This document shows positions 1 through 64,000 of a DNA stretch of 64,000 nt, piece by piece. The DNA comes from a virus. The stretch covers positions 1-64,000 of the IMG/VR virus record IMGVR_UViG_3300002835_000094. One strand, written 5' to 3'. The notes under the pieces were generated by a model, which had not been told where the DNA came from, did not search any database, and worked only from the letters and a program-made list of their open reading frames with translations. Position 1 is the first letter of the stretch. Each line of letters opens with the position of its first letter. The position numbers were made by a program, and so were the translations under genes.

Positions 1-76
1 TTACTCCAGATCCGTCAGCACAGCACTATCTGTACAAACTCAAGGAGGTCTGACAATTCAGACAACTAATTTTTAG
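1..76 (+). CDS. Possible C-terminal end of an unidentified protein (partial, 5' end outside window)
   Basis: The plus-strand frame beginning at base 2 is open from the window edge to a TAG at 74-76. It would encode about 24 residues ending in GGLTIQTTNF, and it converges on the minus-strand nuclease gene with a 4-base overlap at the stops. A second plus frame is also open to a TAA at 67-69, so the reading frame is not certain. No family can be assigned from so short a tail. The alternative is that these bases are a non-coding convergent junction. Confidence 0.3.
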   Translation, partial: YSRSVSTALSVQTQGGLTIQTTNF

Positions 77-645
77 TGTAAATTTAAAGTGGGAAGTATG
101 TTTTTTGTTTGGATGTTTGTTATTGACTTGGTGTCATTTGAGCCTGAATATGTTTTTACTAAATCAGTGTTATGTTTAAAGAAATGTTCAAATTCTATAA
201 TAAGCCAGTCTTGATATTTTGCTGATGTATAATATAAAAATTGGTCTGTAATCCAAGTTAGTTTACTCTGTACGCAAACAAACTTGCCCTTGCGATTAAA
301 TTTCATGAACAGAATATTTAAATCGTAGGGTTCACTAACATCCATCATTTGATCTAGCCAAGCATCTAATACTTTGCAGTTACCTGTAAGTACTAAATGA
401 AAGGGAAAGTCAGCATAACTTTTACATTCTGCGTTAAATTTAGGAAAGCTTTGACCGGGAACAATGTCACCTTTAAAGCTTCTAACTTGACCTTCATGTA
501 AAACTTGCTTGCGACTTTGATTTTTTCCACCAACATAAGCCCCAGAACCAGGAGCACGGATAAATGATTCTCCGTACGACTTAGTTAGATACTGTGCGAT
601 TTCTCGCTCAAAACTAGAACCTTTTTGTTTTTGTGGACTTGGCAT
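73..645 (-). CDS. Putative PD-(D/E)XK-type nuclease (Holliday-junction-resolvase-like)
   Basis: This 190-residue protein has the layout of a small PD-(D/E)XK nuclease. An N-terminal helix carries E13 and E15, D60 follows a beta-type segment (FKGDIV), and E73-C74-K75 provides the (D/E)XK triad. RAPGSGAY near residues 30-37 resembles the basic, Gly-rich segment after the first helix in archaeal Hjc-like resolvases. It sits 34 bases downstream of gp46 on the same strand, so it is probably the last gene of the recombination block and may process branched DNA. I see no clear Shine-Dalgarno before the ATG. The fold call is fairly firm; the exact substrate (junction resolvase or another structure-specific nuclease) is inferred from context. 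Confidence 0.6.
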   Translation of the reverse strand: MPSPQKQKGSSFEREIAQYLTKSYGESFIRAPGSGAYVGGKNQSRKQVLHEGQVRSFKGDIVPGQSFPKFNAECKSYADFPFHLVLTGNCKVLDAWLDQMMDVSEPYDLNILFMKFNRKGKFVCVQSKLTWITDQFLYYTSAKYQDWLIIEFEHFFKHNTDLVKTYSGSNDTKSITNIQTKNILPTLNLH

Positions 646-679
646 GTGAATACTTATGTTAGTTCAATGACATTGAAAA

Positions 680-2434
680 TTATTCTACATCAACTGCTGT
701 GTTGTATGATGTAAAACCATTTTCTTTTATTACTTTTAATACATTTGGTACTCGTCCCGCAAGTTCTTCACGGTGTGATACTAGCCAAATTGATTTATGT
801 CTACGACGGCTCATGTCTTTAAGAATAGCAATAGAGTTTTCTACGCCTATCGTATCTAAACCTGAATCAATAAGTTCGTCAATAAACAGTGTATTTATTG
901 GGCTGTACAGATTTTCCCATACATCACGGAAAGCAAAACTTAAACCAAGAATCAATCTATTGCGTTCGCCGCGACTTAAGTTATCAAAGTCAAGTTCACG
1001 ACCTAACTCTGTAATTTCAACTTGTAAATCATTTTTGAATACAACTTGATGCGGCAACCCAATTTTATCAAGATAGTGCGTTAATCTTGCGTTCAGATAG
1101 CTTAGATTCTGATCAATGATCTTTTTACGGACAAAACTATCTTTGCTAGTCAACAAATCAAGCAAGAACTTTTGATGTTCCATGGTTCTTGTGATTTGAT
1201 TTATTCTATCAAAATTAACTTCCTGCAATGCCTGGCTTTCCATTTCAGAGATTTGTTCTCCGTATGGATCAGTTTCTTGTGTTTTTTGTTCTATCTGAGT
1301 GATTAAGTTATCAACCTCTGAACTATGCTTGACTGCCTCAGCTTCTGTTTTATAATGAGTCGTGGGTTCTTCCATGACTGTAACAGGATTAGCAACTAAT
1401 TCATCCAATTGAAACTTATAATCTTTTAATAGACTGTCGCTTTCAGCTAAAAGCTCATGTTTATTTTTCAACACTGTAGTATGCTGTTCATCATGGAACT
1501 CTTGGCCACAAGCATAGCACTTATGATCTTTGAGCGTACTAACTTCAGTTTCTAGTTTTGTATAGTTTTTACCTTCTTTGGCAATATCTTTTCTAAGGCT
1601 ATCAACTTTACTGTCATATGCAGTTTTCAGTACAACCTGTTGGTTGTATGTAGCTAAATCTTTGTGAGCCTGTAGTTCATTTTCAATGTTGATTTGACTC
1701 AATCTTGTATACTGAGTAGCAAGCTTTTCTAAATCTTCGTCATGCTTTAACTGCCAAAGCTTTTGTCTACGCTTTAGACTGTCAATCTGTTCTTTAACTC
1801 TCTTGTTGGCTTCTTCTACTGCCTTAATACGGAATTCTTCTTGTTGAATGCCGTCTTTACTCTGACGAATCAAGTCTTTGATAACTTCAGCTTTTTCTGA
1901 AAGCAAAGTAATACCCAACAGTTGTTCAATGATGTCCCGTTGTTCGTTAGATTTTAATGCAAGGAAAGGTTCTGAATATGTGTTCAACGCAACAATGTGA
2001 CGGAACATATCAGGAGTCATACTCAACACACGCTCAATAGCAGATTGTGTTTCTTTGTTTTCACCCTGTTGGTCTTCGGTTGCTTTTTGTTGAACATCAT
2101 TTACATAGAACTTAAGAATGTTTGGCTTACGACCACGCTCAATTTTGTAGTCAGTACCGTTAACATTAAACTCTAATGTAACCAACATGCCTTTGGCATT
2201 TGTTCTGTTAACCAAATTGTCTTTACGAATATTATTGATCGGAACTCCAAACAACGCATAGCATAGACCCTGAATCAATGTGGTTTTACCGGTACCATTT
2301 CTGGCACCATCGCCACCTAAGTCTAAGTTTTCACCTAGAATCAATGTTAAATCTTTTTTGTCAAAGTCAACTGCCTGTGTAACTTGTCCAATACTTAAAA
2401 AGTTCCGAAGGGTAATATTCTTTAATACAATCAT
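680..2434 (-). CDS. 46: Recombination endonuclease subunit gp46 (Rad50/SbcC-like ATPase)
   Basis: This 584-residue ATPase is the T4 gp46 equivalent. With gp47 it resects DNA ends for recombination-dependent replication. The Walker A motif is at residues 47-51 (NGTGKTT context), with the short insertion between GEN and NGTGKT seen in T4-like members. A long coiled-coil region follows, broken by a zinc-hook motif C306-Y-A-C309 where two subunits can join. The C-terminal half has the ABC signature (LSRGERNRL) and a Walker B/D-loop segment (FIDELIDSGLD). Length agrees with T4 gp46 (about 560). The ATG overlaps the gp47 stop by 4 bases, so the two are probably translationally coupled. Confidence 0.95.
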   Translation of the reverse strand: MIVLKNITLRNFLSIGQVTQAVDFDKKDLTLILGENLDLGGDGARNGTGKTTLIQGLCYALFGVPINNIRKDNLVNRTNAKGMLVTLEFNVNGTDYKIERGRKPNILKFYVNDVQQKATEDQQGENKETQSAIERVLSMTPDMFRHIVALNTYSEPFLALKSNEQRDIIEQLLGITLLSEKAEVIKDLIRQSKDGIQQEEFRIKAVEEANKRVKEQIDSLKRRQKLWQLKHDEDLEKLATQYTRLSQINIENELQAHKDLATYNQQVVLKTAYDSKVDSLRKDIAKEGKNYTKLETEVSTLKDHKCYACGQEFHDEQHTTVLKNKHELLAESDSLLKDYKFQLDELVANPVTVMEEPTTHYKTEAEAVKHSSEVDNLITQIEQKTQETDPYGEQISEMESQALQEVNFDRINQITRTMEHQKFLLDLLTSKDSFVRKKIIDQNLSYLNARLTHYLDKIGLPHQVVFKNDLQVEITELGRELDFDNLSRGERNRLILGLSFAFRDVWENLYSPINTLFIDELIDSGLDTIGVENSIAILKDMSRRRHKSIWLVSHREELAGRVPNVLKVIKENGFTSYNTAVDVE

Positions 2435-3444
2435 AGGTTATTATAAATTTCTAGTAACATCTTTTTGTCAAAGCTTTTGCTCTCAATACTATTGATTTGA
2501 TCTAATATGATCTGGTCAACGCTTTCAAACTTAAGCCCATCGTGTCCTTGAGTTTCTGCTTGTTCCAACTTCATTGGTATCAATGTCATTTCACGCAACT
2601 TATATTCAGGAATCCATGTTTCACGCAAAAAGTTAGCCTCCTCATAGCTGATTTCAATGTCTAGATGTACTCTAACATGGCTATCAATCAAAAGATAGCC
2701 TTCTGGTTGTTCTAGTATTTCGCTGAGTTTGTGTACGCGGTAAACGGGCTGTCGTGGCCAGCTATGAAATACAGGGTCTTGCCCCCACTCTAACACCATC
2801 ATACCACGTTGATCATCTCCGGCGTCAGCATAGTTATGTGGGAACGCATTACCAATATACCAAATATTTTTACGGGCTTGACGCTTATGAAAGTGACCGC
2901 TGAATGCTTTGTCAAAACCAGTTAAGTGAGATTCGTTGATTTCACCGTGATCTGGCATTTCAACCATAGCATTCATGTAGAAATTGGGGAGTTCTAAATG
3001 CCCGAACAAATACTTGCCAGACATTTTCTTTAGTTTTTTGTAATCTTCTTGTACGAGCCAGGGGGCAATGACTACATCACCGTCTTTGTAAAAATCATTT
3101 ATAATTTGTACATTGGGTAAATGTTTCGCCCATTCAACACTATGAATATCTCTGCGATCCCTGTAATATAAATCATGATTACCGGGGATGAAGTAGACAT
3201 GGTCAAATGCATTGTTTAACTTTTCTAATGCTTGTAATCCAAATTGAAGTGTGTGGATATTGATACTTGCTCTATGATGATTGTAATCACCTAGAAAGAA
3301 ACATGTTTCACAGTTTTCTTTTTTTGCTTTTTCAATAAACCAATCTACGAAATTGGAACAGTCTTGGTTATGTTGCAAGCTGTTTGACTTCAATCCAAAA
3401 TGGATATCGGTAAAAACAGCCGCTTTCTTAAAAAGGTTACTCAT
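2431..3444 (-). CDS. 47: Recombination endonuclease subunit gp47 (Mre11/SbcD-like nuclease)
   Basis: This 337-residue calcineurin-like metallophosphoesterase is the nuclease partner of gp46. The metal-binding motifs appear in the expected order: D13-I-H15 (FTDIHFG), FLGDYNHH, the GNHD box (IPGNHDLYYRD), then FGHLE and SGHFHKRQ, supplying His and Asp ligands for two metals. Length matches T4 gp47 (about 340). Its stop overlaps the gp46 start by 4 bases. Upstream, between it and gp55, there is a strong hairpin, so gp47/gp46 may have a start signal of their own or be reached by read-through from gp55. Confidence 0.95.
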   Translation of the reverse strand: MSNLFKKAAVFTDIHFGLKSNSLQHNQDCSNFVDWFIEKAKKENCETCFFLGDYNHHRASINIHTLQFGLQALEKLNNAFDHVYFIPGNHDLYYRDRRDIHSVEWAKHLPNVQIINDFYKDGDVVIAPWLVQEDYKKLKKMSGKYLFGHLELPNFYMNAMVEMPDHGEINESHLTGFDKAFSGHFHKRQARKNIWYIGNAFPHNYADAGDDQRGMMVLEWGQDPVFHSWPRQPVYRVHKLSEILEQPEGYLLIDSHVRVHLDIEISYEEANFLRETWIPEYKLREMTLIPMKLEQAETQGHDGLKFESVDQIILDQINSIESKSFDKKMLLEIYNNL

Positions 3445-3461
3445 TCAAACAGTATAATGAA

Positions 3462-3486
3462 AATAGCGTTGGATTACAACGCTATT
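3462..3486 (-). terminator. Perfect 10-bp hairpin between gp55 and gp47
   Basis: The arms AATAGCGTTG (3462-3471) and CAACGCTATT (3477-3486) are perfect inverted repeats around a 5-base loop. Read on the minus strand, the 3' side of the stem ends in a run of four T, as in a weak intrinsic terminator placed 8 bases after the gp55 stop. It could reduce read-through from gp55 into gp47/gp46 or act as an mRNA processing or stability element. The T-run is short, so termination may be partial. Confidence 0.5.
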
Positions 3487-3493
3487 GGATAAA

Positions 3494-4396
3494 TTATTCG
3501 TCAAACATGACTGCGCCACCGGCGCCAGCACCCTGTCTAGACCAACTTGGGTTAAGTCCATTTAGTTCTAGAATGTCATCACGGATGTTTTGATTACGCT
3601 TTTCAGTGTTTAGTACACGACAAAAACTATTGGTAATAGCTGCGGTGTAGTAAGCAAATGGGTTACTAGATTTGGCTTCGTTGAAACGCAAACCAACATA
3701 CGTCAACTGAAGAATGGCACTGTTACGCATTTCGTCATTATATGTATAACCTCTCCAGTTATACTTCATAGCGTACTTTTCGCACATCATAATATACATG
3801 CGAGCTAATTTATTGGTAATTTTACCGTGGTCTTTGCTGAACTGACCCATCTTTAAACCACCAGTCCAATGACTCTTTCCGACACAATAAAATGTATTGG
3901 TTTCGTCAATCTTGTAGTGTTGAAATGGTGGAAAATTAACCTTGACATGAACCATGTCATCTACTTCATCTTTGGTTGTACTATCTTCTAAATCTGCAAA
4001 GATTTCATCGGGATCCGGCTCGTCAAAGTCAAATATGTCTTTGGCGCTTTTCTTTTTTACAGTTTTTCTGGGTTGTTTCTGACTCAATGGAATATGATCC
4101 CAAGTCATAACTCTAAAGACTAAATCGGTAGTTAGTATAGTGTTCGGGTCAACTTTTTCACCGGTTTCTACTGATAACCTAGCTGCGCGATTTTCTTTGG
4201 CTAATTGAATAATTTCTGGTTTGTTCGCATGCTCAAAACACTTTTCTAATGTTTCATGGGGCATGTCCACAATATAATCGTAACGGTTGTATTCTTGTTT
4301 TGTGTAGTAACAATATGTTGTTTTGCTTTCATGAATTTCCTTCAATATATCTTTATTGTTAAGATAATTGACGGGTTTTTTGGTTGGTAAAGTCAT
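3494..4396 (-). CDS. 55: Late-transcription sigma factor gp55
   Basis: This 300-residue protein matches the T4-like late sigma factor, which directs host RNA polymerase to TATAAATA-type late promoters together with the sliding clamp. The best-conserved part is residues 185-290 (HWTGGLKMGQFSKDHGKI, RMYIMMCEKYAMKY, GLRFNEAKSSNPFAYYT, NAITNSFCR-like helix and NTEKRNQNIRDDILE), the compact sigma-2-like core. It is longer than T4 gp55 (185 residues). The extra length is an N-terminal extension plus a lysine-then-acidic linker at about 110-150. AAGGAA lies just upstream of the ATG on the minus strand. GATAAATA boxes before the structural genes fit the presence of this factor. Confidence 0.88.
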   Translation of the reverse strand: MTLPTKKPVNYLNNKDILKEIHESKTTYCYYTKQEYNRYDYIVDMPHETLEKCFEHANKPEIIQLAKENRAARLSVETGEKVDPNTILTTDLVFRVMTWDHIPLSQKQPRKTVKKKSAKDIFDFDEPDPDEIFADLEDSTTKDEVDDMVHVKVNFPPFQHYKIDETNTFYCVGKSHWTGGLKMGQFSKDHGKITNKLARMYIMMCEKYAMKYNWRGYTYNDEMRNSAILQLTYVGLRFNEAKSSNPFAYYTAAITNSFCRVLNTEKRNQNIRDDILELNGLNPSWSRQGAGAGGAVMFDE

Positions 4397-4434
4397 AGGT
4401 TCCTTTTATAATTTGCTAGCAATGTAGCATAGAA

Positions 4435-4450
4435 GTTGCAAAATTGCAAC
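4435..4450. promoter_or_regulatory. 16-base palindrome in the divergent gp55/baseplate promoter region
   Basis: GTTGCAA (4435-4441) and TTGCAAC (4444-4450) are perfect 7-base inverted arms with a 2-base spacer. This is too tight for an RNA hairpin and has the form of a dimeric protein-binding site. It lies 38 bases before the gp55 ATG, in the only divergent intergenic gap of the window. Operator function is inferred; no regulator gene is visible nearby. Confidence 0.35.
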
Positions 4451-4492
4451 AGTTTAGGGGGAGAAAAGGGAAAATAGCACACTTATTTATGC

Positions 4493-4510
4493 GATAAATA
4501 TAATTAAGGA
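4493..4510 (+). promoter_or_regulatory. Late-promoter-like box GATAAATA followed by AAGGA ribosome binding site
   Basis: GATAAATA at 4493-4500 resembles the T4 late -10 element TATAAATA. Five bases later comes AAGGA (4506-4510), and the baseplate ATG is at 4522. The same box-SD-ATG spacing recurs at 12527, 36251 and 38506, which supports a real late promoter for the structural operon. Confidence 0.6.
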
Positions 4511-4521
4511 TAAAAGAGATT

Positions 4522-6222
4522 ATGCCACAATATAGCAATACAGTTAACAATACTGATGGGTCAACCACCAATGCAGTGTTTAACACCGAAGCTAATACTA
4601 TAGCTTATACAATAACTTCAGCTACTGGTATCAGAGTCTCATTCACTCTGCCTGCTGGCGAGAGTCCATTAACTGCAAAAAATCGTGCTGAATTGTCATT
4701 TCAAATAAGGAATCAAGGCGGATCAATTTTGTCCATTGGAGCCGGAATATCCGCCTTGAGTACAGTACAAACTAATGTTACTTCACAGGCTCAAAGTGCC
4801 GACACAGCCGCGACTGCTACCAATTCTACCGTACCCCAAAATCCTAACCCCCCGGCGCCAGTGGTGCCCGCAAGCAACGCAAACGCAGTTCCTCCTGTGG
4901 AAGACCCTCCGGTGTCAAATGCTACCGCAGTTGCAGTAACGGGAGGGGCTGTAACAAACACATTGGGAAATGCGACTCCGACTGTATCGCAACCACAGAC
5001 TACAACCCCATTGACTTCTTCAACAGCTAACGCAGAACAGCCCCCAGTGTCACAACCGGCAAATGTTGATACAGAATTTGGAAATTTAGATGATGCTATA
5101 GTAAGGCAACAAGGAACTACAACCGTGTTGTCGGAAGACGGTACACCTGCTACCGGTGCTTTAAGAAATACGGAAACTGGTGATGTAATTTATACAGACC
5201 CACCAAGAGGAGATGATCAACCCTTTGACGAATTTGCTGGAGTTGATGAAGCTGTTCAACAGCAAAAAACAATAGATGCAAATACTTCAGGTATACCAAT
5301 TAGAGCAGAAGATGGCACTGTAGCACAAGGTGTGGCAATAAATCCTGAAACAGGTGAAACATATTACACAACGGCAGCACAAGGCTTGGCTGCAACAAAA
5401 AATGCAAGACAGCAAGCCACTAAACAAGATCAGGCAAACTTTGAACTTAAAAAAGACTGGCGTGTCCGTTTAAGTTTAACACCGGGCGCAAAATATCTTT
5501 ATAAAGCACCTAAACCTGGAATCTTAGCACCATTGGCAGCTACCGACGGAGTGTTGTTCCCTTATACACCTAGTATTCAAGTAAATTATGCTGCACATTA
5601 TGATGCAACCGATCTAGTACATACAAACTATAAAGTTTATCAGTATAAAAATAGTGGTATTGATCAAGTTACCATTACTTGCGACTTTACTGCACAGGAT
5701 ACTTACGAAGCAAATTATTTGCTTGCAGTCATACACTTTTTTAGGTCAGTGACAAAAATGTTTTATGGTCAAGATGATGGTCCTGCTCCCGGAACTCCTC
5801 CCCCATTGTGTTATTTGTATGGATTGGGAGCATTTCAATTTGAAGCACATCCATTGGCAATTACAACATTTAACTATAGTTTACCTACTGAAGTTGATTA
5901 TATTAGAGCTACAACCAATGAAACTACATTGGCTGGTGTAAACAAGTCAGCGTCTAACGTGCCTAACAACACATATAATCCCTCTAGTGCAAGAATGGCA
6001 GGTTCTGGTGTTGGATTCGGTGGTCTTACAGAGCCTCCGGATTTTAGCGAACAAACAGGAGGAACAGTTACTCCTACATATGTCCCAACCAAAATGCAAA
6101 TAACTATCAGTGCTGTTCCAATTATAAGTAGAAATAACATAAGCACTTATTTCAGTTTGAAAGAATATGCAACAGGAAAATTAATGCGCGGAACACAAAC
6201 TAAGCGCGGAGGTATTTGGTAA
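4522..6222 (+). CDS. Baseplate tail-tube cap/initiator protein, gp48/gp54-like
   Basis: The C-terminal part (about residues 310-566) resembles the tail-tube-like gp48/gp54 proteins that cap the T4 baseplate and nucleate the tube: RVRLSLTPGAKYLY, LFPYTPSIQVNYAAHYD, ANYLLAVIHFFRSVTKMFYG and TTFNYSLPTEVDYI. The protein is longer than T4 gp48 (364) or gp54 (320). The excess is an N-terminal region rich in Asn, Thr, Pro and Ala that contains two imperfect copies of a roughly 55-residue unit (EDGTPATGALRNTETGDVIY and EDGTVAQGVAINPETGETYY). I cannot separate gp48 from gp54 by eye, and only one such gene is present here. AAGGA precedes the ATG, and the stop overlaps the gp53 start (TAATG). Confidence 0.75.
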   Translation: MPQYSNTVNNTDGSTTNAVFNTEANTIAYTITSATGIRVSFTLPAGESPLTAKNRAELSFQIRNQGGSILSIGAGISALSTVQTNVTSQAQSADTAATATNSTVPQNPNPPAPVVPASNANAVPPVEDPPVSNATAVAVTGGAVTNTLGNATPTVSQPQTTTPLTSSTANAEQPPVSQPANVDTEFGNLDDAIVRQQGTTTVLSEDGTPATGALRNTETGDVIYTDPPRGDDQPFDEFAGVDEAVQQQKTIDANTSGIPIRAEDGTVAQGVAINPETGETYYTTAAQGLAATKNARQQATKQDQANFELKKDWRVRLSLTPGAKYLYKAPKPGILAPLAATDGVLFPYTPSIQVNYAAHYDATDLVHTNYKVYQYKNSGIDQVTITCDFTAQDTYEANYLLAVIHFFRSVTKMFYGQDDGPAPGTPPPLCYLYGLGAFQFEAHPLAITTFNYSLPTEVDYIRATTNETTLAGVNKSASNVPNNTYNPSSARMAGSGVGFGGLTEPPDFSEQTGGTVTPTYVPTKMQITISAVPIISRNNISTYFSLKEYATGKLMRGTQTKRGGIW

Positions 6223-6533
6223 TGGCTGTTAATAACTCATATCCGGCAACAAGTCCGTATAACGCAACTGATATTTACAAAGCTCAGTTTTTAGACATAA
6301 TGGTTAATCGTCCTATACCTATGCTATCCAGTGATGTGTATATGGAAATAAAACCAGTATATGAATACAGACCTGATTTATTAGCATATGACTTATATCA
6401 GGATAGTAGATTGTGGTGGGCATTTGCGCAAAGAAATCCAAACAAGTTAAAAGACCCATTGTTTGATTTTAAAGCAGGGGTCAGTATTTATATACCTAAA
6501 TTAGATACATTGAAGCAGATATTGGGAATATAA
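6222..6533 (+). CDS. 53: Baseplate wedge protein gp53
   Basis: This short (103 residues) wedge protein has the gp53 signature: PYNATDIYKAQFLDIM at the N-terminus and YQDSRLWWAFAQRNPN followed by AGVSIYIPKL, a LysM-like end. In T4, gp53 locks wedges around the hub; T4 gp53 is 196 residues, so this is a minimal version like those of other marine T4-like phages. I place the start at the ATG at 6222, which overlaps the preceding TAA, instead of an in-frame TTG six bases earlier. The gp53 stop is directly followed by the next ATG at 6534. Confidence 0.82.
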   Translation: MAVNNSYPATSPYNATDIYKAQFLDIMVNRPIPMLSSDVYMEIKPVYEYRPDLLAYDLYQDSRLWWAFAQRNPNKLKDPLFDFKAGVSIYIPKLDTLKQILGI

Positions 6534-8876
6534 ATGCCAGTTACATTATTAGACGATGATAGTGGTACTCAGCAAAATAATACCACAGATACACAAAATC
6601 AAGTTAATAGTGGAGTAAATCCTCCTGCACTTTCTCCACTAAACTCAACTAGTAGCCCAAACGCAGGCACCACAACTGCAGGAAAGTCAGGCACACCGGC
6701 GTCTACTCCGGCTTCTAAAAAACCCACTATAAGAAAAAATCCATTAAGTTTATTTTCAAGTTACACATATCAACTTTCTTTGTATATGCTTACACCTGAT
6801 GCTTTCAATGCGTTTGAAGAATCTGGTAGAAAAAATATTAAAGATTTAGTAATAGGTAAAACTACAACTGATAGTTCTAGTAGTAATTTAAAAGGCGGCG
6901 CCTATTTAATATTACAAAGCGGTGGCTCAAATAACAAAACTACTCCAAGAGCACCCGGTTTTGAATTAGACTACGCCATTGATGAATTAAAAATTAAAAG
7001 TTTGATTGCCCCAAGCACAACTGGATCTACTACTATACAGACTACATTTTCATTTCAAGTTATTGAACCATATGGATTTAGTTTTTTAAATCGTTTAAAA
7101 ATTGCAGCAGACGCTATCGCTCAGTATAGCGAAACATTAAATGCCAAAGAACAACGAAATCCAAGCAGACAAAAATTTGTGTTGGGAATAAGATTTCAAG
7201 GATACGACTCGGTTGGGAATTTACTAACCGGAAAAGAATTGATAAACGGAAGCATAACAGACCCTAACGGCTCGGGCAATGGAGTATATGAAACATTTTA
7301 TACTATCAATTTAAACAAAATAAACTTTAAAATAGATGGTAAAGCTGTAGTTTATAACATAAATGCAGTGTCAGTCGCCCCCTATGAAACATTCACATTG
7401 ATGCGTGGAGTATTTAATAAAAATGTAACATTAGAAGCCAGTAATGTTGAAGAAGCTTTAACTGGTCCTAATGGTATGATAGACCAATTAAATGCCTGGC
7501 AAAAAACTTCAGGTGCTTTAATTCCAAATGTTTATAAATTAGAATTTATTGGGGATACTGAAACTTTACGAAATGCTAAAATTGTATTACCAAATGATCT
7601 GGACAAACTTAAAGCCGGGTGGACCCCTGCTAAAAACACTGCTGAAGTTAATGAAGTGACCGCGGCACGATCAAATCCAAATCTTACAAAAAAAACTATA
7701 ACATTATTAAGTAGTACTTCAATTATTGCGTGTGTAGAAAGAGTTATTGTACAAAGCGAGTACATGACGCAAGCCTTAAAAACTGTTTATGATTCTGTAA
7801 ATCAACCAGATCCAAATAAAAAAGATTTTGAAGAAGAACCAAATAAAGATAAACCCGATACTGTTAAATGGTATAATTTATCTAGTAAAGTAAAAGTAAT
7901 TGGATATGACACTAGATTAAATCAGTATGCATATGAAATTACACTATTAATTTCACCTTATGAAACGCCAGTATTAGTAAATGCATACTCAAACAATTCT
8001 CAAAAATATTATGGTCCAGTAAAAAGGTATGATTATTGGTTTACAGGAAAAAACAGTGAAGTTATTAGTTATGAACAAACAAATAACAATGGATATTTTA
8101 TTGTAGCATTAGACCCCACAAATTCTGCAACAGTGAAATCGGGACAAGCGGGAATACCTGTAGTACAGGGTTTCCCCCAAAATGCAGATGTTACAGGTGC
8201 AAAAGGAGTAGGCATGCAAGCTCAGGGTGCATACCTAACAAATTTATTTGACCCAAAATCATTTAGTACGGCTAAAATTACAATATTAGGAGATCCTGAT
8301 TTTTTAATGCAAGATTCATTTACAGATGTTAGAACACTACCAGTTTATAAAACTTTTTATGAAGCCGATGGTAGAACTATTAATCCAAGAACAGGGCAAG
8401 TATTCATTGAATTAAATTTCAAAGAAGCAATTGATTATGAAAATAACACCGGCTTATTAGACATTAATGATCAAATAGTATTTTGGCAATATCCAGAAAG
8501 TATTAAAAAATTAGTTAATGGCGTGAGTTTTTGGGTTCGTAATGTTGATGCTACCTTTAGTAAAGGTAAATTTATACAAGAAATAACATGTTCTATCAAC
8601 ACGTTTAGTTCTGATGAGAATGCATGGAGTAACGCATCCAATAATACAACTAATTCAGAAAATCAACGTGAAGATACTCGCGAGGCTGAAGGAAGAACAG
8701 GTAGCTCTCCTTCTGAATCTGGCAATGGAACTACAAGTAACACAGGCTTGTTACAAGAACCTCCAGAACAATACTCCGAGGTGCCCACAGAGACACCATC
8801 CAATGTTTCACCGGCAGACAATGAAAATGAGGCATCTGGTGGACAACCGGTTGATCAGGGGGGCAGAGAAGAATGA
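6534..8876 (+). CDS. Baseplate hub-region structural protein (possible gp27 counterpart)
   Basis: This 780-residue protein lies directly before the gp5-like spike gene, where a hub protein that holds gp5 is expected. The first 65 residues and the last 95 residues are Ser/Thr/Asn/Gly-rich and look disordered. The folded middle starts near residue 67 (RKNPLSLFSSYTYQLSLYML) and is rich in beta-type segments such as TTFSFQVIEPYGFSFLNRL and WKNVDATF-like strands near the end. I recognise no motif that proves gp27 homology, and it is twice the length of T4 gp27 (391). The hub role is inferred from gene order. The stop overlaps the next ATG (ATGA). Confidence 0.5.
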   Translation: MPVTLLDDDSGTQQNNTTDTQNQVNSGVNPPALSPLNSTSSPNAGTTTAGKSGTPASTPASKKPTIRKNPLSLFSSYTYQLSLYMLTPDAFNAFEESGRKNIKDLVIGKTTTDSSSSNLKGGAYLILQSGGSNNKTTPRAPGFELDYAIDELKIKSLIAPSTTGSTTIQTTFSFQVIEPYGFSFLNRLKIAADAIAQYSETLNAKEQRNPSRQKFVLGIRFQGYDSVGNLLTGKELINGSITDPNGSGNGVYETFYTINLNKINFKIDGKAVVYNINAVSVAPYETFTLMRGVFNKNVTLEASNVEEALTGPNGMIDQLNAWQKTSGALIPNVYKLEFIGDTETLRNAKIVLPNDLDKLKAGWTPAKNTAEVNEVTAARSNPNLTKKTITLLSSTSIIACVERVIVQSEYMTQALKTVYDSVNQPDPNKKDFEEEPNKDKPDTVKWYNLSSKVKVIGYDTRLNQYAYEITLLISPYETPVLVNAYSNNSQKYYGPVKRYDYWFTGKNSEVISYEQTNNNGYFIVALDPTNSATVKSGQAGIPVVQGFPQNADVTGAKGVGMQAQGAYLTNLFDPKSFSTAKITILGDPDFLMQDSFTDVRTLPVYKTFYEADGRTINPRTGQVFIELNFKEAIDYENNTGLLDINDQIVFWQYPESIKKLVNGVSFWVRNVDATFSKGKFIQEITCSINTFSSDENAWSNASNNTTNSENQREDTREAEGRTGSSPSESGNGTTSNTGLLQEPPEQYSEVPTETPSNVSPADNENEASGGQPVDQGGREE

Positions 8877-11800
8877 GTTACGATAACTTATGGTTACCTA
8901 GAAAAGGGGTTAAAGGAGCTAAGCCAGACAGTGGTGGAGCTATTGTTAAGACAGTTCCAGTATTTGGCATTGTAAAAGATAATATAGATCCCATTCGTTC
9001 AGGAAGAATTCGTGTTTACATATCGGGATTAAACGGCAAAGATCCCAATGATGAAAAAAATTGGACTCCTGTTAGTTATCTTCCACCTTTCTTTGGATTT
9101 ATACCATCTTCGTCCGGCGAAAACAGTTACGGTTCTTATCTAACTAACCCCACCAGTTATGGATTTTGGAATAGTCCGCCTGATATTGGGACAACTGTTA
9201 TTTGTATTTTTGTTAATGGTGATCCAAACTATGGATTTTATATAGGATGTGTACCTGAGCCAGAGGCAATGCATATGGTGCCTGCTATTGGCTCTGCACC
9301 GGACGTCACGTTGAATGAAAGTGAAGCAGTAAAATTCGGTGGCGCAACTAAATTACCGGTAACCAACTTAAACACAAATGATAAAGCAAAAGCTGAAAGT
9401 TCAAACTTTTTAAATGAAGCCAAACCTGTACATACTTATGTGGCACAGGCAATGTGGCAGCAAGGTATTTTAAGAGATCCAATTCGCGGACCAATATCAA
9501 GTAGTGCTAACCGTGAAACTCCTAGTAGGGTGTTTGGTATAAGCACACAAGGTAGACCTATTTACGAAGGTGGATATGATGAAGATAAAATTGCAAGCTT
9601 AGTCAAAGAAGGCAAGCAAGTACCTGGTTTAAAAGTTATTTCAAGACGTGGTGGTCACACGTTTGTAATGGATGACGGAGATTTAATAGGTAATGATGCT
9701 CTTATACGATTGCGTACAGCATTGGGTCATCAAATATTAATGAGCGACAATGGTCAAACATTAATGATTCTTCATGCCAATGGTCAAAGTTATATAGAAT
9801 TAGGCAAAGAAGGTACTATTGATCTATTCTCAACTAACTCAGTTAACATCAGAACACAAGGTGATTTAAATTTACATGCTGATAGGGATGTTAATATCAA
9901 TGCTGCTAAAAATTTAAATTTACAAGCTGAATCAATTAATATCAATTCAGAAAAAGATACAAATCATAAAATTGGTTCTAATTATTCAGTACACACAACA
10001 GGAACTCATACGCACAAAGTAGACGGCCCTATGAGTTTAGGATCAGAAGGTACTGCATCATTCGCTAGTACTGCAATTACATATATAAACGGGGAACGGA
10101 TTAATCTGAATACTGGACAAACATCGGTTACTCCTAAAGAAGTGAAGCCAATTCCTGTGATTGCGCATACCGATACATTGTTTGATAGTCAAAAGGGATT
10201 TGCCGCTGCCCCCGGAAAACTTTTAAGTATAACATCTAGGGCACCTGCACATGCACCTTGGGCTAGTGCAGGACAGGGTGTTGACATTAAAGTAGACATG
10301 AATGCAAGTAGTCAATTGCCACAAGCGCCCAGTGCAGCAGTAGCCGGCACCTATAACGCATCAGCAAGCGCACCAAATGCATCATTGGTCTCCCCTGCTA
10401 CAGTTGCTACAGTACCAAGTACATCAGCGGTAAGTGCAGCCCTAGACAAAAATACAACTAAATCTGTAGTTGGTTCTTTGGCACAAGCAGCAGCAACTGG
10501 TCCAGCTGCGGCTGCAGTAGCAGCCGGTGCAGGTGTTGTGCAAACTCCGCAAGGAGTAAAAGCGGCGGTTGGCTCAACTGCATTAACCCCAAAACAATTA
10601 GAAACAGCAAAAATATTAAAACCCGGTTCTGCACCATTGGTTAATGCATTGGCTGCAAGCGGTGCAAAGATTCAATCAGCAATGTCAACTAATTTGTTTA
10701 CAGGTAAACCCGGAGCAGAAAACTTACAAAAATTAGTTCAAAACCCAACTGCTCAAGTATCTGCAACAATTGATAATTTGAAATCTGCGCAAACTTCGCT
10801 CACTAGTGCAGGAGCAATTACAGGCAAAGAATCTCCGCAGGTATTAGCAGGTTTAGTAATGTCTGGATCTCAAAATGGAGTTAATGCTACATTAAATGCT
10901 GTAAAGAATATTTCAAATAATGTCACCGGAGCCGTTTCTAACTTAGTGGGCGGCGCAACAGCGGCTGTTGCCGGTGGTTTAGGCGCTGTCAGTAATATTG
11001 CAAATACAATCAAATCAGGAAGTTTTGCCGCAGGATTAGCACAAAATGTATCAGGTGGATTGGGTGCAATAAGTGGTGCGGTTGGAGCATTAGGGAAATC
11101 TACAGGAATAAGTGGTTTATTAGACGCAGCCAAAGGTGTAGCAGGATCTGCGTTTGCAGCAATCACTGCGTCATTTAAATCTTTCAAGCCAAATGTACCA
11201 CAGAATTTAAAATCCATTGCTGAAAGTGCAAATGCAGTTCCTGGAAATGTTACTGATCTGGCTAAAAATACAACAGCAAGTCTATCCTCAACTATTGCTA
11301 GTGGAGTGTCAGCATTACCGGGCGCCCAATCAGCAGTTGCTACTGTAGTCAGTAAAGCGGCGGGTGCTACAAATAAAGTTCCCGGAACTGAAGCTATATC
11401 TGGATTGATTAGCAACTCAACCACAGCTTCAATGAATAATATATCATTGAATAGTGCGGTTGGTGCAGCTTCAGCTAGAGTTACTGGAGCAGTTGCAGGT
11501 GTAGCAGGTCAAGTAACTGGTACAGTTTCCGGAGCAGCAAGCCAAGTAACAGGCGCACTTGATAAATTAAAATCTGGTTCTTCGTTGACAAGTTTAGCAA
11601 GCGCCGGGTTACCTGCAGGACTAGCATCGCAATTGAATAGTGCATTGTCTAGTTTAAGTGCTTCAGGATCTACGCCAATTAAACTGCCGGCAGTTGGTAT
11701 TGACACAACTAACCGAACTGAAATTACATCCGGTATCTCTAGCTTATTGGGTCCTGGAATTCCTACTCCAAATTACACTGGAACTATTAAAACAGAAAAT

Positions 11801-12037
11801 CCACTAGATAAAATTAGAGAGGAAAGAGACAAAAAAAATGCAGAAGCAAATAGATTATACAAAGTAGCAGAAGAAGCAGTAGCAAAACTAAAAATAGCAC
11901 AAACCAAATATCGTGAACTTAAAAATACATTACCCGAAGGTGATCCAGAATTGCAAGCTGCCTTACAAGAATACGTAGCAGCGTACAAAGACTCTGTTGA
12001 AAAATACAAGGCATACACGGCCTCTTTAGCAACATAA
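8873..12037 (+). CDS. 5: gp5/VgrG-like central spike protein with long Ala/Ser/Gly-rich extension and no visible lysozyme domain
   Basis: The protein has 1,054 residues. Residues 25-130 form a gp5-type OB-fold (DPIRSGRIRVYISGLNG, GFWNSPPDIGTTVICIFVNG, YGFYIGCVPEP). Residues 255-400 look like the triple-stranded beta-helix of membrane-piercing spikes (GGHTFVMDDGD, GTIDLFSTNSVNIRTQGDL, NLHADRDVNINAAKNLNLQA). T4 gp5 has a lysozyme domain between these parts; here that interval is a short linker. Residues 450-970 are a low-complexity Ala/Ser/Thr/Gly region with loose heptad-like repeats, and residues 985-1054 form a charged coiled coil (KIREERDKKNAEANRLYK). In the virion it should be the trimeric spike of the baseplate hub. 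Translation is probably coupled to the hub gene by ATGA. Confidence 0.8.
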   Translation: MSYDNLWLPRKGVKGAKPDSGGAIVKTVPVFGIVKDNIDPIRSGRIRVYISGLNGKDPNDEKNWTPVSYLPPFFGFIPSSSGENSYGSYLTNPTSYGFWNSPPDIGTTVICIFVNGDPNYGFYIGCVPEPEAMHMVPAIGSAPDVTLNESEAVKFGGATKLPVTNLNTNDKAKAESSNFLNEAKPVHTYVAQAMWQQGILRDPIRGPISSSANRETPSRVFGISTQGRPIYEGGYDEDKIASLVKEGKQVPGLKVISRRGGHTFVMDDGDLIGNDALIRLRTALGHQILMSDNGQTLMILHANGQSYIELGKEGTIDLFSTNSVNIRTQGDLNLHADRDVNINAAKNLNLQAESININSEKDTNHKIGSNYSVHTTGTHTHKVDGPMSLGSEGTASFASTAITYINGERINLNTGQTSVTPKEVKPIPVIAHTDTLFDSQKGFAAAPGKLLSITSRAPAHAPWASAGQGVDIKVDMNASSQLPQAPSAAVAGTYNASASAPNASLVSPATVATVPSTSAVSAALDKNTTKSVVGSLAQAAATGPAAAAVAAGAGVVQTPQGVKAAVGSTALTPKQLETAKILKPGSAPLVNALAASGAKIQSAMSTNLFTGKPGAENLQKLVQNPTAQVSATIDNLKSAQTSLTSAGAITGKESPQVLAGLVMSGSQNGVNATLNAVKNISNNVTGAVSNLVGGATAAVAGGLGAVSNIANTIKSGSFAAGLAQNVSGGLGAISGAVGALGKSTGISGLLDAAKGVAGSAFAAITASFKSFKPNVPQNLKSIAESANAVPGNVTDLAKNTTASLSSTIASGVSALPGAQSAVATVVSKAAGATNKVPGTEAISGLISNSTTASMNNISLNSAVGAASARVTGAVAGVAGQVTGTVSGAASQVTGALDKLKSGSSLTSLASAGLPAGLASQLNSALSSLSASGSTPIKLPAVGIDTTNRTEITSGISSLLGPGIPTPNYTGTIKTENPLDKIREERDKKNAEANRLYKVAEEAVAKLKIAQTKYRELKNTLPEGDPELQAALQEYVAAYKDSVEKYKAYTASLAT

Positions 12038-12049
12038 TATAAATAATAT

Positions 12050-12499
12050 ATGCCTACATACATTGGATTTAGCACAATAGGGTCAAATCAACCACGAACA
12101 ACCAATGCTCCGGGAGGGGTAGACGGTGGATTTGGTAGTGTAGTAAAGCCTATTAACTTTGGAAAAAAGTATAGGTTAGTTGATCAACCGTTGGTTATAC
12201 AAGATTTTGTCAACGCACTGAATATACAACAAGGGCAAAAAGTTGGAAAGCCTGAATATGGTACAACTCTTTGGAGCTTTGTGTTTGAACCTAATACAGC
12301 CGATGTACAGTTTCAATTAGAAAATGAAATTCGTAGAGTTGCTAGTTTAGATCCAAGACTTATAATAAATTATGTCAAAGCATTCCCCCAAGAAAACGGG
12401 ATACTATTAGAAGTTGAATTAGCTATTGCTCCGTTTAATGACGCACAGATTTTAAGTGTATTCTTTGACAGAGATTTGAATCAAGCAATTATTCAATAA
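12050..12499 (+). CDS. 25: Baseplate wedge protein gp25
   Basis: This 149-residue protein is a gp25-like wedge/sheath-initiator protein, the conserved component from which contractile sheaths polymerise. Visible family features are a flexible N-terminus, DFVNALNIQQGQKVGKPEYG, the WSFVFEPN segment, the EIRRVASLDPRL helix and a C-terminal strand pair (LLEVELAIAPFNDAQILSVFFD). T4 gp25 is 132 residues, so length fits. It lies 12 bases after the spike gene and before gp6, the usual order in T4-like baseplate clusters. Confidence 0.9.
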   Translation: MPTYIGFSTIGSNQPRTTNAPGGVDGGFGSVVKPINFGKKYRLVDQPLVIQDFVNALNIQQGQKVGKPEYGTTLWSFVFEPNTADVQFQLENEIRRVASLDPRLIINYVKAFPQENGILLEVELAIAPFNDAQILSVFFDRDLNQAIIQ

Positions 12500-12526
12500 C
12501 CCTTAAAAACGCCAGGTTTTAGGTAT

Positions 12527-12544
12527 GATAAATACTTAAAAGAG
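12527..12544 (+). promoter_or_regulatory. Late-promoter-like box GATAAATA plus AGAG upstream of gp6
   Basis: GATAAATA at 12527-12534 lies in the 53-base gap before gp6, six bases before AGAG (12541-12544) and 18 bases before the ATG at 12553. Spacing matches the boxes at 4493, 36251 and 38506. Confidence 0.6.
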
Positions 12545-12552
12545 AATATTCT

Positions 12553-15500
12553 ATGGCAACAAGTTCAAGACAATCCGCACTTTTTGGGGTTAATGATTGG
12601 AAAGCCTTCTACCAGACATTTAGAGAGGCTGATTTCCGTAGCTATGACTACGAAACCCTGCGTAAAAGTTTCATTGATTACCTTCGTACTTACTACCCAG
12701 AAACATTCAATGATTATATTGAATCCAGTGAATTTATTGCACTATTAGATGTTATCGCCTTCATGGGCCAAGGTCTTGCCTTCAGAAATGACTTAAATAC
12801 CCGTGAAAACTTTATTGATACTGCTGAACGCCGTGATTCAGTTATTAAACTAGCAAATTTAGTTAGCTATACTCCAAAAAGAAATTTAACAGCGCAAGGG
12901 TATTTGAAAGTTACCAGTATACAAACTACTCAGAATATTACTGATCTAAATGGAAACAATTTAAGTAACATTCCAATTTTATGGAATGACCCTGCTAATT
13001 CAAATTGGTTAGAACAATTTAACACAATTATCAACGCTGCCTTGATTAATACACAACGAATCGGAAGACCCGGTAATGTTGCTGAAATCTTAGGAGTAAC
13101 TACTAGCGAATATTCGTTATCAATCCCACAGAACAGCTTACCTATCGTTCCGTTTAGTAGCGTAGTTGATGGCATCAATATGGGTTTTGAATTAGTTAGT
13201 GTGTCTAGTGTGGACAGCGATACTATCTATGAAATACCTCCTGCACCTAGTGGCAGATTTAACATGCTGTATAGAAATGACAGACTAGGCTATGGTAGCC
13301 CAAATACAGGATATTTTTTCTATTTCAAACAAGGTACTTTGCAAAATTCAGATTTTTCTTTAGAACAGCAAATTGCCAATCAGGTTATTGATATTGACAT
13401 TCAAGGTATTAATAATACTGATACTTGGTTATATCAACTAAGTGATACAAATCAAACAAATGTATTGTGGAAAAAAGTAGATAACATTTATGCTGACGCA
13501 TATCTTCAGACTGAGAGTAGCAGACGCGAAGTTTTCAGCGTGAATTCTAGATTCAACGACCAAGTAAGTTATGTATTCGGTGACGGTGTCTTTAGCAAGA
13601 TCCCTGTTGGAAACTTTAGAGCATATGTAAGATCCAGTAATGGTATTACATATACTATTGATCCAAATGAGATGCAGGGCATTTCAGTTACCTTTAACTA
13701 TATCAGTAGAATAGGTAGAGTAGAATCATTAACTCTTAGCTTAGAGTTAACAACTCCTGTCAGCAACGCTCAAGCCCGTGAGCCTTTAGCACAAATTAAA
13801 CAAAGAGCACCCACACGCTATTATACTCAAAACCGTATGGTCAATGGTGAAGATTATAACAACTTCCCATATACACTATACAGTTCAATTATCAAGTCAA
13901 AAGCAATTAACCGTAGTAGTATTGGTGTTAGCAAAAATTTAGATTTATTAGATCCAACCGGCAAGTACTCAAGTACCAATACTTTTGCCAATGATGGTGC
14001 ATTGTATGAAAACGATGCCTTAGGAAATCTTTCATTAACTATTACCAATACTGGTAATATTATTAGATTCTTAACTGACTCATTAGCAAATGCGTTAGCA
14101 AGCAACCGTGCTCTACAATATTATATTCAAACTTATCCTAGATATGCAGTTAATTCATCTACCGGTGATGGCACTGTTTATTGGCAAACAAAAACTGTAG
14201 ATGCCAATTCAATTACAGGATATTTTTACATTATTCAAAATGGAATAGATACTCCTATTCCAATTGGAACTTATAGCTCTAATAATGTCAAGTATATCAC
14301 AAAGGGTGCTTTACTAAAATTCTATGCGCCAATTGGTTATTATTTTGATGATAACAATCGCTTAGTTGCAGGAATTCCAGGCCCAAATAATCCAACATTT
14401 ATTTGGACTACTGTTATAAATGTTATTGGTGATGGATACAATAACGGTAGAGGTGGATTTACAAATGGTACCGGCCCAGTTACATTAAATGGTTATGTTC
14501 CTAATGGTGCTACATTAACGGATCCAGTTAATAGTAGTAATTCAACTAGTATTATACCGTCATTTGATAATACATTGTCAAACGACATTATTACTGAGTG
14601 CAGAATTAAAATGCAACTTCAGCAAAGTTTTTCATTGGTGTTCAATAATTCACTAACTATTGCACAAGATCGTTGGTTTATTGAGAATTATAATGCACCA
14701 AATTATTTTGTAAACTTTTTAAGTTTGGGAAATAATAGATATGCAGTAACATATAGATCATTGGCATATTACTTTGGTAGCGTAGCAGATACAAGATTTA
14801 GTTTTGAAAGAGATAAACTAGTTTATGATCCTTTTACTGGAAAAATTCTTCAAGATTTCGTAAACATTTTAAAAACTAATTCACAACCAAACTCTAGTAG
14901 TCCATTAAACATTGATGTAAAAACTAATATTATTGGTCAAACAGTAGAGAGTGATGGTTATATAAATGATTTTGAAGTTGAAGTTTCTACTACAGATGTT
15001 AATAACAGAACTATTATAACAAATCCAGATTTCTTTACGACTGTTACAGGATATGTATATGGTGGTAATAATACTGGAATTTATGTTTTCTTTGAATTAA
15101 TTCAAGATGCTTTATCATTAACCAGATTTCAAATAGTACCTACAAGCGATGTTGTATATACATATGGTAATAAATCTGATATTGAAATCGTAAAATATGA
15201 TTATCCAGTTGGTCAATTATTTTACGCCTATGTAGAAAATAAATTCTATAAATCATTTCAAGATCAAACAGTTACAACACCTTCTTATACATTAGTTGAA
15301 CAACCGCAATATAGTATTAAGCCTGGTCGTCAAGGATTGCAATTCCAGTACCGTCATAATAGCAATAATACAACACGAATTGATCCAGCTACAACAAATA
15401 TTATTGATTTATATGTAGTAACCCAAGCTTATTATACGGCTTATCAAAATTGGATTCAAGATGTAACTGGAACAGTAGCTGAACCTAATAAACCTACAAT

Positions 15501-15951
15501 TACTGAATTAAATCAAGAATATAGCCAAGTAAATAACTTTAAGATGTTAAGCGATAGTGTAATTCTTAACAGTGTAATTTTTAAACCATTGTTTGGTGAA
15601 AAGGCAGCGCCGGCATTAAGAGCAACAGTTAAAGTTATTAAAGATAGCACAACAAATGCTAGCGATAGCGAAATCCGTAGTGCAGTATTGACAGCAATGA
15701 ATAACTATTTTTCAATCAACAATTGGAACTTTGGTGATACCTTTTTCTTTAGTGAACTAAGTGCATATCTACACAATGAGTGTGGTGATTTAATAAGTTC
15801 AGCAGTTTTAGTTCCAAACGATCCAACTATGAATTTCGGGGATTTATATGAAATAAAATGTGCTCCTTATGAGATATTTGTAAATGCTGCAACAGCAAAC
15901 GATGTTTTGGTTATTCCGGCTCTCACACCCGCCGAATTACAAATAAGATAA
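12553..15951 (+). CDS. 6: Baseplate wedge protein gp6
   Basis: This 1,132-residue protein is gp6, which forms the continuous ring of the inner baseplate. The N-terminus is typical: WKAFYQTFREADFRSYDYET, FIDYLRTYYPETFNDY, ESSEFIALLDVIAFMGQGLA and RENFIDTAERRDSVIKLANL. The C-terminal part (LNSVIFKPLFGEKAAPALRA, NYFSINNWNFGDTFFFSEL) corresponds to the gpJ-like core. It is well above T4 gp6 length (660); the extra is in the middle and Asn/Thr-rich, as in other aquatic T4-like phages. A late-promoter-like box precedes it. The next gene starts 10 bases after its stop. Confidence 0.92.
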   Translation: MATSSRQSALFGVNDWKAFYQTFREADFRSYDYETLRKSFIDYLRTYYPETFNDYIESSEFIALLDVIAFMGQGLAFRNDLNTRENFIDTAERRDSVIKLANLVSYTPKRNLTAQGYLKVTSIQTTQNITDLNGNNLSNIPILWNDPANSNWLEQFNTIINAALINTQRIGRPGNVAEILGVTTSEYSLSIPQNSLPIVPFSSVVDGINMGFELVSVSSVDSDTIYEIPPAPSGRFNMLYRNDRLGYGSPNTGYFFYFKQGTLQNSDFSLEQQIANQVIDIDIQGINNTDTWLYQLSDTNQTNVLWKKVDNIYADAYLQTESSRREVFSVNSRFNDQVSYVFGDGVFSKIPVGNFRAYVRSSNGITYTIDPNEMQGISVTFNYISRIGRVESLTLSLELTTPVSNAQAREPLAQIKQRAPTRYYTQNRMVNGEDYNNFPYTLYSSIIKSKAINRSSIGVSKNLDLLDPTGKYSSTNTFANDGALYENDALGNLSLTITNTGNIIRFLTDSLANALASNRALQYYIQTYPRYAVNSSTGDGTVYWQTKTVDANSITGYFYIIQNGIDTPIPIGTYSSNNVKYITKGALLKFYAPIGYYFDDNNRLVAGIPGPNNPTFIWTTVINVIGDGYNNGRGGFTNGTGPVTLNGYVPNGATLTDPVNSSNSTSIIPSFDNTLSNDIITECRIKMQLQQSFSLVFNNSLTIAQDRWFIENYNAPNYFVNFLSLGNNRYAVTYRSLAYYFGSVADTRFSFERDKLVYDPFTGKILQDFVNILKTNSQPNSSSPLNIDVKTNIIGQTVESDGYINDFEVEVSTTDVNNRTIITNPDFFTTVTGYVYGGNNTGIYVFFELIQDALSLTRFQIVPTSDVVYTYGNKSDIEIVKYDYPVGQLFYAYVENKFYKSFQDQTVTTPSYTLVEQPQYSIKPGRQGLQFQYRHNSNNTTRIDPATTNIIDLYVVTQAYYTAYQNWIQDVTGTVAEPNKPTITELNQEYSQVNNFKMLSDSVILNSVIFKPLFGEKAAPALRATVKVIKDSTTNASDSEIRSAVLTAMNNYFSINNWNFGDTFFFSELSAYLHNECGDLISSAVLVPNDPTMNFGDLYEIKCAPYEIFVNAATANDVLVIPALTPAELQIR

Positions 15952-15961
15952 GTAATATATT

Positions 15962-18900
15962 ATGGCAACAAGAATTAGAACCTTAAACTTTCTTCCTGAA
16001 ATATTTAAAACACCTACAAATGCGCAATTTTTAGCCGCGACATTAGATCAGATTGTTGATCAGCCTAGTACTAAAAAAATAGAAGGTTATATAGGTAGTA
16101 AGTTTGGTTATGGTATAAATGCTAAAAATTATTATGTAACAGAGCCAACCAAAACAAGAACAGACTATCAATTAGATCCAGGTATTGTTCTTACTGATGC
16201 AAATAAAAACACCCCTAAAGATTTTATAAGTTATCCAGGTATTATTGACTCATTAAAAGTCAATGGCGGAGTTACTAATAATAATAACCGTCTTTTTGAA
16301 AGCCAATTTTACTCTTGGGATAGTTTTACAGACTTAGATAAAGTTATTAACTTTAACCAATACTATTGGTTACCATTAGGTCCTGAATCAGTTACCGTAA
16401 GTAGCGAAACAGTATTCAGTGCTATTGATTATATTGTTCAAGATATTATTAATGGTTACTCAATTTATCCGGTTGGTTCATCTGCTGGCTCTACTAACCC
16501 AACATTAACTTTACTTAGAGGTGGAACTTATACCTTTGCAGTTAATCAAGATAGTGAATTTTGGATTCAAGGCGTACCGGGAGTAACTGGATTTAGTCCA
16601 ACTCAGCCCAATTTACAAACACGCGAAGTTTATGGCGTAAGCAACAATGGTATAAGTCAAGGTGTAGTTACTTTTACTGTCCCGTTTAAAAACGCTCAAG
16701 ATGAATATAACTTCCCAGGCAACAATCTTGTGTCTGTGGTAAGTACCTTACCCTTTGCTGAAGTAAATGGCAAAAGATTAAGTGAATTAGGAAGCATTGA
16801 TGGCATTACAGCACTAAATGGCCTTACTGTAATGTTTTATAACACAGGTGTTTCTAATGAAATTGGTTATGTATCTAATTTCTTTGATTACACTAATTAC
16901 GATCAAAATAACAATATAACAGCACCTCAGACTGTCACAGCAACAGCAACTAGTTCAGTTGACAATTCCGTAACGATCACGGACACATCTGTGTTAACCG
17001 TTGGTAACACAATAACTTTCACTGGAGTTCCGTTTGGTAATTTAGCAGTATATTCTGAATTTTCTGGTGGTACAATTTATTATGTCCGTAGTATTATTAA
17101 CGGTACTAAATTTACTGTAAGCTCAACACTAGGTGGCCCTGCAGTCGTTTTAACAACAGCTTCAGGAACATTAACTGGTAATATTAATCAGGGTTTATTA
17201 GAGCAAGGATTTTATACTACAGTAAATGAAAATTTTTATACAATTACATTTTTAGACAACAGTAGTGATCCTGTTATTAGTTTATCTCCAGCTGGTGCTA
17301 TTCCAACCAATCAAAAAATTACTGCAAGTTTTGGTACCAATTACAGTAACAGAAACTTCTATAAAAATGAATTTGGTACTATAGTTTTAATTCCATACCT
17401 AAGCGCACAATTAGATACACTATATTATCAAGATGGCACAAGTGCCAATAAAGTTGGCATTATTAAATTAATTGAAAGCAACGCTACTAATACATTAGAT
17501 GTAGAAACAGAAATTTTAGGTAAAAAGAATTTTAGTTCAACGAACGGGATAGTATTTACAAATGGATTGAAGGTCTCATTCCAGGGAGATGTAGTACCAA
17601 CTAGTTACCTGTCAGGTGAATATTATGTAGAAGGAGTAGGATCACATATTGAACTTATTCCCGTAGATACCCTTGTAGTACCGGAAGCATTTACTGAAAG
17701 TGTTTTAATACCATATGATACTACACCATATGATTTTGGTAATTTTGATGGCGACAGTTTTATTCCAGTAAGTCCTGATTATATTACTATAGCTAGAAAT
17801 TCTGTTAATAAAAATGCATGGTCACGAAGCAATCGTTGGTTCCATATTGATGTTATAAATGCAACAGCGCAATACAATAATGACCCAGAATCTGTAGCCA
17901 TCTATGCAACTGCGGCTGCAAAGGCTAAGAGACCTATCATTGAGTTTTATCCAAACTTAAAATTATTCAATCAAGGTTCTAGTGGAAAAAATCCAGTAGA
18001 CTTTGTAGATTTTAGAACTTCAGATGCGTTTACATATGTAGCCGGTCAAGAAAGTTATTATCCTGATGTTGCTGTATATACAGATTACACATCAGTCATT
18101 GCAAGTACAAATTATACTCAGAATAGAACCATCACTAATACCGATGGTCCTTCAGATACAGTAACAATCAATAGTACAACCGGTTTCAGAGTAAATGATA
18201 TAATTATTTTAGATCCACCATTTAGTATCGGTGGTCTAACATATAACACAAATTATTATGTTGCAGAAGTTGTAGATGGTACTACAATTAAAGTTAGCCT
18301 TTCTAAAAATGGTGCTGTTATTAACTTAACTACGGCTGCTAGTGTCTGCACAGCTAAATGGTATCCACAAAGCACAACCATTCAAGTAACTACTGCTGAT
18401 ATCGGTAACAATGAGTTTGTGGGTGTGGGGACATTCACCGTTGGTCAGTATGTTGCTGATTCTACTAATTTATTACCACCTAATACTATCATTGAATCTG
18501 TTACAGGTACATCAACAAAAACTCTTGTTGTATCTTGGGGTGAAGATCAATCTGCGTACTTCAATGGTACATCAGTGGCATCTATAATTGCAGTACCTGA
18601 AGGTGTAAACAGCTATGCAGTTTTTGATGGTGCTAGAATTATTTTTGCAGCAGATACAGATGAAAATGTTCGCAACAAAATCTATGTTGTAAGATTCTCA
18701 TCTATAACTGGCTCTAGTGTTCCAGTAATTACTTTGACTGAAGCCGATGACGGACTTGTTTTACCTGATCAACAAACAGTTGCATACAGAGGTTATAATT
18801 ATTTAGGCTTAGAATTTTGGTATGACGGTATTGAATGGATAAAGGGACAGGAAAAGGTAACAGTAAATCAAGCACCATTATTTGATATTTTTGATAATAA

Positions 18901-21900
18901 TGGAATTAGTTTTAGCGATAGCACAGTATATACCGGAACTGATTTCAGTGGATCAACCTTATTTCAGTATGGTATCGGATCAGGGTTAGACGATAATGTT
19001 TTAGGCTTTCCTTTAAAGTACTCATCAATTAACAACATCGGTGATATTAGCTTTGATGTTACTTTTAACTCTGACATATTTAATTATGTAAGTGGATCAA
19101 CACCTATTACTGAACAAGTGAACAAGGGTTATGTTTACAATTACAATTATTTTGGAACACTAGAAAGATTACTAGGATGGCAAACTGCGGTAAGCCCAAG
19201 TGTTCAGTATCAATTGTTTAGTTTTAATTACACACTTGGTTCAGACCCAGTATTTACAGTTGATGTTGGATTAATTCCCGACACACAGACTGAATGGCCA
19301 ATCATACAAGTTTTCAATAATAACACATTATTAGAAACATCAGCATATTCTGTAACTAGTTTAGACACAAGTACGGTGGTAACTCTTGATTCTGCACCAG
19401 TTGAAGATACAGTTATTCAAATTGCAGTATTAAGTTCACAAGTAAGTGAGAATGCTTACTTCACAATTCCAATTAACTTAAACAACAACCCATTAAATCA
19501 GGATATAACAGTTGCTAACTTAGGTGATATAAGAGGTCAATATCAAAGTATTTTTTATAACAATCCTAATTTGACAGGTCAAATTTTTGGATCAAACAAT
19601 TATCGTGATTCAGGTAATCTAGTACCATGGGGCAATAGAATTATTCAGAATAGTGCAAGTCTAGTATTACCTGGCGCATTCTTAAGAGATCCTAACACAA
19701 ATATTTTCAATGCGTTATCATTTAACAGTAAAGAATATATTAAGTTTAAAACTCTATTAGTAGATACTATTAATAATACAGATTATTCTCAACAATTTGA
19801 TCCATCATTTATTTTAGATGATGCGTTGGATCAAATGACAGCAAGTAAAACTGATAATCAGTCGTTCTTCTGGTCTGATATGATTCCTAGCAAGGCTGCA
19901 TTTGTTACTAATGTTTATTCATTCGCAAATAGTCTTGATATTTCTAGATATCCATTAACTAAAATTTATGATTTTAGTTCAGCAAATTATAGTGGAATAT
20001 TGGTGTATCTAACTAGAACCATTAACAATATTACAACCACACAACAATTAATCATAAACCAGGATTACACGGTTAGTGTTGATAGCCCCTCACTAACTGT
20101 AACCTATGATTTGTTACCAAACGACATTATTACAGTTAAAGAATATAATCAGACATATGGATCATATGTACCAAATACTCCCACTAAGTTAGGAATGTAT
20201 CCTGCTTCTATTCCTGAAATTGTTTTAGATAGTGATTATAGCACCCCAACATATTTTATAAAGGGTCACGATGGTTCATATACTAAGTTATATGGTGATT
20301 ATGATCCACAAACTGGGATTCTTGTTGATTTCCGCGATCAAGCATTATTTGAATTTGAAAAACGAGTTTACAATAACTTAAAATTAAGTAATGTAATTCC
20401 AATTAAAGAATATGAAGTAACACCTGGATTCTTTAGAACAACAGACTATTCTTATGACGAATGGTTGCAAATTTACACAACCAATTTCTTAGCTTGGGTT
20501 GGTGAAAACCGCTTGAATTATAAGAGGCAGGTTTATAATAAGTTTGACCAATATACATATAACTATACCGACAGTGGTAACAAGTTAAATGGACAGCCCA
20601 TAGAACAAGGGTATTGGAGAGGTATATACCAATATTTTTATGATACTACAACTCCCAATTTAACGCCATGGGAAATGATTGGTTACACAAACAAGCCAGC
20701 ATGGTGGGAAGATAGATATGGTCCTGCACCATATACTAGTGACAACTTGGTGTTGTGGGAAGATTTAGAAAATGGTATTGACTATAACAACGGTAACCCA
20801 GTAGTTATAGAACAAGCTATTAGACCTGGATTACTAGAAGTGCTTCCAGTTAATAGTGCTGGTAATTTACTATCTCCCTTTGCATCTGTTGTAGGCAATT
20901 ATAATCCTAATCTTTTCCAAAGAGATTGGAAAGTCGGCGATGATTCTCCTGTTGAGTTGAGCTACCGTAGAAGCAGTTCATATCCATTTGATTTAATGCG
21001 AATTTTAGCATTGATGAAGCCTGCTAAGTTCTTTAACTTAGCTGCCGACATTGACAACTACAAGTATAATTACGAATTCAATCAATATCTTGTAAACGAT
21101 AGAAGCCATTTAGTTATATCAGATATTCAAATTTATGGCAATGGTATTGCCAAAACATCATACATTAACTGGATTGTTGATTATCAAAAGCAAATCGGTA
21201 TTGATGCTACAACCAAAGTTACAGAATTACTACAGAATTTGGATGTCCGTCTAGTGTACAGAATGGCGGGCTTTAGTGATAAGACCTTCTTGAAATTCTA
21301 TGTTGAAAAGGGAACACCTAACTCACGCAACGCCTCATTGTTAATACCTGATGAAAGTTATTCTTTATTACTATATGAAAATCAACCGTTTACAAAATTA
21401 ATTTACAGCGGTATTATTATTCAGATAGTACCAGAGGGTTATGCCGTATATGGTAATTCTCAGACACAGGCATACTTCACTACATTAGCACCAAGAATAA
21501 ATGTAGACTCTGAAATTATTAATGTAGAAAGCACCTCAGTAACTGTATATACAAAACCTTCAGAAACTGAAGTTATAGTACCATACGGCACTATATTTTA
21601 TACTATTCAAGAAGTATCACAGTTCTTAATAAACTATGGTTTCTATTTAGAAGCCAATGGTATGGTGTTTGAAGAAGTTGAAAACGGTTTAGAAGTTAAT
21701 TGGAAACAAATGGTTGCCGAGTTCTTATACTGGGCACAAACTGGTTGGGAACAAGGCAGTATTGTTACAGTAAATCCTGCTGCAAAGAGTTTAACAATTA
21801 ATAAAGACGGTTATGTAGTTCAGCCACTGACTTTCCAACAATCTAATTTCATTTTAAATGAAAATTTATATCCAATACAAACTAAAGACTTGAGTATCGT

Positions 21901-24900
21901 AAGAGACCAAACATTGTTTAATGTTGTCCCGCAGAACACAGGAGATACACTTGCATATGGTCAATTCAATATTAACAATATTGAACATGGAATTGTATTT
22001 GACAATATAACATTATTTGATGATGTAATTTATAACCTAATTACTGGATTAAGACAATTAAGAATTACATGTCGTGGTACTAAGACAGCCGAGTGGAATG
22101 GTACCGTAACCACTAGCGGTTTCATTTTAAATCAAGACAATATAACCGAGTGGAGTAAAGAATTTAAGTACACTAAGGGCAGCATTGTAAAATACAAAAA
22201 CAAGTATTGGACTGCTTTAAAGGTCGTTCAACCTAATAATATTTTTAACGAACTAGATTGGAAATTAACTGAGTACGGTGAAATTCAAAAAGGATTATTA
22301 TCTAATTCTAGCACTCGCAGTTATGAGAGCACATTGTATTATGATGTAGATAGGGCTAATCTAGAAAAAGATGCAGACCTGTTAAGTTTTAGTTTGATTG
22401 GCTATCGTCCTCGTGATTACCTTGCACTTGCAGACTTGACTGACATTACTCAAGTCAATGTTTACAAAAACATGATTAAGAATAAAGGTACACTTAATGC
22501 TGTTAGTGCCTTTAGGGGAGCTAATTTACCGCAAGGTGGAATTGATTATGAAGTCTATGAAAACTGGGCTATTAAGTCTGGAGAATTTGGTGGAGTATTA
22601 AACTCTAACTTTGTAGATTTTAAACTTAATCAAAACAGTCTTGTTGGAAATCCAAGCATTGTTTCACTAACTGATGGATCAAATACAGAAGGTTCACAAC
22701 AAGAAGTTCCGTTAAGCAGTCTGTATAATTATGATAGACCAATAACTGATCCTAATATTCTAGCTACTGTCCCAAGTGAAGAGCCTTCAACATTATTCCC
22801 TGATGCCGGTTATGTGAACTTAAATGATGTAAAAATGTCATCATTCTATCTGTCACAGATTGCAGCGGCCGTTGATAAAAATGGATTGATAGTTCCACTA
22901 GACAGATTCTATGTTGGCGATTATGTTTGGATTGCAAATTATTTAGGAACATGGAATGTTTATTCTCCAGTAAGCATGGGGCAAGTAATTGGTGCATTGA
23001 ATAATCTAAATGGCACTGTAACAATTACATTTAAAGAACAACATAACTTAACACAATACGATCCATTAGCGATATTAAATTTTGACACAGCCGTTAATGG
23101 GTACTACATCGCTGCTCTTATAGTAGATCCATACAGAATTATTATTAATTTACAAATGGATCCTTCAATTATAACATTGACAGGACAAGGTGTAGGATTT
23201 AAGTTTCAGCAACAAAGAGTTGCAACCCCTGCAGATATTATCAATCTACCATTACTGAACACTGAATTTGAAAAAAATAAAGTTTGGGTAGATACAAATA
23301 ATAATGGTTCTTGGGCTGTATTTAGAAAAGACCTTAATTACACTTATCAAAAGCAATTTACAAGACCTACTGGTCAAGCGTTCGGTAGTGCAGTTGCGTA
23401 TTCTACCAATTTAGGATATTTAATCGGAGATGAAGCCGAAGGTGCTGTTTACCGTTATACTTATAATGAATTATTACAAGATTGGCAATTAATACAAACT
23501 ATCACCCATGGCACATCATTTGGTACTACAATTGAATATGCTGATGATATTTTTGTAATAAGTGAGCCAACTGGTTCTAAGGAAGTACACATCTATAGAC
23601 TAGATCAAACTATATCATCTGATGACTTAGTAGTATACCAAACACCTATTAGTGCTCCTGCTAATTCAGTTAACTGGGGCCAAGCAGTTGCAATTTCAGG
23701 TGATAAAAATTGGATCTTTATTAGTGACTTTGACAATACAGTATCTCCAAATTTGGTACATGTATATAGAAAGTCACAACTTACTGATGAATATGAATTT
23801 GCAACAACAGTAACAGTATCTGGTTTGGTTGCTGGCGACAACTTTGGATATGCTATTGCAACTGATTACACTGGCGAAAATATTGTTATTAGTGCTCCTA
23901 ATGTAAGTTACAGCGTAACTATTGATGACTATGGTTACGCATATGCATTCAACCGTATAGTTCAAAAAATTGAAGTACAGAATAACAGTCAACCCGACAT
24001 ACCGCAATCATTTGAATTAGCATATACCCCTACAACTGTCAGTAAAGTTTTGGCTTCTACAACTGCACCAAGTACTCTAACATTGACAACCAGTGCAGCC
24101 TCATTAAATGTTGACGATCCAATTGTATTCTTGGGAGCAGGACTGCAAAATACTTTAATCAGTCCTAATCAAGTGTATTACATTGCAAGCAAGTCTGGCA
24201 ATGACATAACTATCAAAACATCTAGGGCAAGTCTTTCTGCATTTACTGTTACAACACAAGGTTCAGTAAACGCAACAGTAAGCGTACAAAATACTCCTAT
24301 ATACTTAAGTGTTAATAATACTTTAATTGATGACAATCAATATGCAATTATTAATAATACTTTATACTACTATGGATCATTGACTGCGGGTGATATTATT
24401 ACAGTCAGTGGTCAATTGTTTGTTAATACACAAAGATTCAGCACAGATACTACCCCATTAATAGGTGTAGAATTTGGACACAGTTTGGATATTGCAACAA
24501 AAGGTAATGAAATTATTATTGGAGCTCCGTTCCAACTAAACACACAATTACAAGAAGGTGCAGTTTATAGATTTACCAACAGTGGATCAAACTATGGTTA
24601 CATCATAGGAACAGACCCGGTAGCATTAACAACAAATTCAAATATATTAATCAACGGATATCTGGTTAAATTAACACCCGGAAATGCATCTAGTGTAGCA
24701 AGTACCATTAATCAAACTAATATCACAAATGTTACTGCAACAGCAACTCCTGATAATAGACTGATAATCGGATTGATTAATAACGATTTATCAGTGCCCA
24801 ATCAACAGTTAACTCTTGGTGTAATGAACAATACAGTTCTAGCTGAGTTGGGGATTACACTATTTACAGAAACACAAGTTATACAGTGCCCACATACAGA

Positions 24901-27900
24901 AGGTCCCACTCAGTTTGGATCAACTGTTAAGTTTGGATCTAATGGCTCTTTTGTTGCAAGCGCACCAACTGGATCTAGATTCAGTGAAACAACATTTGAT
25001 TTCTCTGATGACAATTACTTTGATAATGATACCATATTTGACAATAACACAACTCAATTCATAGAAGAATTTGACAATGCTGGCGCCGTCTACATGTTTG
25101 ACTATTTGCCTGTCTATGCTGAAAGTATTAATAATACAGGTAAGTATGTATATGCTCAAAGCGTAAATGCAAGAAACTTAGATTTTGGTGCACAACCATT
25201 ATACGGTCATGCTTTAGATTTCAATGATAACACCGTTGCAATCGGCACCCCAACATTCAGACCTGGATTTGATAATGGTCAAGTCATAGGTTATAACAAC
25301 ATCACAGGTAAACAAGATTGGAGTGTTTACAGAAGTTCAAGTGCTGTAGTAGATATTGATAAAATTAACAACGCACAAATTTACAGCGCCCAAACTAATG
25401 AAACTTTAGTAAACCTAGATTACATTGACCCATTGCAGGGCAAAATATTAGGTGCTGTTAGACAGAATATTGATTTTGTTTCTAACAATGATCCTGCAAG
25501 ATACAACAATCAGGGTAATATAGAAACTAGCATCACATGGGGACCAGTACAAGTTGGACAGATTTGGCTTAACACTTCAACATTAAGATTCGTTAACTAC
25601 CATCAAGATGATGCAGTATATAATAGCCAATATTGGGGCACATTATTCCCTGGTAGCACAGTTCAAGCGTTTACTTGGGTTGAAAGCACACAACTACCAG
25701 TAGATTATGCAGGACCCGGAACCCCATTTGATATAACTCAATTTGTAATTAATTACAATCTCAACGATGCGGGCAATTTAATACCTACATATTATTACTG
25801 GGTCAGAAATACAAACACTGTTTATACACTAGCTGGAAAGAGTTTAGCAGATTCTGTGATAGAGTCTTATATTGCTAATCCTGAAGATTCAGGCATCAGC
25901 TATTTTGTTCCATTGTTACCAAATGCATTTGGCTTGTATAACATCCAAGAATATCTAAACGCTAATGACAGCGTGTTCCATATTGGATTTGCTACAGGAA
26001 CAAATCAGGATGTGGCACATAATCAGTTTAGCTTGATCAGAGCAAATTATGCTGATGATTTCTTGCCAGGTATACCTACTAACTTAAGCAATCAAAGTGT
26101 AAACAGCGATTATAATTTTAGTGTTAATCCTCAAGGTTTATATGACAGATTGCTAGACAGCTTATCTGGTGTTGACGAAACCGGTCAAGTGGTTCCTAAT
26201 CCATACTTACCAAAGGCAGTTCAAACAGGTATCTTGGCTCGTCCTAGACAGAGTTTCTTCTTAAACCGTTTTATGGCACTTAAGAATTATTTGCTATATG
26301 CAAATGAAATTCTTTCGCAATTCCCGATAGCTGAGATTAGAGAAAACATAACTTTCTTAAATGAAAAGAATCCTACAATTTATGATCCAAATGATCCTAC
26401 TGTAGTCTTATTTGAAGAAGGTGAAAAGTATGATGTAAGCGATGGCAGATATTGGGAATTCACAAACTGGTGGGCAGATGGATATAGTGACAGTACAAAG
26501 TCTGCACTACAAGTTCCATTGTACTCAGACTTGTCTACATTATCTGTACCTAACGGCACCATCGTTACTGTAAAACAGAATTCACGTGGTTTCAGCGAAA
26601 CATACATCAAAGATGTAACCGGTTGGACAAGAATTGGTTTGCAGAATGGTACTATTAAATTTAATTCTGCATTATGGGATTATGCATCTGCTAGATTGGG
26701 TTTTGGTGATAATTTCTATGACACGACCCCTTATGATGAGTATCCAAGTGAAGAAACACGCTTTATTATTCGTGCGTTGAATGAGCAAATCTACACTAAT
26801 GAACTATTAATTTATAGAAATAGGTCATTAATACTGTTGTTTGAATACATTCAAAGTGAAACTATAGAAAATCAAAATTATTTACCTTGGTTGAATAAAA
26901 CATCATTTGTTGATGTTGCACATAAGATTCGTGAATTAAGACCTATTGAAGTATTCCAAAGTGACAATCAAGATTTCTTGTCAGGCTACTTAAATGAAGT
27001 TAAACCATATCATGTGGTAATTAAAGAATTCTTATTTGAATATACTGGATCTGACACATTTGAGGGTGATGTAACTGACTTTGATTTACCAGCTCAATAT
27101 AGTTCAACAAGCCGAGAATTTATTACACCTGAATTAGTGTATATAAATCCAAATACTGATAACCAGTTTACTCCTGATAATAGTATTTGGAGCAATCCGA
27201 ACTATACGCAATGGAAACAAAACTATGGCGTTAAAATTGGTCAAGCTGTTCAACAAGGTGATTCAACACAATTGTTTGGACAATTAAATTATCCAATGTC
27301 CCGTTTAACTTCCTATGTTACATTGAATTCAACTTCTTTAACTGTGAACAATGCATATGGTTTCCCTATTAATGGTGTTATAAAAATTGGAAATGAAGAA
27401 ATCGGTTATTCTAGTGTTGACTCTGCAACAGGAAGCTTACTTGGACTAACACGCGGCGTTAATGAAACTACTGTTACTGCACATTTGCCCGGTGAAGAAA
27501 TATTTATGGATTTGCCTCCTGTAGTGGTAGTTGATGCAGGACGAGGATATGTGAATCCGCCAAAAATTACAGCTTATGTTGATCCGCAGATTACTAAAAC
27601 TGCCGAATATTATGGATCTATAACAGGAAGCACATTAACAATTACAACCATTGTCAATGGACAAGTAAATGTAGGTGATTACTTAGACGCACCAGGCATA
27701 ATACCTCAAACTATAATTGTTTCACAATTAACAACTAACACATACCAAATAAATGTAGCGCAAGAATTAACAACAGAGGTACTATTTACTCAGTACAGCG
27801 GCCCAGTAATTCCTGCGCAATTGCAAGCAGTTATGGCATTGGACTCAGTGCTTAGAATTGATGTAATTAATTCAGGCAGTGGTTATGCAGCAACCCCTCA

Positions 27901-30900
27901 AATAATTATTGAGCCTGCAACTGTAATTACATTCTCTAGTGATGATGTTATCATAAGCACTGATTCAGTTAGATTATATGCACCTCTACTACAAACAGGA
28001 GATCTGGTTCAGTATGTAGTCGGAGCTGATAGCACCCGCATACCGGGATTAGTCAACAACCAATGGTATTATGTTAATGTTTTAGAAAATAACCCAACTG
28101 TTATTATAGCATTTTATAACAACTATGCTAATGCTATTAATGATCATGACCGAGTACCTCTACATGGTATTGGAACAGGTAATAACCAAAATCTAAACTT
28201 AGGTGCAAGAGCATATACTATTGGCACAAGCTCACCAGTTCGTGAAAATAATATCACATTGAGGTTTGATAGAACAACTTACGATTCGCAGATTATAGAT
28301 TGGCAAGCTGGCAATTTCTATGGTGCATACTACGCAGGTCAGTATAATAATAGTGAATCTGTTTCAAGTTCTTCTATACTATTGCAAAGCACTCAACCAC
28401 CAATTGAAAGCATTTTAGCTAGCGGGCAAGGTGTAGCATTTGAAATTGTAAACGTAACAAATGACCAACAAGTTACATTCTCAAGCCTCGCTAGAAATGT
28501 TGTAGCTACTCATGCTGGAACTGACATTATTGACTTAGCGCCTCTAGGTGGCGGAATCGGCGATACCGCCTCAGGTACTACAATTGGTTTCTATATTGGA
28601 ATGCCTGTTAAATTTATCGGGGCAGTCGGAGCTAGCAATATAGTTTATGGTGAAGTTTATTATGTTACAGAAATTGTAAGTTCTACAGAGTTTAAGATTA
28701 ACAACACTTTAGGAAATCAAACTATCTCTGCTGCCGGATTAAATTGTTTTGTAGGAGAAGTAGTTAATACTGCTGTCTTAACTATCAACTATCCCGGAAT
28801 TTACAGTTGCACAGCAACAAATAAAACAACCAATACTATTACTGCACCATTGTCATTATTGGGCACAGGCGGAACAATAGGATTCTATACTGGTTTACCA
28901 GTATTCTTTACCGGTGATGTGTTCAGTGGCGTAATAGAAAATGATGTATATTACATTACTTCGGTATGTGACAAACAAACATTTACTGTTTCAAGAAATC
29001 CTGACCCGTTAATTGTATCAGTACAGGGAACTCAAAGTCCAAATATTGTTTTATTAGCTGAAGAAACAACAAAACTACAGGTTAACAATCCAATAATTTT
29101 CAACGAATCGGTCGGTGGCATTGTTGCAGGTACTGTATACTATGTTGCTACTGTATTGGGTTTAGATCAAATACAAATCTCTACACAAGTTAATGGGGCA
29201 ATCTTGTCACTAAGTACAGCGTCTGCTTCATCAAGTGCGACATTGACTAGTCAAGTAGATGTGTTACAAATTACTGAAACTTTAACCGGTAACATGACAA
29301 TAAATGTCAATCTACCAGTAAGTCCAGGGCAAATCAATGGTCAAAAGTTCACTCTTTACCCAACTAGTGGTATATTCTCAGGACCATTTACCGGCGAGAC
29401 AACTAACGACTTAATTGAAAGAAGTATTAGTGCGACTATTACTACTGTTAATAGAGTAGCGTTATCTACTAGTAGCGGCGGATTAACTAATGTTTATGTA
29501 AACATGCCATTTACAATAGACACAAACATAGGCGGATTAACCACCGGTACAACATACTATGTTTTAGACACTGGTGTAATATCAATCGCAGCTACAAGCA
29601 CTAGTTCATCTACAAATGAAATAACATGTGACACTACCGAATCCTTGTATGTAGATATGCCTATCACATTCTCTGGATTTGGATTAGGTGGAATACAGAT
29701 AGATCAAACTTATTATGTTGAATCTATCATAGATAGCACGCACTTCAAAATTACTGATTTTCCTGGCGGCGTTGTAGTAACATTGACTACTCAGAATGGC
29801 TCAATGACCGGTACTGGAGAACCATACATTACAGTAAGTACCTCAGCTGGTGGTGCCGAAGTATCATTATCTAGTGCAACAGCAACAGCAACAGTAACAT
29901 TGACACAAGAAATAACCACTTCAGCTACTTATGACATAAGCTGGATATTAGGTGGATATAAAGTTACTATCATCAATGCGGGCGAAGGTTATGCATTAGA
30001 AAATACTATCAACATACCCGGTACAAACTTTGGTGGAACAACTCCTGCTAATGATGTAAACTTAATTGTAAATAGCATTGATGCAAACGGAGAAGTCACA
30101 TCATTTATTGTAAATGGAACAATTCCAGCAACATCATCAGACTACTACTTAAAGGTAATTAGTGAAAATGAATTAGAAGTTTACTCTAACTCATTGATGA
30201 CTATTCCAGTTAGTGGCATAGGATTTGGATACAATGGTATAACTTCTACTGGGGTTACTGCATGTACAGCGTCAACTGATAGATTTACTGTAACCAGTTC
30301 TAGTGATTTTGACTTGAATGACCCTGTAGTATTTACCGGCACTGTATTTGGTGGAGTAACTTTAGGGCAGACTTATTATATCAAGTCAAAGCCAACATCT
30401 ACTACAATTACAGTATCAGAGATCCCAGGAGGCACTACATTTAATGTTTCTGCTGATGCAACAGGATCCATGACTGTTGCTAAATCAGGAGATTATGCAT
30501 TACTTCCGGAACCCTTCTACTTCAATCAAAGTATTGTTAAGTTCAACAATCAAGTATATGTTTGTGTTGTAAGTAACAATGACACTGAATTTGTTTTAGG
30601 AAAATGGGAACTACTAGACTCAGGTGACCGTAGATTGAATGCGCTTGACAGAATTATGGGTTACTATCAACCTACTGTTAACATGCCGGGCTTAGATTTA
30701 ACTCAGCTAGTTACTGGTATTACTTACCCAAACAGTACATATTTGGGTAATGCGTTTGCGCCGGACGATCAATATTCATTAGATGTTATACTACCTTCAA
30801 CCAGTTTTACACAAACTGATGTAGATTCAACCAGTGCAGTATATGGCTTAGATAAATTCTATGTAACTTTCAATACCGCTGATTACTCTGCAATTGCGAC

Positions 30901-33900
30901 AGAAGCAAATAGTTGGATATCTACTAAGTTAGCTGGAAGTAATGTAAATCTTACAGATAGTTTATATCACGATGGCGAGTATTTAGTAACATCTACAAAT
31001 TATGCAACTCCAATATTTAAGAGCACAGATGGAGAAATTTGGACTGTAAAAGGTACTGCAGGAAACTATAATATTAATAGTATCGGTGTATATAATACTG
31101 GCAGTCAAAATTATTATGCAGCTGGCGGTACAAACGCAATATTAATTAGCTCGGATACAAATAATTGGTCAGCAATTAATCCTTATTATTTACCCTCATT
31201 AAGTTATACTGTTTATGGTTTAACAGGGGTCAATATAAATTCAGGCTTCAACGGACTAATAGCAGTAGGATCCGGAGAACAACAAATAGGCGGAAATATA
31301 TATCCAAGAGGCACTTTTATTGCTGCATTAAATGGTTCTAACTGGACACAGTTTAACCCTATAAATTATAAAGGATTAAGAGCAGTTACCAGTGGCACTT
31401 TCACAAGTACTGGTGTTGGAAACATTATTGCAGTAGGTGAAGATGGTATAATTTATAAATCATTTGATGGCAATAATTGGAATGGTTTAAATGAAGCAGT
31501 AGTTTTAAACTCTTATGGAACTACAAACAAAGTTCAAATTGTTCCAGGAACTACATTTACAGTGGGACAAAAAGTAAAATTCACCGGCTCTAGCTTTGGT
31601 GGTATAACTACTGGCACAAATTATTGGGTCAAGTCAGTTGACACGGGCGATAATACAATTGTTTTAAGTTCTGCCTCATCATTAATACCTACTGTAGCAT
31701 TAACTACCGCATCTCCTGTATTCTTGACTACAGTTACAGTAGCAGATGAAGAAACACTTAATGATGTTAAATTTGTTTCTTCTATTATTACTGCTGGTAA
31801 CTTTATCATTGGACAAGTTTATATTATTGAAACCGCAGGTACTACAGACTTTATTTCACTTGGTGCTGCAAATAATAACCCGGGTACAATCTTTGTGGCT
31901 TTGGGCACAGGATCGGGAACTGGAACAGCCACTTTTGAAACTTTAATAGCAGTTGGAAATAATGGTACTATCGTAACAAGTACTGACTTTGCCACATGGA
32001 CAACTCAAGTTTCTAATACAACTAACAATTTAAAAGGTATTGCAGTTGATGAAACCAATGGAAGAATATTAGTTGTTGGTGAAAACAATACAGCACTAAT
32101 TAGTTATGACGGCGGCGTAACTTGGGTAGACGATGCCATCATTATTCAGTTGGAATCAACTTACGATATTCAAGGTGGTGAATTTACTGATGGTTATGGA
32201 CCAGAAGAACTAGTACCTGGTGTAGTTACGGACACATTAATGATGACTGTTGCTACCCGGCCCGGCACAACTTGGGAAGCAACAGAATATCAACATGTTG
32301 GATTTAATGTAATATCGTTAGAATTGACTCCTTCATTTGAACTTCAAACTGAATATGTATTCCATAATGTTGCTCAAACACCCGCACAAATAAGTGTATA
32401 TCAAACTAGTGGAGTAACAGGATTGTCTACCCGCTTATATGAAACTATTGATTATACCGTTAATTGGATTGATTCTATCATTACTCTGAACAACGCACTC
32501 CCATTCAGTCCAATTACAGATTCATTGCGTGTAGATATATACGAAACAGGCAACGGTAATCAGTTAGTAAAGGCTGATACACAGACTGATCCTATCAGAT
32601 ACAATGAAACTACTGGATTTAATGAGATATTTGTAAATTGTAATTACTCTGCACCTTCTTTTAATGGCAGTGGGGTAATTCAACCCAATACTAATCCAGT
32701 TTCGGTTCAAGCTACTGAAACAATAAGTCTATCAAATTCTATTGTATGCGAAAGTGTACGAGAATTTAACTTGAACGATCCAATTAGATTCCAAGGTATT
32801 ACTTTTGGTGGACTATTAGAGGATACAAATTATTATGTAAAAACAATAAGTTTGGCAAGTTCAAGCATTACAGTTTCTACTAGTATTGACTTATCTACTG
32901 GCGTAGCCGGACCAACATTTGCCGTAACAGATGACACAGGGTCCATGTATGCTATTATACAGGTTGGATCAGGTGTTACTTGGACAGATCCTTTAATCTA
33001 TCATAATGGTACAAAGTTAGTACATGGAACAACAGGGACTGTTACAAAAACTAACGGGGCAACCAATACAGTTACTTGCAACACAACAAGTGCTATGGTA
33101 GTTGGAGATAAGATTGTATTCAGTAATACAATTTTTGGTGGAGTAATTCAACCCTTAACAACTTACTATATTGAATCTATTGTAGACAACAATGAGTTTA
33201 CAATTAGTTTAACTCAAGGTGGTCCTGCTATTGCTCTAACAACAGATACTGGTGGTGCTCAACTAATAACCCGTGATTATGCGTTTGGATTACAGCCAAA
33301 CGGAATTCAAGCTAAGATTATTTTTAGCGCCCCATATGTAAATGGTATTGACTTCTTAAGTTATACATTGTTTGGAGAAACTAACCCTCAACAATATGGA
33401 TATTCTATACCTGAACTTCAAATGTTTGTTGGTGATGGAGTTACAAGTACATTTAACTTAACCAACTTTGTTGACTTGAACAATGCAGCAAATGCAGTAG
33501 TGGAAATAAATGGATTGCGTCTTGATAATACGGACTACACTATCAACTCTAGTGCCGAGACAATTACCTTTACTACTATTCCTTCTTTAAATGATAACAT
33601 TGCTGTCACTACTTTTAATGATACAAGTAGACAGTATTTGAATAGTCAATTCGGTATTACTGGTGAAACTGTAGCAAATATTGTTTCTATTAACAATAAT
33701 ATTTCTTCACCTTCTGCATCTACTCAAGCAACAGCAACAACTTCGGCGACAGATTATATAACTGTGATTAGTACAACTAATTTCACTGTTAATGATATAG
33801 TAATATTCCAAGGTACTAGCTTTGGTGGAGTATTAACAGATGGTACTGTATATTTTGTAAGAAGTGTTGATAGTCTAACCGAATTTACTATTAAAGACAG

Positions 33901-35458
33901 TACTGGAACACTAGTCCCGGTATCAGACGCTGTAGGTACGATGAATGTAATTGTTGGTGGAAATCCTGCAGTAAGAATAACAACAGGAATAAATCATAAC
34001 TTTGTTACAAACGATATAGTTAGAATTGACGGCACGACTGGTTCTACGCAGTTAAACAACAATCTATATTATGTTCAGGTTATTAATGATACATCATTCT
34101 GGATTTATCAAACTGAATACGATCCTGCATTTAATGCTGTCAACAGCCCAATAACTCAGATTACTGCTTACACTGGTGCTGGATATGTATGGGTTTCTGA
34201 CACATTTACATTGCAGACTAGCACAGTAACATCGACCAGTTCAACTGGAAATATAATTACTGTAGCCGATGGTTCTAGTTTAGTTGCAGGAACACCAATA
34301 GTATTTACTCAGATTGGTGATCCACTTGGTACAACTATCATTGGTGGTTTGGTTACAGGAACTGTTTATTATATTAAGACCAGAGCAAGTAACAATATCA
34401 CTATAAGTGAAACATATGATGGTACAGTTAAGACTTTAACAAGTGGTACTGCAGCACCTAACACTATTACTATTTCTCAATGGGAACAAGTAAATGTAGA
34501 TAGACTTTGGGTAACTGTCAACGGCTACAGAGTACCGTCATCAAGCTTGCGCATCAATGCTGGTAATCAGATTAGCATCTTAGAAACAATAATTACTACC
34601 GATGTTGTGATTATTACAAGTATGATGCCAAGCGCAACACCGAACGAAGAAGTTTATGTATTGACTGTAAATTCAGTAAATGAAGCAACTGTGTATCGTG
34701 CTAACTCATTATCTAGAACTTGGATGACACAGGATCTTTACAATACAGATAACATTATATATGTAAACGATATTGTTCATTTGACCGATAATGTAATTCA
34801 AAATGTTACAACTCCTTCATTATTGAATGGTGTTTATGATATTGGATTGACCGCAGATAAGAGAATTATTACAGGAATTTCAGTCTACAATAATACAACA
34901 TCACAACTCATTGGAAGCTCAAATTATGAAATTGTCGTTGAAGAATTGTCTCCGATATTGAGAATTAATCAGGGAAATTACATAACCGCAGGGGATAGTT
35001 TAACGATTGTGGTTCTAGAAGGTAATTTGGTATCTATCAATGGTGAGCAAATTAGATTTAGAACTGTTAATCCGGTGATCACTGCAGGTGAAATTGTATA
35101 TGGTCAAAAATATACAATAGAAACAGTAGGATCTACCGATTTTACACTATATGGGGCTAGCTCAAATACTGTTGGGGTCACATTTACTGCGACCAATAAC
35201 AATACCATTATTCCTGGATCAGGGACAGTAATAGCGTTAAATGCGTTATATAACTTGCAACGCGGTGCTAATGGTACCGGAGAACAGGTAATTATTCCTA
35301 AATACTCTGAGGTATACAGCTATTTGTCTAATAACCGTATGACAAACATACAGTATAACCAGACTTGGAATAGTTATACCTTTAATACAACATTGGGCGA
35401 TCCATTACAGATAAGCACAACTGCAAGTGCAATTTTCTTAAACCAAGACCAAACTTGA
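15962..35458 (+). CDS. Giant (6,498-residue) baseplate/tail structural protein in the gp7 position
   Basis: One uninterrupted frame of 19.5 kb follows gp6, where T4 has gp7 (1,032 residues). Residues 1 to about 2,450 look like a baseplate component with many Tyr/Asn-rich segments (RIRTLNFLPEIFKTPTNAQF at the start). An FG-GAP/integrin-like propeller spans about 2,460-3,113. A conserved segment near 3,650 (VDVAHKIRELRPIEVF, YLNEVKPYHVVIKEF) closes the core. From about 3,850 to the end it is a mosaic of beta-rich modules: at least 13 'YYV' modules over the whole protein, a YCF48/BNR-like propeller at about 4,996-5,393, and two IETxGxTDF modules. I see no protease or glycanase motif. No clear Shine-Dalgarno precedes the ATG. 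A gp7-equivalent is likely from position; the distal mosaic could be a fibre or receptor-binding arm. Confidence 0.75.
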   Translation: MATRIRTLNFLPEIFKTPTNAQFLAATLDQIVDQPSTKKIEGYIGSKFGYGINAKNYYVTEPTKTRTDYQLDPGIVLTDANKNTPKDFISYPGIIDSLKVNGGVTNNNNRLFESQFYSWDSFTDLDKVINFNQYYWLPLGPESVTVSSETVFSAIDYIVQDIINGYSIYPVGSSAGSTNPTLTLLRGGTYTFAVNQDSEFWIQGVPGVTGFSPTQPNLQTREVYGVSNNGISQGVVTFTVPFKNAQDEYNFPGNNLVSVVSTLPFAEVNGKRLSELGSIDGITALNGLTVMFYNTGVSNEIGYVSNFFDYTNYDQNNNITAPQTVTATATSSVDNSVTITDTSVLTVGNTITFTGVPFGNLAVYSEFSGGTIYYVRSIINGTKFTVSSTLGGPAVVLTTASGTLTGNINQGLLEQGFYTTVNENFYTITFLDNSSDPVISLSPAGAIPTNQKITASFGTNYSNRNFYKNEFGTIVLIPYLSAQLDTLYYQDGTSANKVGIIKLIESNATNTLDVETEILGKKNFSSTNGIVFTNGLKVSFQGDVVPTSYLSGEYYVEGVGSHIELIPVDTLVVPEAFTESVLIPYDTTPYDFGNFDGDSFIPVSPDYITIARNSVNKNAWSRSNRWFHIDVINATAQYNNDPESVAIYATAAAKAKRPIIEFYPNLKLFNQGSSGKNPVDFVDFRTSDAFTYVAGQESYYPDVAVYTDYTSVIASTNYTQNRTITNTDGPSDTVTINSTTGFRVNDIIILDPPFSIGGLTYNTNYYVAEVVDGTTIKVSLSKNGAVINLTTAASVCTAKWYPQSTTIQVTTADIGNNEFVGVGTFTVGQYVADSTNLLPPNTIIESVTGTSTKTLVVSWGEDQSAYFNGTSVASIIAVPEGVNSYAVFDGARIIFAADTDENVRNKIYVVRFSSITGSSVPVITLTEADDGLVLPDQQTVAYRGYNYLGLEFWYDGIEWIKGQEKVTVNQAPLFDIFDNNGISFSDSTVYTGTDFSGSTLFQYGIGSGLDDNVLGFPLKYSSINNIGDISFDVTFNSDIFNYVSGSTPITEQVNKGYVYNYNYFGTLERLLGWQTAVSPSVQYQLFSFNYTLGSDPVFTVDVGLIPDTQTEWPIIQVFNNNTLLETSAYSVTSLDTSTVVTLDSAPVEDTVIQIAVLSSQVSENAYFTIPINLNNNPLNQDITVANLGDIRGQYQSIFYNNPNLTGQIFGSNNYRDSGNLVPWGNRIIQNSASLVLPGAFLRDPNTNIFNALSFNSKEYIKFKTLLVDTINNTDYSQQFDPSFILDDALDQMTASKTDNQSFFWSDMIPSKAAFVTNVYSFANSLDISRYPLTKIYDFSSANYSGILVYLTRTINNITTTQQLIINQDYTVSVDSPSLTVTYDLLPNDIITVKEYNQTYGSYVPNTPTKLGMYPASIPEIVLDSDYSTPTYFIKGHDGSYTKLYGDYDPQTGILVDFRDQALFEFEKRVYNNLKLSNVIPIKEYEVTPGFFRTTDYSYDEWLQIYTTNFLAWVGENRLNYKRQVYNKFDQYTYNYTDSGNKLNGQPIEQGYWRGIYQYFYDTTTPNLTPWEMIGYTNKPAWWEDRYGPAPYTSDNLVLWEDLENGIDYNNGNPVVIEQAIRPGLLEVLPVNSAGNLLSPFASVVGNYNPNLFQRDWKVGDDSPVELSYRRSSSYPFDLMRILALMKPAKFFNLAADIDNYKYNYEFNQYLVNDRSHLVISDIQIYGNGIAKTSYINWIVDYQKQIGIDATTKVTELLQNLDVRLVYRMAGFSDKTFLKFYVEKGTPNSRNASLLIPDESYSLLLYENQPFTKLIYSGIIIQIVPEGYAVYGNSQTQAYFTTLAPRINVDSEIINVESTSVTVYTKPSETEVIVPYGTIFYTIQEVSQFLINYGFYLEANGMVFEEVENGLEVNWKQMVAEFLYWAQTGWEQGSIVTVNPAAKSLTINKDGYVVQPLTFQQSNFILNENLYPIQTKDLSIVRDQTLFNVVPQNTGDTLAYGQFNINNIEHGIVFDNITLFDDVIYNLITGLRQLRITCRGTKTAEWNGTVTTSGFILNQDNITEWSKEFKYTKGSIVKYKNKYWTALKVVQPNNIFNELDWKLTEYGEIQKGLLSNSSTRSYESTLYYDVDRANLEKDADLLSFSLIGYRPRDYLALADLTDITQVNVYKNMIKNKGTLNAVSAFRGANLPQGGIDYEVYENWAIKSGEFGGVLNSNFVDFKLNQNSLVGNPSIVSLTDGSNTEGSQQEVPLSSLYNYDRPITDPNILATVPSEEPSTLFPDAGYVNLNDVKMSSFYLSQIAAAVDKNGLIVPLDRFYVGDYVWIANYLGTWNVYSPVSMGQVIGALNNLNGTVTITFKEQHNLTQYDPLAILNFDTAVNGYYIAALIVDPYRIIINLQMDPSIITLTGQGVGFKFQQQRVATPADIINLPLLNTEFEKNKVWVDTNNNGSWAVFRKDLNYTYQKQFTRPTGQAFGSAVAYSTNLGYLIGDEAEGAVYRYTYNELLQDWQLIQTITHGTSFGTTIEYADDIFVISEPTGSKEVHIYRLDQTISSDDLVVYQTPISAPANSVNWGQAVAISGDKNWIFISDFDNTVSPNLVHVYRKSQLTDEYEFATTVTVSGLVAGDNFGYAIATDYTGENIVISAPNVSYSVTIDDYGYAYAFNRIVQKIEVQNNSQPDIPQSFELAYTPTTVSKVLASTTAPSTLTLTTSAASLNVDDPIVFLGAGLQNTLISPNQVYYIASKSGNDITIKTSRASLSAFTVTTQGSVNATVSVQNTPIYLSVNNTLIDDNQYAIINNTLYYYGSLTAGDIITVSGQLFVNTQRFSTDTTPLIGVEFGHSLDIATKGNEIIIGAPFQLNTQLQEGAVYRFTNSGSNYGYIIGTDPVALTTNSNILINGYLVKLTPGNASSVASTINQTNITNVTATATPDNRLIIGLINNDLSVPNQQLTLGVMNNTVLAELGITLFTETQVIQCPHTEGPTQFGSTVKFGSNGSFVASAPTGSRFSETTFDFSDDNYFDNDTIFDNNTTQFIEEFDNAGAVYMFDYLPVYAESINNTGKYVYAQSVNARNLDFGAQPLYGHALDFNDNTVAIGTPTFRPGFDNGQVIGYNNITGKQDWSVYRSSSAVVDIDKINNAQIYSAQTNETLVNLDYIDPLQGKILGAVRQNIDFVSNNDPARYNNQGNIETSITWGPVQVGQIWLNTSTLRFVNYHQDDAVYNSQYWGTLFPGSTVQAFTWVESTQLPVDYAGPGTPFDITQFVINYNLNDAGNLIPTYYYWVRNTNTVYTLAGKSLADSVIESYIANPEDSGISYFVPLLPNAFGLYNIQEYLNANDSVFHIGFATGTNQDVAHNQFSLIRANYADDFLPGIPTNLSNQSVNSDYNFSVNPQGLYDRLLDSLSGVDETGQVVPNPYLPKAVQTGILARPRQSFFLNRFMALKNYLLYANEILSQFPIAEIRENITFLNEKNPTIYDPNDPTVVLFEEGEKYDVSDGRYWEFTNWWADGYSDSTKSALQVPLYSDLSTLSVPNGTIVTVKQNSRGFSETYIKDVTGWTRIGLQNGTIKFNSALWDYASARLGFGDNFYDTTPYDEYPSEETRFIIRALNEQIYTNELLIYRNRSLILLFEYIQSETIENQNYLPWLNKTSFVDVAHKIRELRPIEVFQSDNQDFLSGYLNEVKPYHVVIKEFLFEYTGSDTFEGDVTDFDLPAQYSSTSREFITPELVYINPNTDNQFTPDNSIWSNPNYTQWKQNYGVKIGQAVQQGDSTQLFGQLNYPMSRLTSYVTLNSTSLTVNNAYGFPINGVIKIGNEEIGYSSVDSATGSLLGLTRGVNETTVTAHLPGEEIFMDLPPVVVVDAGRGYVNPPKITAYVDPQITKTAEYYGSITGSTLTITTIVNGQVNVGDYLDAPGIIPQTIIVSQLTTNTYQINVAQELTTEVLFTQYSGPVIPAQLQAVMALDSVLRIDVINSGSGYAATPQIIIEPATVITFSSDDVIISTDSVRLYAPLLQTGDLVQYVVGADSTRIPGLVNNQWYYVNVLENNPTVIIAFYNNYANAINDHDRVPLHGIGTGNNQNLNLGARAYTIGTSSPVRENNITLRFDRTTYDSQIIDWQAGNFYGAYYAGQYNNSESVSSSSILLQSTQPPIESILASGQGVAFEIVNVTNDQQVTFSSLARNVVATHAGTDIIDLAPLGGGIGDTASGTTIGFYIGMPVKFIGAVGASNIVYGEVYYVTEIVSSTEFKINNTLGNQTISAAGLNCFVGEVVNTAVLTINYPGIYSCTATNKTTNTITAPLSLLGTGGTIGFYTGLPVFFTGDVFSGVIENDVYYITSVCDKQTFTVSRNPDPLIVSVQGTQSPNIVLLAEETTKLQVNNPIIFNESVGGIVAGTVYYVATVLGLDQIQISTQVNGAILSLSTASASSSATLTSQVDVLQITETLTGNMTINVNLPVSPGQINGQKFTLYPTSGIFSGPFTGETTNDLIERSISATITTVNRVALSTSSGGLTNVYVNMPFTIDTNIGGLTTGTTYYVLDTGVISIAATSTSSSTNEITCDTTESLYVDMPITFSGFGLGGIQIDQTYYVESIIDSTHFKITDFPGGVVVTLTTQNGSMTGTGEPYITVSTSAGGAEVSLSSATATATVTLTQEITTSATYDISWILGGYKVTIINAGEGYALENTINIPGTNFGGTTPANDVNLIVNSIDANGEVTSFIVNGTIPATSSDYYLKVISENELEVYSNSLMTIPVSGIGFGYNGITSTGVTACTASTDRFTVTSSSDFDLNDPVVFTGTVFGGVTLGQTYYIKSKPTSTTITVSEIPGGTTFNVSADATGSMTVAKSGDYALLPEPFYFNQSIVKFNNQVYVCVVSNNDTEFVLGKWELLDSGDRRLNALDRIMGYYQPTVNMPGLDLTQLVTGITYPNSTYLGNAFAPDDQYSLDVILPSTSFTQTDVDSTSAVYGLDKFYVTFNTADYSAIATEANSWISTKLAGSNVNLTDSLYHDGEYLVTSTNYATPIFKSTDGEIWTVKGTAGNYNINSIGVYNTGSQNYYAAGGTNAILISSDTNNWSAINPYYLPSLSYTVYGLTGVNINSGFNGLIAVGSGEQQIGGNIYPRGTFIAALNGSNWTQFNPINYKGLRAVTSGTFTSTGVGNIIAVGEDGIIYKSFDGNNWNGLNEAVVLNSYGTTNKVQIVPGTTFTVGQKVKFTGSSFGGITTGTNYWVKSVDTGDNTIVLSSASSLIPTVALTTASPVFLTTVTVADEETLNDVKFVSSIITAGNFIIGQVYIIETAGTTDFISLGAANNNPGTIFVALGTGSGTGTATFETLIAVGNNGTIVTSTDFATWTTQVSNTTNNLKGIAVDETNGRILVVGENNTALISYDGGVTWVDDAIIIQLESTYDIQGGEFTDGYGPEELVPGVVTDTLMMTVATRPGTTWEATEYQHVGFNVISLELTPSFELQTEYVFHNVAQTPAQISVYQTSGVTGLSTRLYETIDYTVNWIDSIITLNNALPFSPITDSLRVDIYETGNGNQLVKADTQTDPIRYNETTGFNEIFVNCNYSAPSFNGSGVIQPNTNPVSVQATETISLSNSIVCESVREFNLNDPIRFQGITFGGLLEDTNYYVKTISLASSSITVSTSIDLSTGVAGPTFAVTDDTGSMYAIIQVGSGVTWTDPLIYHNGTKLVHGTTGTVTKTNGATNTVTCNTTSAMVVGDKIVFSNTIFGGVIQPLTTYYIESIVDNNEFTISLTQGGPAIALTTDTGGAQLITRDYAFGLQPNGIQAKIIFSAPYVNGIDFLSYTLFGETNPQQYGYSIPELQMFVGDGVTSTFNLTNFVDLNNAANAVVEINGLRLDNTDYTINSSAETITFTTIPSLNDNIAVTTFNDTSRQYLNSQFGITGETVANIVSINNNISSPSASTQATATTSATDYITVISTTNFTVNDIVIFQGTSFGGVLTDGTVYFVRSVDSLTEFTIKDSTGTLVPVSDAVGTMNVIVGGNPAVRITTGINHNFVTNDIVRIDGTTGSTQLNNNLYYVQVINDTSFWIYQTEYDPAFNAVNSPITQITAYTGAGYVWVSDTFTLQTSTVTSTSSTGNIITVADGSSLVAGTPIVFTQIGDPLGTTIIGGLVTGTVYYIKTRASNNITISETYDGTVKTLTSGTAAPNTITISQWEQVNVDRLWVTVNGYRVPSSSLRINAGNQISILETIITTDVVIITSMMPSATPNEEVYVLTVNSVNEATVYRANSLSRTWMTQDLYNTDNIIYVNDIVHLTDNVIQNVTTPSLLNGVYDIGLTADKRIITGISVYNNTTSQLIGSSNYEIVVEELSPILRINQGNYITAGDSLTIVVLEGNLVSINGEQIRFRTVNPVITAGEIVYGQKYTIETVGSTDFTLYGASSNTVGVTFTATNNNTIIPGSGTVIALNALYNLQRGANGTGEQVIIPKYSEVYSYLSNNRMTNIQYNQTWNSYTFNTTLGDPLQISTTASAIFLNQDQT
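23344..25300 (+). repeat. FG-GAP/integrin-like beta-propeller repeats within the giant protein
   Basis: At least five blades recur: FGSAVAYSTN, WGQAVAISGD, FGYAIATDYTGENIVISAPN, FGHSLDIATKGNEIIIGAP and FGSTVKFGSNGSFVASAP, with YGHALDFNDNTVAIGTP as the last. Each has the F/Y-G-x-(S/A/H)-(V/L/I) start and an ending like I(S/G)AP, as in FG-GAP repeats. A YYV module (24040-24290) and a SINxTNITNVTATATPD segment are inserted between blades. A structural or binding role is inferred. Confidence 0.65.
28495..34480 (+). repeat. Dispersed array of about ten 'YYV' beta modules in the C-terminal third of the giant protein
   Basis: Units of roughly 70-85 residues share a pattern: a Ser/Thr-rich strand, an Asn-Asp-P-hydrophobic-F segment, F-x-G-x-x-FGG, then G-x-x-YY(V/I), a short hydrophobic segment, F-(T/K)-(I/V)-S/T and a final L-T-T-x-x-G-x-(M/L). 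Copies lie near 28495, 28803, 29041, 29430, 29590, 30250, 31500, 32700, 33031, 33730 and 34210. Further copies lie outside this span near 16936, 18124 and 24040. Sequence between copies has diverged, so they are old protein-level repeats, not recent DNA duplications. Confidence 0.7.
30949..32140 (+). repeat. YCF48/BNR-like propeller repeats within the giant protein
   Basis: Blades contain the Asp-box-like pattern S-x-D-G-x-x-W: KSTDGEIWTVKG, ISSDTNNWSAIN, KSFDGNNWNGLN, TSTDFATWTTQ and ISYDGGVTWVDD, alternating with strands such as NIIAVGEDGIIY and TLIAVGNNGTIV. This is the pattern of YCF48/BNR-type propellers. Two unrelated modules (31500-31737 and 31782-31938) interrupt it. Binding of a surface ligand is a plausible role but unproven. 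Confidence 0.65.
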
Positions 35459-35474
35459 ATGATAAATAAATATT

Positions 35475-35627
35475 ATGAGTAAAATTATCCCAAATTCACA
35501 GCAGAAACCTGAAAAAATTGCTGAAAAGAAACCCAACGAAGTTGGTGGGTTTTATTTTTCCTCACACATCAAAATATTTGATCCCAATACAAAGCAAGTT
35601 TTAGTTCAAAAAAGAGGCGATAACTAA
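35475..35627 (+). CDS. Small (50-residue) structural-region protein related to the N-terminus of the next gene
   Basis: An ATG at 35475 opens a 50-codon frame whose TAA overlaps the next ATG (TAATG at 35625). Residues 1-22 are Lys/Gln/Pro-rich. Residues 24-50 (GGFYFSSHIKIFDPNTKQVL, ending KRGDN) align with residues 6-33 of the following protein (YKIEGFLKIYDPNNGEIF). The shared GxxKI(F/Y)DPN strand suggests the two proteins bind the same partner or are duplicates. A GATAAATA box (35461-35468) ends only 6 bases before the ATG. Function is unknown; a small baseplate or fibre component is inferred from context. Confidence 0.6.
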   Translation: MSKIIPNSQQKPEKIAEKKPNEVGGFYFSSHIKIFDPNTKQVLVQKRGDN

Positions 35628-36247
35628 TGTCAGTCATTACTTTATCATATAAAATAGAAGGTTTTCTAAAAATCTATGACCCCAATAATGGGGAAATCTT
35701 TGTAGATAAAAAGAATGCCATCAACTATGAAAATATGTCAGAAGCGATTGCTGACACACTAAGTAGTCGTGGTTACGGTGAAATCTATCAAATGGCTTTT
35801 GGAAACGGTGGCGCAAGCGTAGACGAAACAGGTGTTATCACATACCTACCCCCAAATACAACGGGGCAAAATGCTGCTCTTTATAATCAAACCTACGCTA
35901 AAATTGTTGACGATACCAGCGTTTTCAACCTAGATCCAACAAGAAACAAGATGACAGTTTCTCACACTACTGGTAAGGTTTACACAGATATCTTAGTTCA
36001 GTGTTTACTTGATTATGGTGAGCCTGCAGGCCAAGCTGCATTTGACAACAGCACCCAAACTGATTCTAGCTTCATTTTTGATGAATTGGGACTTTTGGCA
36101 AATTACGGTACAGACAACGAAGGTAATGTAATTACCAGACTTTTGACCCATGTGATTTTTCACCCGGTTCAGAAGTCTTTAAACAGACAAATTCAAATAG
36201 ATTACACAGTTAGAATTCAAAGCTTGACTAACCTGGTAACGATTTAA
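35627..36247 (+). CDS. Virion structural protein of the baseplate/fibre region (unknown)
   Basis: This 206-residue protein lies between the giant baseplate gene and the fibre genes and starts inside the stop of the 50-residue gene. It begins with LKIYDPNNGEIFVDKKNAIN, then AIADTLSSRGYGEIYQMAFG, and ends with LFDELGLLANYGTD-like and THVIFHPVQKSLNRQIQIDY segments typical of conserved structural proteins of aquatic T4-like phages. It has no membrane segment or catalytic motif. A role connecting baseplate and fibres is likely from position only. I cannot equate it with a named T4 protein; gp8 would normally be longer (334). Confidence 0.55.
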   Translation: MSVITLSYKIEGFLKIYDPNNGEIFVDKKNAINYENMSEAIADTLSSRGYGEIYQMAFGNGGASVDETGVITYLPPNTTGQNAALYNQTYAKIVDDTSVFNLDPTRNKMTVSHTTGKVYTDILVQCLLDYGEPAGQAAFDNSTQTDSSFIFDELGLLANYGTDNEGNVITRLLTHVIFHPVQKSLNRQIQIDYTVRIQSLTNLVTI

Positions 36248-36250
36248 ATA

Positions 36251-36268
36251 GATAAATATATAGCGGAG
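36251..36268 (+). promoter_or_regulatory. Late-promoter-like box GATAAATA plus GGAG upstream of the first fibre gene
   Basis: GATAAATA (36251-36258) is followed six bases later by GGAG (36265-36268), and the fibre ATG is at 36278, 19 bases after the box. The layout repeats that at 4493, 12527 and 38506. Confidence 0.6.
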
Positions 36269-36277
36269 CATTAAAAC

Positions 36278-37522
36278 ATGGCATATACAATTGTTAAGAG
36301 CGACGGTACAGTTCTAACAACAATACCCGATGGTACTATTAACACTACAAGTACTCCATTAGGCCTACCAGGTCGTAATTATGCTGGTTATGGTCAATCG
36401 TTAGACACTAACTTTACACACATGGTAGAAAACTTCGCAGATTCTACCCCTCCAGCGAACCCACTGCGTGGTCAACTTTGGTATGATACTAACAATAACG
36501 CATTAAAAGTTTGTCCATCAGACGGTGAAACTAATGCAAGTGCATGGTCTACATTGACCTCAACATCAAGCGGTGGTGCAACAACCTTTAGTGCAGTAAC
36601 AGTAACTGGCAATTTAACTGCTAATAATATTACAGCAACTAATAATAGTAATGCCAATGCAGCGTCATTTAACTACTTAACCGTTTCTGCAAGTGCAAAC
36701 ATTGCTGATGGCAACATAACCACTGCAAATATCGGCACATTGAGAACTCAGGCAATTACTACTGGCGGAACAACGACTGCAGGTACGTTAACTGGAACTT
36801 GGACTGCAACCGGTACCGGAACAGCAAACGGTGTTGCTGGAACCACAGTGTGGATGAATACCGGTAATTTAGTTATTTCAGGTGCAGGGACTTTAGGTAT
36901 TAAAGTTGCAAATGCTAACTGTATCATGGATTTAACTGGTAACCCAATTACATACGCTGGAACATATAACGACAGTAATGTTCAAGCTTATTTACCAACA
37001 TACACTGGTAATTTAGGCGTTGTAGGTGGAAGCTCAGTGTTTAATGGTAGAACAATTTCTACCGGAGCTAATACAACAACAGGTAGCATTACCGGTAACT
37101 GGACATTAACATCTGGATCAAGACTTAATGCAACATACGCTGACTTGGCAGAACGATTTGAAGCAGACCGCTACTATGATGCCGGAACCGTTGTTGAGCT
37201 AGGTGGCGAAAAAGAAATTACTGCTGTCCAATACGAATTAAGCGATGATGTGTTTGGTGTTGTATCTGAAACCGCCGGATATTTGATGAATGCAGGCGCC
37301 GGCGACAATAATACACATCCCCCAATCGCCGTGGGCGGAAGAGTAAAAGTAAAAGTAACCGGTAAAGTTAAGAAGGGCCAACGATTAGTTAGTGCAGGTA
37401 ATGGTATGGCCCGTGCAGCAGAACAAGGTGAAGCTACAGCATTTAATATAATTGGACGATCATTAGAAAATAAAAATTCAAATGACATTGGCACAGTTGA
37501 AGCATTTGTTAAAATAAATTAA
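36278..37522 (+). CDS. Tail-fibre-like protein with C-terminal peptidase-G2/chaperone-like domain
   Basis: The protein has 414 residues. Residues 20-75 carry a fibre N-terminal module common in aquatic T4-like phages (GLPGRNYAGYGQSLDTNF, NPLRGQLWYDTNNNALKV). Residues 100-280 are a Thr/Asn/Gly-rich repetitive shaft (TTGGTTTAGTLTG type). From about residue 285 the C-terminal domain reads TYADLAERFEADRYYDAGTV, VVSETAGYLMNA and PIAVGGRVKVKVTGKVKKGQ. This resembles the C-terminal trimerisation/autocleavage domains of other fibres (peptidase G2-like); cleavage here is unproven. GGAG and a late-promoter box precede it. It probably forms a trimeric fibre or collar filament. Confidence 0.7.
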   Translation: MAYTIVKSDGTVLTTIPDGTINTTSTPLGLPGRNYAGYGQSLDTNFTHMVENFADSTPPANPLRGQLWYDTNNNALKVCPSDGETNASAWSTLTSTSSGGATTFSAVTVTGNLTANNITATNNSNANAASFNYLTVSASANIADGNITTANIGTLRTQAITTGGTTTAGTLTGTWTATGTGTANGVAGTTVWMNTGNLVISGAGTLGIKVANANCIMDLTGNPITYAGTYNDSNVQAYLPTYTGNLGVVGGSSVFNGRTISTGANTTTGSITGNWTLTSGSRLNATYADLAERFEADRYYDAGTVVELGGEKEITAVQYELSDDVFGVVSETAGYLMNAGAGDNNTHPPIAVGGRVKVKVTGKVKKGQRLVSAGNGMARAAEQGEATAFNIIGRSLENKNSNDIGTVEAFVKIN

Positions 37523-37531
37523 GGATAAAAG

Positions 37532-38482
37532 ATGAGTTACGCACAATATGGTTTAATTGAAGCCGCAGACTTCAACAATCTTGTTGGTGGTAACCCAGTC
37601 ACCACAGCCAACAAACTTAATACAGTATGGGCTACAGGAGGCACAAATGCTGGCTATGGACAATCCGCAGTTGCAAACGTAGCAATAGGAACCACAGTAA
37701 CTGCTACCAATTGGGCATCATTAGTTAACAATACATCTAGCGCGGCACAACACCAAGGATCGTCAATTACATCTGTTACAGCTCCGGCAACTGGTAACAC
37801 TATTGCTTTTTTAAGTGCTGTTCCGACCAATTTGTCTACAATATACACAAACAGATTAAATGCAGCTAGTCAAGGCTCAACCAGTTCAAATACTGCAACA
37901 TTTGGTTCTGCATGGAGTTCAGCAATAACTTTCACTCATACTGTTACTTTTAGTTCAGGTGATGCTGCTAGATATTTCTTTAACGCAGGCGGCCAGTTAG
38001 CAGTTACTTGCTCGCATCCATCGGGTACTGGAATAAATTTATTGTTTAACGGTTTGGCTAGTAATGTGGGAACAATTGTTTTAAGTAGCCCAACATCAGG
38101 TGCTGTTACAATAGCCGGGACTAGTTACAATGGCGTAACTAAGATCGGCGGCGGCGGAAATTCCCCCACAATATCAACTAATTCAGGTTATTTTGGATTG
38201 TCTACGGCCAATACAACATTGTTTACGCAAACAGCAAGTACAGGTCCATCTGGATACCTAAGCACTTTCATACGAGTAATTGCCGCGACTAACGGAACAC
38301 AGGGTTCAAATGGTGACGCCGGCTCTGTAATTACATTGTACACTCTTTGGGATGAAATTCCCAATGGACTGTCAGTATCTTCGGGTTCAGCTACAACTGT
38401 AACTATAAGACCTCCGAGCACTACTTATATTTCAAGTACTTGGGGGTCTCCTACAGTGTCTGGTACTGTATCCGGTTCATAA
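37532..38482 (+). CDS. Fibre or virion surface protein (putative)
   Basis: This 316-residue protein starts MSYAQYGLIEAADFNNLVGG and includes VWATGGTNAGYGQ, a fibre-type module like the NYAGYGQ of the preceding gene. The rest is Ser/Thr/Gly/Ala-rich and beta-prone, with SNTATFGSAWSSAITFTHTV near the middle and a Thr/Ser-rich end (WGSPTVSGTVSGS). No enzyme motif is visible. AAGGA (37521-37525) lies 6 bases before the ATG. Position between two late-promoter-like boxes and behind the fibre gene supports a virion component. The exact role is unknown. Confidence 0.55.
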   Translation: MSYAQYGLIEAADFNNLVGGNPVTTANKLNTVWATGGTNAGYGQSAVANVAIGTTVTATNWASLVNNTSSAAQHQGSSITSVTAPATGNTIAFLSAVPTNLSTIYTNRLNAASQGSTSSNTATFGSAWSSAITFTHTVTFSSGDAARYFFNAGGQLAVTCSHPSGTGINLLFNGLASNVGTIVLSSPTSGAVTIAGTSYNGVTKIGGGGNSPTISTNSGYFGLSTANTTLFTQTASTGPSGYLSTFIRVIAATNGTQGSNGDAGSVITLYTLWDEIPNGLSVSSGSATTVTIRPPSTTYISSTWGSPTVSGTVSGS

Positions 38483-38505
38483 ATTTTATCTCGCATACTC
38501 ATCCA

Positions 38506-38523
38506 TCTAAATACTTTTAGGAG
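38506..38523 (+). promoter_or_regulatory. Late-promoter-like box TCTAAATA plus AGGAG at the head of the carbohydrate cassette
   Basis: TCTAAATA (38506-38513) followed by AGGAG (38519-38523) and the ATG at 38530 keeps the spacing seen at the other three boxes, with two mismatches at the box start. It is the last such box I found before the 25-kb cassette. Confidence 0.45.
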
Positions 38524-38529
38524 TTTTAG

Positions 38530-38835
38530 ATGGATACCACAACCTTAATTTTAGAGGCAAAAGCTAGATTTAATCACAACGCAACCAAGGCATACCTAAA
38601 AGAAAAATACGAAAGTAAATTAATAATAGCAGAACAGGGTGGGTTGTGGAAGGCAGACAATATTACCATTACATTACTATCAGCATTAACTAATGAAAAG
38701 GTAGTTTTAATTGACACTTTTGGCAATCCAGTTGAAGTTAACCGCCAAGAATTATTTGATTCTTTGTCTAACACATATAACTCTGTGATGCAAGAATGGC
38801 ATGCAGAATGGAAAAATTTAGAAGGCAATAGATGA
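38530..38835 (+). CDS. Small conserved protein of the fibre/cassette junction (unknown)
   Basis: This 101-residue protein (MDTTTLILEAKARFNHNATK, LIIAEQGGLWKADNITITLL, ending SVMQEWHAEWKNLEGNR) is predicted to be helix-strand-helix, with conserved-looking KAYLKEKYESK and GGLWKAD segments. I know similar small proteins in other aquatic T4-like phages but not their function. It is the first gene after the late-promoter-like box and its stop overlaps the following glycosyltransferase start by 4 bases. A fibre chaperone or small structural role is possible but not supported by any motif. Confidence 0.55.
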   Translation: MDTTTLILEAKARFNHNATKAYLKEKYESKLIIAEQGGLWKADNITITLLSALTNEKVVLIDTFGNPVEVNRQELFDSLSNTYNSVMQEWHAEWKNLEGNR

Positions 38836-39635
38836 TACGGGGAGCCTTATTATTTGCATTTAACAGTGGCCGTTACGATTATTATAGAATGGCAGAAGAG
38901 ACTGCAAAAAGAATCAATCACTTCTTAGACTTACCAGTCACTATTGTCACAGATGAAGAATCACGGACATCATCTACCGGATATAACTTTGACAAAATAA
39001 TTATTACAGAACCGGACAAAAATAATTTGAGAGATTGGGGCGTATGGATTAATAAGGGTAGATACCAAGCCTTTGAATTAAGCCCATATGATGAAACAAT
39101 CTTAGTTGATACAGACTACATGATTAATTCAAACAAGTTATTAAAAACCTTTGATGTATCAATTGACTTTTGTTGTCATGACACTACAAGTTTTTTAATG
39201 TATCCCGATGCACCTCAAGAAATTTTAAGCGCCTACAGTTTTAAGACACTATGGGCAACTGTTGTTACTTTCAGAAAAACCAAAAGAGCAAAACAAATAT
39301 TTGAATGTTTAGAAATGGTTCAGAAAAACTATGACCATTATGCAAATATTCATAGTTTTGTGGGCGGTGTATATAGAAATGATTATGCACTGACACTAGC
39401 ACTTAGAATTGCTAATGGTCATACTGTTTTACCCGGGGATATTATTCCTTGGAATTTAGTTCATGTTGGTAAAAAAACATCAGTTTATAAAAATTCTGAT
39501 CTACCATTTAATACAGAATATACTGTACTATTTGATAATTGGCGCCGTGGCAAAATCCGTAAAGAATATGCGATCATAAAAGATATGGACTTCCATGTCA
39601 TGAATAAAGATAACTTTATGGAGCTTATTCTATGA
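38832..39635 (+). CDS. Putative GT-A glycosyltransferase (DTD motif)
   Basis: This 267-residue enzyme has a GT-A-like start (GALLFAFNSGRYDYYRMAEE), a strand (PVTIVTDEES) and a metal/nucleotide-sugar motif D93-T94-D95 in ETILVDTDYMI. A later HSFVGGVYRNDYALTLAL helix fits the acceptor side of small nucleotide-sugar transferases. It should transfer a sugar from a nucleotide donor to a glycan or protein acceptor; donor and acceptor cannot be told. Start and stop overlap the neighbouring genes by 4 bases (ATGA type). The next gene is a diverged paralogue of similar size. Confidence 0.6.
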   Translation: MIRGALLFAFNSGRYDYYRMAEETAKRINHFLDLPVTIVTDEESRTSSTGYNFDKIIITEPDKNNLRDWGVWINKGRYQAFELSPYDETILVDTDYMINSNKLLKTFDVSIDFCCHDTTSFLMYPDAPQEILSAYSFKTLWATVVTFRKTKRAKQIFECLEMVQKNYDHYANIHSFVGGVYRNDYALTLALRIANGHTVLPGDIIPWNLVHVGKKTSVYKNSDLPFNTEYTVLFDNWRRGKIRKEYAIIKDMDFHVMNKDNFMELIL

Positions 39636-40378
39636 ACAAAGGATTTGTAATACTTGCACAAAATACGGCAACAACAGATTATGTTAAGTGCGCGGAAGTT
39701 CTAGAGGCTAGCATCAAAAAAGTTATGCCCGAGTCTAATGTTACAATCATCACAAAGTTGCCATATGGCGATTTGGCACCTAATAGTGACTGGAAACTAA
39801 TCAACGATTGGCAAGTTTATGAGGCAAGTCCATATGAATATACAATCAAGCTAGAAGCTGATATGTATGTGCCCACTTCTATTGAGTATTGGTGGGATAT
39901 TCTTAAAAATCATGATTTAGTTGTAAGCACTACAATAAGAAATTTTAAACAAGAAATATCATCGTCTAGGGCGTACCGTAAGTTTATAGATGAAAATAAA
40001 TTACCTGATGTTTATAACGCTATCACATATTTTAGAAAGAGCGAAAAGTCTAAAAAGTTTTTTAGTTTGGTTAGAAATATTTTTGAAAATTGGGACGAAT
40101 ACAAGAAAGTATTAAAGTGTAATGTTGATGAAGAAGCAACTACCGATTGGGTATATGCATTGGCATGTCATATTATGGGCGAAGAAAATACAACATTACC
40201 AGCATTCACTCAAATGGGCATGGTGCATATGAAACAGTTCATAAATGATTTGCCTACGGAAAACTGGACAGATACTTTAGTGTATGAAATTTTATCTGAT
40301 CAATTTCGGATCAATACAGTTCCGCAAATGTATCCGGTACACTATCATGTTAAATCTTTTGCAAATAAATTTATATGA
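39632..40378 (+). CDS. Putative glycosyltransferase, diverged paralogue with EAD in place of DxD
   Basis: This 248-residue protein is similar in layout to the preceding glycosyltransferase: FVILAQNTATTDYVKCAEVL at the start, a central YTIKLEADMYVP strand with E75-A76-D77 at the expected DxD site, and a C-terminal NTVPQMYPVHYHVKSF. DWVYALACHIMG resembles the acceptor-side helix. Glu-x-Asp may still bind the metal. Activity is therefore plausible but less sure than for its neighbour. It overlaps both neighbours by 4 bases. Confidence 0.5.
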   Translation: MNKGFVILAQNTATTDYVKCAEVLEASIKKVMPESNVTIITKLPYGDLAPNSDWKLINDWQVYEASPYEYTIKLEADMYVPTSIEYWWDILKNHDLVVSTTIRNFKQEISSSRAYRKFIDENKLPDVYNAITYFRKSEKSKKFFSLVRNIFENWDEYKKVLKCNVDEEATTDWVYALACHIMGEENTTLPAFTQMGMVHMKQFINDLPTENWTDTLVYEILSDQFRINTVPQMYPVHYHVKSFANKFI

Positions 40379-40716
40379 ATAACGATGAAATGATTGTTAT
40401 TTGGGAAGCTCCCCAGATTCAGCCTCCCGAATTCAGACTATATTATGATGACACAGGTAAAGTAGTGTGCTATACTTGTGAAAAGTTACCTGGTAATTTT
40501 ATTGTTATTGATGCTCAAACATTTGCACAAGCAAGACCTGATGTTCGTGTTATTGATGGGAAAATTTCTACAGTAAATCCCAATGCAATAATATCCAAAT
40601 TAATGCCCAACATAGTGGGACAAAAATGTGCAAAAGAAGATATAAGCATTGTAGTTGATGATAGTTATTCGGGTGATGTAACCCACTGGAAGCTGCAAAC
40701 ATATGAATACAGATGA
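40375..40716 (+). CDS. Small protein of unknown function between glycosyltransferases
   Basis: The product has 113 residues: EAPQIQPPEFRLYYDDTGKV, a strand-rich middle with FIVIDAQTFAQARPDVRVID, and an end DDSYSGDVTHWKLQTYEYR. No catalytic motif or membrane segment is visible. Start overlaps the upstream stop by 4 bases. Its 3' end overlaps the next glycosyltransferase by 14 bases in another frame, so it is firmly embedded in the cassette's coupled translation. An accessory role to the following transferase is only a guess. Confidence 0.5.
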   Translation: MNNDEMIVIWEAPQIQPPEFRLYYDDTGKVVCYTCEKLPGNFIVIDAQTFAQARPDVRVIDGKISTVNPNAIISKLMPNIVGQKCAKEDISIVVDDSYSGDVTHWKLQTYEYR

Positions 40717-41662
40717 TGACATTGTTGATATCGTAGATTTGGATTGCATTTATCTTAGCTACGATGAACCGCAAAAAGAAGAATTTTGGCTCAAGATTAA
40801 AAACATGGTGCCTTGGGCAAAAAGAGTTGATGGGGTCAAAGGAAGTGATGCAGCACACAAAGCTGCCGGGGAAGCAAGCGACACAGAAAGGTTTATTCTT
40901 ATTGACGGCGACAACATGCCGGATGAATCATTCTTTAACTTGCAACTTGACTTTACTGACAAAGATCCTAACTATAAACTTGCGCAATATCGTTGGAAAG
41001 CTATCAACGCAATCAATGGTCTACGATATGGCAATGGTGGCATGAGTAGTTGGACAAAAACTTATGTTGCTAACATGAAAACTCATGAGGCTCAAACTGA
41101 GGGTGATGTAACACGCATTGCAGACTTTTGTTTAGATAGCACTGACAATTTGTATTGGGCCATGTATGATTGCTATTCAACTACGTATCCTAACTATACT
41201 CCATTTCAAGCTTGGCGTGCGGGCTTCAGGGAAGGCGTCAAGATGTGCCTAGATCGTGGCGCAGTACCCACAGTAGAACACTTTAAAGAAACAGTTTCAA
41301 GTAGAAATCTTAATAACTTGACAATATGGCAGAATGTTGGCAGTGATGTAGATAATGGATATTGGGCAATATACGGCGCGCGATTAGGTACATTCTTAAC
41401 GATGTTAAGTGACTGGGATCATACTAATGTGCAATGGTTTGATAATTACCCTGAACTATGGAAAGAATATGGTGAAGGCAAAGATCCTAAAGATGCAGCC
41501 GAGCAAATTGGATCACAATTAGAAAATAAACTAGGGCTACCTATCTGTACATTAAGCCCCGAGCAAAGCAAATTCTTTAAACGACACTATGGTGCCGATA
41601 AGTATAACAGAGGTCTGTTAGTTAAAGAAATGGATGTTGTTCGCCAAATTGAAGGATGGTAA
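40703..41662 (+). CDS. Putative glycosyltransferase with intact DGD motif (same family as the C-terminal unit of the giant repeat protein)
   Basis: The 319 residues begin with IYLSYDEPQKEEFWLKIK, then PWAKRVDGVKGSDAAHKAAG, then ERFILIDGDNMPDESFF with D68-G69-D70 as the nucleotide-sugar/metal motif. GLRYGNGGMSSW and TPFQAWRAGFREGVKM follow, forming a second conserved block. The same blocks occur in order at 63390-63880 in the last reading frame of the window. This identifies one family, with this copy catalytically intact and the other apparently not. It overlaps the previous gene by 14 bases and its TAA overlaps the next ATG. Confidence 0.6.
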   Translation: MNTDDDIVDIVDLDCIYLSYDEPQKEEFWLKIKNMVPWAKRVDGVKGSDAAHKAAGEASDTERFILIDGDNMPDESFFNLQLDFTDKDPNYKLAQYRWKAINAINGLRYGNGGMSSWTKTYVANMKTHEAQTEGDVTRIADFCLDSTDNLYWAMYDCYSTTYPNYTPFQAWRAGFREGVKMCLDRGAVPTVEHFKETVSSRNLNNLTIWQNVGSDVDNGYWAIYGARLGTFLTMLSDWDHTNVQWFDNYPELWKEYGEGKDPKDAAEQIGSQLENKLGLPICTLSPEQSKFFKRHYGADKYNRGLLVKEMDVVRQIEGW

Positions 41663-43233
41663 TGAGTAAGAAAAAATTAAATGATGTTATTTGGATTAGA
41701 AATAAAAGTAACTATATTGATTCAAGTAATGAAAATCTAGATAAAGTAAAAGATTTACTAGGTGAGACTGGTAAAGGATTTTGTCTAGCCAAATTCACTC
41801 AAGTTACAATGCATTTGGGAACAGGGATGACGCATTCTTGTCACCATCCTAGCCCACATAAAATTCCATTAGAAGAAATTGAAAAAAATCCTGCTGCATT
41901 ATTCAATACGAACCGCCTTAAAAAGGCCCGTAGAGAAATGTTTGAAAATGAAAGACCAAGCGAATGTGATTACTGTTGGAGAGTTGAAGATACCAATGGA
42001 TATAGTGACAGATTCTTTAAAAGCCTAGAGCCTTGGGCGTTAAATGAGCATGACAGAATTGTTAATACTGATCCAGAAGATAATATAGTACCAACCTACT
42101 TAGAAGTTGATTTCAGTAATGTTTGTAATTTTGCCTGCACATATTGTGGACCTGAATATAGTTCAAAATGGGTGGAGAATTTAAAGCAACATGGGCCTAT
42201 TAAGTTATTAGACAATACAAAGTATTCTCAATGGAGTCATGGCTGGCAAGATTTAGATAGCCTCACCTATAAGAGTAGTGAGTTTAATCCGTATGTAGAT
42301 GCGTTTTGGAAATGGTTCCCTGAAGTTTACAAGCAATTAAAGGTATATCGCATTACTGGCGGCGAACCTTTGCTAAGTAAAGAAACCTTTCGCAGTATAG
42401 ATTGGTTTATTGATAATCCTAATCCTGAGCTTGAATTTAGTATTAACAGTAATCTGGGTGCCCCACAAAAATTGTGGGATCAGTTTATAGAAAAGATTCA
42501 AATACTCACAAACAACAAGTGTGTTAAAAGATTTACGGTATTTACTAGTGTAGACGGTTGGGGTGAAAGAGCCGAATATGCGCGTCCTGGATTAAATTTT
42601 GAACTGTTTAAAACTAGATACGAGCAATTGCTTAAAATTGGAAATATTCGTGCAACCATTATGTGTACTTACAATATTTTCAGTGTCACAAGCATGAAGC
42701 AATTATTAGAGTGGCAAGCTAATTTGAAATCAATTTATAATCCAGACATGGCATTGATTGACTTGGAAGAGCAATTTGGGTACAGATTAGCAGATGGTGA
42801 CTATACGCAACGACAGCGCAAAGAACGGTGTCAAAATCATCATGGTCTAGTTGGTTTAGATGTTCCTTATTTAAGAAGTCCGGGCTTTTTAGATGCCCAC
42901 TATATTGACAAAAATTTGATACAAGATTACATGATTCCTAGCTTTAATTATATGATAAGATTTGCTAGTGGAAATGTTAATGGTATGGGCCTACATCAGG
43001 GCTTTGAAGATTATGAAATAGAAAAATTCAAACGCATTGTTATTGAGGCAATGAATTTTAACAAAATTCATGAAGAAGATCATGAAACCATTCTATTACA
43101 CAGAGCAAGATTTTTTGATTTCGTAAATGAAATTGACAAGAGACACAACAGAAACTTTGTTAAAACTTTCCCTGAAATGGCAGAGTTCTATAATAAGTGT
43201 AAAATGGCAAAAGAAAAACTAATACCCAATTAA
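41662..43233 (+). CDS. Radical SAM protein with N-terminal Cys-rich (twitch-like) segment, first of a tandem pair
   Basis: This 523-residue protein has the radical SAM motif C155-N-F-A-C159-T-Y-C162, binding a 4Fe-4S cluster and S-adenosylmethionine, followed by the glycine/Glu block YRITGGEPLLSKE. Before the core lie a Cys/His stretch (HSCHHPSPHKIPLEE) and SECDYCWRVEDT, which may bind an auxiliary cluster as in twitch/SPASM proteins. I place the start at the ATG at 41662 overlapping the previous TAA; an in-frame ATG six bases earlier is also possible. The next gene is a clear paralogue. The substrate is unknown; a sugar or peptide modification is suggested by the cassette. Confidence 0.8.
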   Translation: MSKKKLNDVIWIRNKSNYIDSSNENLDKVKDLLGETGKGFCLAKFTQVTMHLGTGMTHSCHHPSPHKIPLEEIEKNPAALFNTNRLKKARREMFENERPSECDYCWRVEDTNGYSDRFFKSLEPWALNEHDRIVNTDPEDNIVPTYLEVDFSNVCNFACTYCGPEYSSKWVENLKQHGPIKLLDNTKYSQWSHGWQDLDSLTYKSSEFNPYVDAFWKWFPEVYKQLKVYRITGGEPLLSKETFRSIDWFIDNPNPELEFSINSNLGAPQKLWDQFIEKIQILTNNKCVKRFTVFTSVDGWGERAEYARPGLNFELFKTRYEQLLKIGNIRATIMCTYNIFSVTSMKQLLEWQANLKSIYNPDMALIDLEEQFGYRLADGDYTQRQRKERCQNHHGLVGLDVPYLRSPGFLDAHYIDKNLIQDYMIPSFNYMIRFASGNVNGMGLHQGFEDYEIEKFKRIVIEAMNFNKIHEEDHETILLHRARFFDFVNEIDKRHNRNFVKTFPEMAEFYNKCKMAKEKLIPN

Positions 43234-43234
43234 T

Positions 43235-44671
43235 ATGTCAACAAATTTGATCCAATGGCGCAAAAATGTTTTAGACGCTATCAGCCCTAGCTTTTGCGCA
43301 GCTAAGTGGTATAATGCTTCTATTTTCTTAGGATCAGGTTACACTGGGTCTTGTCACCTGCCCTTACCACATTTAATGGACAAAGATCAGGTAGCACAGA
43401 ATCCATCAGCATTGCACAACACAGATCATAAGAAAAATGTAAGAAAAATGATGCTAGAAGGTGTACGACCTGCAGAATGTAACTACTGCTGGAAAGTTGA
43501 AGGCATACAAAGAGATAATGTCAGTGACCGAGTTTATAAAAGCATATTTTACAATTACGAAGATATTGTAAAGTTAAAAGACCTGCCTTGGGATCAAGAT
43601 GTTTTGTTAAAGACTTTGGAGATAAGTTTTGACAGACAATGCAACTTTGCATGCAGTTATTGTAATGCGGGTTACAGCACGACTTGGGCACAAGATTTAG
43701 AAAAGAACGGTGCATACCAAAACTTTATCGCGCCAGGCGGCGGGGGTGGAGCATATCAAACAGATGGAAGTTGGGCTGAAGCATACGGCAAACATTTAGA
43801 TGAAAATCCATATGTAGATGCCTTTTTTAAATGGTGGCCTGAATTGTCGCAATCCTTAATGGAATTAAGAATTACAGGCGGTGAAGCAACTGTAAGTCAG
43901 AACTTTTGGCGATTTGTTGATAAAATGCATGAGTTCGCATCACCTAACATGAACTTTGCGGTAAACACCAATTTGGGAATGTCAGAGAAGGCATTGCAAA
44001 AGTTGATAGATGTTACAAAAACTTTACCTGTTAAAGAAGTAAGAATATTTACAAGCAATGAAAGTTACGGCAAACATGCCGAGTATATACGAGATGGTTT
44101 AGATTATGTAAAGTGGCGAGAGAACATGGTTAAGTTGCTTGATAATGCCAATTTAAGCATGCTAACAATTATGATGACCATTAATAATTTGTGCTTATTC
44201 AGCATCACAGAATTTATGGATGACATGCTTAAATTAAAGGCAAAATATGGTACAGTTAAACCATTGTTAGATTTAAACATTTTAAGATGGCCTGGCATGA
44301 TGAGTCCTGTAACTCTACCGGATGATATCAAAAGTACTTTACACGCAAAATTATTAAAATGGTTTAAAAAGCACAAACAAAGTAAATTGCTATCTGAGGG
44401 AGAGAAGGCGCAAATTCAAAGATTACTTGATTATATTGAAGTAGTAAAAACCGGTCATACTTTTGTGACTGACGACAAAGCTTTATTATTTCATGATTTT
44501 AAAAGTTTCTTTACTCAGTATGATGAAAGAAGAAATAAAAATTTAGTTGAAACCTTTCCTGAGTTAAAAGATTGGTACGAATCTATAGAGTTAAATAAAA
44601 CCTTTGAAATAAAACCACTACACAATATAGGTATAAGCCACCATGAAGAAGGGGAGTATAAAGACGAATGA
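43235..44671 (+). CDS. Radical SAM protein, second of the tandem pair
   Basis: This 478-residue paralogue of the preceding gene has the cluster motif C136-N-F-A-C140-S-Y-C143 (FDRQCNFACSYCNAGY) and a matching glycine block (LRITGGEATVSQNF). Shared landmarks include PAECNYCWKVEG, NPYVDAFFKWWPE and NTNLG. A Gly-rich insert (FIAPGGGGGAYQTDG) follows the core motif and is absent from the partner. The two have diverged clearly, so they probably act on different positions or substrates, or as a heterodimer. It starts 2 bases after the upstream stop and overlaps the next gene by 4 bases. Confidence 0.8.
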   Translation: MSTNLIQWRKNVLDAISPSFCAAKWYNASIFLGSGYTGSCHLPLPHLMDKDQVAQNPSALHNTDHKKNVRKMMLEGVRPAECNYCWKVEGIQRDNVSDRVYKSIFYNYEDIVKLKDLPWDQDVLLKTLEISFDRQCNFACSYCNAGYSTTWAQDLEKNGAYQNFIAPGGGGGAYQTDGSWAEAYGKHLDENPYVDAFFKWWPELSQSLMELRITGGEATVSQNFWRFVDKMHEFASPNMNFAVNTNLGMSEKALQKLIDVTKTLPVKEVRIFTSNESYGKHAEYIRDGLDYVKWRENMVKLLDNANLSMLTIMMTINNLCLFSITEFMDDMLKLKAKYGTVKPLLDLNILRWPGMMSPVTLPDDIKSTLHAKLLKWFKKHKQSKLLSEGEKAQIQRLLDYIEVVKTGHTFVTDDKALLFHDFKSFFTQYDERRNKNLVETFPELKDWYESIELNKTFEIKPLHNIGISHHEEGEYKDE

Positions 44672-45342
44672 TTTCAGAGATTTATGCGTATGGCTGTAGT
44701 TTTGTGTACGGTGATGGTGTCAAACAAGAGGACGCCTGGCCACAGCTTTTAGGTAATAAATTTAATGTTCCCGTCTTTAATCGCGGGGAAAGAGGTGGCT
44801 CTAACAAATTTTCTTTAATTCGCTTCTTTGAAGATTTAAAAAAATTTACACCAGACACCTTCATTATTTTTTCTTGGACAGGGTTCACCCGAACTATGTT
44901 CTATTCTAGAAAATTTAATAATTGGAATATGTACCTACCAGGACATGTACCATTAAATGAAGATAACACAATTTCTGAAGATGGCGAAAATATGAAGTAT
45001 TTTTATGCCAATATATATTCTGATTACGATTCTCTAACTACTCTTTATCAACAGCAATTGTTGTTGCAAAACTTTTTAGAAAATAATAAATTAAATTATG
45101 CTTTTATGAATGCAGTAGATGATAATTTATTATTAAGGTATAGATTTTGGGAAAATGATTCATTAACTAAAAACCTGCACAGTGGAATAAAGAAAGAAAA
45201 GTATTTTTTAGGATACAACAATTCACTTAATAAAGTTGTATGTAAAGAATTGAAGTTACTTGCTAATGATGGATACCACCCTAGTGAAACCGGTCATATT
45301 TGGATAGCTGATAATTTATATAATTGGATACTTAAAAAATGA
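44668..45342 (+). CDS. SGNH/GDSL-family hydrolase (1 of 4)
   Basis: This 224-residue protein has block I with G9-C10-S11 (YAYGCSFVYGDG), the nucleophile being Ser11. A block II-like NRGERGGSNKFS segment supplies Gly and Asn, and block V D201-G-Y-H204 (NDGYHPSETGH) supplies Asp and His. SGNH enzymes remove or transfer acyl groups, for example O-acetyl on polysaccharides. Acting on a glycan is inferred from the cassette. Coupled by a 4-base overlap to both neighbours, and followed at once by a second SGNH gene. Confidence 0.65.
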   Translation: MISEIYAYGCSFVYGDGVKQEDAWPQLLGNKFNVPVFNRGERGGSNKFSLIRFFEDLKKFTPDTFIIFSWTGFTRTMFYSRKFNNWNMYLPGHVPLNEDNTISEDGENMKYFYANIYSDYDSLTTLYQQQLLLQNFLENNKLNYAFMNAVDDNLLLRYRFWENDSLTKNLHSGIKKEKYFLGYNNSLNKVVCKELKLLANDGYHPSETGHIWIADNLYNWILKK

Positions 45343-46148
45343 AAAAAAGATTGTTTGCATTTGGTTGCAGCATGACCAAATATGTATATGGCACCTGGGC
45401 TGACTTTTTATCAGCAAATTTTGACGAATACTATAACTATGGTAGATCTGGATCAGATATGCGACTTATTAGCAATCGTCTAATAGAAGCAGACACTAAA
45501 TTGAATTTTAATTCAGAAACAGATTATGTAGTTGTAATGCTTACAGGCATTGGTAGATTTTCTTATATGAAATCCGATAGCCTACAAACTCACGGGGATT
45601 TGGTAGTACATGCAGCAAGTAATCCAAGTAACAAAGATGTAGTTTGGATTGTTGATAATATTTGGTCTGAAAAATGGCAAGTATATAATGCCTGGGTAGC
45701 CGCACGCACAATTAAAAAGATTTTAGATTTAAAGAAAATTAAACATAAAATTTTATTAGGACTTGACTATGACTGGTATTTAACTAACACAAAAGAATTA
45801 TCTGATGAAGATATATTCAAAGTTAGTGACATGATTTATAGCATTGCGGATGATCCATTGTCACTAACGACTTTTTTTTCAGATTTAGATCAAATTGAAA
45901 ATAAAGAAAAAACTCAACAGTTTTGGAAAGATAAAAATAATTTTGACGGACATCCCTCACAATATGTGCATTATCAATATATGAAAAAGATGTTTCCAGA
46001 ATTTAATACACCATTGTCTGAAAAATTATTTTACTATTGTGAACAAATTAACATTAAAGATAGTCAACGAGAACAGGGTATAAAATTTTATGATCTTTTT
46101 AGTAAAAAATATGACAAATCAGTCTACTTTAGGCCATTTGGGGAATAA
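45339..46148 (+). CDS. SGNH/GDSL-family hydrolase-like protein (2 of 4)
   Basis: This 269-residue protein has G9-C10-S11 at the N-terminus (LFAFGCSMTKYVYGTWADFL), a block II-like YNYGRSGSDMRLISNRLIE, and a C-terminal D203-G-H205 (NFDGHPSQYVHYQYM). The Asp-His spacing is one residue shorter than in the usual D-x-x-H. It is clearly related to the preceding gene but more divergent. A de-acylase or acyl-transferase role on a carbohydrate is plausible. It may be a binding protein if the altered spacing is inactive. Overlaps the upstream stop by 4 bases. Confidence 0.55.
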   Translation: MKKRLFAFGCSMTKYVYGTWADFLSANFDEYYNYGRSGSDMRLISNRLIEADTKLNFNSETDYVVVMLTGIGRFSYMKSDSLQTHGDLVVHAASNPSNKDVVWIVDNIWSEKWQVYNAWVAARTIKKILDLKKIKHKILLGLDYDWYLTNTKELSDEDIFKVSDMIYSIADDPLSLTTFFSDLDQIENKEKTQQFWKDKNNFDGHPSQYVHYQYMKKMFPEFNTPLSEKLFYYCEQINIKDSQREQGIKFYDLFSKKYDKSVYFRPFGE

Positions 46149-46150
46149 TC

Positions 46151-47566
46151 ATGAGAGTTAAAATTCCCCTATTTTACGATTATGTATTTCCGGCTTATGT
46201 TATTCCTAATTGTATGAAAATGGATTTTGTTTTGATCAATTATATTCACAGTCAGCATAGTAACAGAAGTAACGGAAATGATTTGTTTATGTCAAATCAA
46301 AGTAGCGATTTATTTCAAAAAATATTCGGCGATAGTTTAGGGAATGGTCATTGGCCAGCATGCTGGAATTCCGACTCACAACTTAGAACAGGAAGCCTAC
46401 AAGACTATATTGAAATTGATTCAACATCCTTGTTTATGGGTAAAAAACAATATAATAAGTATTTGTATCCTGTTAGTATGACGCCATACATTGATGATTT
46501 TACCGGGGACACATGCACTGGTAGCAAACTCAATGGTGAGTATTTTTGGAAATATATGTCACATGAAGCTCTTACTGACGCCAGACAAGGTAGGGCTTTT
46601 ATTGTTCTTGACTACTTACAAGAAAACGAAGTTCCAAAATACATTTATGAAAATTTACACCGTGGTTTACGAAAAAGCGGTATTTCTCCATCGCAAGTGT
46701 TTTTATTGTTTAACACATTTAATGGTGCAGATGTTTATAAAGAATGGTTTTCTGAAGAGGAGAGAATGTTAAATGTAGTTAATTTTCCCTACATGATTTT
46801 AAATTCGTCATTTCATTACGGTGAAAATAAACATATAAAAACATTGAATAGAGAGGATTTTCTATCTTCTAAAAATCAGCTAAGACCTAAACATTTCTTA
46901 TTCAAGATTCGTAGACCCAGAGATCATAGACAAGTATTATTAGCTCAATTATATAATGATGGGTATTTAAATAAGGGCAATTGGTCTTGCCTACAAAAAT
47001 TAAACCATGATATTAATCATTTGAACCTAACCCTAACAAATTTTGGATTCAATAAAATTGAACCAGAAAAAATAATGGAATTACATAACGAGCTTCCTAA
47101 AACCTTAAGTGATGAGGCTAATGAAGATTTTTACTCATTAGGTGGCTGGGCAGATGTACCTAACAGTTATCTTAGTAGTTATTTGTATATCGCCACCGAA
47201 ACATACATGGATTTATCCAACAAATCCTTAACTGAAAAAGTATTCAAGCCCATCGCACATTTTATGCCCTTTGTGTTTGCATCGTGGCCGGGTTCGCTAA
47301 AATTGTTACGAGAACTGGGTTTTAAAACTTTTTCTCCGTTCATTGATGAAAGCTATGATAATGAATCAAATAACAGTATTAGACTGCAAAAGATATACCA
47401 AGAAATAAAACGTTTGTGTGATATGCCTATCCAAGAACTACATAACTGGTATTGGTCTATGGAAGATATATTGATTCACAATCAGAACCATTTAGTTAAT
47501 TTTTACAAAAATAATTCATACTCAAAAAATCTTACAGACACTCTTAGAGATAAATTATATTCATGA
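46151..47566 (+). CDS. Putative glycosyltransferase-like protein of the EK-x-x-KP family (paralogue of 48716-50155)
   Basis: The 471-residue product lacks a familiar name but shares a two-block C-terminal half with the gene at 48716. Near residue 247 it has FLFKIRRPRDHRQVLLAQLY. At residues 362-367 it has EKVFKPIAHFMPF, followed by LGFKTFSPFIDESYD and WYWSMEDILIHNQNHL. The EK-x-x-(K/R)P arrangement resembles the donor-binding end of GT-B-type transferases such as the fucosyltransferase (GT10) group. The N-terminal 240 residues are unique. Overlaps the epimerase gene by 4 bases. The family is inferred, not certain. Confidence 0.45.
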   Translation: MRVKIPLFYDYVFPAYVIPNCMKMDFVLINYIHSQHSNRSNGNDLFMSNQSSDLFQKIFGDSLGNGHWPACWNSDSQLRTGSLQDYIEIDSTSLFMGKKQYNKYLYPVSMTPYIDDFTGDTCTGSKLNGEYFWKYMSHEALTDARQGRAFIVLDYLQENEVPKYIYENLHRGLRKSGISPSQVFLLFNTFNGADVYKEWFSEEERMLNVVNFPYMILNSSFHYGENKHIKTLNREDFLSSKNQLRPKHFLFKIRRPRDHRQVLLAQLYNDGYLNKGNWSCLQKLNHDINHLNLTLTNFGFNKIEPEKIMELHNELPKTLSDEANEDFYSLGGWADVPNSYLSSYLYIATETYMDLSNKSLTEKVFKPIAHFMPFVFASWPGSLKLLRELGFKTFSPFIDESYDNESNNSIRLQKIYQEIKRLCDMPIQELHNWYWSMEDILIHNQNHLVNFYKNNSYSKNLTDTLRDKLYS

Positions 47567-48108
47567 ACTACAAATTAAAGAAATGGCAAGATTTTGAAAC
47601 TTCGTACTTAACTACATTTGGTAACGAAGTTCCTATCTTTGCCCCTTCTGTTTTTCATGAACATCGTGGAGAGATTTTTACCACATATCATGACGAGTTG
47701 CATCCCGTAAACTCAGTCTTACCTAAAGATTTACATTTTCACAGCAGATTCAGTAAGTCTTATAAAAATGTGCTTAGAGGCTTGCACTACGATACTAAAA
47801 CATATAAGTTGGTACAAGCATTAGTTGGTGACATATATTTGGTAGTGTTGGATGTAAGAGAAGGATCAGAGACATATGGCAAATATGAATCTTATATCTT
47901 ATCTGAAAAGCACAGGCATCAAGTTTTAATACCGCCGGGGTTCGCTAATGGTCATTATGCATTGACTGATTGCATCTTTCATTATTACCTATTCTATAAA
48001 GGCGAGTACTATGATGTGAAGGATCAGGGAGTCATAAAATTTAATGATCCTAGATTTAATTTAGAGTGGCCCACCACAACGCCCTTATTACAAGAACGAG
48101 ACAAATAA
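47563..48108 (+). CDS. rmlC-like: dTDP-4-dehydrorhamnose 3,5-epimerase-like (RmlC-type cupin)
   Basis: This 181-residue protein has the RmlC landmarks: FHEHRGEIFTTYHD, SRFSKSYKNVLRGLHYD with catalytic-type His75, GDIYLVVLDVREGSETYG and IPPGFANGHYAL. RmlC epimerises C3 and C5 of a 4-keto-6-deoxy nucleotide sugar. Length equals that of bacterial RmlC (about 180). No RmlA, RmlB or RmlD is recognisable nearby; the NAD-dependent epimerases downstream could be partners. It may instead be a single-position epimerase for another keto-sugar. It overlaps the upstream stop by 4 bases and lies 6 bases before the ThDP E1-alpha gene. Confidence 0.85.
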   Translation: MNYKLKKWQDFETSYLTTFGNEVPIFAPSVFHEHRGEIFTTYHDELHPVNSVLPKDLHFHSRFSKSYKNVLRGLHYDTKTYKLVQALVGDIYLVVLDVREGSETYGKYESYILSEKHRHQVLIPPGFANGHYALTDCIFHYYLFYKGEYYDVKDQGVIKFNDPRFNLEWPTTTPLLQERDK

Positions 48109-48114
48109 ACATCT

Positions 48115-48744
48115 ATGATTAAAAACTTGCAAAATTATCCAATAGTTAGAGATATTGGATTTACTGAAAATGACCTTATTGATTTTGAACTTAAGATCAT
48201 AGACCATTGGGAAAATGCCAAAATCAGAGGCCCGGTACATTTGAGTAATGGTAATGAGAATCCATTAATTGAAATTTTTAAAAGAATAGATAAAAATGAT
48301 TGGGTTTTTAGTACATGGAGATCCCATTATCACGCACTTTTAAAAGGTCTTGATACTAGTTGGCTTGAAGAAGAAATACTTAAAGGAAAATCAATTACAA
48401 TATGCAATCATGAAGAAAAGTTTTATTCGTCTGCTATCGTGGCATCAACATTATCTATAGCATTGGGTGTAGCTCAATCAATTAAATTAGATAATAAACA
48501 AGAAAAGGTCTGGTGTTTCATCGGTGATATGTGTTTTGAAACTGGTGCATTTTATGAGGTGCACAAGTACGCTAGAAATTTTGATTTACCTTTATACTTT
48601 GTCGTTGAAGATAATGGAATTTCAACTTACACACCGACAGTTAAAACATGGAATGTGCAACGTGACATACCCGATGATGTAATTTACTACACATACAAAT
48701 CAAAATACCCGCATTATGGCTCTGGTAAATGGATCGCATTTTAA
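48115..48744 (+). CDS. Thiamine-diphosphate enzyme, E1-alpha-type subunit (ThDP-binding half)
   Basis: This 209-residue protein matches the alpha subunit of 2-oxo-acid/acetoin dehydrogenase E1. FSTWRSHYHALLKGLD matches the conserved R-x-H-x-HALA region, SSAIVASTLSIALGVAQ the glycine-rich helix region, and G137-D138-M...E165-D166-N167 the ThDP/Mg motif with the expected 30-residue spacing. It is shorter than bacterial E1-alpha (about 320-360). A separate beta-type half lies 6 kb downstream (54305). It lacks any lipoyl/E2 partner in the window. A carboligase or decarboxylase role in making an unusual sugar is inferred. The last 29 bases overlap the next gene. Confidence 0.75.
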   Translation: MIKNLQNYPIVRDIGFTENDLIDFELKIIDHWENAKIRGPVHLSNGNENPLIEIFKRIDKNDWVFSTWRSHYHALLKGLDTSWLEEEILKGKSITICNHEEKFYSSAIVASTLSIALGVAQSIKLDNKQEKVWCFIGDMCFETGAFYEVHKYARNFDLPLYFVVEDNGISTYTPTVKTWNVQRDIPDDVIYYTYKSKYPHYGSGKWIAF

Positions 48745-50155
48745 GTTTGTATACACGCATTGGTTAAAAACACCGCGTGGCAATTTTCCTATAGCCAATG
48801 GTATACATCCCGAAGGTATTAAACAATACTATAAATTCTACAATGAAACAATTCAGGTAGGATTTGGAAGCCAAGAGAACCTAGAAAAAAAGATTCTTGA
48901 AAAATATCCTGAATATGAAAATTTTTTCATGCTTGGGCATTCTTTATTGATGACATATTTAAATGAGTTTTTTATAGACACTTGTTTTGTCAACGAAAAT
49001 GAAATAAAAGACGATGACAATGTTTATTTCTACCCCATTGAAACTAACAAGGGTAATCATGTTCTGTACAATGATTATTGTGTTAATGTTGATGGATCGG
49101 AAACCAAATGTTCCTTTACAGATAGCTTACCGAAAAAAATAGTTTCATTACTCAAAACGAACAAAGTAAGGCTATTGATTTGTGGAATTCAAGATCCTTG
49201 CCATCATGATAGACACTTAGAATTTTTTATGTCAAATTTAGAAAAAGTTGGCATACCTAAAAATAATCCAATATTCATTGCTGGCAATAAGCAACTTGAT
49301 TCTGAATACAATACAGTCACTGGTATTTTGGCACTATATGAGGGTGGAAAATTATTCAGTCGGTACCCCCGACAGACACAATTGGGATATATATCTGATT
49401 TAGTTAGAGAGCAAGAGCTAACCGGTATACCCAGAACTAAACGTTTTTTATGCTTTAATAGGCATTATGGAAAAAGCCACAGGATTTATTTGGCTTATCT
49501 ATACTTGAAGCATAAACTATACGAAAACAGTTATTTTAGTTTTTTAGTTATCAATGATATCAATAACATTGCTAACAATTTTTACAACATAAAAAACATT
49601 TTGAACGGTTTAGATCAACTTAATATTAACAAATATATTGATGACTTAAAATCTAGAGTTCCGATTCAATTGGATACCCAGCATTTGTCATATAAAGAAT
49701 TATCTGGATTTGGTACAGTAGACAATTACAATAAAGATTTTTATAGTAGCACATATGTTCATATTGTAAGTGAAACATGTATGAACAACGAAAAATTTAC
49801 TCCTTTCTTTTCAGAAAAAACAGTAAGACCTTTTATGAATTTGCAGCCTTTCGTGTATTTCGGAGACTACCATGCATTAAAAACATTGAAAGATTTGGGC
49901 TTTAAAACTTTTTCTCCTTTTATTGATGAGTCATACGATGAAGAACCTGATCCATTAAAGAGAATGAAATTAGCAGGAGATCAGGTTATACAACTAAATA
50001 ATATGCCCATCAATCAACTTCACGAATGGTATTATTCAATTATTGATATTTTGGTTCACAACCAAAAACATCTTCAAACATTTTCTCATTATGAAGTTTT
50101 CAAACAGGTGATTAAGGACGCCGGAATAATATATAAAAATGAATTTACAAAATAA
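48716..50155 (+). CDS. Putative glycosyltransferase-like protein of the EK-T-x-RP family (paralogue of 46151-47566)
   Basis: This 479-residue protein shares the C-terminal half of the gene at 46151: RFLCFNRHYGKSHRIYLAYL near residue 243, E367-K368-T369 in SEKTVRPFMNLQPF, LGFKTFSPFIDESYD and WYYSIIDILVHNQKHL. The N-terminal 230 residues differ from the partner, so the acceptor side has probably changed while a donor-binding half was kept. The only in-frame ATG near the start (48716) lies 29 bases inside the E1-alpha gene. No Shine-Dalgarno is obvious, so coupling is likely. The family assignment to glycosyltransferases is inferred from the EKT/RP motif only. Confidence 0.45.
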   Translation: MALVNGSHFKFVYTHWLKTPRGNFPIANGIHPEGIKQYYKFYNETIQVGFGSQENLEKKILEKYPEYENFFMLGHSLLMTYLNEFFIDTCFVNENEIKDDDNVYFYPIETNKGNHVLYNDYCVNVDGSETKCSFTDSLPKKIVSLLKTNKVRLLICGIQDPCHHDRHLEFFMSNLEKVGIPKNNPIFIAGNKQLDSEYNTVTGILALYEGGKLFSRYPRQTQLGYISDLVREQELTGIPRTKRFLCFNRHYGKSHRIYLAYLYLKHKLYENSYFSFLVINDINNIANNFYNIKNILNGLDQLNINKYIDDLKSRVPIQLDTQHLSYKELSGFGTVDNYNKDFYSSTYVHIVSETCMNNEKFTPFFSEKTVRPFMNLQPFVYFGDYHALKTLKDLGFKTFSPFIDESYDEEPDPLKRMKLAGDQVIQLNNMPINQLHEWYYSIIDILVHNQKHLQTFSHYEVFKQVIKDAGIIYKNEFTK

Positions 50156-51128
50156 AAATGTTGTTGTTACTGGAGCTAACGGATTAGTTGGACTACCGAC
50201 CGTTGAAAAATTATTAAATGAAAATGTTAGCAAAATTTACGCAGTTGACTTACGGTTTAATCAAGAATTAATCGCATTACAACAGTTAAATCCTGACATT
50301 ATTGAATTAGTTCAAACTGATTTGTGCTATTTGACCAACTGCGAGAACCTATTTAAAAATAAAAATATACATGTTGTTTTACACTTAGCAGGCATCAAGG
50401 GATCGCCCCAGAGAACAAAAACATCGCCGGCAGATTATATGTTTCCTATGCTAATGTTTAATACGAATATTTTTAAAGCAGCATTTGAAGCAAATGTTGA
50501 ATGGCTAGTATACATGTCAAGTGTGGGCGTATATGCTCCGGCAGATGTGATGGTTGAAGATACTGTTTGGGAAACAATGCCTAGCAAAAATGATTGGCAT
50601 CCGGGTTGGGCAAAACGCATAGGAGAGTTGGCGTTAGATGCTCTAAAGATTCAGTATAATTTTGATAGATATACTATCATTCGCCCCTCTAACATTTATG
50701 GAAAGAATGACAACTTCGCACAAGATGCCACAGTAATAAGTTCAAATATTTGGAAACTATTTAATACTGACAAAATGATTTGTTGGGGCGATGGGTCCGC
50801 GAAACGAGACTTCGTTTTCGGTGATGATGTAGCACAAGCTGCGATTGACACAGTTAAAAAAGAAGTAAAAGATACTATAAACTTTGGTTGTGGTAAAGCA
50901 GTATCAATAAAAGAAACAATTGAAACTATAGTAGAAGTCTATGAAAAATTAACCGGAACAAGAAAAGAAATTATTTGGGATACTACTAAACCAAATGGTG
51001 ATTTGCTTAGATGTTTGTCGGCTGACAAGCAAGTGCAGTATGGCATAGTGCCGAAAACATCCCTTAAGGATGGCATAGAACATACTGTAAAAAAGTATCA
51101 ACAAAAACACTTAAATGAGGAATTATGA
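50139..51128 (+). CDS. NAD-dependent epimerase/dehydratase (extended SDR) lacking the catalytic Tyr
   Basis: This 329-residue protein has the Rossmann motif G12-A-N-G15-L-V-G18 (VVVTGANGLVG), LHLAGIKGS, VYMSSVGVYAP with the Ser region, RPSNIYGKNDNF and WGDGSAKRDFVFGDDVAQAA. These are all typical of nucleotide-sugar epimerase/dehydratases. At the Y-x-x-x-K site the sequence is P155-G-W-A-K159 (DWHPGWAKRIGEL), so Lys is kept and Tyr is replaced by Pro. Members with Y-G-W-A-K-R are common, so this copy may be altered or inactive. It overlaps the upstream stop by 17 bases and the next SDR by 4 bases. Confidence 0.8.
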   Translation: MNLQNKNVVVTGANGLVGLPTVEKLLNENVSKIYAVDLRFNQELIALQQLNPDIIELVQTDLCYLTNCENLFKNKNIHVVLHLAGIKGSPQRTKTSPADYMFPMLMFNTNIFKAAFEANVEWLVYMSSVGVYAPADVMVEDTVWETMPSKNDWHPGWAKRIGELALDALKIQYNFDRYTIIRPSNIYGKNDNFAQDATVISSNIWKLFNTDKMICWGDGSAKRDFVFGDDVAQAAIDTVKKEVKDTINFGCGKAVSIKETIETIVEVYEKLTGTRKEIIWDTTKPNGDLLRCLSADKQVQYGIVPKTSLKDGIEHTVKKYQQKHLNEEL

Positions 51129-52117
51129 ATAAAAACAGTAGAATATTATTAACAGGCGTGAGTGGTTTTATAGGCTCAAATATTTTAAAACTACTTCATC
51201 AAAAAGGCTACACTAATATTGTAACCACAACATTTTCTAGAGAACCAAAATTTGATTTTGATGGCTCTAAAAATATAACTAACCTTAAAGGTGATTTGCG
51301 AGATGCAGAATTTTGCAATGAAATCACTAAAGACATAGATGTGGTTATACATTGTTCAGCGAACACATCTAACGCATTGGATACAAAAGTAAATCCATTG
51401 TTACATGTAACACCCAATGTGGAAATGAATACAAATCTTTTGGAACAAAGTTGGAGAAACAAAGTTAAAAAGTTTGTGTTCATAAGTTCTAATACTACAT
51501 ATCCCGATTTGAAGGACGGCTATTGCGCTGAAGACCTTGATATTCACAAGACAGATTTAGTTCCCATATACAAAGCTGTAGGTGGAATGAAAAGATATGG
51601 TGAGCAACTTTGCGAGTTCTTTTCCAATCAAATCCATGATCCAATGCAATGTGTCATCATTAGGCCTAGCAATGCGTTTGGTCCCAATGATAAGTTTGAT
51701 TATGAAAAGTGTCACGTTACTCCAGCTAATATAAGAAAAGTTGCAGACAATCTTAATCCTATACCAGTATGGGGCGACGGCACTGAAGTCCGTGATTTGT
51801 TGTATGTTGAAGATATGGCTGAAGGTATTATTTTTGTTGCTGAAAAAGTAGACAAATACGACATATACAATGTATGTTATGGTGAAGGGTATACCGTAAA
51901 TGAAATATTAGATACCTTGAAAAAGATAGAAAACAACAATAATCCTGTTGAATATGTAAACAACAAGGCTCCTATGATACCGAAAAGATTGTTGTCATCT
52001 AAGAAAATCAATCAATTAGGCTGGACTCCCAAGTTCACAATTGAAGAGGGGTTGAAATTAACTCTAGATTGGTACAAAGCTAACAAAAATTTATTCAATC
52101 CAAACAGTAAGCCGTAA
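51125..52117 (+). CDS. NAD-dependent epimerase/dehydratase (extended SDR), second of three
   Basis: This 330-residue enzyme has a Rossmann motif (RILLTGVSGFIGSNILKLL), FISSNTTYPD, IIRPSNAFGPND and VPVWGDGTEVRDLLYVEDMA-type segments. The Y-x-x-x-K site is V152-G-G-M-K156; a Tyr lies three residues earlier (Y149-x6-K156). In related proteins with a VGWMKRY segment the Tyr is also displaced, so the loss is less telling than in the preceding gene. It probably works on a nucleotide sugar with its two SDR neighbours. Start overlaps the upstream stop (ATGA). Confidence 0.8.
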   Translation: MNKNSRILLTGVSGFIGSNILKLLHQKGYTNIVTTTFSREPKFDFDGSKNITNLKGDLRDAEFCNEITKDIDVVIHCSANTSNALDTKVNPLLHVTPNVEMNTNLLEQSWRNKVKKFVFISSNTTYPDLKDGYCAEDLDIHKTDLVPIYKAVGGMKRYGEQLCEFFSNQIHDPMQCVIIRPSNAFGPNDKFDYEKCHVTPANIRKVADNLNPIPVWGDGTEVRDLLYVEDMAEGIIFVAEKVDKYDIYNVCYGEGYTVNEILDTLKKIENNNNPVEYVNNKAPMIPKRLLSSKKINQLGWTPKFTIEEGLKLTLDWYKANKNLFNPNSKP

Positions 52118-52125
52118 ATACTGCT

Positions 52126-53061
52126 ATGAAGGTTTTAATTACAGGCGGCGCCGGCTATTTGGGCTCTACTATGGCCGAATACTTTTTACAGCAACAGTAT
52201 GAAGTTACGGTTTTGGACAACTTAATGTACAAGCAACTTAGCTTGTTGCATCTATTCAAGCATGAAAAATTTAAGTTTGTTCAAGGTGATGTGCGTAATA
52301 CCGAATTGCTAAAAGAACTGGTTACTACACATGATATAGTGATTCCGTTAGCAGCGATTGTTGGCATGCCTGCATGCAAATCCAATCCAGAGCTTACGGT
52401 TGATGTTAATTATAAACAAATCAAAAACATCGTGGATTGGTTAAGTAACGATCAGAAATTGATAATACCCAATACAAACAGTCAATATGGATCTAGCGAT
52501 TCAATTATTACTGAAGATAGCCCATTCAAGCCGTTAAGTCTATATGCGCAGACAAAGTGCGATGCTGAACAATATGTGCTAGATAAAAGTAATGGTATTG
52601 TATTGCGTTTGGCTACCGTATTTGGTGTTAGCCCTCGTATGAGACAGGATTTATTGGTCAATGACTTTGTTTATAAATCAGTCACAGATGGTTACCTAGT
52701 ATTGTTTGAGGCAAACTTCAAAAGAAATTATATACATGTGCAAGACATAGCTCAAACATTTTTGTTCATGGTATCCAATTATAATATTTGCAACCATAAT
52801 GTATATAATGTTGGGTTGTCTGATGCTAACTTAAGCAAGTTAGAATTAGCAAATAAGATAAAAGAACATGTCCCGTCTTTGGTAATCAAGCAGGATGAGT
52901 TCAAAGAAGATTTTGATAAGAGAAATTATATTGTTAGTAATCAAAAACTAGAAAGTTTGGGTTGGAGACCAAGTTTTAGTTTAGATTATGGAATCCAACA
53001 ATTAATTAGTGCATATCAAATGACGATAAATCACAATAATAGAAACTTTACAAACTTATGA
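52126..53061 (+). CDS. NAD-dependent nucleotide-sugar epimerase/dehydratase (extended SDR), third of three, intact catalytic triad
   Basis: This 311-residue protein has KVLITGGAGYLGSTMAEY as the NAD site, DVRNTELLKELV after the second strand, NTNSQYGSS with the Ser region, and an intact Y140-A-Q-T-K144. YIHVQDIAQTFLFMV and SLGWRPSFSLDYGI are typical of the C-terminal substrate domain. Of the three adjacent SDRs it is the one with a clear catalytic Tyr and Lys. It starts 8 bases after the second SDR and overlaps the next gene by 4 bases. Confidence 0.88.
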   Translation: MKVLITGGAGYLGSTMAEYFLQQQYEVTVLDNLMYKQLSLLHLFKHEKFKFVQGDVRNTELLKELVTTHDIVIPLAAIVGMPACKSNPELTVDVNYKQIKNIVDWLSNDQKLIIPNTNSQYGSSDSIITEDSPFKPLSLYAQTKCDAEQYVLDKSNGIVLRLATVFGVSPRMRQDLLVNDFVYKSVTDGYLVLFEANFKRNYIHVQDIAQTFLFMVSNYNICNHNVYNVGLSDANLSKLELANKIKEHVPSLVIKQDEFKEDFDKRNYIVSNQKLESLGWRPSFSLDYGIQQLISAYQMTINHNNRNFTNL

Positions 53062-53483
53062 AACAGCGCCGATATCTACATTCACTTGGTGATTTAATTG
53101 ACCGTTTAAGTATTGTTCAACTTAAAGAAGTGTTTATACCCGAACATAAAGAAGCATATTCTCAAGAAATTGCAGATATTGTACACGATATACAAATGAT
53201 TTTAGATGAGAATAATGGTGTAATTACTGCTGAAACAATACGAGCAGTAGTTGTTGTGTCTCAAATGAACTTGCATATTTGGCATAATGAAAGTAATTAT
53301 CGGCGTGGAATTAAAGATGGTAATAATCTAGAGTTAACTCATGGATTAAATGGTATACGAAATACAGCTAAAAATGTAATTCAAGAAGCGATTGGTGGCA
53401 GAAAAGATTACAAAGTAGATTGTTTAGCAGCCGAATTTAAAGACTGGGAAATCAGTTGGAGTCAACGAGATCAAAATGTTTAA
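53058..53483 (+). CDS. Helical protein of unknown function in the sugar cassette
   Basis: This 141-residue protein is predicted all-helical: LGDLIDRLSIVQLKEVFIPE, then long helices with NLHIWHNESNYRRGI and LTHGLNGIRNTAKNVIQEAI. The LIDxLSI opening and an IWHxExxxR-like segment recall DUF4254-type proteins found beside glycosyltransferases in bacteria, but I cannot confirm this by eye. It overlaps the third SDR by 4 bases and the next SGNH gene by 8 bases, so it is an integral cassette member. Confidence 0.45.
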   Translation: MKQRRYLHSLGDLIDRLSIVQLKEVFIPEHKEAYSQEIADIVHDIQMILDENNGVITAETIRAVVVVSQMNLHIWHNESNYRRGIKDGNNLELTHGLNGIRNTAKNVIQEAIGGRKDYKVDCLAAEFKDWEISWSQRDQNV

Positions 53484-54318
53484 AGTAAAACCAAATACTA
53501 ATATTAGGAAAGGGATAGCATTTGCTGGCTGTTCATTTACTTGGGGTCAAGGACTATATTATTACAGTAACTTACCTACATTAGATGAACCTGCACCGGA
53601 TGCATACAATGAGTCATTGTTAACTCAAGCACAATTTAATTTCAAAGATTCTGTGCGAGGCGCGAGATTAGTTGCGAATCATTTTAATACATTTGAAATA
53701 GTTCAGAAAAATAACGGCGGATCAAATGATTCAATTATGGGCTATTTTTATGAATTATTTCAGGGTGAAAAACCAATGGCTGACCGTAACTGTTACGGAT
53801 ACAATGAGGTAAAATACCTTGTGTACCAACTAACATACTGGACTCGGGATAAAAAACAAGTTATAGAAGATGGACATAACTTTACATTTTCTTGGCAAGA
53901 CTTATTGAACGACGGGTCGGTTGAGTCTATAAACTTTTTTAAATACATTAGAGATAAAAATTACACCTTTGATGAGTTATCAGCAAGATATATCCAACAC
54001 AGTTTGATGAAAGTAAAAAAGTTTTTAATGCATTTTGAAAGCAAGGGAATAAAAACTATAATTTATTCTTGGCCTGTAGACTTTGTACAGTATATCAAGC
54101 AAGATGAATGGTTGAACAAAAGATTTATGGAAATAAACTATAACAATCAAAAATACGATTGTATGGAAACGATGATGAAAGAAAATAGGAATTTGGTTAT
54201 TAATGGAGATACCGTTTTCTTTGAAGATCCTCCCAAAGATCATCATCCTTCATTAGAATGTCATCAAGTAATGGCAAAAAACATCATAGAAAAGTTGGAT
54301 CAATATGAGCGACAATAA
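53476..54318 (+). CDS. SGNH/GDSL-family hydrolase (3 of 4)
   Basis: This 280-residue protein has block I with G18-C19-S20 (IAFAGCSFTWGQGLYYYS), a Gly/Asn block (NNGGSNDSIMGYF) and a C-terminal D255-H-H257-P (DHHPSLECHQVMAKNI). The D-x-H spacing resembles that of the 54841 gene. It overlaps the helical protein by 8 bases and the E1-beta gene by 14 bases. Substrate is unknown; O-acyl removal or transfer on the glycan made by the cassette is the likely reading. Confidence 0.65.
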   Translation: MFKVKPNTNIRKGIAFAGCSFTWGQGLYYYSNLPTLDEPAPDAYNESLLTQAQFNFKDSVRGARLVANHFNTFEIVQKNNGGSNDSIMGYFYELFQGEKPMADRNCYGYNEVKYLVYQLTYWTRDKKQVIEDGHNFTFSWQDLLNDGSVESINFFKYIRDKNYTFDELSARYIQHSLMKVKKFLMHFESKGIKTIIYSWPVDFVQYIKQDEWLNKRFMEINYNNQKYDCMETMMKENRNLVINGDTVFFEDPPKDHHPSLECHQVMAKNIIEKLDQYERQ

Positions 54319-54844
54319 TTCTGTATATAAAGATGCATTGTCGTCAGTAATGACAGAATTGGGCACCAAGGGGGATACAATTTTTATTGGACAGCAGATA
54401 TTGTACGCTGGCAATCCAATGAGCACAACACTTAATAATGTGCCAAAAGAAAAAATGATAGAGCTTCCCGTAATGGAAGAAACTCAAATGGGAATGAGTT
54501 TGGGCATTGCAATGACAGGCAAAACTGTTATTACTTTTTATCCAAGATGGGATTTTATTATTTGTGCAGCCAATCAATTGATTAATCATGTAGACAAATA
54601 CGAACTTATGACCGGCCATAAAATTAATTTAATAATTAGATTGGGTAAAGGGTCAGATAAGCCACTAGATCCGGGTCATCAACATAAGGGTAATTATATT
54701 AATGAATTCAAAAACATGTGTAAAAATATTTCTTTTTATGATTTGACTTCATATAATTTGATTGAAAAATCTTATCTAGAGGCATATCAAAACGGCGGAG
54801 TGCATGTATTAGTAGAATACCCTGAATTATATTATGCATCATGA
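54305..54844 (+). CDS. Thiamine-diphosphate enzyme, E1-beta-type subunit (pyrimidine domain only)
   Basis: This 179-residue protein matches the N-terminal pyrimidine-binding domain of E1-beta. IELPVMEETQMGMSLGIAMT contains the Glu (E58) that contacts the ThDP aminopyrimidine, FYPRWDFIICAANQLINHVD matches the region after it, and PGHQHKGNYINEF follows near residue 120. Full E1-beta proteins are about 320-340 residues and end in a transketolase C-terminal domain; this one stops after the first domain. It should pair with the E1-alpha half at 48115 to build one active site. It overlaps both neighbouring SGNH genes. Confidence 0.72.
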   Translation: MSDNNSVYKDALSSVMTELGTKGDTIFIGQQILYAGNPMSTTLNNVPKEKMIELPVMEETQMGMSLGIAMTGKTVITFYPRWDFIICAANQLINHVDKYELMTGHKINLIIRLGKGSDKPLDPGHQHKGNYINEFKNMCKNISFYDLTSYNLIEKSYLEAYQNGGVHVLVEYPELYYAS

Positions 54845-55713
54845 GTTATAAAGGTTACGACTTATTTTACATCAATGGTAGCTCATATACTATGGGGGGC
54901 GGATTAGAAGATACCACTATCGCACCATGGAATGAAAAATGTTTAGAGGGCTACAAAACCTTGTATAATGTATCTTGGAGTGATACACGCACTGAAGCAA
55001 ATTATGGAGCCATGCTATCTAAACTGATTAACATACAATGTGTCAATGAAGCCGAGTGTGGGGGAGGATTGGATAGAGTCATAAGAATGACTTATGAATT
55101 TTTGGAAAAAAACTGGGATAATCGTCATAGATTATTTTTGTTTTTAGAAATGCCCGATCCCGGAAGAAGTGAACTGTATTACAATGACTGGGGCAAATAC
55201 TTTATTTGTAATTCAGAATTAAGCACACAAAAATTTGCATACGCTACTCCTTGCTATAATCCTCGCCCAGAAGGCGTAGATGATGTCCAAGAAGATTTTA
55301 AACACTACTTTGAAAAATTTCATAACACTTTTGAGTTTTGGAAAAAAATAAGCCGGGACATGATTGGATTATACTTGTTTTGTAAATCTAACAATATTGC
55401 AATAAAACTTATGCACGGTTATATGTATAAATTTTATGATAAGTTTTTCAATAAAAACGATTTATTTTATAGTAATATATTGGCATATTCAAGAGATAAT
55501 AATAAATTTGTTTGTGATGAAATTAAGGGATATTCTGATGATCCTCATCCAGGTTATTTTGCTCATCAAGAATATGCTAAAATGTTGAAAGATTGGCTTG
55601 ATCAAAATCTTGAAAATAGTCCTACAATAGATCAGACCTCCGAAGAAAATTTCAAACAAATGATGGCTGAGTTACAGGCAAGAGATCCCTTCCATTATGA
55701 AACAAGAAAATAA
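54841..55713 (+). CDS. SGNH/GDSL-family hydrolase-like protein (4 of 4)
   Basis: This 290-residue protein has block I G13-S14-S15 (LFYINGSSYTMGGG), where Ser14 replaces the Cys of the other three copies, NEAECGGGLDRVIRMTY as a Gly block, and D234-P-H236 (DDPHPGYFAHQEYAK) at the C-terminus. The order and spacing follow the gene at 53476. It lies directly behind the E1-beta half with a 4-base overlap and overlaps the next radical SAM gene by 17 bases. Confidence 0.58.
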   Translation: MSYKGYDLFYINGSSYTMGGGLEDTTIAPWNEKCLEGYKTLYNVSWSDTRTEANYGAMLSKLINIQCVNEAECGGGLDRVIRMTYEFLEKNWDNRHRLFLFLEMPDPGRSELYYNDWGKYFICNSELSTQKFAYATPCYNPRPEGVDDVQEDFKHYFEKFHNTFEFWKKISRDMIGLYLFCKSNNIAIKLMHGYMYKFYDKFFNKNDLFYSNILAYSRDNNKFVCDEIKGYSDDPHPGYFAHQEYAKMLKDWLDQNLENSPTIDQTSEENFKQMMAELQARDPFHYETRK

Positions 55714-56779
55714 AGACATACTTAAAAAGTATGTCTGTTTAAATCCTTTTAAGTACATTGATATACAGCAGGATACTCAGTGGGTGTGTTGCCCCAGCTG
55801 GTGTCCTACAAATATCAGACAAAATAACACAAACTTTAATGATACCGAAACACTAAAACAAAGTTGGTTTTCACAGACCGTAAAAGATATTAGAGAGTCA
55901 GTAACTGATGGTACTTATAAGTTTTGTGACCATAAAGTATGCCCTCAGTTGTCACAACTTGTAAACACGGGTGTAAAGCCTAAGGACTTTATAACGATTG
56001 AAGAATTTCAACAATCATATGATTTAGAAAATTATTCAGGATTTCCAGAACAAATATTATTTGGATTTGATAGAAGTTGCAACTTAAAATGTCCCTCATG
56101 CAGAAAAGATTTTGTTCCTAACGATGACCTTGAATCTGAAAGTCATAAAACAAAAAAATATTTACTAGATGCAGTAGATAACGAATTTAGTGAATCTGCT
56201 AAGGTTATAATGATTACGGGAAGTGGTGATCCCTTTTATAGCAAGTTATACAGAGATTATCTTATAAATTTTGATGCTAGTAAGTATCCCAATCTTGAAA
56301 GAATACACATTATTACCAATGGTGTATTGTTGACTGAAAAAATGTGGGATAAGTTAAAAGCCAAGCCCTTTATTAAAACAATGGAAATAAGTATTGACGC
56401 TGGCACAAAACATACTTATGAAAATATTACCAGATTGAATGGTGATTGGGATGCACTAATTGAGAATTTAAAGTTTTTACGAACACAAACTACGCTTGAA
56501 CATCTAACATTGTCAATGGTTGTTTCTCAATACAATTATAAAGAAATGGAAATTTTTTATAATTTGATGTTGGAAATTTTTGAAAAGGCATCGTTTACTT
56601 TTAGTATCAATTATAGACAAATAGTACATTGGAATACCGGTGCGTATACGATTAAAGACATTAGTAATATTTCAATCTTTGATCCTGCACACCCACAGTT
56701 TAAAGATTTCCTAGCTGAATTATACAAGATAAATAACAAATCCGAACGGATCAATCACAATTTCCATCATTTGTTATGA
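55697..56779 (+). CDS. Radical SAM/SPASM-like protein (third radical SAM)
   Basis: This 360-residue protein has C128-N-L-K-C132-P-S-C135 (FDRSCNLKCPSCRKDF) as the 4Fe-4S/SAM motif, IMITGSGDPFYSKLY as the glycine block and MEISIDAGTKHTYENITRLN later in the barrel. The N-terminal 90 residues are Cys-rich (YVCLNPF, WVCCPSWCP, CDHKVCPQL), pointing to an auxiliary cluster. It is shorter than the tandem pair at 41662-44671 and not closely similar to it. The substrate is unknown. It starts 17 bases inside the upstream SGNH gene and is followed by a 40-codon gene. Confidence 0.8.
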   Translation: MKQENKDILKKYVCLNPFKYIDIQQDTQWVCCPSWCPTNIRQNNTNFNDTETLKQSWFSQTVKDIRESVTDGTYKFCDHKVCPQLSQLVNTGVKPKDFITIEEFQQSYDLENYSGFPEQILFGFDRSCNLKCPSCRKDFVPNDDLESESHKTKKYLLDAVDNEFSESAKVIMITGSGDPFYSKLYRDYLINFDASKYPNLERIHIITNGVLLTEKMWDKLKAKPFIKTMEISIDAGTKHTYENITRLNGDWDALIENLKFLRTQTTLEHLTLSMVVSQYNYKEMEIFYNLMLEIFEKASFTFSINYRQIVHWNTGAYTIKDISNISIFDPAHPQFKDFLAELYKINNKSERINHNFHHLL

Positions 56780-56789
56780 GGTTCATCCC

Positions 56790-56912
56790 ATGAGTTTATT
56801 CAACAAGCTAAAAGAATTAGTATTCAATTACTATCATAAAGTTCACCGAGAAATTACTTACAGAAAAAAAATCAAAGAACTTAAAAAGCGCGATCCGTTT
56901 ATTTACAAATGA
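56790..56912 (+). CDS. 40-residue basic protein immediately upstream of the carbamoyltransferase
   Basis: An ATG at 56790 opens a 40-codon frame that ends in TGA overlapping the next ATG (ATGA at 56909). The peptide starts MSLFNKLKELVFNYYHKVH and ends KIKELKKRDPFIYK, giving an amphipathic, highly basic helix. A gene of this size and composition precedes carbamoyltransferases in some related phages as I recall, which favours a real gene. It may dock the enzyme to a membrane or partner. No catalytic role is expected. Confidence 0.55.
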   Translation: MSLFNKLKELVFNYYHKVHREITYRKKIKELKKRDPFIYK

Positions 56913-58393
56913 ACTATATAGGTATAAGCAACGGTTTTCATGATGCCGGATTAACTGTCATCTCTGGAACGGGTGATATACTTTTTGCCAGCCATAGTGA
57001 AAGATACAGCAAACACAAGCACGACAAAAATTTGTGTGCAAGTATTGTTCAAGATGCGTTGAATCATGCAACTGGTGATTTTGAACTTCATTATTACGAA
57101 AGACCGTTTTATAAGATACTAAGACAACTCCGTGCCGGAGAAAAACCTTCTTTATTGAATTTGTTTGATTCTGAATTAGTAGGACCCAACATGTATAACA
57201 TGTTGGGCAAAAAAAGTATTAAAAAACATAATCATCATTTAAGTCATGCCGCAGCTAGTTTTCAAACTAGTCCTTTTACTGATGCTACAGTGGTTATTAT
57301 AGATGCTATTGGAGAATTTGATACCATAACAATATGGGATGCATATTACGATAATAACGGTAATGCAAAATACATAAAACTATACAGCAAACAATATCCA
57401 AACAGTTTAGGTTTATTTTATAGTGCCATGACTCATAAAGTTGGTTTAAAGCCAATGGATGAAGAATATATTCTTATGGGAATGGCTGCATACGGAGAAC
57501 CCAAGTATACTGATTTGATGCATTCGGAATTTATAGAGAATATGCATTCCATTGACTTTAAACAAAATCTGCACATTGGCGCTGATGATGAGTTTTTAAA
57601 AGACGCAGATCCAATGGATATTGCAAGCTCTAGTCAAGTGTTCTTAGAACAATTATTGCGGGAAGTAATGTCAAAAGCCAGACTAAAAGGCGCGAGTCGC
57701 AATTTAGTGTATGGCGGCGGTGTTGCACTAAACTGTCTTGCTAACAGACTACTAGGAGAATATTTTGATCAAATATGGATTATGCCTAATCCTGGTGATT
57801 GCGGTTCTAGTTTGGGAGCCGCTGCGCTTGGTTATCGCAAGCACCTTAATTGGACTAGTGCTTTTCTCGGCCACAATATCCCTGGTCCTTATCCTACTAA
57901 CCGTATACTTGATTGTCTTTTTACCGATCGTATTGTTGGTGTGGCTAGTGGTAAAGCAGAGTTTGGCCCAAGAGCCTTAGGCAACCGTAGTTTGTTAGCA
58001 GATCCTAGAGGGAACGAAATTAAAGACAAAGTAAATGAAATCAAACGCAGACAGAAATTCAGACCATTTGCCCCTATAATTCTAGAGGAGCATGTGCATA
58101 AGTATTTTGATATGCCTAAAAATTGGAACAACAGCAGATACATGCAAGTTATTGCAAAGTGCAAATTTCCAAACAAGTTCCCTGCTATTGTTCATTATGA
58201 TGGGACTAGTCGTGTACAAACTGTTCCGAAAGATGGATCAGGAATACGAGACTTACTAGAAAAGTGGTATGTAATGACCGAATGCCCTATATTACTGAAC
58301 ACTTCATTGAATATACGCGGCGAACCAATGGTCAATGATAGATTTGATGCCGACCGTTTTGAAAAACTATATAATGTAAAAGTTATATCATAA
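56909..58393 (+). CDS. Carbamoyltransferase (NodU/TobZ family)
   Basis: This 494-residue enzyme transfers a carbamoyl group from carbamoyl phosphate, via carbamoyl-AMP, to a hydroxyl group, typically on a sugar. Visible features are GISNGFHDAGLTVI at the start, the metal-binding HNHHLSHAAASF near residue 115, a GGGVALNCLANRL segment, and the YrdC-like C-terminal domain with FGPRALGNRSLLADPRG and KFRPFAPIILEEH. It is a little shorter than TobZ/NodU (about 550-570). It closes the enzyme part of the cassette and lies 8 bases before the giant repeat gene. Carbamoylation of the phage-directed glycan is the likely role. Confidence 0.88.
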   Translation: MNYIGISNGFHDAGLTVISGTGDILFASHSERYSKHKHDKNLCASIVQDALNHATGDFELHYYERPFYKILRQLRAGEKPSLLNLFDSELVGPNMYNMLGKKSIKKHNHHLSHAAASFQTSPFTDATVVIIDAIGEFDTITIWDAYYDNNGNAKYIKLYSKQYPNSLGLFYSAMTHKVGLKPMDEEYILMGMAAYGEPKYTDLMHSEFIENMHSIDFKQNLHIGADDEFLKDADPMDIASSSQVFLEQLLREVMSKARLKGASRNLVYGGGVALNCLANRLLGEYFDQIWIMPNPGDCGSSLGAAALGYRKHLNWTSAFLGHNIPGPYPTNRILDCLFTDRIVGVASGKAEFGPRALGNRSLLADPRGNEIKDKVNEIKRRQKFRPFAPIILEEHVHKYFDMPKNWNNSRYMQVIAKCKFPNKFPAIVHYDGTSRVQTVPKDGSGIRDLLEKWYVMTECPILLNTSLNIRGEPMVNDRFDADRFEKLYNVKVIS

Positions 58394-58401
58394 GTAATAA
58401 A

Positions 58402-61400
58402 ATGCTGAGAGATGTATTTTATTACGGTAAAAAACCAAACGTCCATCCTAGAGAAAAGTTTGCTAAAGATTTAGCAGATGCTAGAAACCAATCTACTACA
58501 GAACATTTTTGGATAATCAACGAGTTTAGTGATTATCGCAATTTTGATTGGGATTTTGATTTTGATTTTCTACCTGACGAAGATGTGTGGGCAGAAGATC
58601 ATATCAATGTTTGGCCCAGCCAGCATCAGAAAGATAGCGGGACTTGGTTAGTTAATACAGACAATCAAAATCCCTGTATCATTTATAGAAATGATGTTGA
58701 TTGTGTTAAAAGAACAAAATTAAAATCTGATAACTGGGTAATTCCATATCCTATAGATGAAAAGTTGTTTGATTTTAGCTGGCATCCTGATACAACTGAT
58801 CCTCCTTTTATCTATCAGTTTAGTTCTCAGTGGCGCAAAACAGGTGGACCTAGATATATTGTACCCGGCGCAACCGTTATTAAATTTGTGGACACGCAAT
58901 TAGCAACAGCAGTCCCTGATTGGGATAATTGGGTGATTCATAAACCAATAGATGAGAAACTGTTTGACTTTACTTGGATGCCAGACGAGCATGAACCTCC
59001 TTATATCTATGTATGGGGTAACAAATGGGTTTCCGGGGCGATATCTCCTACAGTAGAGTACCGTGCACCCGGTGCGACAGAAAAAAAATATATGTCAGAC
59101 ACGGTTAGATTGATTCCCAAATATGACAAGTGGGTAATCAATGATCCAATAAATCTAGATTTATTTGACTTTAGTTGGATACCTGATCCAACGAGTCCTG
59201 CATACATTTATGTATGGGGTAATAAGTGGGTTCCCGCTGAACTTCATTCAACCATTGAATATCATGTAGATGGTGCAATAGATAAAAAATACATGAATGA
59301 TCCTGCCCCGGTCTTGCCCCAAACTGAGTTATGGAAAATATACAGTGAAGTTAAAAATTTTGACTTTACTTGGAGGCCTGATCCAAGAGAACCAGCATAT
59401 ATCTATACTTGGGGGAATAAGTTTGTATCTGCTGAAATATCACCAACTCTAGAATACCACACTCCTGGCGCTACTGAACGAAAGTACATGGGAGATGTTG
59501 AGGTTGTGCCTGAATATAATAAATGGATCGTATATCAAAAGAACACCTTTGATTTGACATGGCGACCTGACCCAAGAGAACCTGCTTATGTTTATGTCTG
59601 GGGTAATAAATATATACCTGGAGAAATAAAACCAACCCTAGAATATCACACCCCCGGGGCTACTGAACGAAAGTACATGGGAGATGTTGAGGTTCTCCCG
59701 GAAACAGACAAATGGAAAATACATCATTTAGTAACTAATTTTGATCTAGCCTGGAGACCAGATCCTCGTGAACCCGCTTATGTCTATGTTTGGGGTAACA
59801 AATATATACCCGGGGAAATACAGCCTACAATAGAATATTATGTAGAAGGTGCTACAGAAAGAAAGTACATGGGAGATGTTGATGTTGTCCCGGAACTTGA
59901 AAAATGGATAATGCACATTCCAGTTGATAAAACACAGTTTGACATGGCATGGCGCCCCGATCCAAGAGAACCAGCATATATCTATACTTGGGGGAATAAG
60001 TATGTTTCTGCTGAATTAAAACCTACGCTTGAATATGTTGTGCCCGGTGCGACAGATAGAAAATACATGGGAGAGGTTCCAGTATTACCAAATTGGGACA
60101 ACTATAAAATACATGCATCCATACAAAATTTTGATTTTACTTGGATACCAGATCCAAGAGAACCTGCTTACATTTACACATGGGGTAATAAGCACGTGCC
60201 GGCTGAGGTTCACCCAACACTTGAATATTATGTAGATGGAGCAACTGAACGCAAGTATATGGGCAATGTTGAAGTATTACCCGAGCTAGATAAGTGGGAA
60301 ATACATCAACAAATTGACAAAGAAAAATTTGACTTTAGTTGGAGACCCAATCCTACTAGTCCCCCGTATATTTACGTATGGGGTAACAAATATATACCGG
60401 GAGAATTACGACCTACTGTTGAATATCACACCCCCGGTGCAACTGAATACAAATATATGGGAAATGTTGAAGTATTGCCCGAACATGACCGTTGGGTTGA
60501 ACATCAGCAAATAGATAAATCTAAATTTGATTTTGCTTGGAGACCAGATCCAAGAGAGCCTGCGTATATTTACACATGGGGAAATAAATGGATCAAGGCT
60601 GAATTGAAACCTACTTTAGAATATAAAGCGCCAAATGCCACTGAAAGAAAGTATATGGGTGATATTGAAGTGTTACCTGAACTGTCTAAGTGGAAAGAAA
60701 TTCAACCAATTGATAAAGCAAAATTTGATTTAAGTTGGAGACCAGATCCAAGAGAACCTGCATATATCTATGTCTGGGGCAACAAGTGGATAAGACCTGA
60801 ACTTAAATCCACATTAGAATATCACATGGAAGGGGCTACTGAGTACAAATATATTCAAGAACCTGTTGATATATTGCCCGAATATGATAGATGGAAGGAA
60901 GTACAAAAGGTAACAAACTTTGACTTTACTTGGCGGCCAGACCCAAGAGAGCCAGCATACATCTATGTGTGGGGTAACAAGTGGATACCCGGTGAACTAA
61001 AATCTACAATTGAATATCATTGTGATGGCGCCACAGAAATTAAGTACATGGGCAATACTGACGTTCTACCCGAATATGATAGATATAATATTCTTATACC
61101 TATAGACAAAGATAGTTTTGATTTCACATGGAGACCTGACCCAAGAGAACCAGCATATATCTATGTATGGGGTAATCAAAGTAACAATGCTGAAACAGAA
61201 CCAACTATTGAATATCACTGTGAAGGGGCATCTGAACGCAAATACATGAATGACAGATTTGCGAAAACATTGCCCGACATGGATAATTGGAGTGTGTTGA
61301 TTCCAGTAGAAGATTTTGATTTTAGTTGGAGACCCGAACCCGGCAGTCCTCCTTATATCTATGTGTTTGGCAATCAATGGCACGATGCTATGACTGAGCC

Positions 61401-64000
61401 TACGGTACTGTACACAGTTCATGGGGCCACTGACAAAAAGTATATTACTAACATAATTGCTAAAGTTAGTAAAACACAACAGTATTGGAAAACATTAATA
61501 GACATAGAAAGTTTTGATTATAGCTGGAGACCTAATCCACATAGTCCTCCTTATATCTATGTGTTTGGTAATCAATGGAATGATGCACTTCAAGAACCAA
61601 CTGTTGAGTATCATTGTCCCGGAGCTACAGAATACACATACATTGATAACATCAAAGCATTAGTAAAATCTACTGCGACAGAAAATCATTGGAAAAAATT
61701 ACTACCAATTGAAAGTTTTGATTTTAGTTGGAGACCTGATCCCAAGTCACCTCCCTACATATATGTGTTTGGTAATAAATGGAATGATGCATCTACTGAA
61801 CCCACTGTTGAATATCATGTAGAGGGAGCAACAGATAAAAAATATATGTTAGAACCGGTAGCTGTTCCTGCTGCACAACTAAATTTGTGGAGCGTTAACA
61901 ATACTGATGATTTAGAAACATTTGATTTTACATGGAGACCTAATCCTCATAGTCCGCCTCAAATATATCAGTGGGCTAACAATGGCCCTAGATACACAGT
62001 GCCTGGTGCTACGGAAGTTGTATTGATGGAACGTTCTAATGAAAGTAAAAAGACAACAGTAAACAAATATTATATTACGACTACATTAGAAGATTTGATT
62101 AATCAACATCCTGAAGAAGTATTTTGGGCACTAAACCCTGATTTAAACTATGATAAGTTTGATTTTAGTTGGAGGCCAACTGAACAAAACTTTAGACACA
62201 TAAATGTGTTCGGTAATGAATATAGTAAGAACACACAAACCTACTACATCAATGCTCCGTTGTATTTGTTGGGCTATAAAGAATATAACTATGTTGAAGA
62301 ACATCAAGTTCAAACAGATACTAATTTGAGTATGTTTTTTATTGATAAAGGTAACCTAGAAAGTAATATTCGTTTCAATAAACTTAAAGAGTTATATCCC
62401 AAGCTTCAAAAAACAAGATTCTTCAACAACTGGGTTGAAACAATCGCAAGATGCATTCGCAAAACAGAAACAAAATTATTTTGGGTATTGAATAGCGAAT
62501 TAGATTATTCTGATTTTACTTTTGATTTTTATCCAAGTCCATGGCAAATCAAAATGATTCATGTGTTTGGTACTCAATGGAATCATTGGGGAAATACTTA
62601 TGTCATTAATTCAGAAACCTTTTTAGAAGATACCAAGTATGTTAAAGTTATTGAGCACCTCAATACTATAAACTTAGTAAAAAGTAAAAGAGCAAAGGCT
62701 ACTGATTGTCTATATGATGTATATTTGATAGATCACGGAAACTACGAATCGGTTGATATCATATACGACATTACAGAAAAAATTGGGAATAGAAAATTAC
62801 ATACTATTGATTTTGTAGACACCTATCATAAAACATTTGAAAAGATTCTTAATCTGTTAGAAGATAAAAAGGATCAGTTTATTTGGGTATGTAATTCAAT
62901 ATGTCATTACGATAAATTTGATTTCAGTTATATTTGCGATCCCTTTGCGCAGGAACAATTGCATGTGTTTCCTAGTGACAGACAAAAATATGGTGATACC
63001 TTTTTAGTAAATGTTGAATTATTGCGCAAGTTCATAAATGACATTTCTTCATTAGAAAATTATCCAAGTATCAATTTCAATGAGCATCAATCAGTCACTA
63101 GAATCAATCCGCCTGAATTTATTACTAGTGACAGTCATGTTGGATCTATAGATAAAAACTTTAAGTTCCCTTATGCAGTTTTTAAAACTAACGACCATAG
63201 AAATATTAATATCAAGGATGAGAAACCTATTAGTTTATGGTCTGAAAGTTCTAAAACTATTCTAGTAACTACTACAGGTGGAACAAGAATAATAGTTCCT
63301 AAAGATGCTATAAAATATGTAAAAGAAGAATTATATGATTATCCCTATATTAAAAAATCTTACAAGCCATTACAAAGCAATCCGTTAGACATTGTATTTT
63401 TAAGCAATGGTGAAAGTAACGCAGAAGAAAACTACGAACATCTATTAAAAGTAACCAAAGGTAAAAAGAACAAAGTTGTCCGCGTTGATGGGGTAAATGG
63501 AAGAGTAAATGCGTACCATGCCGCAGCAAATGTAAGCACTACGCCGTGGTTCTTTACGGTATTTGCTAAGTTAAAAGTAGACGACAATTTTGATTGGAAC
63601 TGGCAACCTGACAGGCTTCAAAAGTCAAAGCATTATATTTTTCACGCTACTAATCCTGTGAACGGGTTAGTATATGGTCACCAAGCTATGATTGCCTATA
63701 ACAAGATAATGACATTGAATAACACCGGTAAAGGATTAGACTTTACACTTGATGACAACCATGAAGTAGTAGAAATCAATTCGGGAACTGCAATGTTCAA
63801 TACAGACCCATATAGCACTTGGAGAACTGCATTCAGAGAAGTAATTAAACTGTGTAATGATGAGCAAGACTATATGAGTCAAACACGTTTGCATACTTGG
63901 TTAGCAAAGGCTGAGGGTGACTTTAGTGAGTATGCATTAATGGGTGCAAATGATGCTTATGAGTATTATGAAAACAATAAAGACGATTTTGCCAAATTGA
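58402..64000 (+). CDS. Giant tandem-repeat protein built from glycosyltransferase-like units (3' end outside window)
   Basis: From the ATG at 58402 the frame stays open for 1,866 codons to the window edge. Residues 1-90 (DVFYYGKKPNVHPREKFAKD, FWIINEFSDYRNFDWDF) are a decayed first unit. Residues about 113-1,210 hold about 16-17 tandem 63-68-residue repeats around WRPDPREPAYIYVWGNK and GATERKYMGDVEV. Degenerate units follow to about 1,530 (LNYDKFDFSW, LDYSDFTFDF, CHYDKFDFSY). Residues about 1,660-1,860 match the glycosyltransferase at 40703 (VVRVDGVNGRVNAYHAAAN, VNGLVYGHQAMIAYN, PYSTWRTAFREVIKL), but FAK stands where DGD is in the neighbour. It may be a scaffold or glycan-binding protein that has lost activity in most units. 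The stop codon is not seen. Confidence 0.65.
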   Translation, partial: MLRDVFYYGKKPNVHPREKFAKDLADARNQSTTEHFWIINEFSDYRNFDWDFDFDFLPDEDVWAEDHINVWPSQHQKDSGTWLVNTDNQNPCIIYRNDVDCVKRTKLKSDNWVIPYPIDEKLFDFSWHPDTTDPPFIYQFSSQWRKTGGPRYIVPGATVIKFVDTQLATAVPDWDNWVIHKPIDEKLFDFTWMPDEHEPPYIYVWGNKWVSGAISPTVEYRAPGATEKKYMSDTVRLIPKYDKWVINDPINLDLFDFSWIPDPTSPAYIYVWGNKWVPAELHSTIEYHVDGAIDKKYMNDPAPVLPQTELWKIYSEVKNFDFTWRPDPREPAYIYTWGNKFVSAEISPTLEYHTPGATERKYMGDVEVVPEYNKWIVYQKNTFDLTWRPDPREPAYVYVWGNKYIPGEIKPTLEYHTPGATERKYMGDVEVLPETDKWKIHHLVTNFDLAWRPDPREPAYVYVWGNKYIPGEIQPTIEYYVEGATERKYMGDVDVVPELEKWIMHIPVDKTQFDMAWRPDPREPAYIYTWGNKYVSAELKPTLEYVVPGATDRKYMGEVPVLPNWDNYKIHASIQNFDFTWIPDPREPAYIYTWGNKHVPAEVHPTLEYYVDGATERKYMGNVEVLPELDKWEIHQQIDKEKFDFSWRPNPTSPPYIYVWGNKYIPGELRPTVEYHTPGATEYKYMGNVEVLPEHDRWVEHQQIDKSKFDFAWRPDPREPAYIYTWGNKWIKAELKPTLEYKAPNATERKYMGDIEVLPELSKWKEIQPIDKAKFDLSWRPDPREPAYIYVWGNKWIRPELKSTLEYHMEGATEYKYIQEPVDILPEYDRWKEVQKVTNFDFTWRPDPREPAYIYVWGNKWIPGELKSTIEYHCDGATEIKYMGNTDVLPEYDRYNILIPIDKDSFDFTWRPDPREPAYIYVWGNQSNNAETEPTIEYHCEGASERKYMNDRFAKTLPDMDNWSVLIPVEDFDFSWRPEPGSPPYIYVFGNQWHDAMTEPTVLYTVHGATDKKYITNIIAKVSKTQQYWKTLIDIESFDYSWRPNPHSPPYIYVFGNQWNDALQEPTVEYHCPGATEYTYIDNIKALVKSTATENHWKKLLPIESFDFSWRPDPKSPPYIYVFGNKWNDASTEPTVEYHVEGATDKKYMLEPVAVPAAQLNLWSVNNTDDLETFDFTWRPNPHSPPQIYQWANNGPRYTVPGATEVVLMERSNESKKTTVNKYYITTTLEDLINQHPEEVFWALNPDLNYDKFDFSWRPTEQNFRHINVFGNEYSKNTQTYYINAPLYLLGYKEYNYVEEHQVQTDTNLSMFFIDKGNLESNIRFNKLKELYPKLQKTRFFNNWVETIARCIRKTETKLFWVLNSELDYSDFTFDFYPSPWQIKMIHVFGTQWNHWGNTYVINSETFLEDTKYVKVIEHLNTINLVKSKRAKATDCLYDVYLIDHGNYESVDIIYDITEKIGNRKLHTIDFVDTYHKTFEKILNLLEDKKDQFIWVCNSICHYDKFDFSYICDPFAQEQLHVFPSDRQKYGDTFLVNVELLRKFINDISSLENYPSINFNEHQSVTRINPPEFITSDSHVGSIDKNFKFPYAVFKTNDHRNINIKDEKPISLWSESSKTILVTTTGGTRIIVPKDAIKYVKEELYDYPYIKKSYKPLQSNPLDIVFLSNGESNAEENYEHLLKVTKGKKNKVVRVDGVNGRVNAYHAAANVSTTPWFFTVFAKLKVDDNFDWNWQPDRLQKSKHYIFHATNPVNGLVYGHQAMIAYNKIMTLNNTGKGLDFTLDDNHEVVEINSGTAMFNTDPYSTWRTAFREVIKLCNDEQDYMSQTRLHTWLAKAEGDFSEYALMGANDAYEYYENNKDDFAKL
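58740..62040 (+). repeat. About 16 tandem 189-204-bp coding repeats
   Basis: In-frame positions of the repeat Trp (or Phe) anchor are 59014, 59215, 59410, 59599, 59791, 59989, 60181, 60379, 60577, 60775, 60970, 61168, 61366, 61564, 61768 and 61972. Steps are 189-204 bases, most often 198. Each unit reads: Phe-Asp-Phe/Leu-x-Trp, RPDPREPAYIY, (V/T)WGN(K/Q), a variable 5 residues, PT-(I/L/V)-EYH, GATERKYM. The first unit (near 58800) and the last are degenerate. Some units share identical DNA of 36-42 bases, for example around 59380 and 59960. Confidence 0.85.

Follow-up and report, generated by a model that had tools for sequence, protein, structure and literature searches.

A phage protein with a tandem array of putatively glycosyltransferase-derived units beside a variable glycan cassette

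Some known proteins string together two or three GT-A domains, and lone inactive copies of such domains serve as accessory domains. The K4 chondroitin polymerase of E. coli (K4CP) and Pasteurella heparosan synthase 2, for example, handle a growing polysaccharide with two GT-A domains per chain, and in the WbdA/WbdD system a coiled coil has been proposed to act as a ruler rod. In human LH3/PLOD3 the accessory (AC) domain is inactive and has been proposed to recognise substrate or partners (PMC6082870), and in the O9a system of WbdA/WbdD a protein controls how long the glycan chain becomes (PMC3482155, in the part of the paper available). Among phages, pelagimyophages carry glycosyltransferases in a hypervariable region together with tail fibres, where they are proposed to alter the host surface (PMC7029224, available part). 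Here we describe a phage protein that resembles such multi-domain GT-A proteins with inactive copies; its array architecture was not found described. Its copy number rises with the size of the sugar-gene cluster next to it, which suggests an undescribed scaffold on which phage-made sugar chains are built. Its gene lies at the end of the window, the 64,000 nucleotides analysed, which open a virus record of 88,986 bp (bases 1-64000).

The closest described systems share parts of this protein. When a model of the C-terminal 784 residues was compared with the PDB using Foldseek, tandem GT-A proteins ranked first, namely LH3 (E 9.5e-6), with its GT-A-like Rossmann domains in a similar row, followed by the fold matches K4CP (E 3e-4) and heparosan synthase 2 (E 1.8e-3); most of the PDB matches are GT-A proteins. 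Their TM-scores over a long multi-domain model are low, so they speak for the class of fold without singling out a relative. Unlike LH3, the phage protein has no dioxygenase domain and carries a long array, and at about 9% identity the likeness is one of fold, not of membership. K4CP and heparosan synthase 2 are active enzymes, whereas all modules of the phage protein are without a DxD motif and most of its length is array. The usual partner gene of the array belongs to the same family (PF16861/PF02543) as those of NodU/TobZ operons, and to our knowledge no such rod is known from operons for Nod factor or antibiotic carbamoylation. The WbdA/WbdD system, with its coiled coil and kinase/methyltransferase, has no homology to the array protein. 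The pelagimyophage clusters belong to a different phage group, and no repeat array is reported in the available part of PMC7029224; similarly, core glycosyltransferases but no such array are described in the available part of the paper on the jumbo 'moraphage' (PMC12619734). Our literature search for arrays of this type found none. We know of no long array built from a GT-A slice whose copy number follows the size of a biosynthetic cluster.

Architecture of the array protein and origin of its units

The features of the locus are given in Table 1. The open reading frame of the array gene runs past the end of the window, and following the record beyond base 64000, a check proposed with the original prediction, completed it at 1885 residues; the last 19 residues of terminal domain T and the stop codon lie in this extension. 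From its start the protein consists of an N-module, 17 tandem units, three irregular modules (C1-C3), a linker and T. Its best reading is a soluble modular rod, with no membrane segment (the highest 19-residue hydropathy is 1.2) and nothing signal-like by eye at the N-terminus.

Table 1. Features of the locus (window numbering, which is that of the record)
Feature	Position	Strand	Residues	Basis
Stand-alone GT-A-like gene, intact relative of T	40703..41662	+	319 aa	BLASTP, profile
Variable glycan/sugar cassette	41656..56779	+		ORFs between stand-alone gene and array side
NodU/TobZ-like carbamoyltransferase gene	56909..58393	+		PF16861 E 3e-47, PF02543 E 1e-37
Array gene	58402..64059 of record, stop codon 64057-64059	+	1885 aa	ORF
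N-module, abbreviated relative of C1-C3	58402..58725	+	1-108	alignments, hhalign
17 tandem units, ~66 aa each	58729..62058	+	110-1219	profile search, alignment
C1, irregular module linking units to C2/C3	62083..62316	+	1228-1305	hhalign
C2, GT-A-like module without DxD	62326..62640	+	1309-1413	predicted structure, hhalign
C3, GT-A-like module without DxD	62707..63036	+	1436-1545	predicted structure, hhalign
Beta-rich linker	63037..63384	+	1546-1661	predicted structure, profile comparison
Terminal domain T, GT-A-like	63385..64000 in window	+	1662-1885	predicted fold, homology

A profile built from the units recovered all 17 at independent E-values of 4e-15 to 3e-37, together with a diverged unit at residues 1241-1305 (E 1.3e-6), and detected no unit when this protein was shuffled 200 times; the tandem repeats are detectable at the DNA level too. 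The earlier description of about 16 units of 63-68 residues with an RPDPREPAYIY core was right, the profile count being one higher. Irregular units lie at about residues 36-85, 1241-1305, 1360-1410 and 1494-1540. The N-module begins MLRDVFYYG...FWIINEFSDYRNFDWDFDF..., and C1 contains FWALNPDLNYDKFDFSWRP.

Profile comparisons with hhalign link the units to the modules that follow them. The unit aligned with C1 (99.1%, E 8e-19), with C2 (97.9%, E 5e-13) and with T (82.6%, E 1e-5), in the last case with FDFxWxPD placed on FDWNWQPD; C1 matched C2 (98.4%, E 7e-15), C2 matched C3 (98.1% over 100 columns), and the N-module matched C1, C2 and C3 (94%, 92% and 91%). The linker had no profile relationship to the other modules of the protein. 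In an AlphaFold2 model built with the alignment of relatives (mean pLDDT 85, pTM 0.65), C2, C3 and T are predicted to have their strands and helices in GT-A order, sharing the pattern E-H-E-H-E-E, with C2 reading E-H-E-H-E-E-E. The N-module with about five units (residues 1-450) was also confidently modelled (AlphaFold2 pLDDT 90.9, pTM 0.73), yet against the PDB this model had no match at E <= 0.001; numerous GT-A and nucleotidyltransferase folds are among its weak matches. The case for a GT-A origin of the units is therefore made by way of C1 and C2. The best-supported origin of the units is still a duplicated slice around the DxD strand, as had been proposed from the sequence of the window: the alignment of units with C1, C2 and T at the DxD-strand segment bears this out, while the suggested fold prediction did so for C2, C3 and T and left the fold of the units on its own unmatched.

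The model of the N-module with about five units gave its only strong fold matches in the viral library to two uncharacterised proteins of uncultured Caudovirales phages in BFVD (A0A6J5L5L5, E 2e-44; A0A6J5LK21, E 1e-25), both without an attached description and, by fold, probably the same repeat protein. The profile search that had been suggested as a further check returned numerous viral relatives and no curated family.

Terminal domain T has an intact relative at the other end of the cassette. T and the stand-alone gene at 40703-41662 matched by BLASTP (E 5e-14) and by profile (98.8%, E 4e-17, over 187 columns and most of the length of T). In the best 80 of 420 viral stretches, the stand-alone homologues are at least 77% identical, more conserved than T, and DGDN at the DxD site is invariant in 80 of 80, the window's copy reading IDGDN. 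In T, 49 columns are invariant across 51 sequences, and a TWRTxFRE helix is conserved, of which the stand-alone DGDN gene has a related form. The DxD position of T reads FAKLK in the window, its first lysine being invariant in the 51 sequences, and the other modules read NSEL (C2), NSIC (C3) and NEFS (N-module) there. T had been called a full glycosyltransferase-like domain; it is full length, but the DxD motif is lost, and its sequence is not that of an intact enzyme. In active families such as GT14, basic side chains are known to have replaced DxD, and prokaryotic GT6 enzymes have likewise lost DxD and are metal-independent (PMC7185993), while inactive GT-A copies exist as well, as in the AC domain of LH3 (PMC6082870). 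Since both kinds exist, T may be either dead or metal-independent. The modules and the stand-alone gene gave nothing above cut-off against Pfam, PHROGs, NCBIfam and PDB sequences, and since neither T nor the stand-alone protein fits a curated family, we infer the term 'glycosyltransferase' from fold, motif and neighbours. Weak Pfam matches of T to RE_EcoO109I and iSirtuin, and of the whole protein to YdaS_toxin, TUDOR and DUF3912 (E 1e-3 to 0.14), were put down to chance, being below curated cut-offs or to unrelated folds.

Gene neighbourhood, distribution and copy number

The array gene lies outside the structural block, and the cassette that it closes comes after the tail genes. Directly upstream, ending 8 bp before the array gene, is a carbamoyltransferase gene with both family domains and a match to phrog_1601 (E 7.5e-93). 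Of 51 loci, 34 have a homologue of this gene directly upstream of the array, 29 of these 34 at a spacing of 7-11 bp, and 39 have one within three genes. In one relative the array ORF is in frame with an apparent carbamoyltransferase end (L015:7143-7280), possibly a fusion or a frameshift. The upstream border of the cassette is the stand-alone DGDN gene. Judged from their sequences, the genes in between read as sugar epimerase/dehydratase-like, SGNH-like, radical-SAM-like and others, and those tested against Pfam had no significant match. Among 80 records collected through the DGDN gene, some of them also in our first set, the array was present in 54, in each case 6.0-27.6 kb downstream with the strand unchanged; since the other 26 stop no more than 18.7 kb from the DGDN gene, none is a proven absence. 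The DGDN gene and the array thus bracket a cassette of variable content and length.

Several other elements were seen around the locus. A permuted two-piece tmRNA gene (L004:6045-6436, record 64044-64435; Rfam RF01850 E 9e-43; tag ANDEVFALAA) overlaps the last bases of the array gene. Among the relatives' loci, about half have a tmRNA by ARAGORN and 13 others have one by Rfam, all of them downstream of the array on the + strand, with tags that vary among relatives; two-piece tmRNAs are known in aquatic phages such as Melnitz (PMC9004378). Further along (L004:9401-11426, record 67400-69425) are genes whose sequences suggest a Burkholderiales-like porin and a phosphate-binding protein resembling PstS, and these genes, with the betaproteobacterial-type tmRNA nearby, are a hint of a betaproteobacterial host. 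Within the structural block, window positions 15962-35458 form a single ORF of 6498 aa that is repeat-rich by eye. One relative has a tRNA with the amber-reading anticodon CTA, called tRNA-Pyl by ARAGORN (L068:11226-11302). The T4 late-promoter consensus TATAAATA, considered as a way of timing expression, does not occur near the array gene; it occurs twice in the 64 kb against 11.4 expected, at window positions 6485 and 12038, both between ORFs.

The array gene is not peculiar to this phage but is conserved in a large group of uncultivated aquatic phages, numbering hundreds. The unit as query matched 343 viral stretches, of which 78 loci were kept, and the N-module, a query that does not select for arrays, matched 148, of which 80 were kept. 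The array is present in each of the 67 complete proteins among the kept loci, which have 4-35 units and span about 840-3070 aa, and the search through the N-module found no array-less member among them; the WRTxFRE signature of T is present in 66 of the 67. No true relative was found in 50,697 isolate phage records or in GTDB genomes, where of five matches four were the N-terminus of a pyruvate-phosphate-dikinase-like protein (PKYVYTWGNK) and the fifth was a 43-aa fragment at a contig end. Against the PADLOC defence models the protein matched only KwaA, at E 0.027 over 42 residues.

Between close relatives (91-93% identity), copy number shifts by whole in-frame units, for example by one unit between L025 and L028 (63 aa), L039 and L080 (68 aa), and L009 and L016 (67 aa). 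The units are under purifying selection in eight pairs, with dN/dS of 0.10-0.21; for C1-C3 the values were 0.03-0.08 in seven pairs and 0.32 in one, selection on the units thus being the weaker in seven of the eight. Within a protein the units are barely more alike than between proteins (0.50 vs 0.45). Two unit positions stand out for conserved hydroxyl residues, position 17 being S/T in 92% and position 52 T in 77%.

Array length, cassette length and proposed function

That the array and the cassette act together is indicated most strongly by the coupling of their lengths. Array length rises with cassette length measured in bases, with a Spearman correlation of 0.71 in a first set (n=32) and 0.66 (p 5e-6) in a second, overlapping set of 38 distinct records; the correlation is post hoc. 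Independent contrasts on the tree of the DGDN gene gave r 0.49 (p 0.002; signs 27 vs 9), falling to r 0.32 once the three most influential contrasts were left out. General genome size as the cause was ruled out by two controls: array length does not follow record length (-0.04; cassette partial correlation 0.68), nor the length of the neighbouring structural region (gp6-like baseplate gene to DGDN gene), which ranges from 22.7 to 32.6 kb (0.14, p 0.44), whereas in the 32 records of this control the cassette does correlate with the array (0.62, p 2e-4). A recombination-prone locus could nevertheless lengthen both array and cassette.

We tentatively favour a reading in which the protein would be a rod of modules that acts as a scaffold for the enzymes or acceptors of the phage's glycan cassette. 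The units would have retained the strand-loop-strand segment that surrounds and follows the DxD strand but not the nucleotide- or donor-binding half, so their role would be to bind acceptors of the glycan or enzymes of the cassette, not to catalyse. With a larger cassette, which makes a longer glycan or supplies more enzymes, more docking units would then be called for. The chain, at its start or as it grows, may be held by the end domains T, C2 and C3, and T might yet be catalytic; the other cassette genes would make and transfer the sugars, the carbamoyltransferase would decorate the glycan, and the finished product may go to the virion or to the host envelope. A stricter version, in which each unit docks a single sugar residue or a single enzyme of the cassette, units are gained and lost in evolution along with those enzymes, and the protein thereby records glycan complexity in the genome, seems doubtful to us. 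Three functions had been suggested at the outset (a glycan binder, a scaffold for cassette enzymes and a virion-surface lectin), of which linkage and length scaling favour the scaffold, with the virion lectin kept as a rival.

That rival, a virion-surface lectin or fibre, is unlikely in our view. A multivalent glycan-binding rod would hold the particle to host polysaccharide, and its copy number would tune reach and avidity, in keeping with the whole-unit length variation between close relatives, the confident prediction of the repeats (pLDDT mostly above 90, pTM 0.73), the place of the cassette after the tail genes, and the faster evolution of the units than of the ends in most pairs. Yet the array gene stands outside the structural block and is usually tightly paired with the carbamoyltransferase gene, its product has no structural-family match in our Pfam and PHROGs searches, the ends are GT-A-like, and array length is independent of the structural region.

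Similarly unlikely is an active polymerase with a built-in ruler, where T, perhaps with C2 and C3, would be a metal-independent glycosyltransferase and the rod would set chain length. T is strongly conserved, has a lysine at the DxD position and shares the TWRTxFRE helix with the DGDN gene; array length scales with cassette length; and there are precedents in glycosyltransferases without DxD (PMC7185993) and in the chain-length control of O9a (PMC3482155, available part). However, a ruler predicts scaling with chain length, whereas the scaling observed is with cassette bases, nucleotide-sugar binding by T is a prediction, and C2 and C3 are without DxD as well.

We consider it improbable that the array is itself the acceptor, its units being glycosylated and carbamoylated by the cassette into a mucin-like or S-layer-like product. 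The conserved Thr/Ser positions and the operon-like pairing with a modifying-enzyme gene would suit such a substrate, but descent from a sugar-handling fold makes this role unnecessary, neither a signal-like start nor a membrane anchor was seen, and no known sequon was identified in the units. Finally, neutral tandem expansion in a recombination-prone island, with the length correlation a by-product of regional plasticity, would explain the whole-unit indels between close relatives and the slight excess of within-protein similarity, but is very improbable given in-frame units under purifying selection in 8 of 8 pairs, an array in every complete protein, and a structural region that varies by 10 kb without correlation.

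The array marks a widespread group of uncultivated phages and gives a testable handle on the products of their large sugar cassettes. The natural range of 4-35 units is a ready-made series of length variants with which to ask whether the protein acts as ruler, scaffold or lectin.
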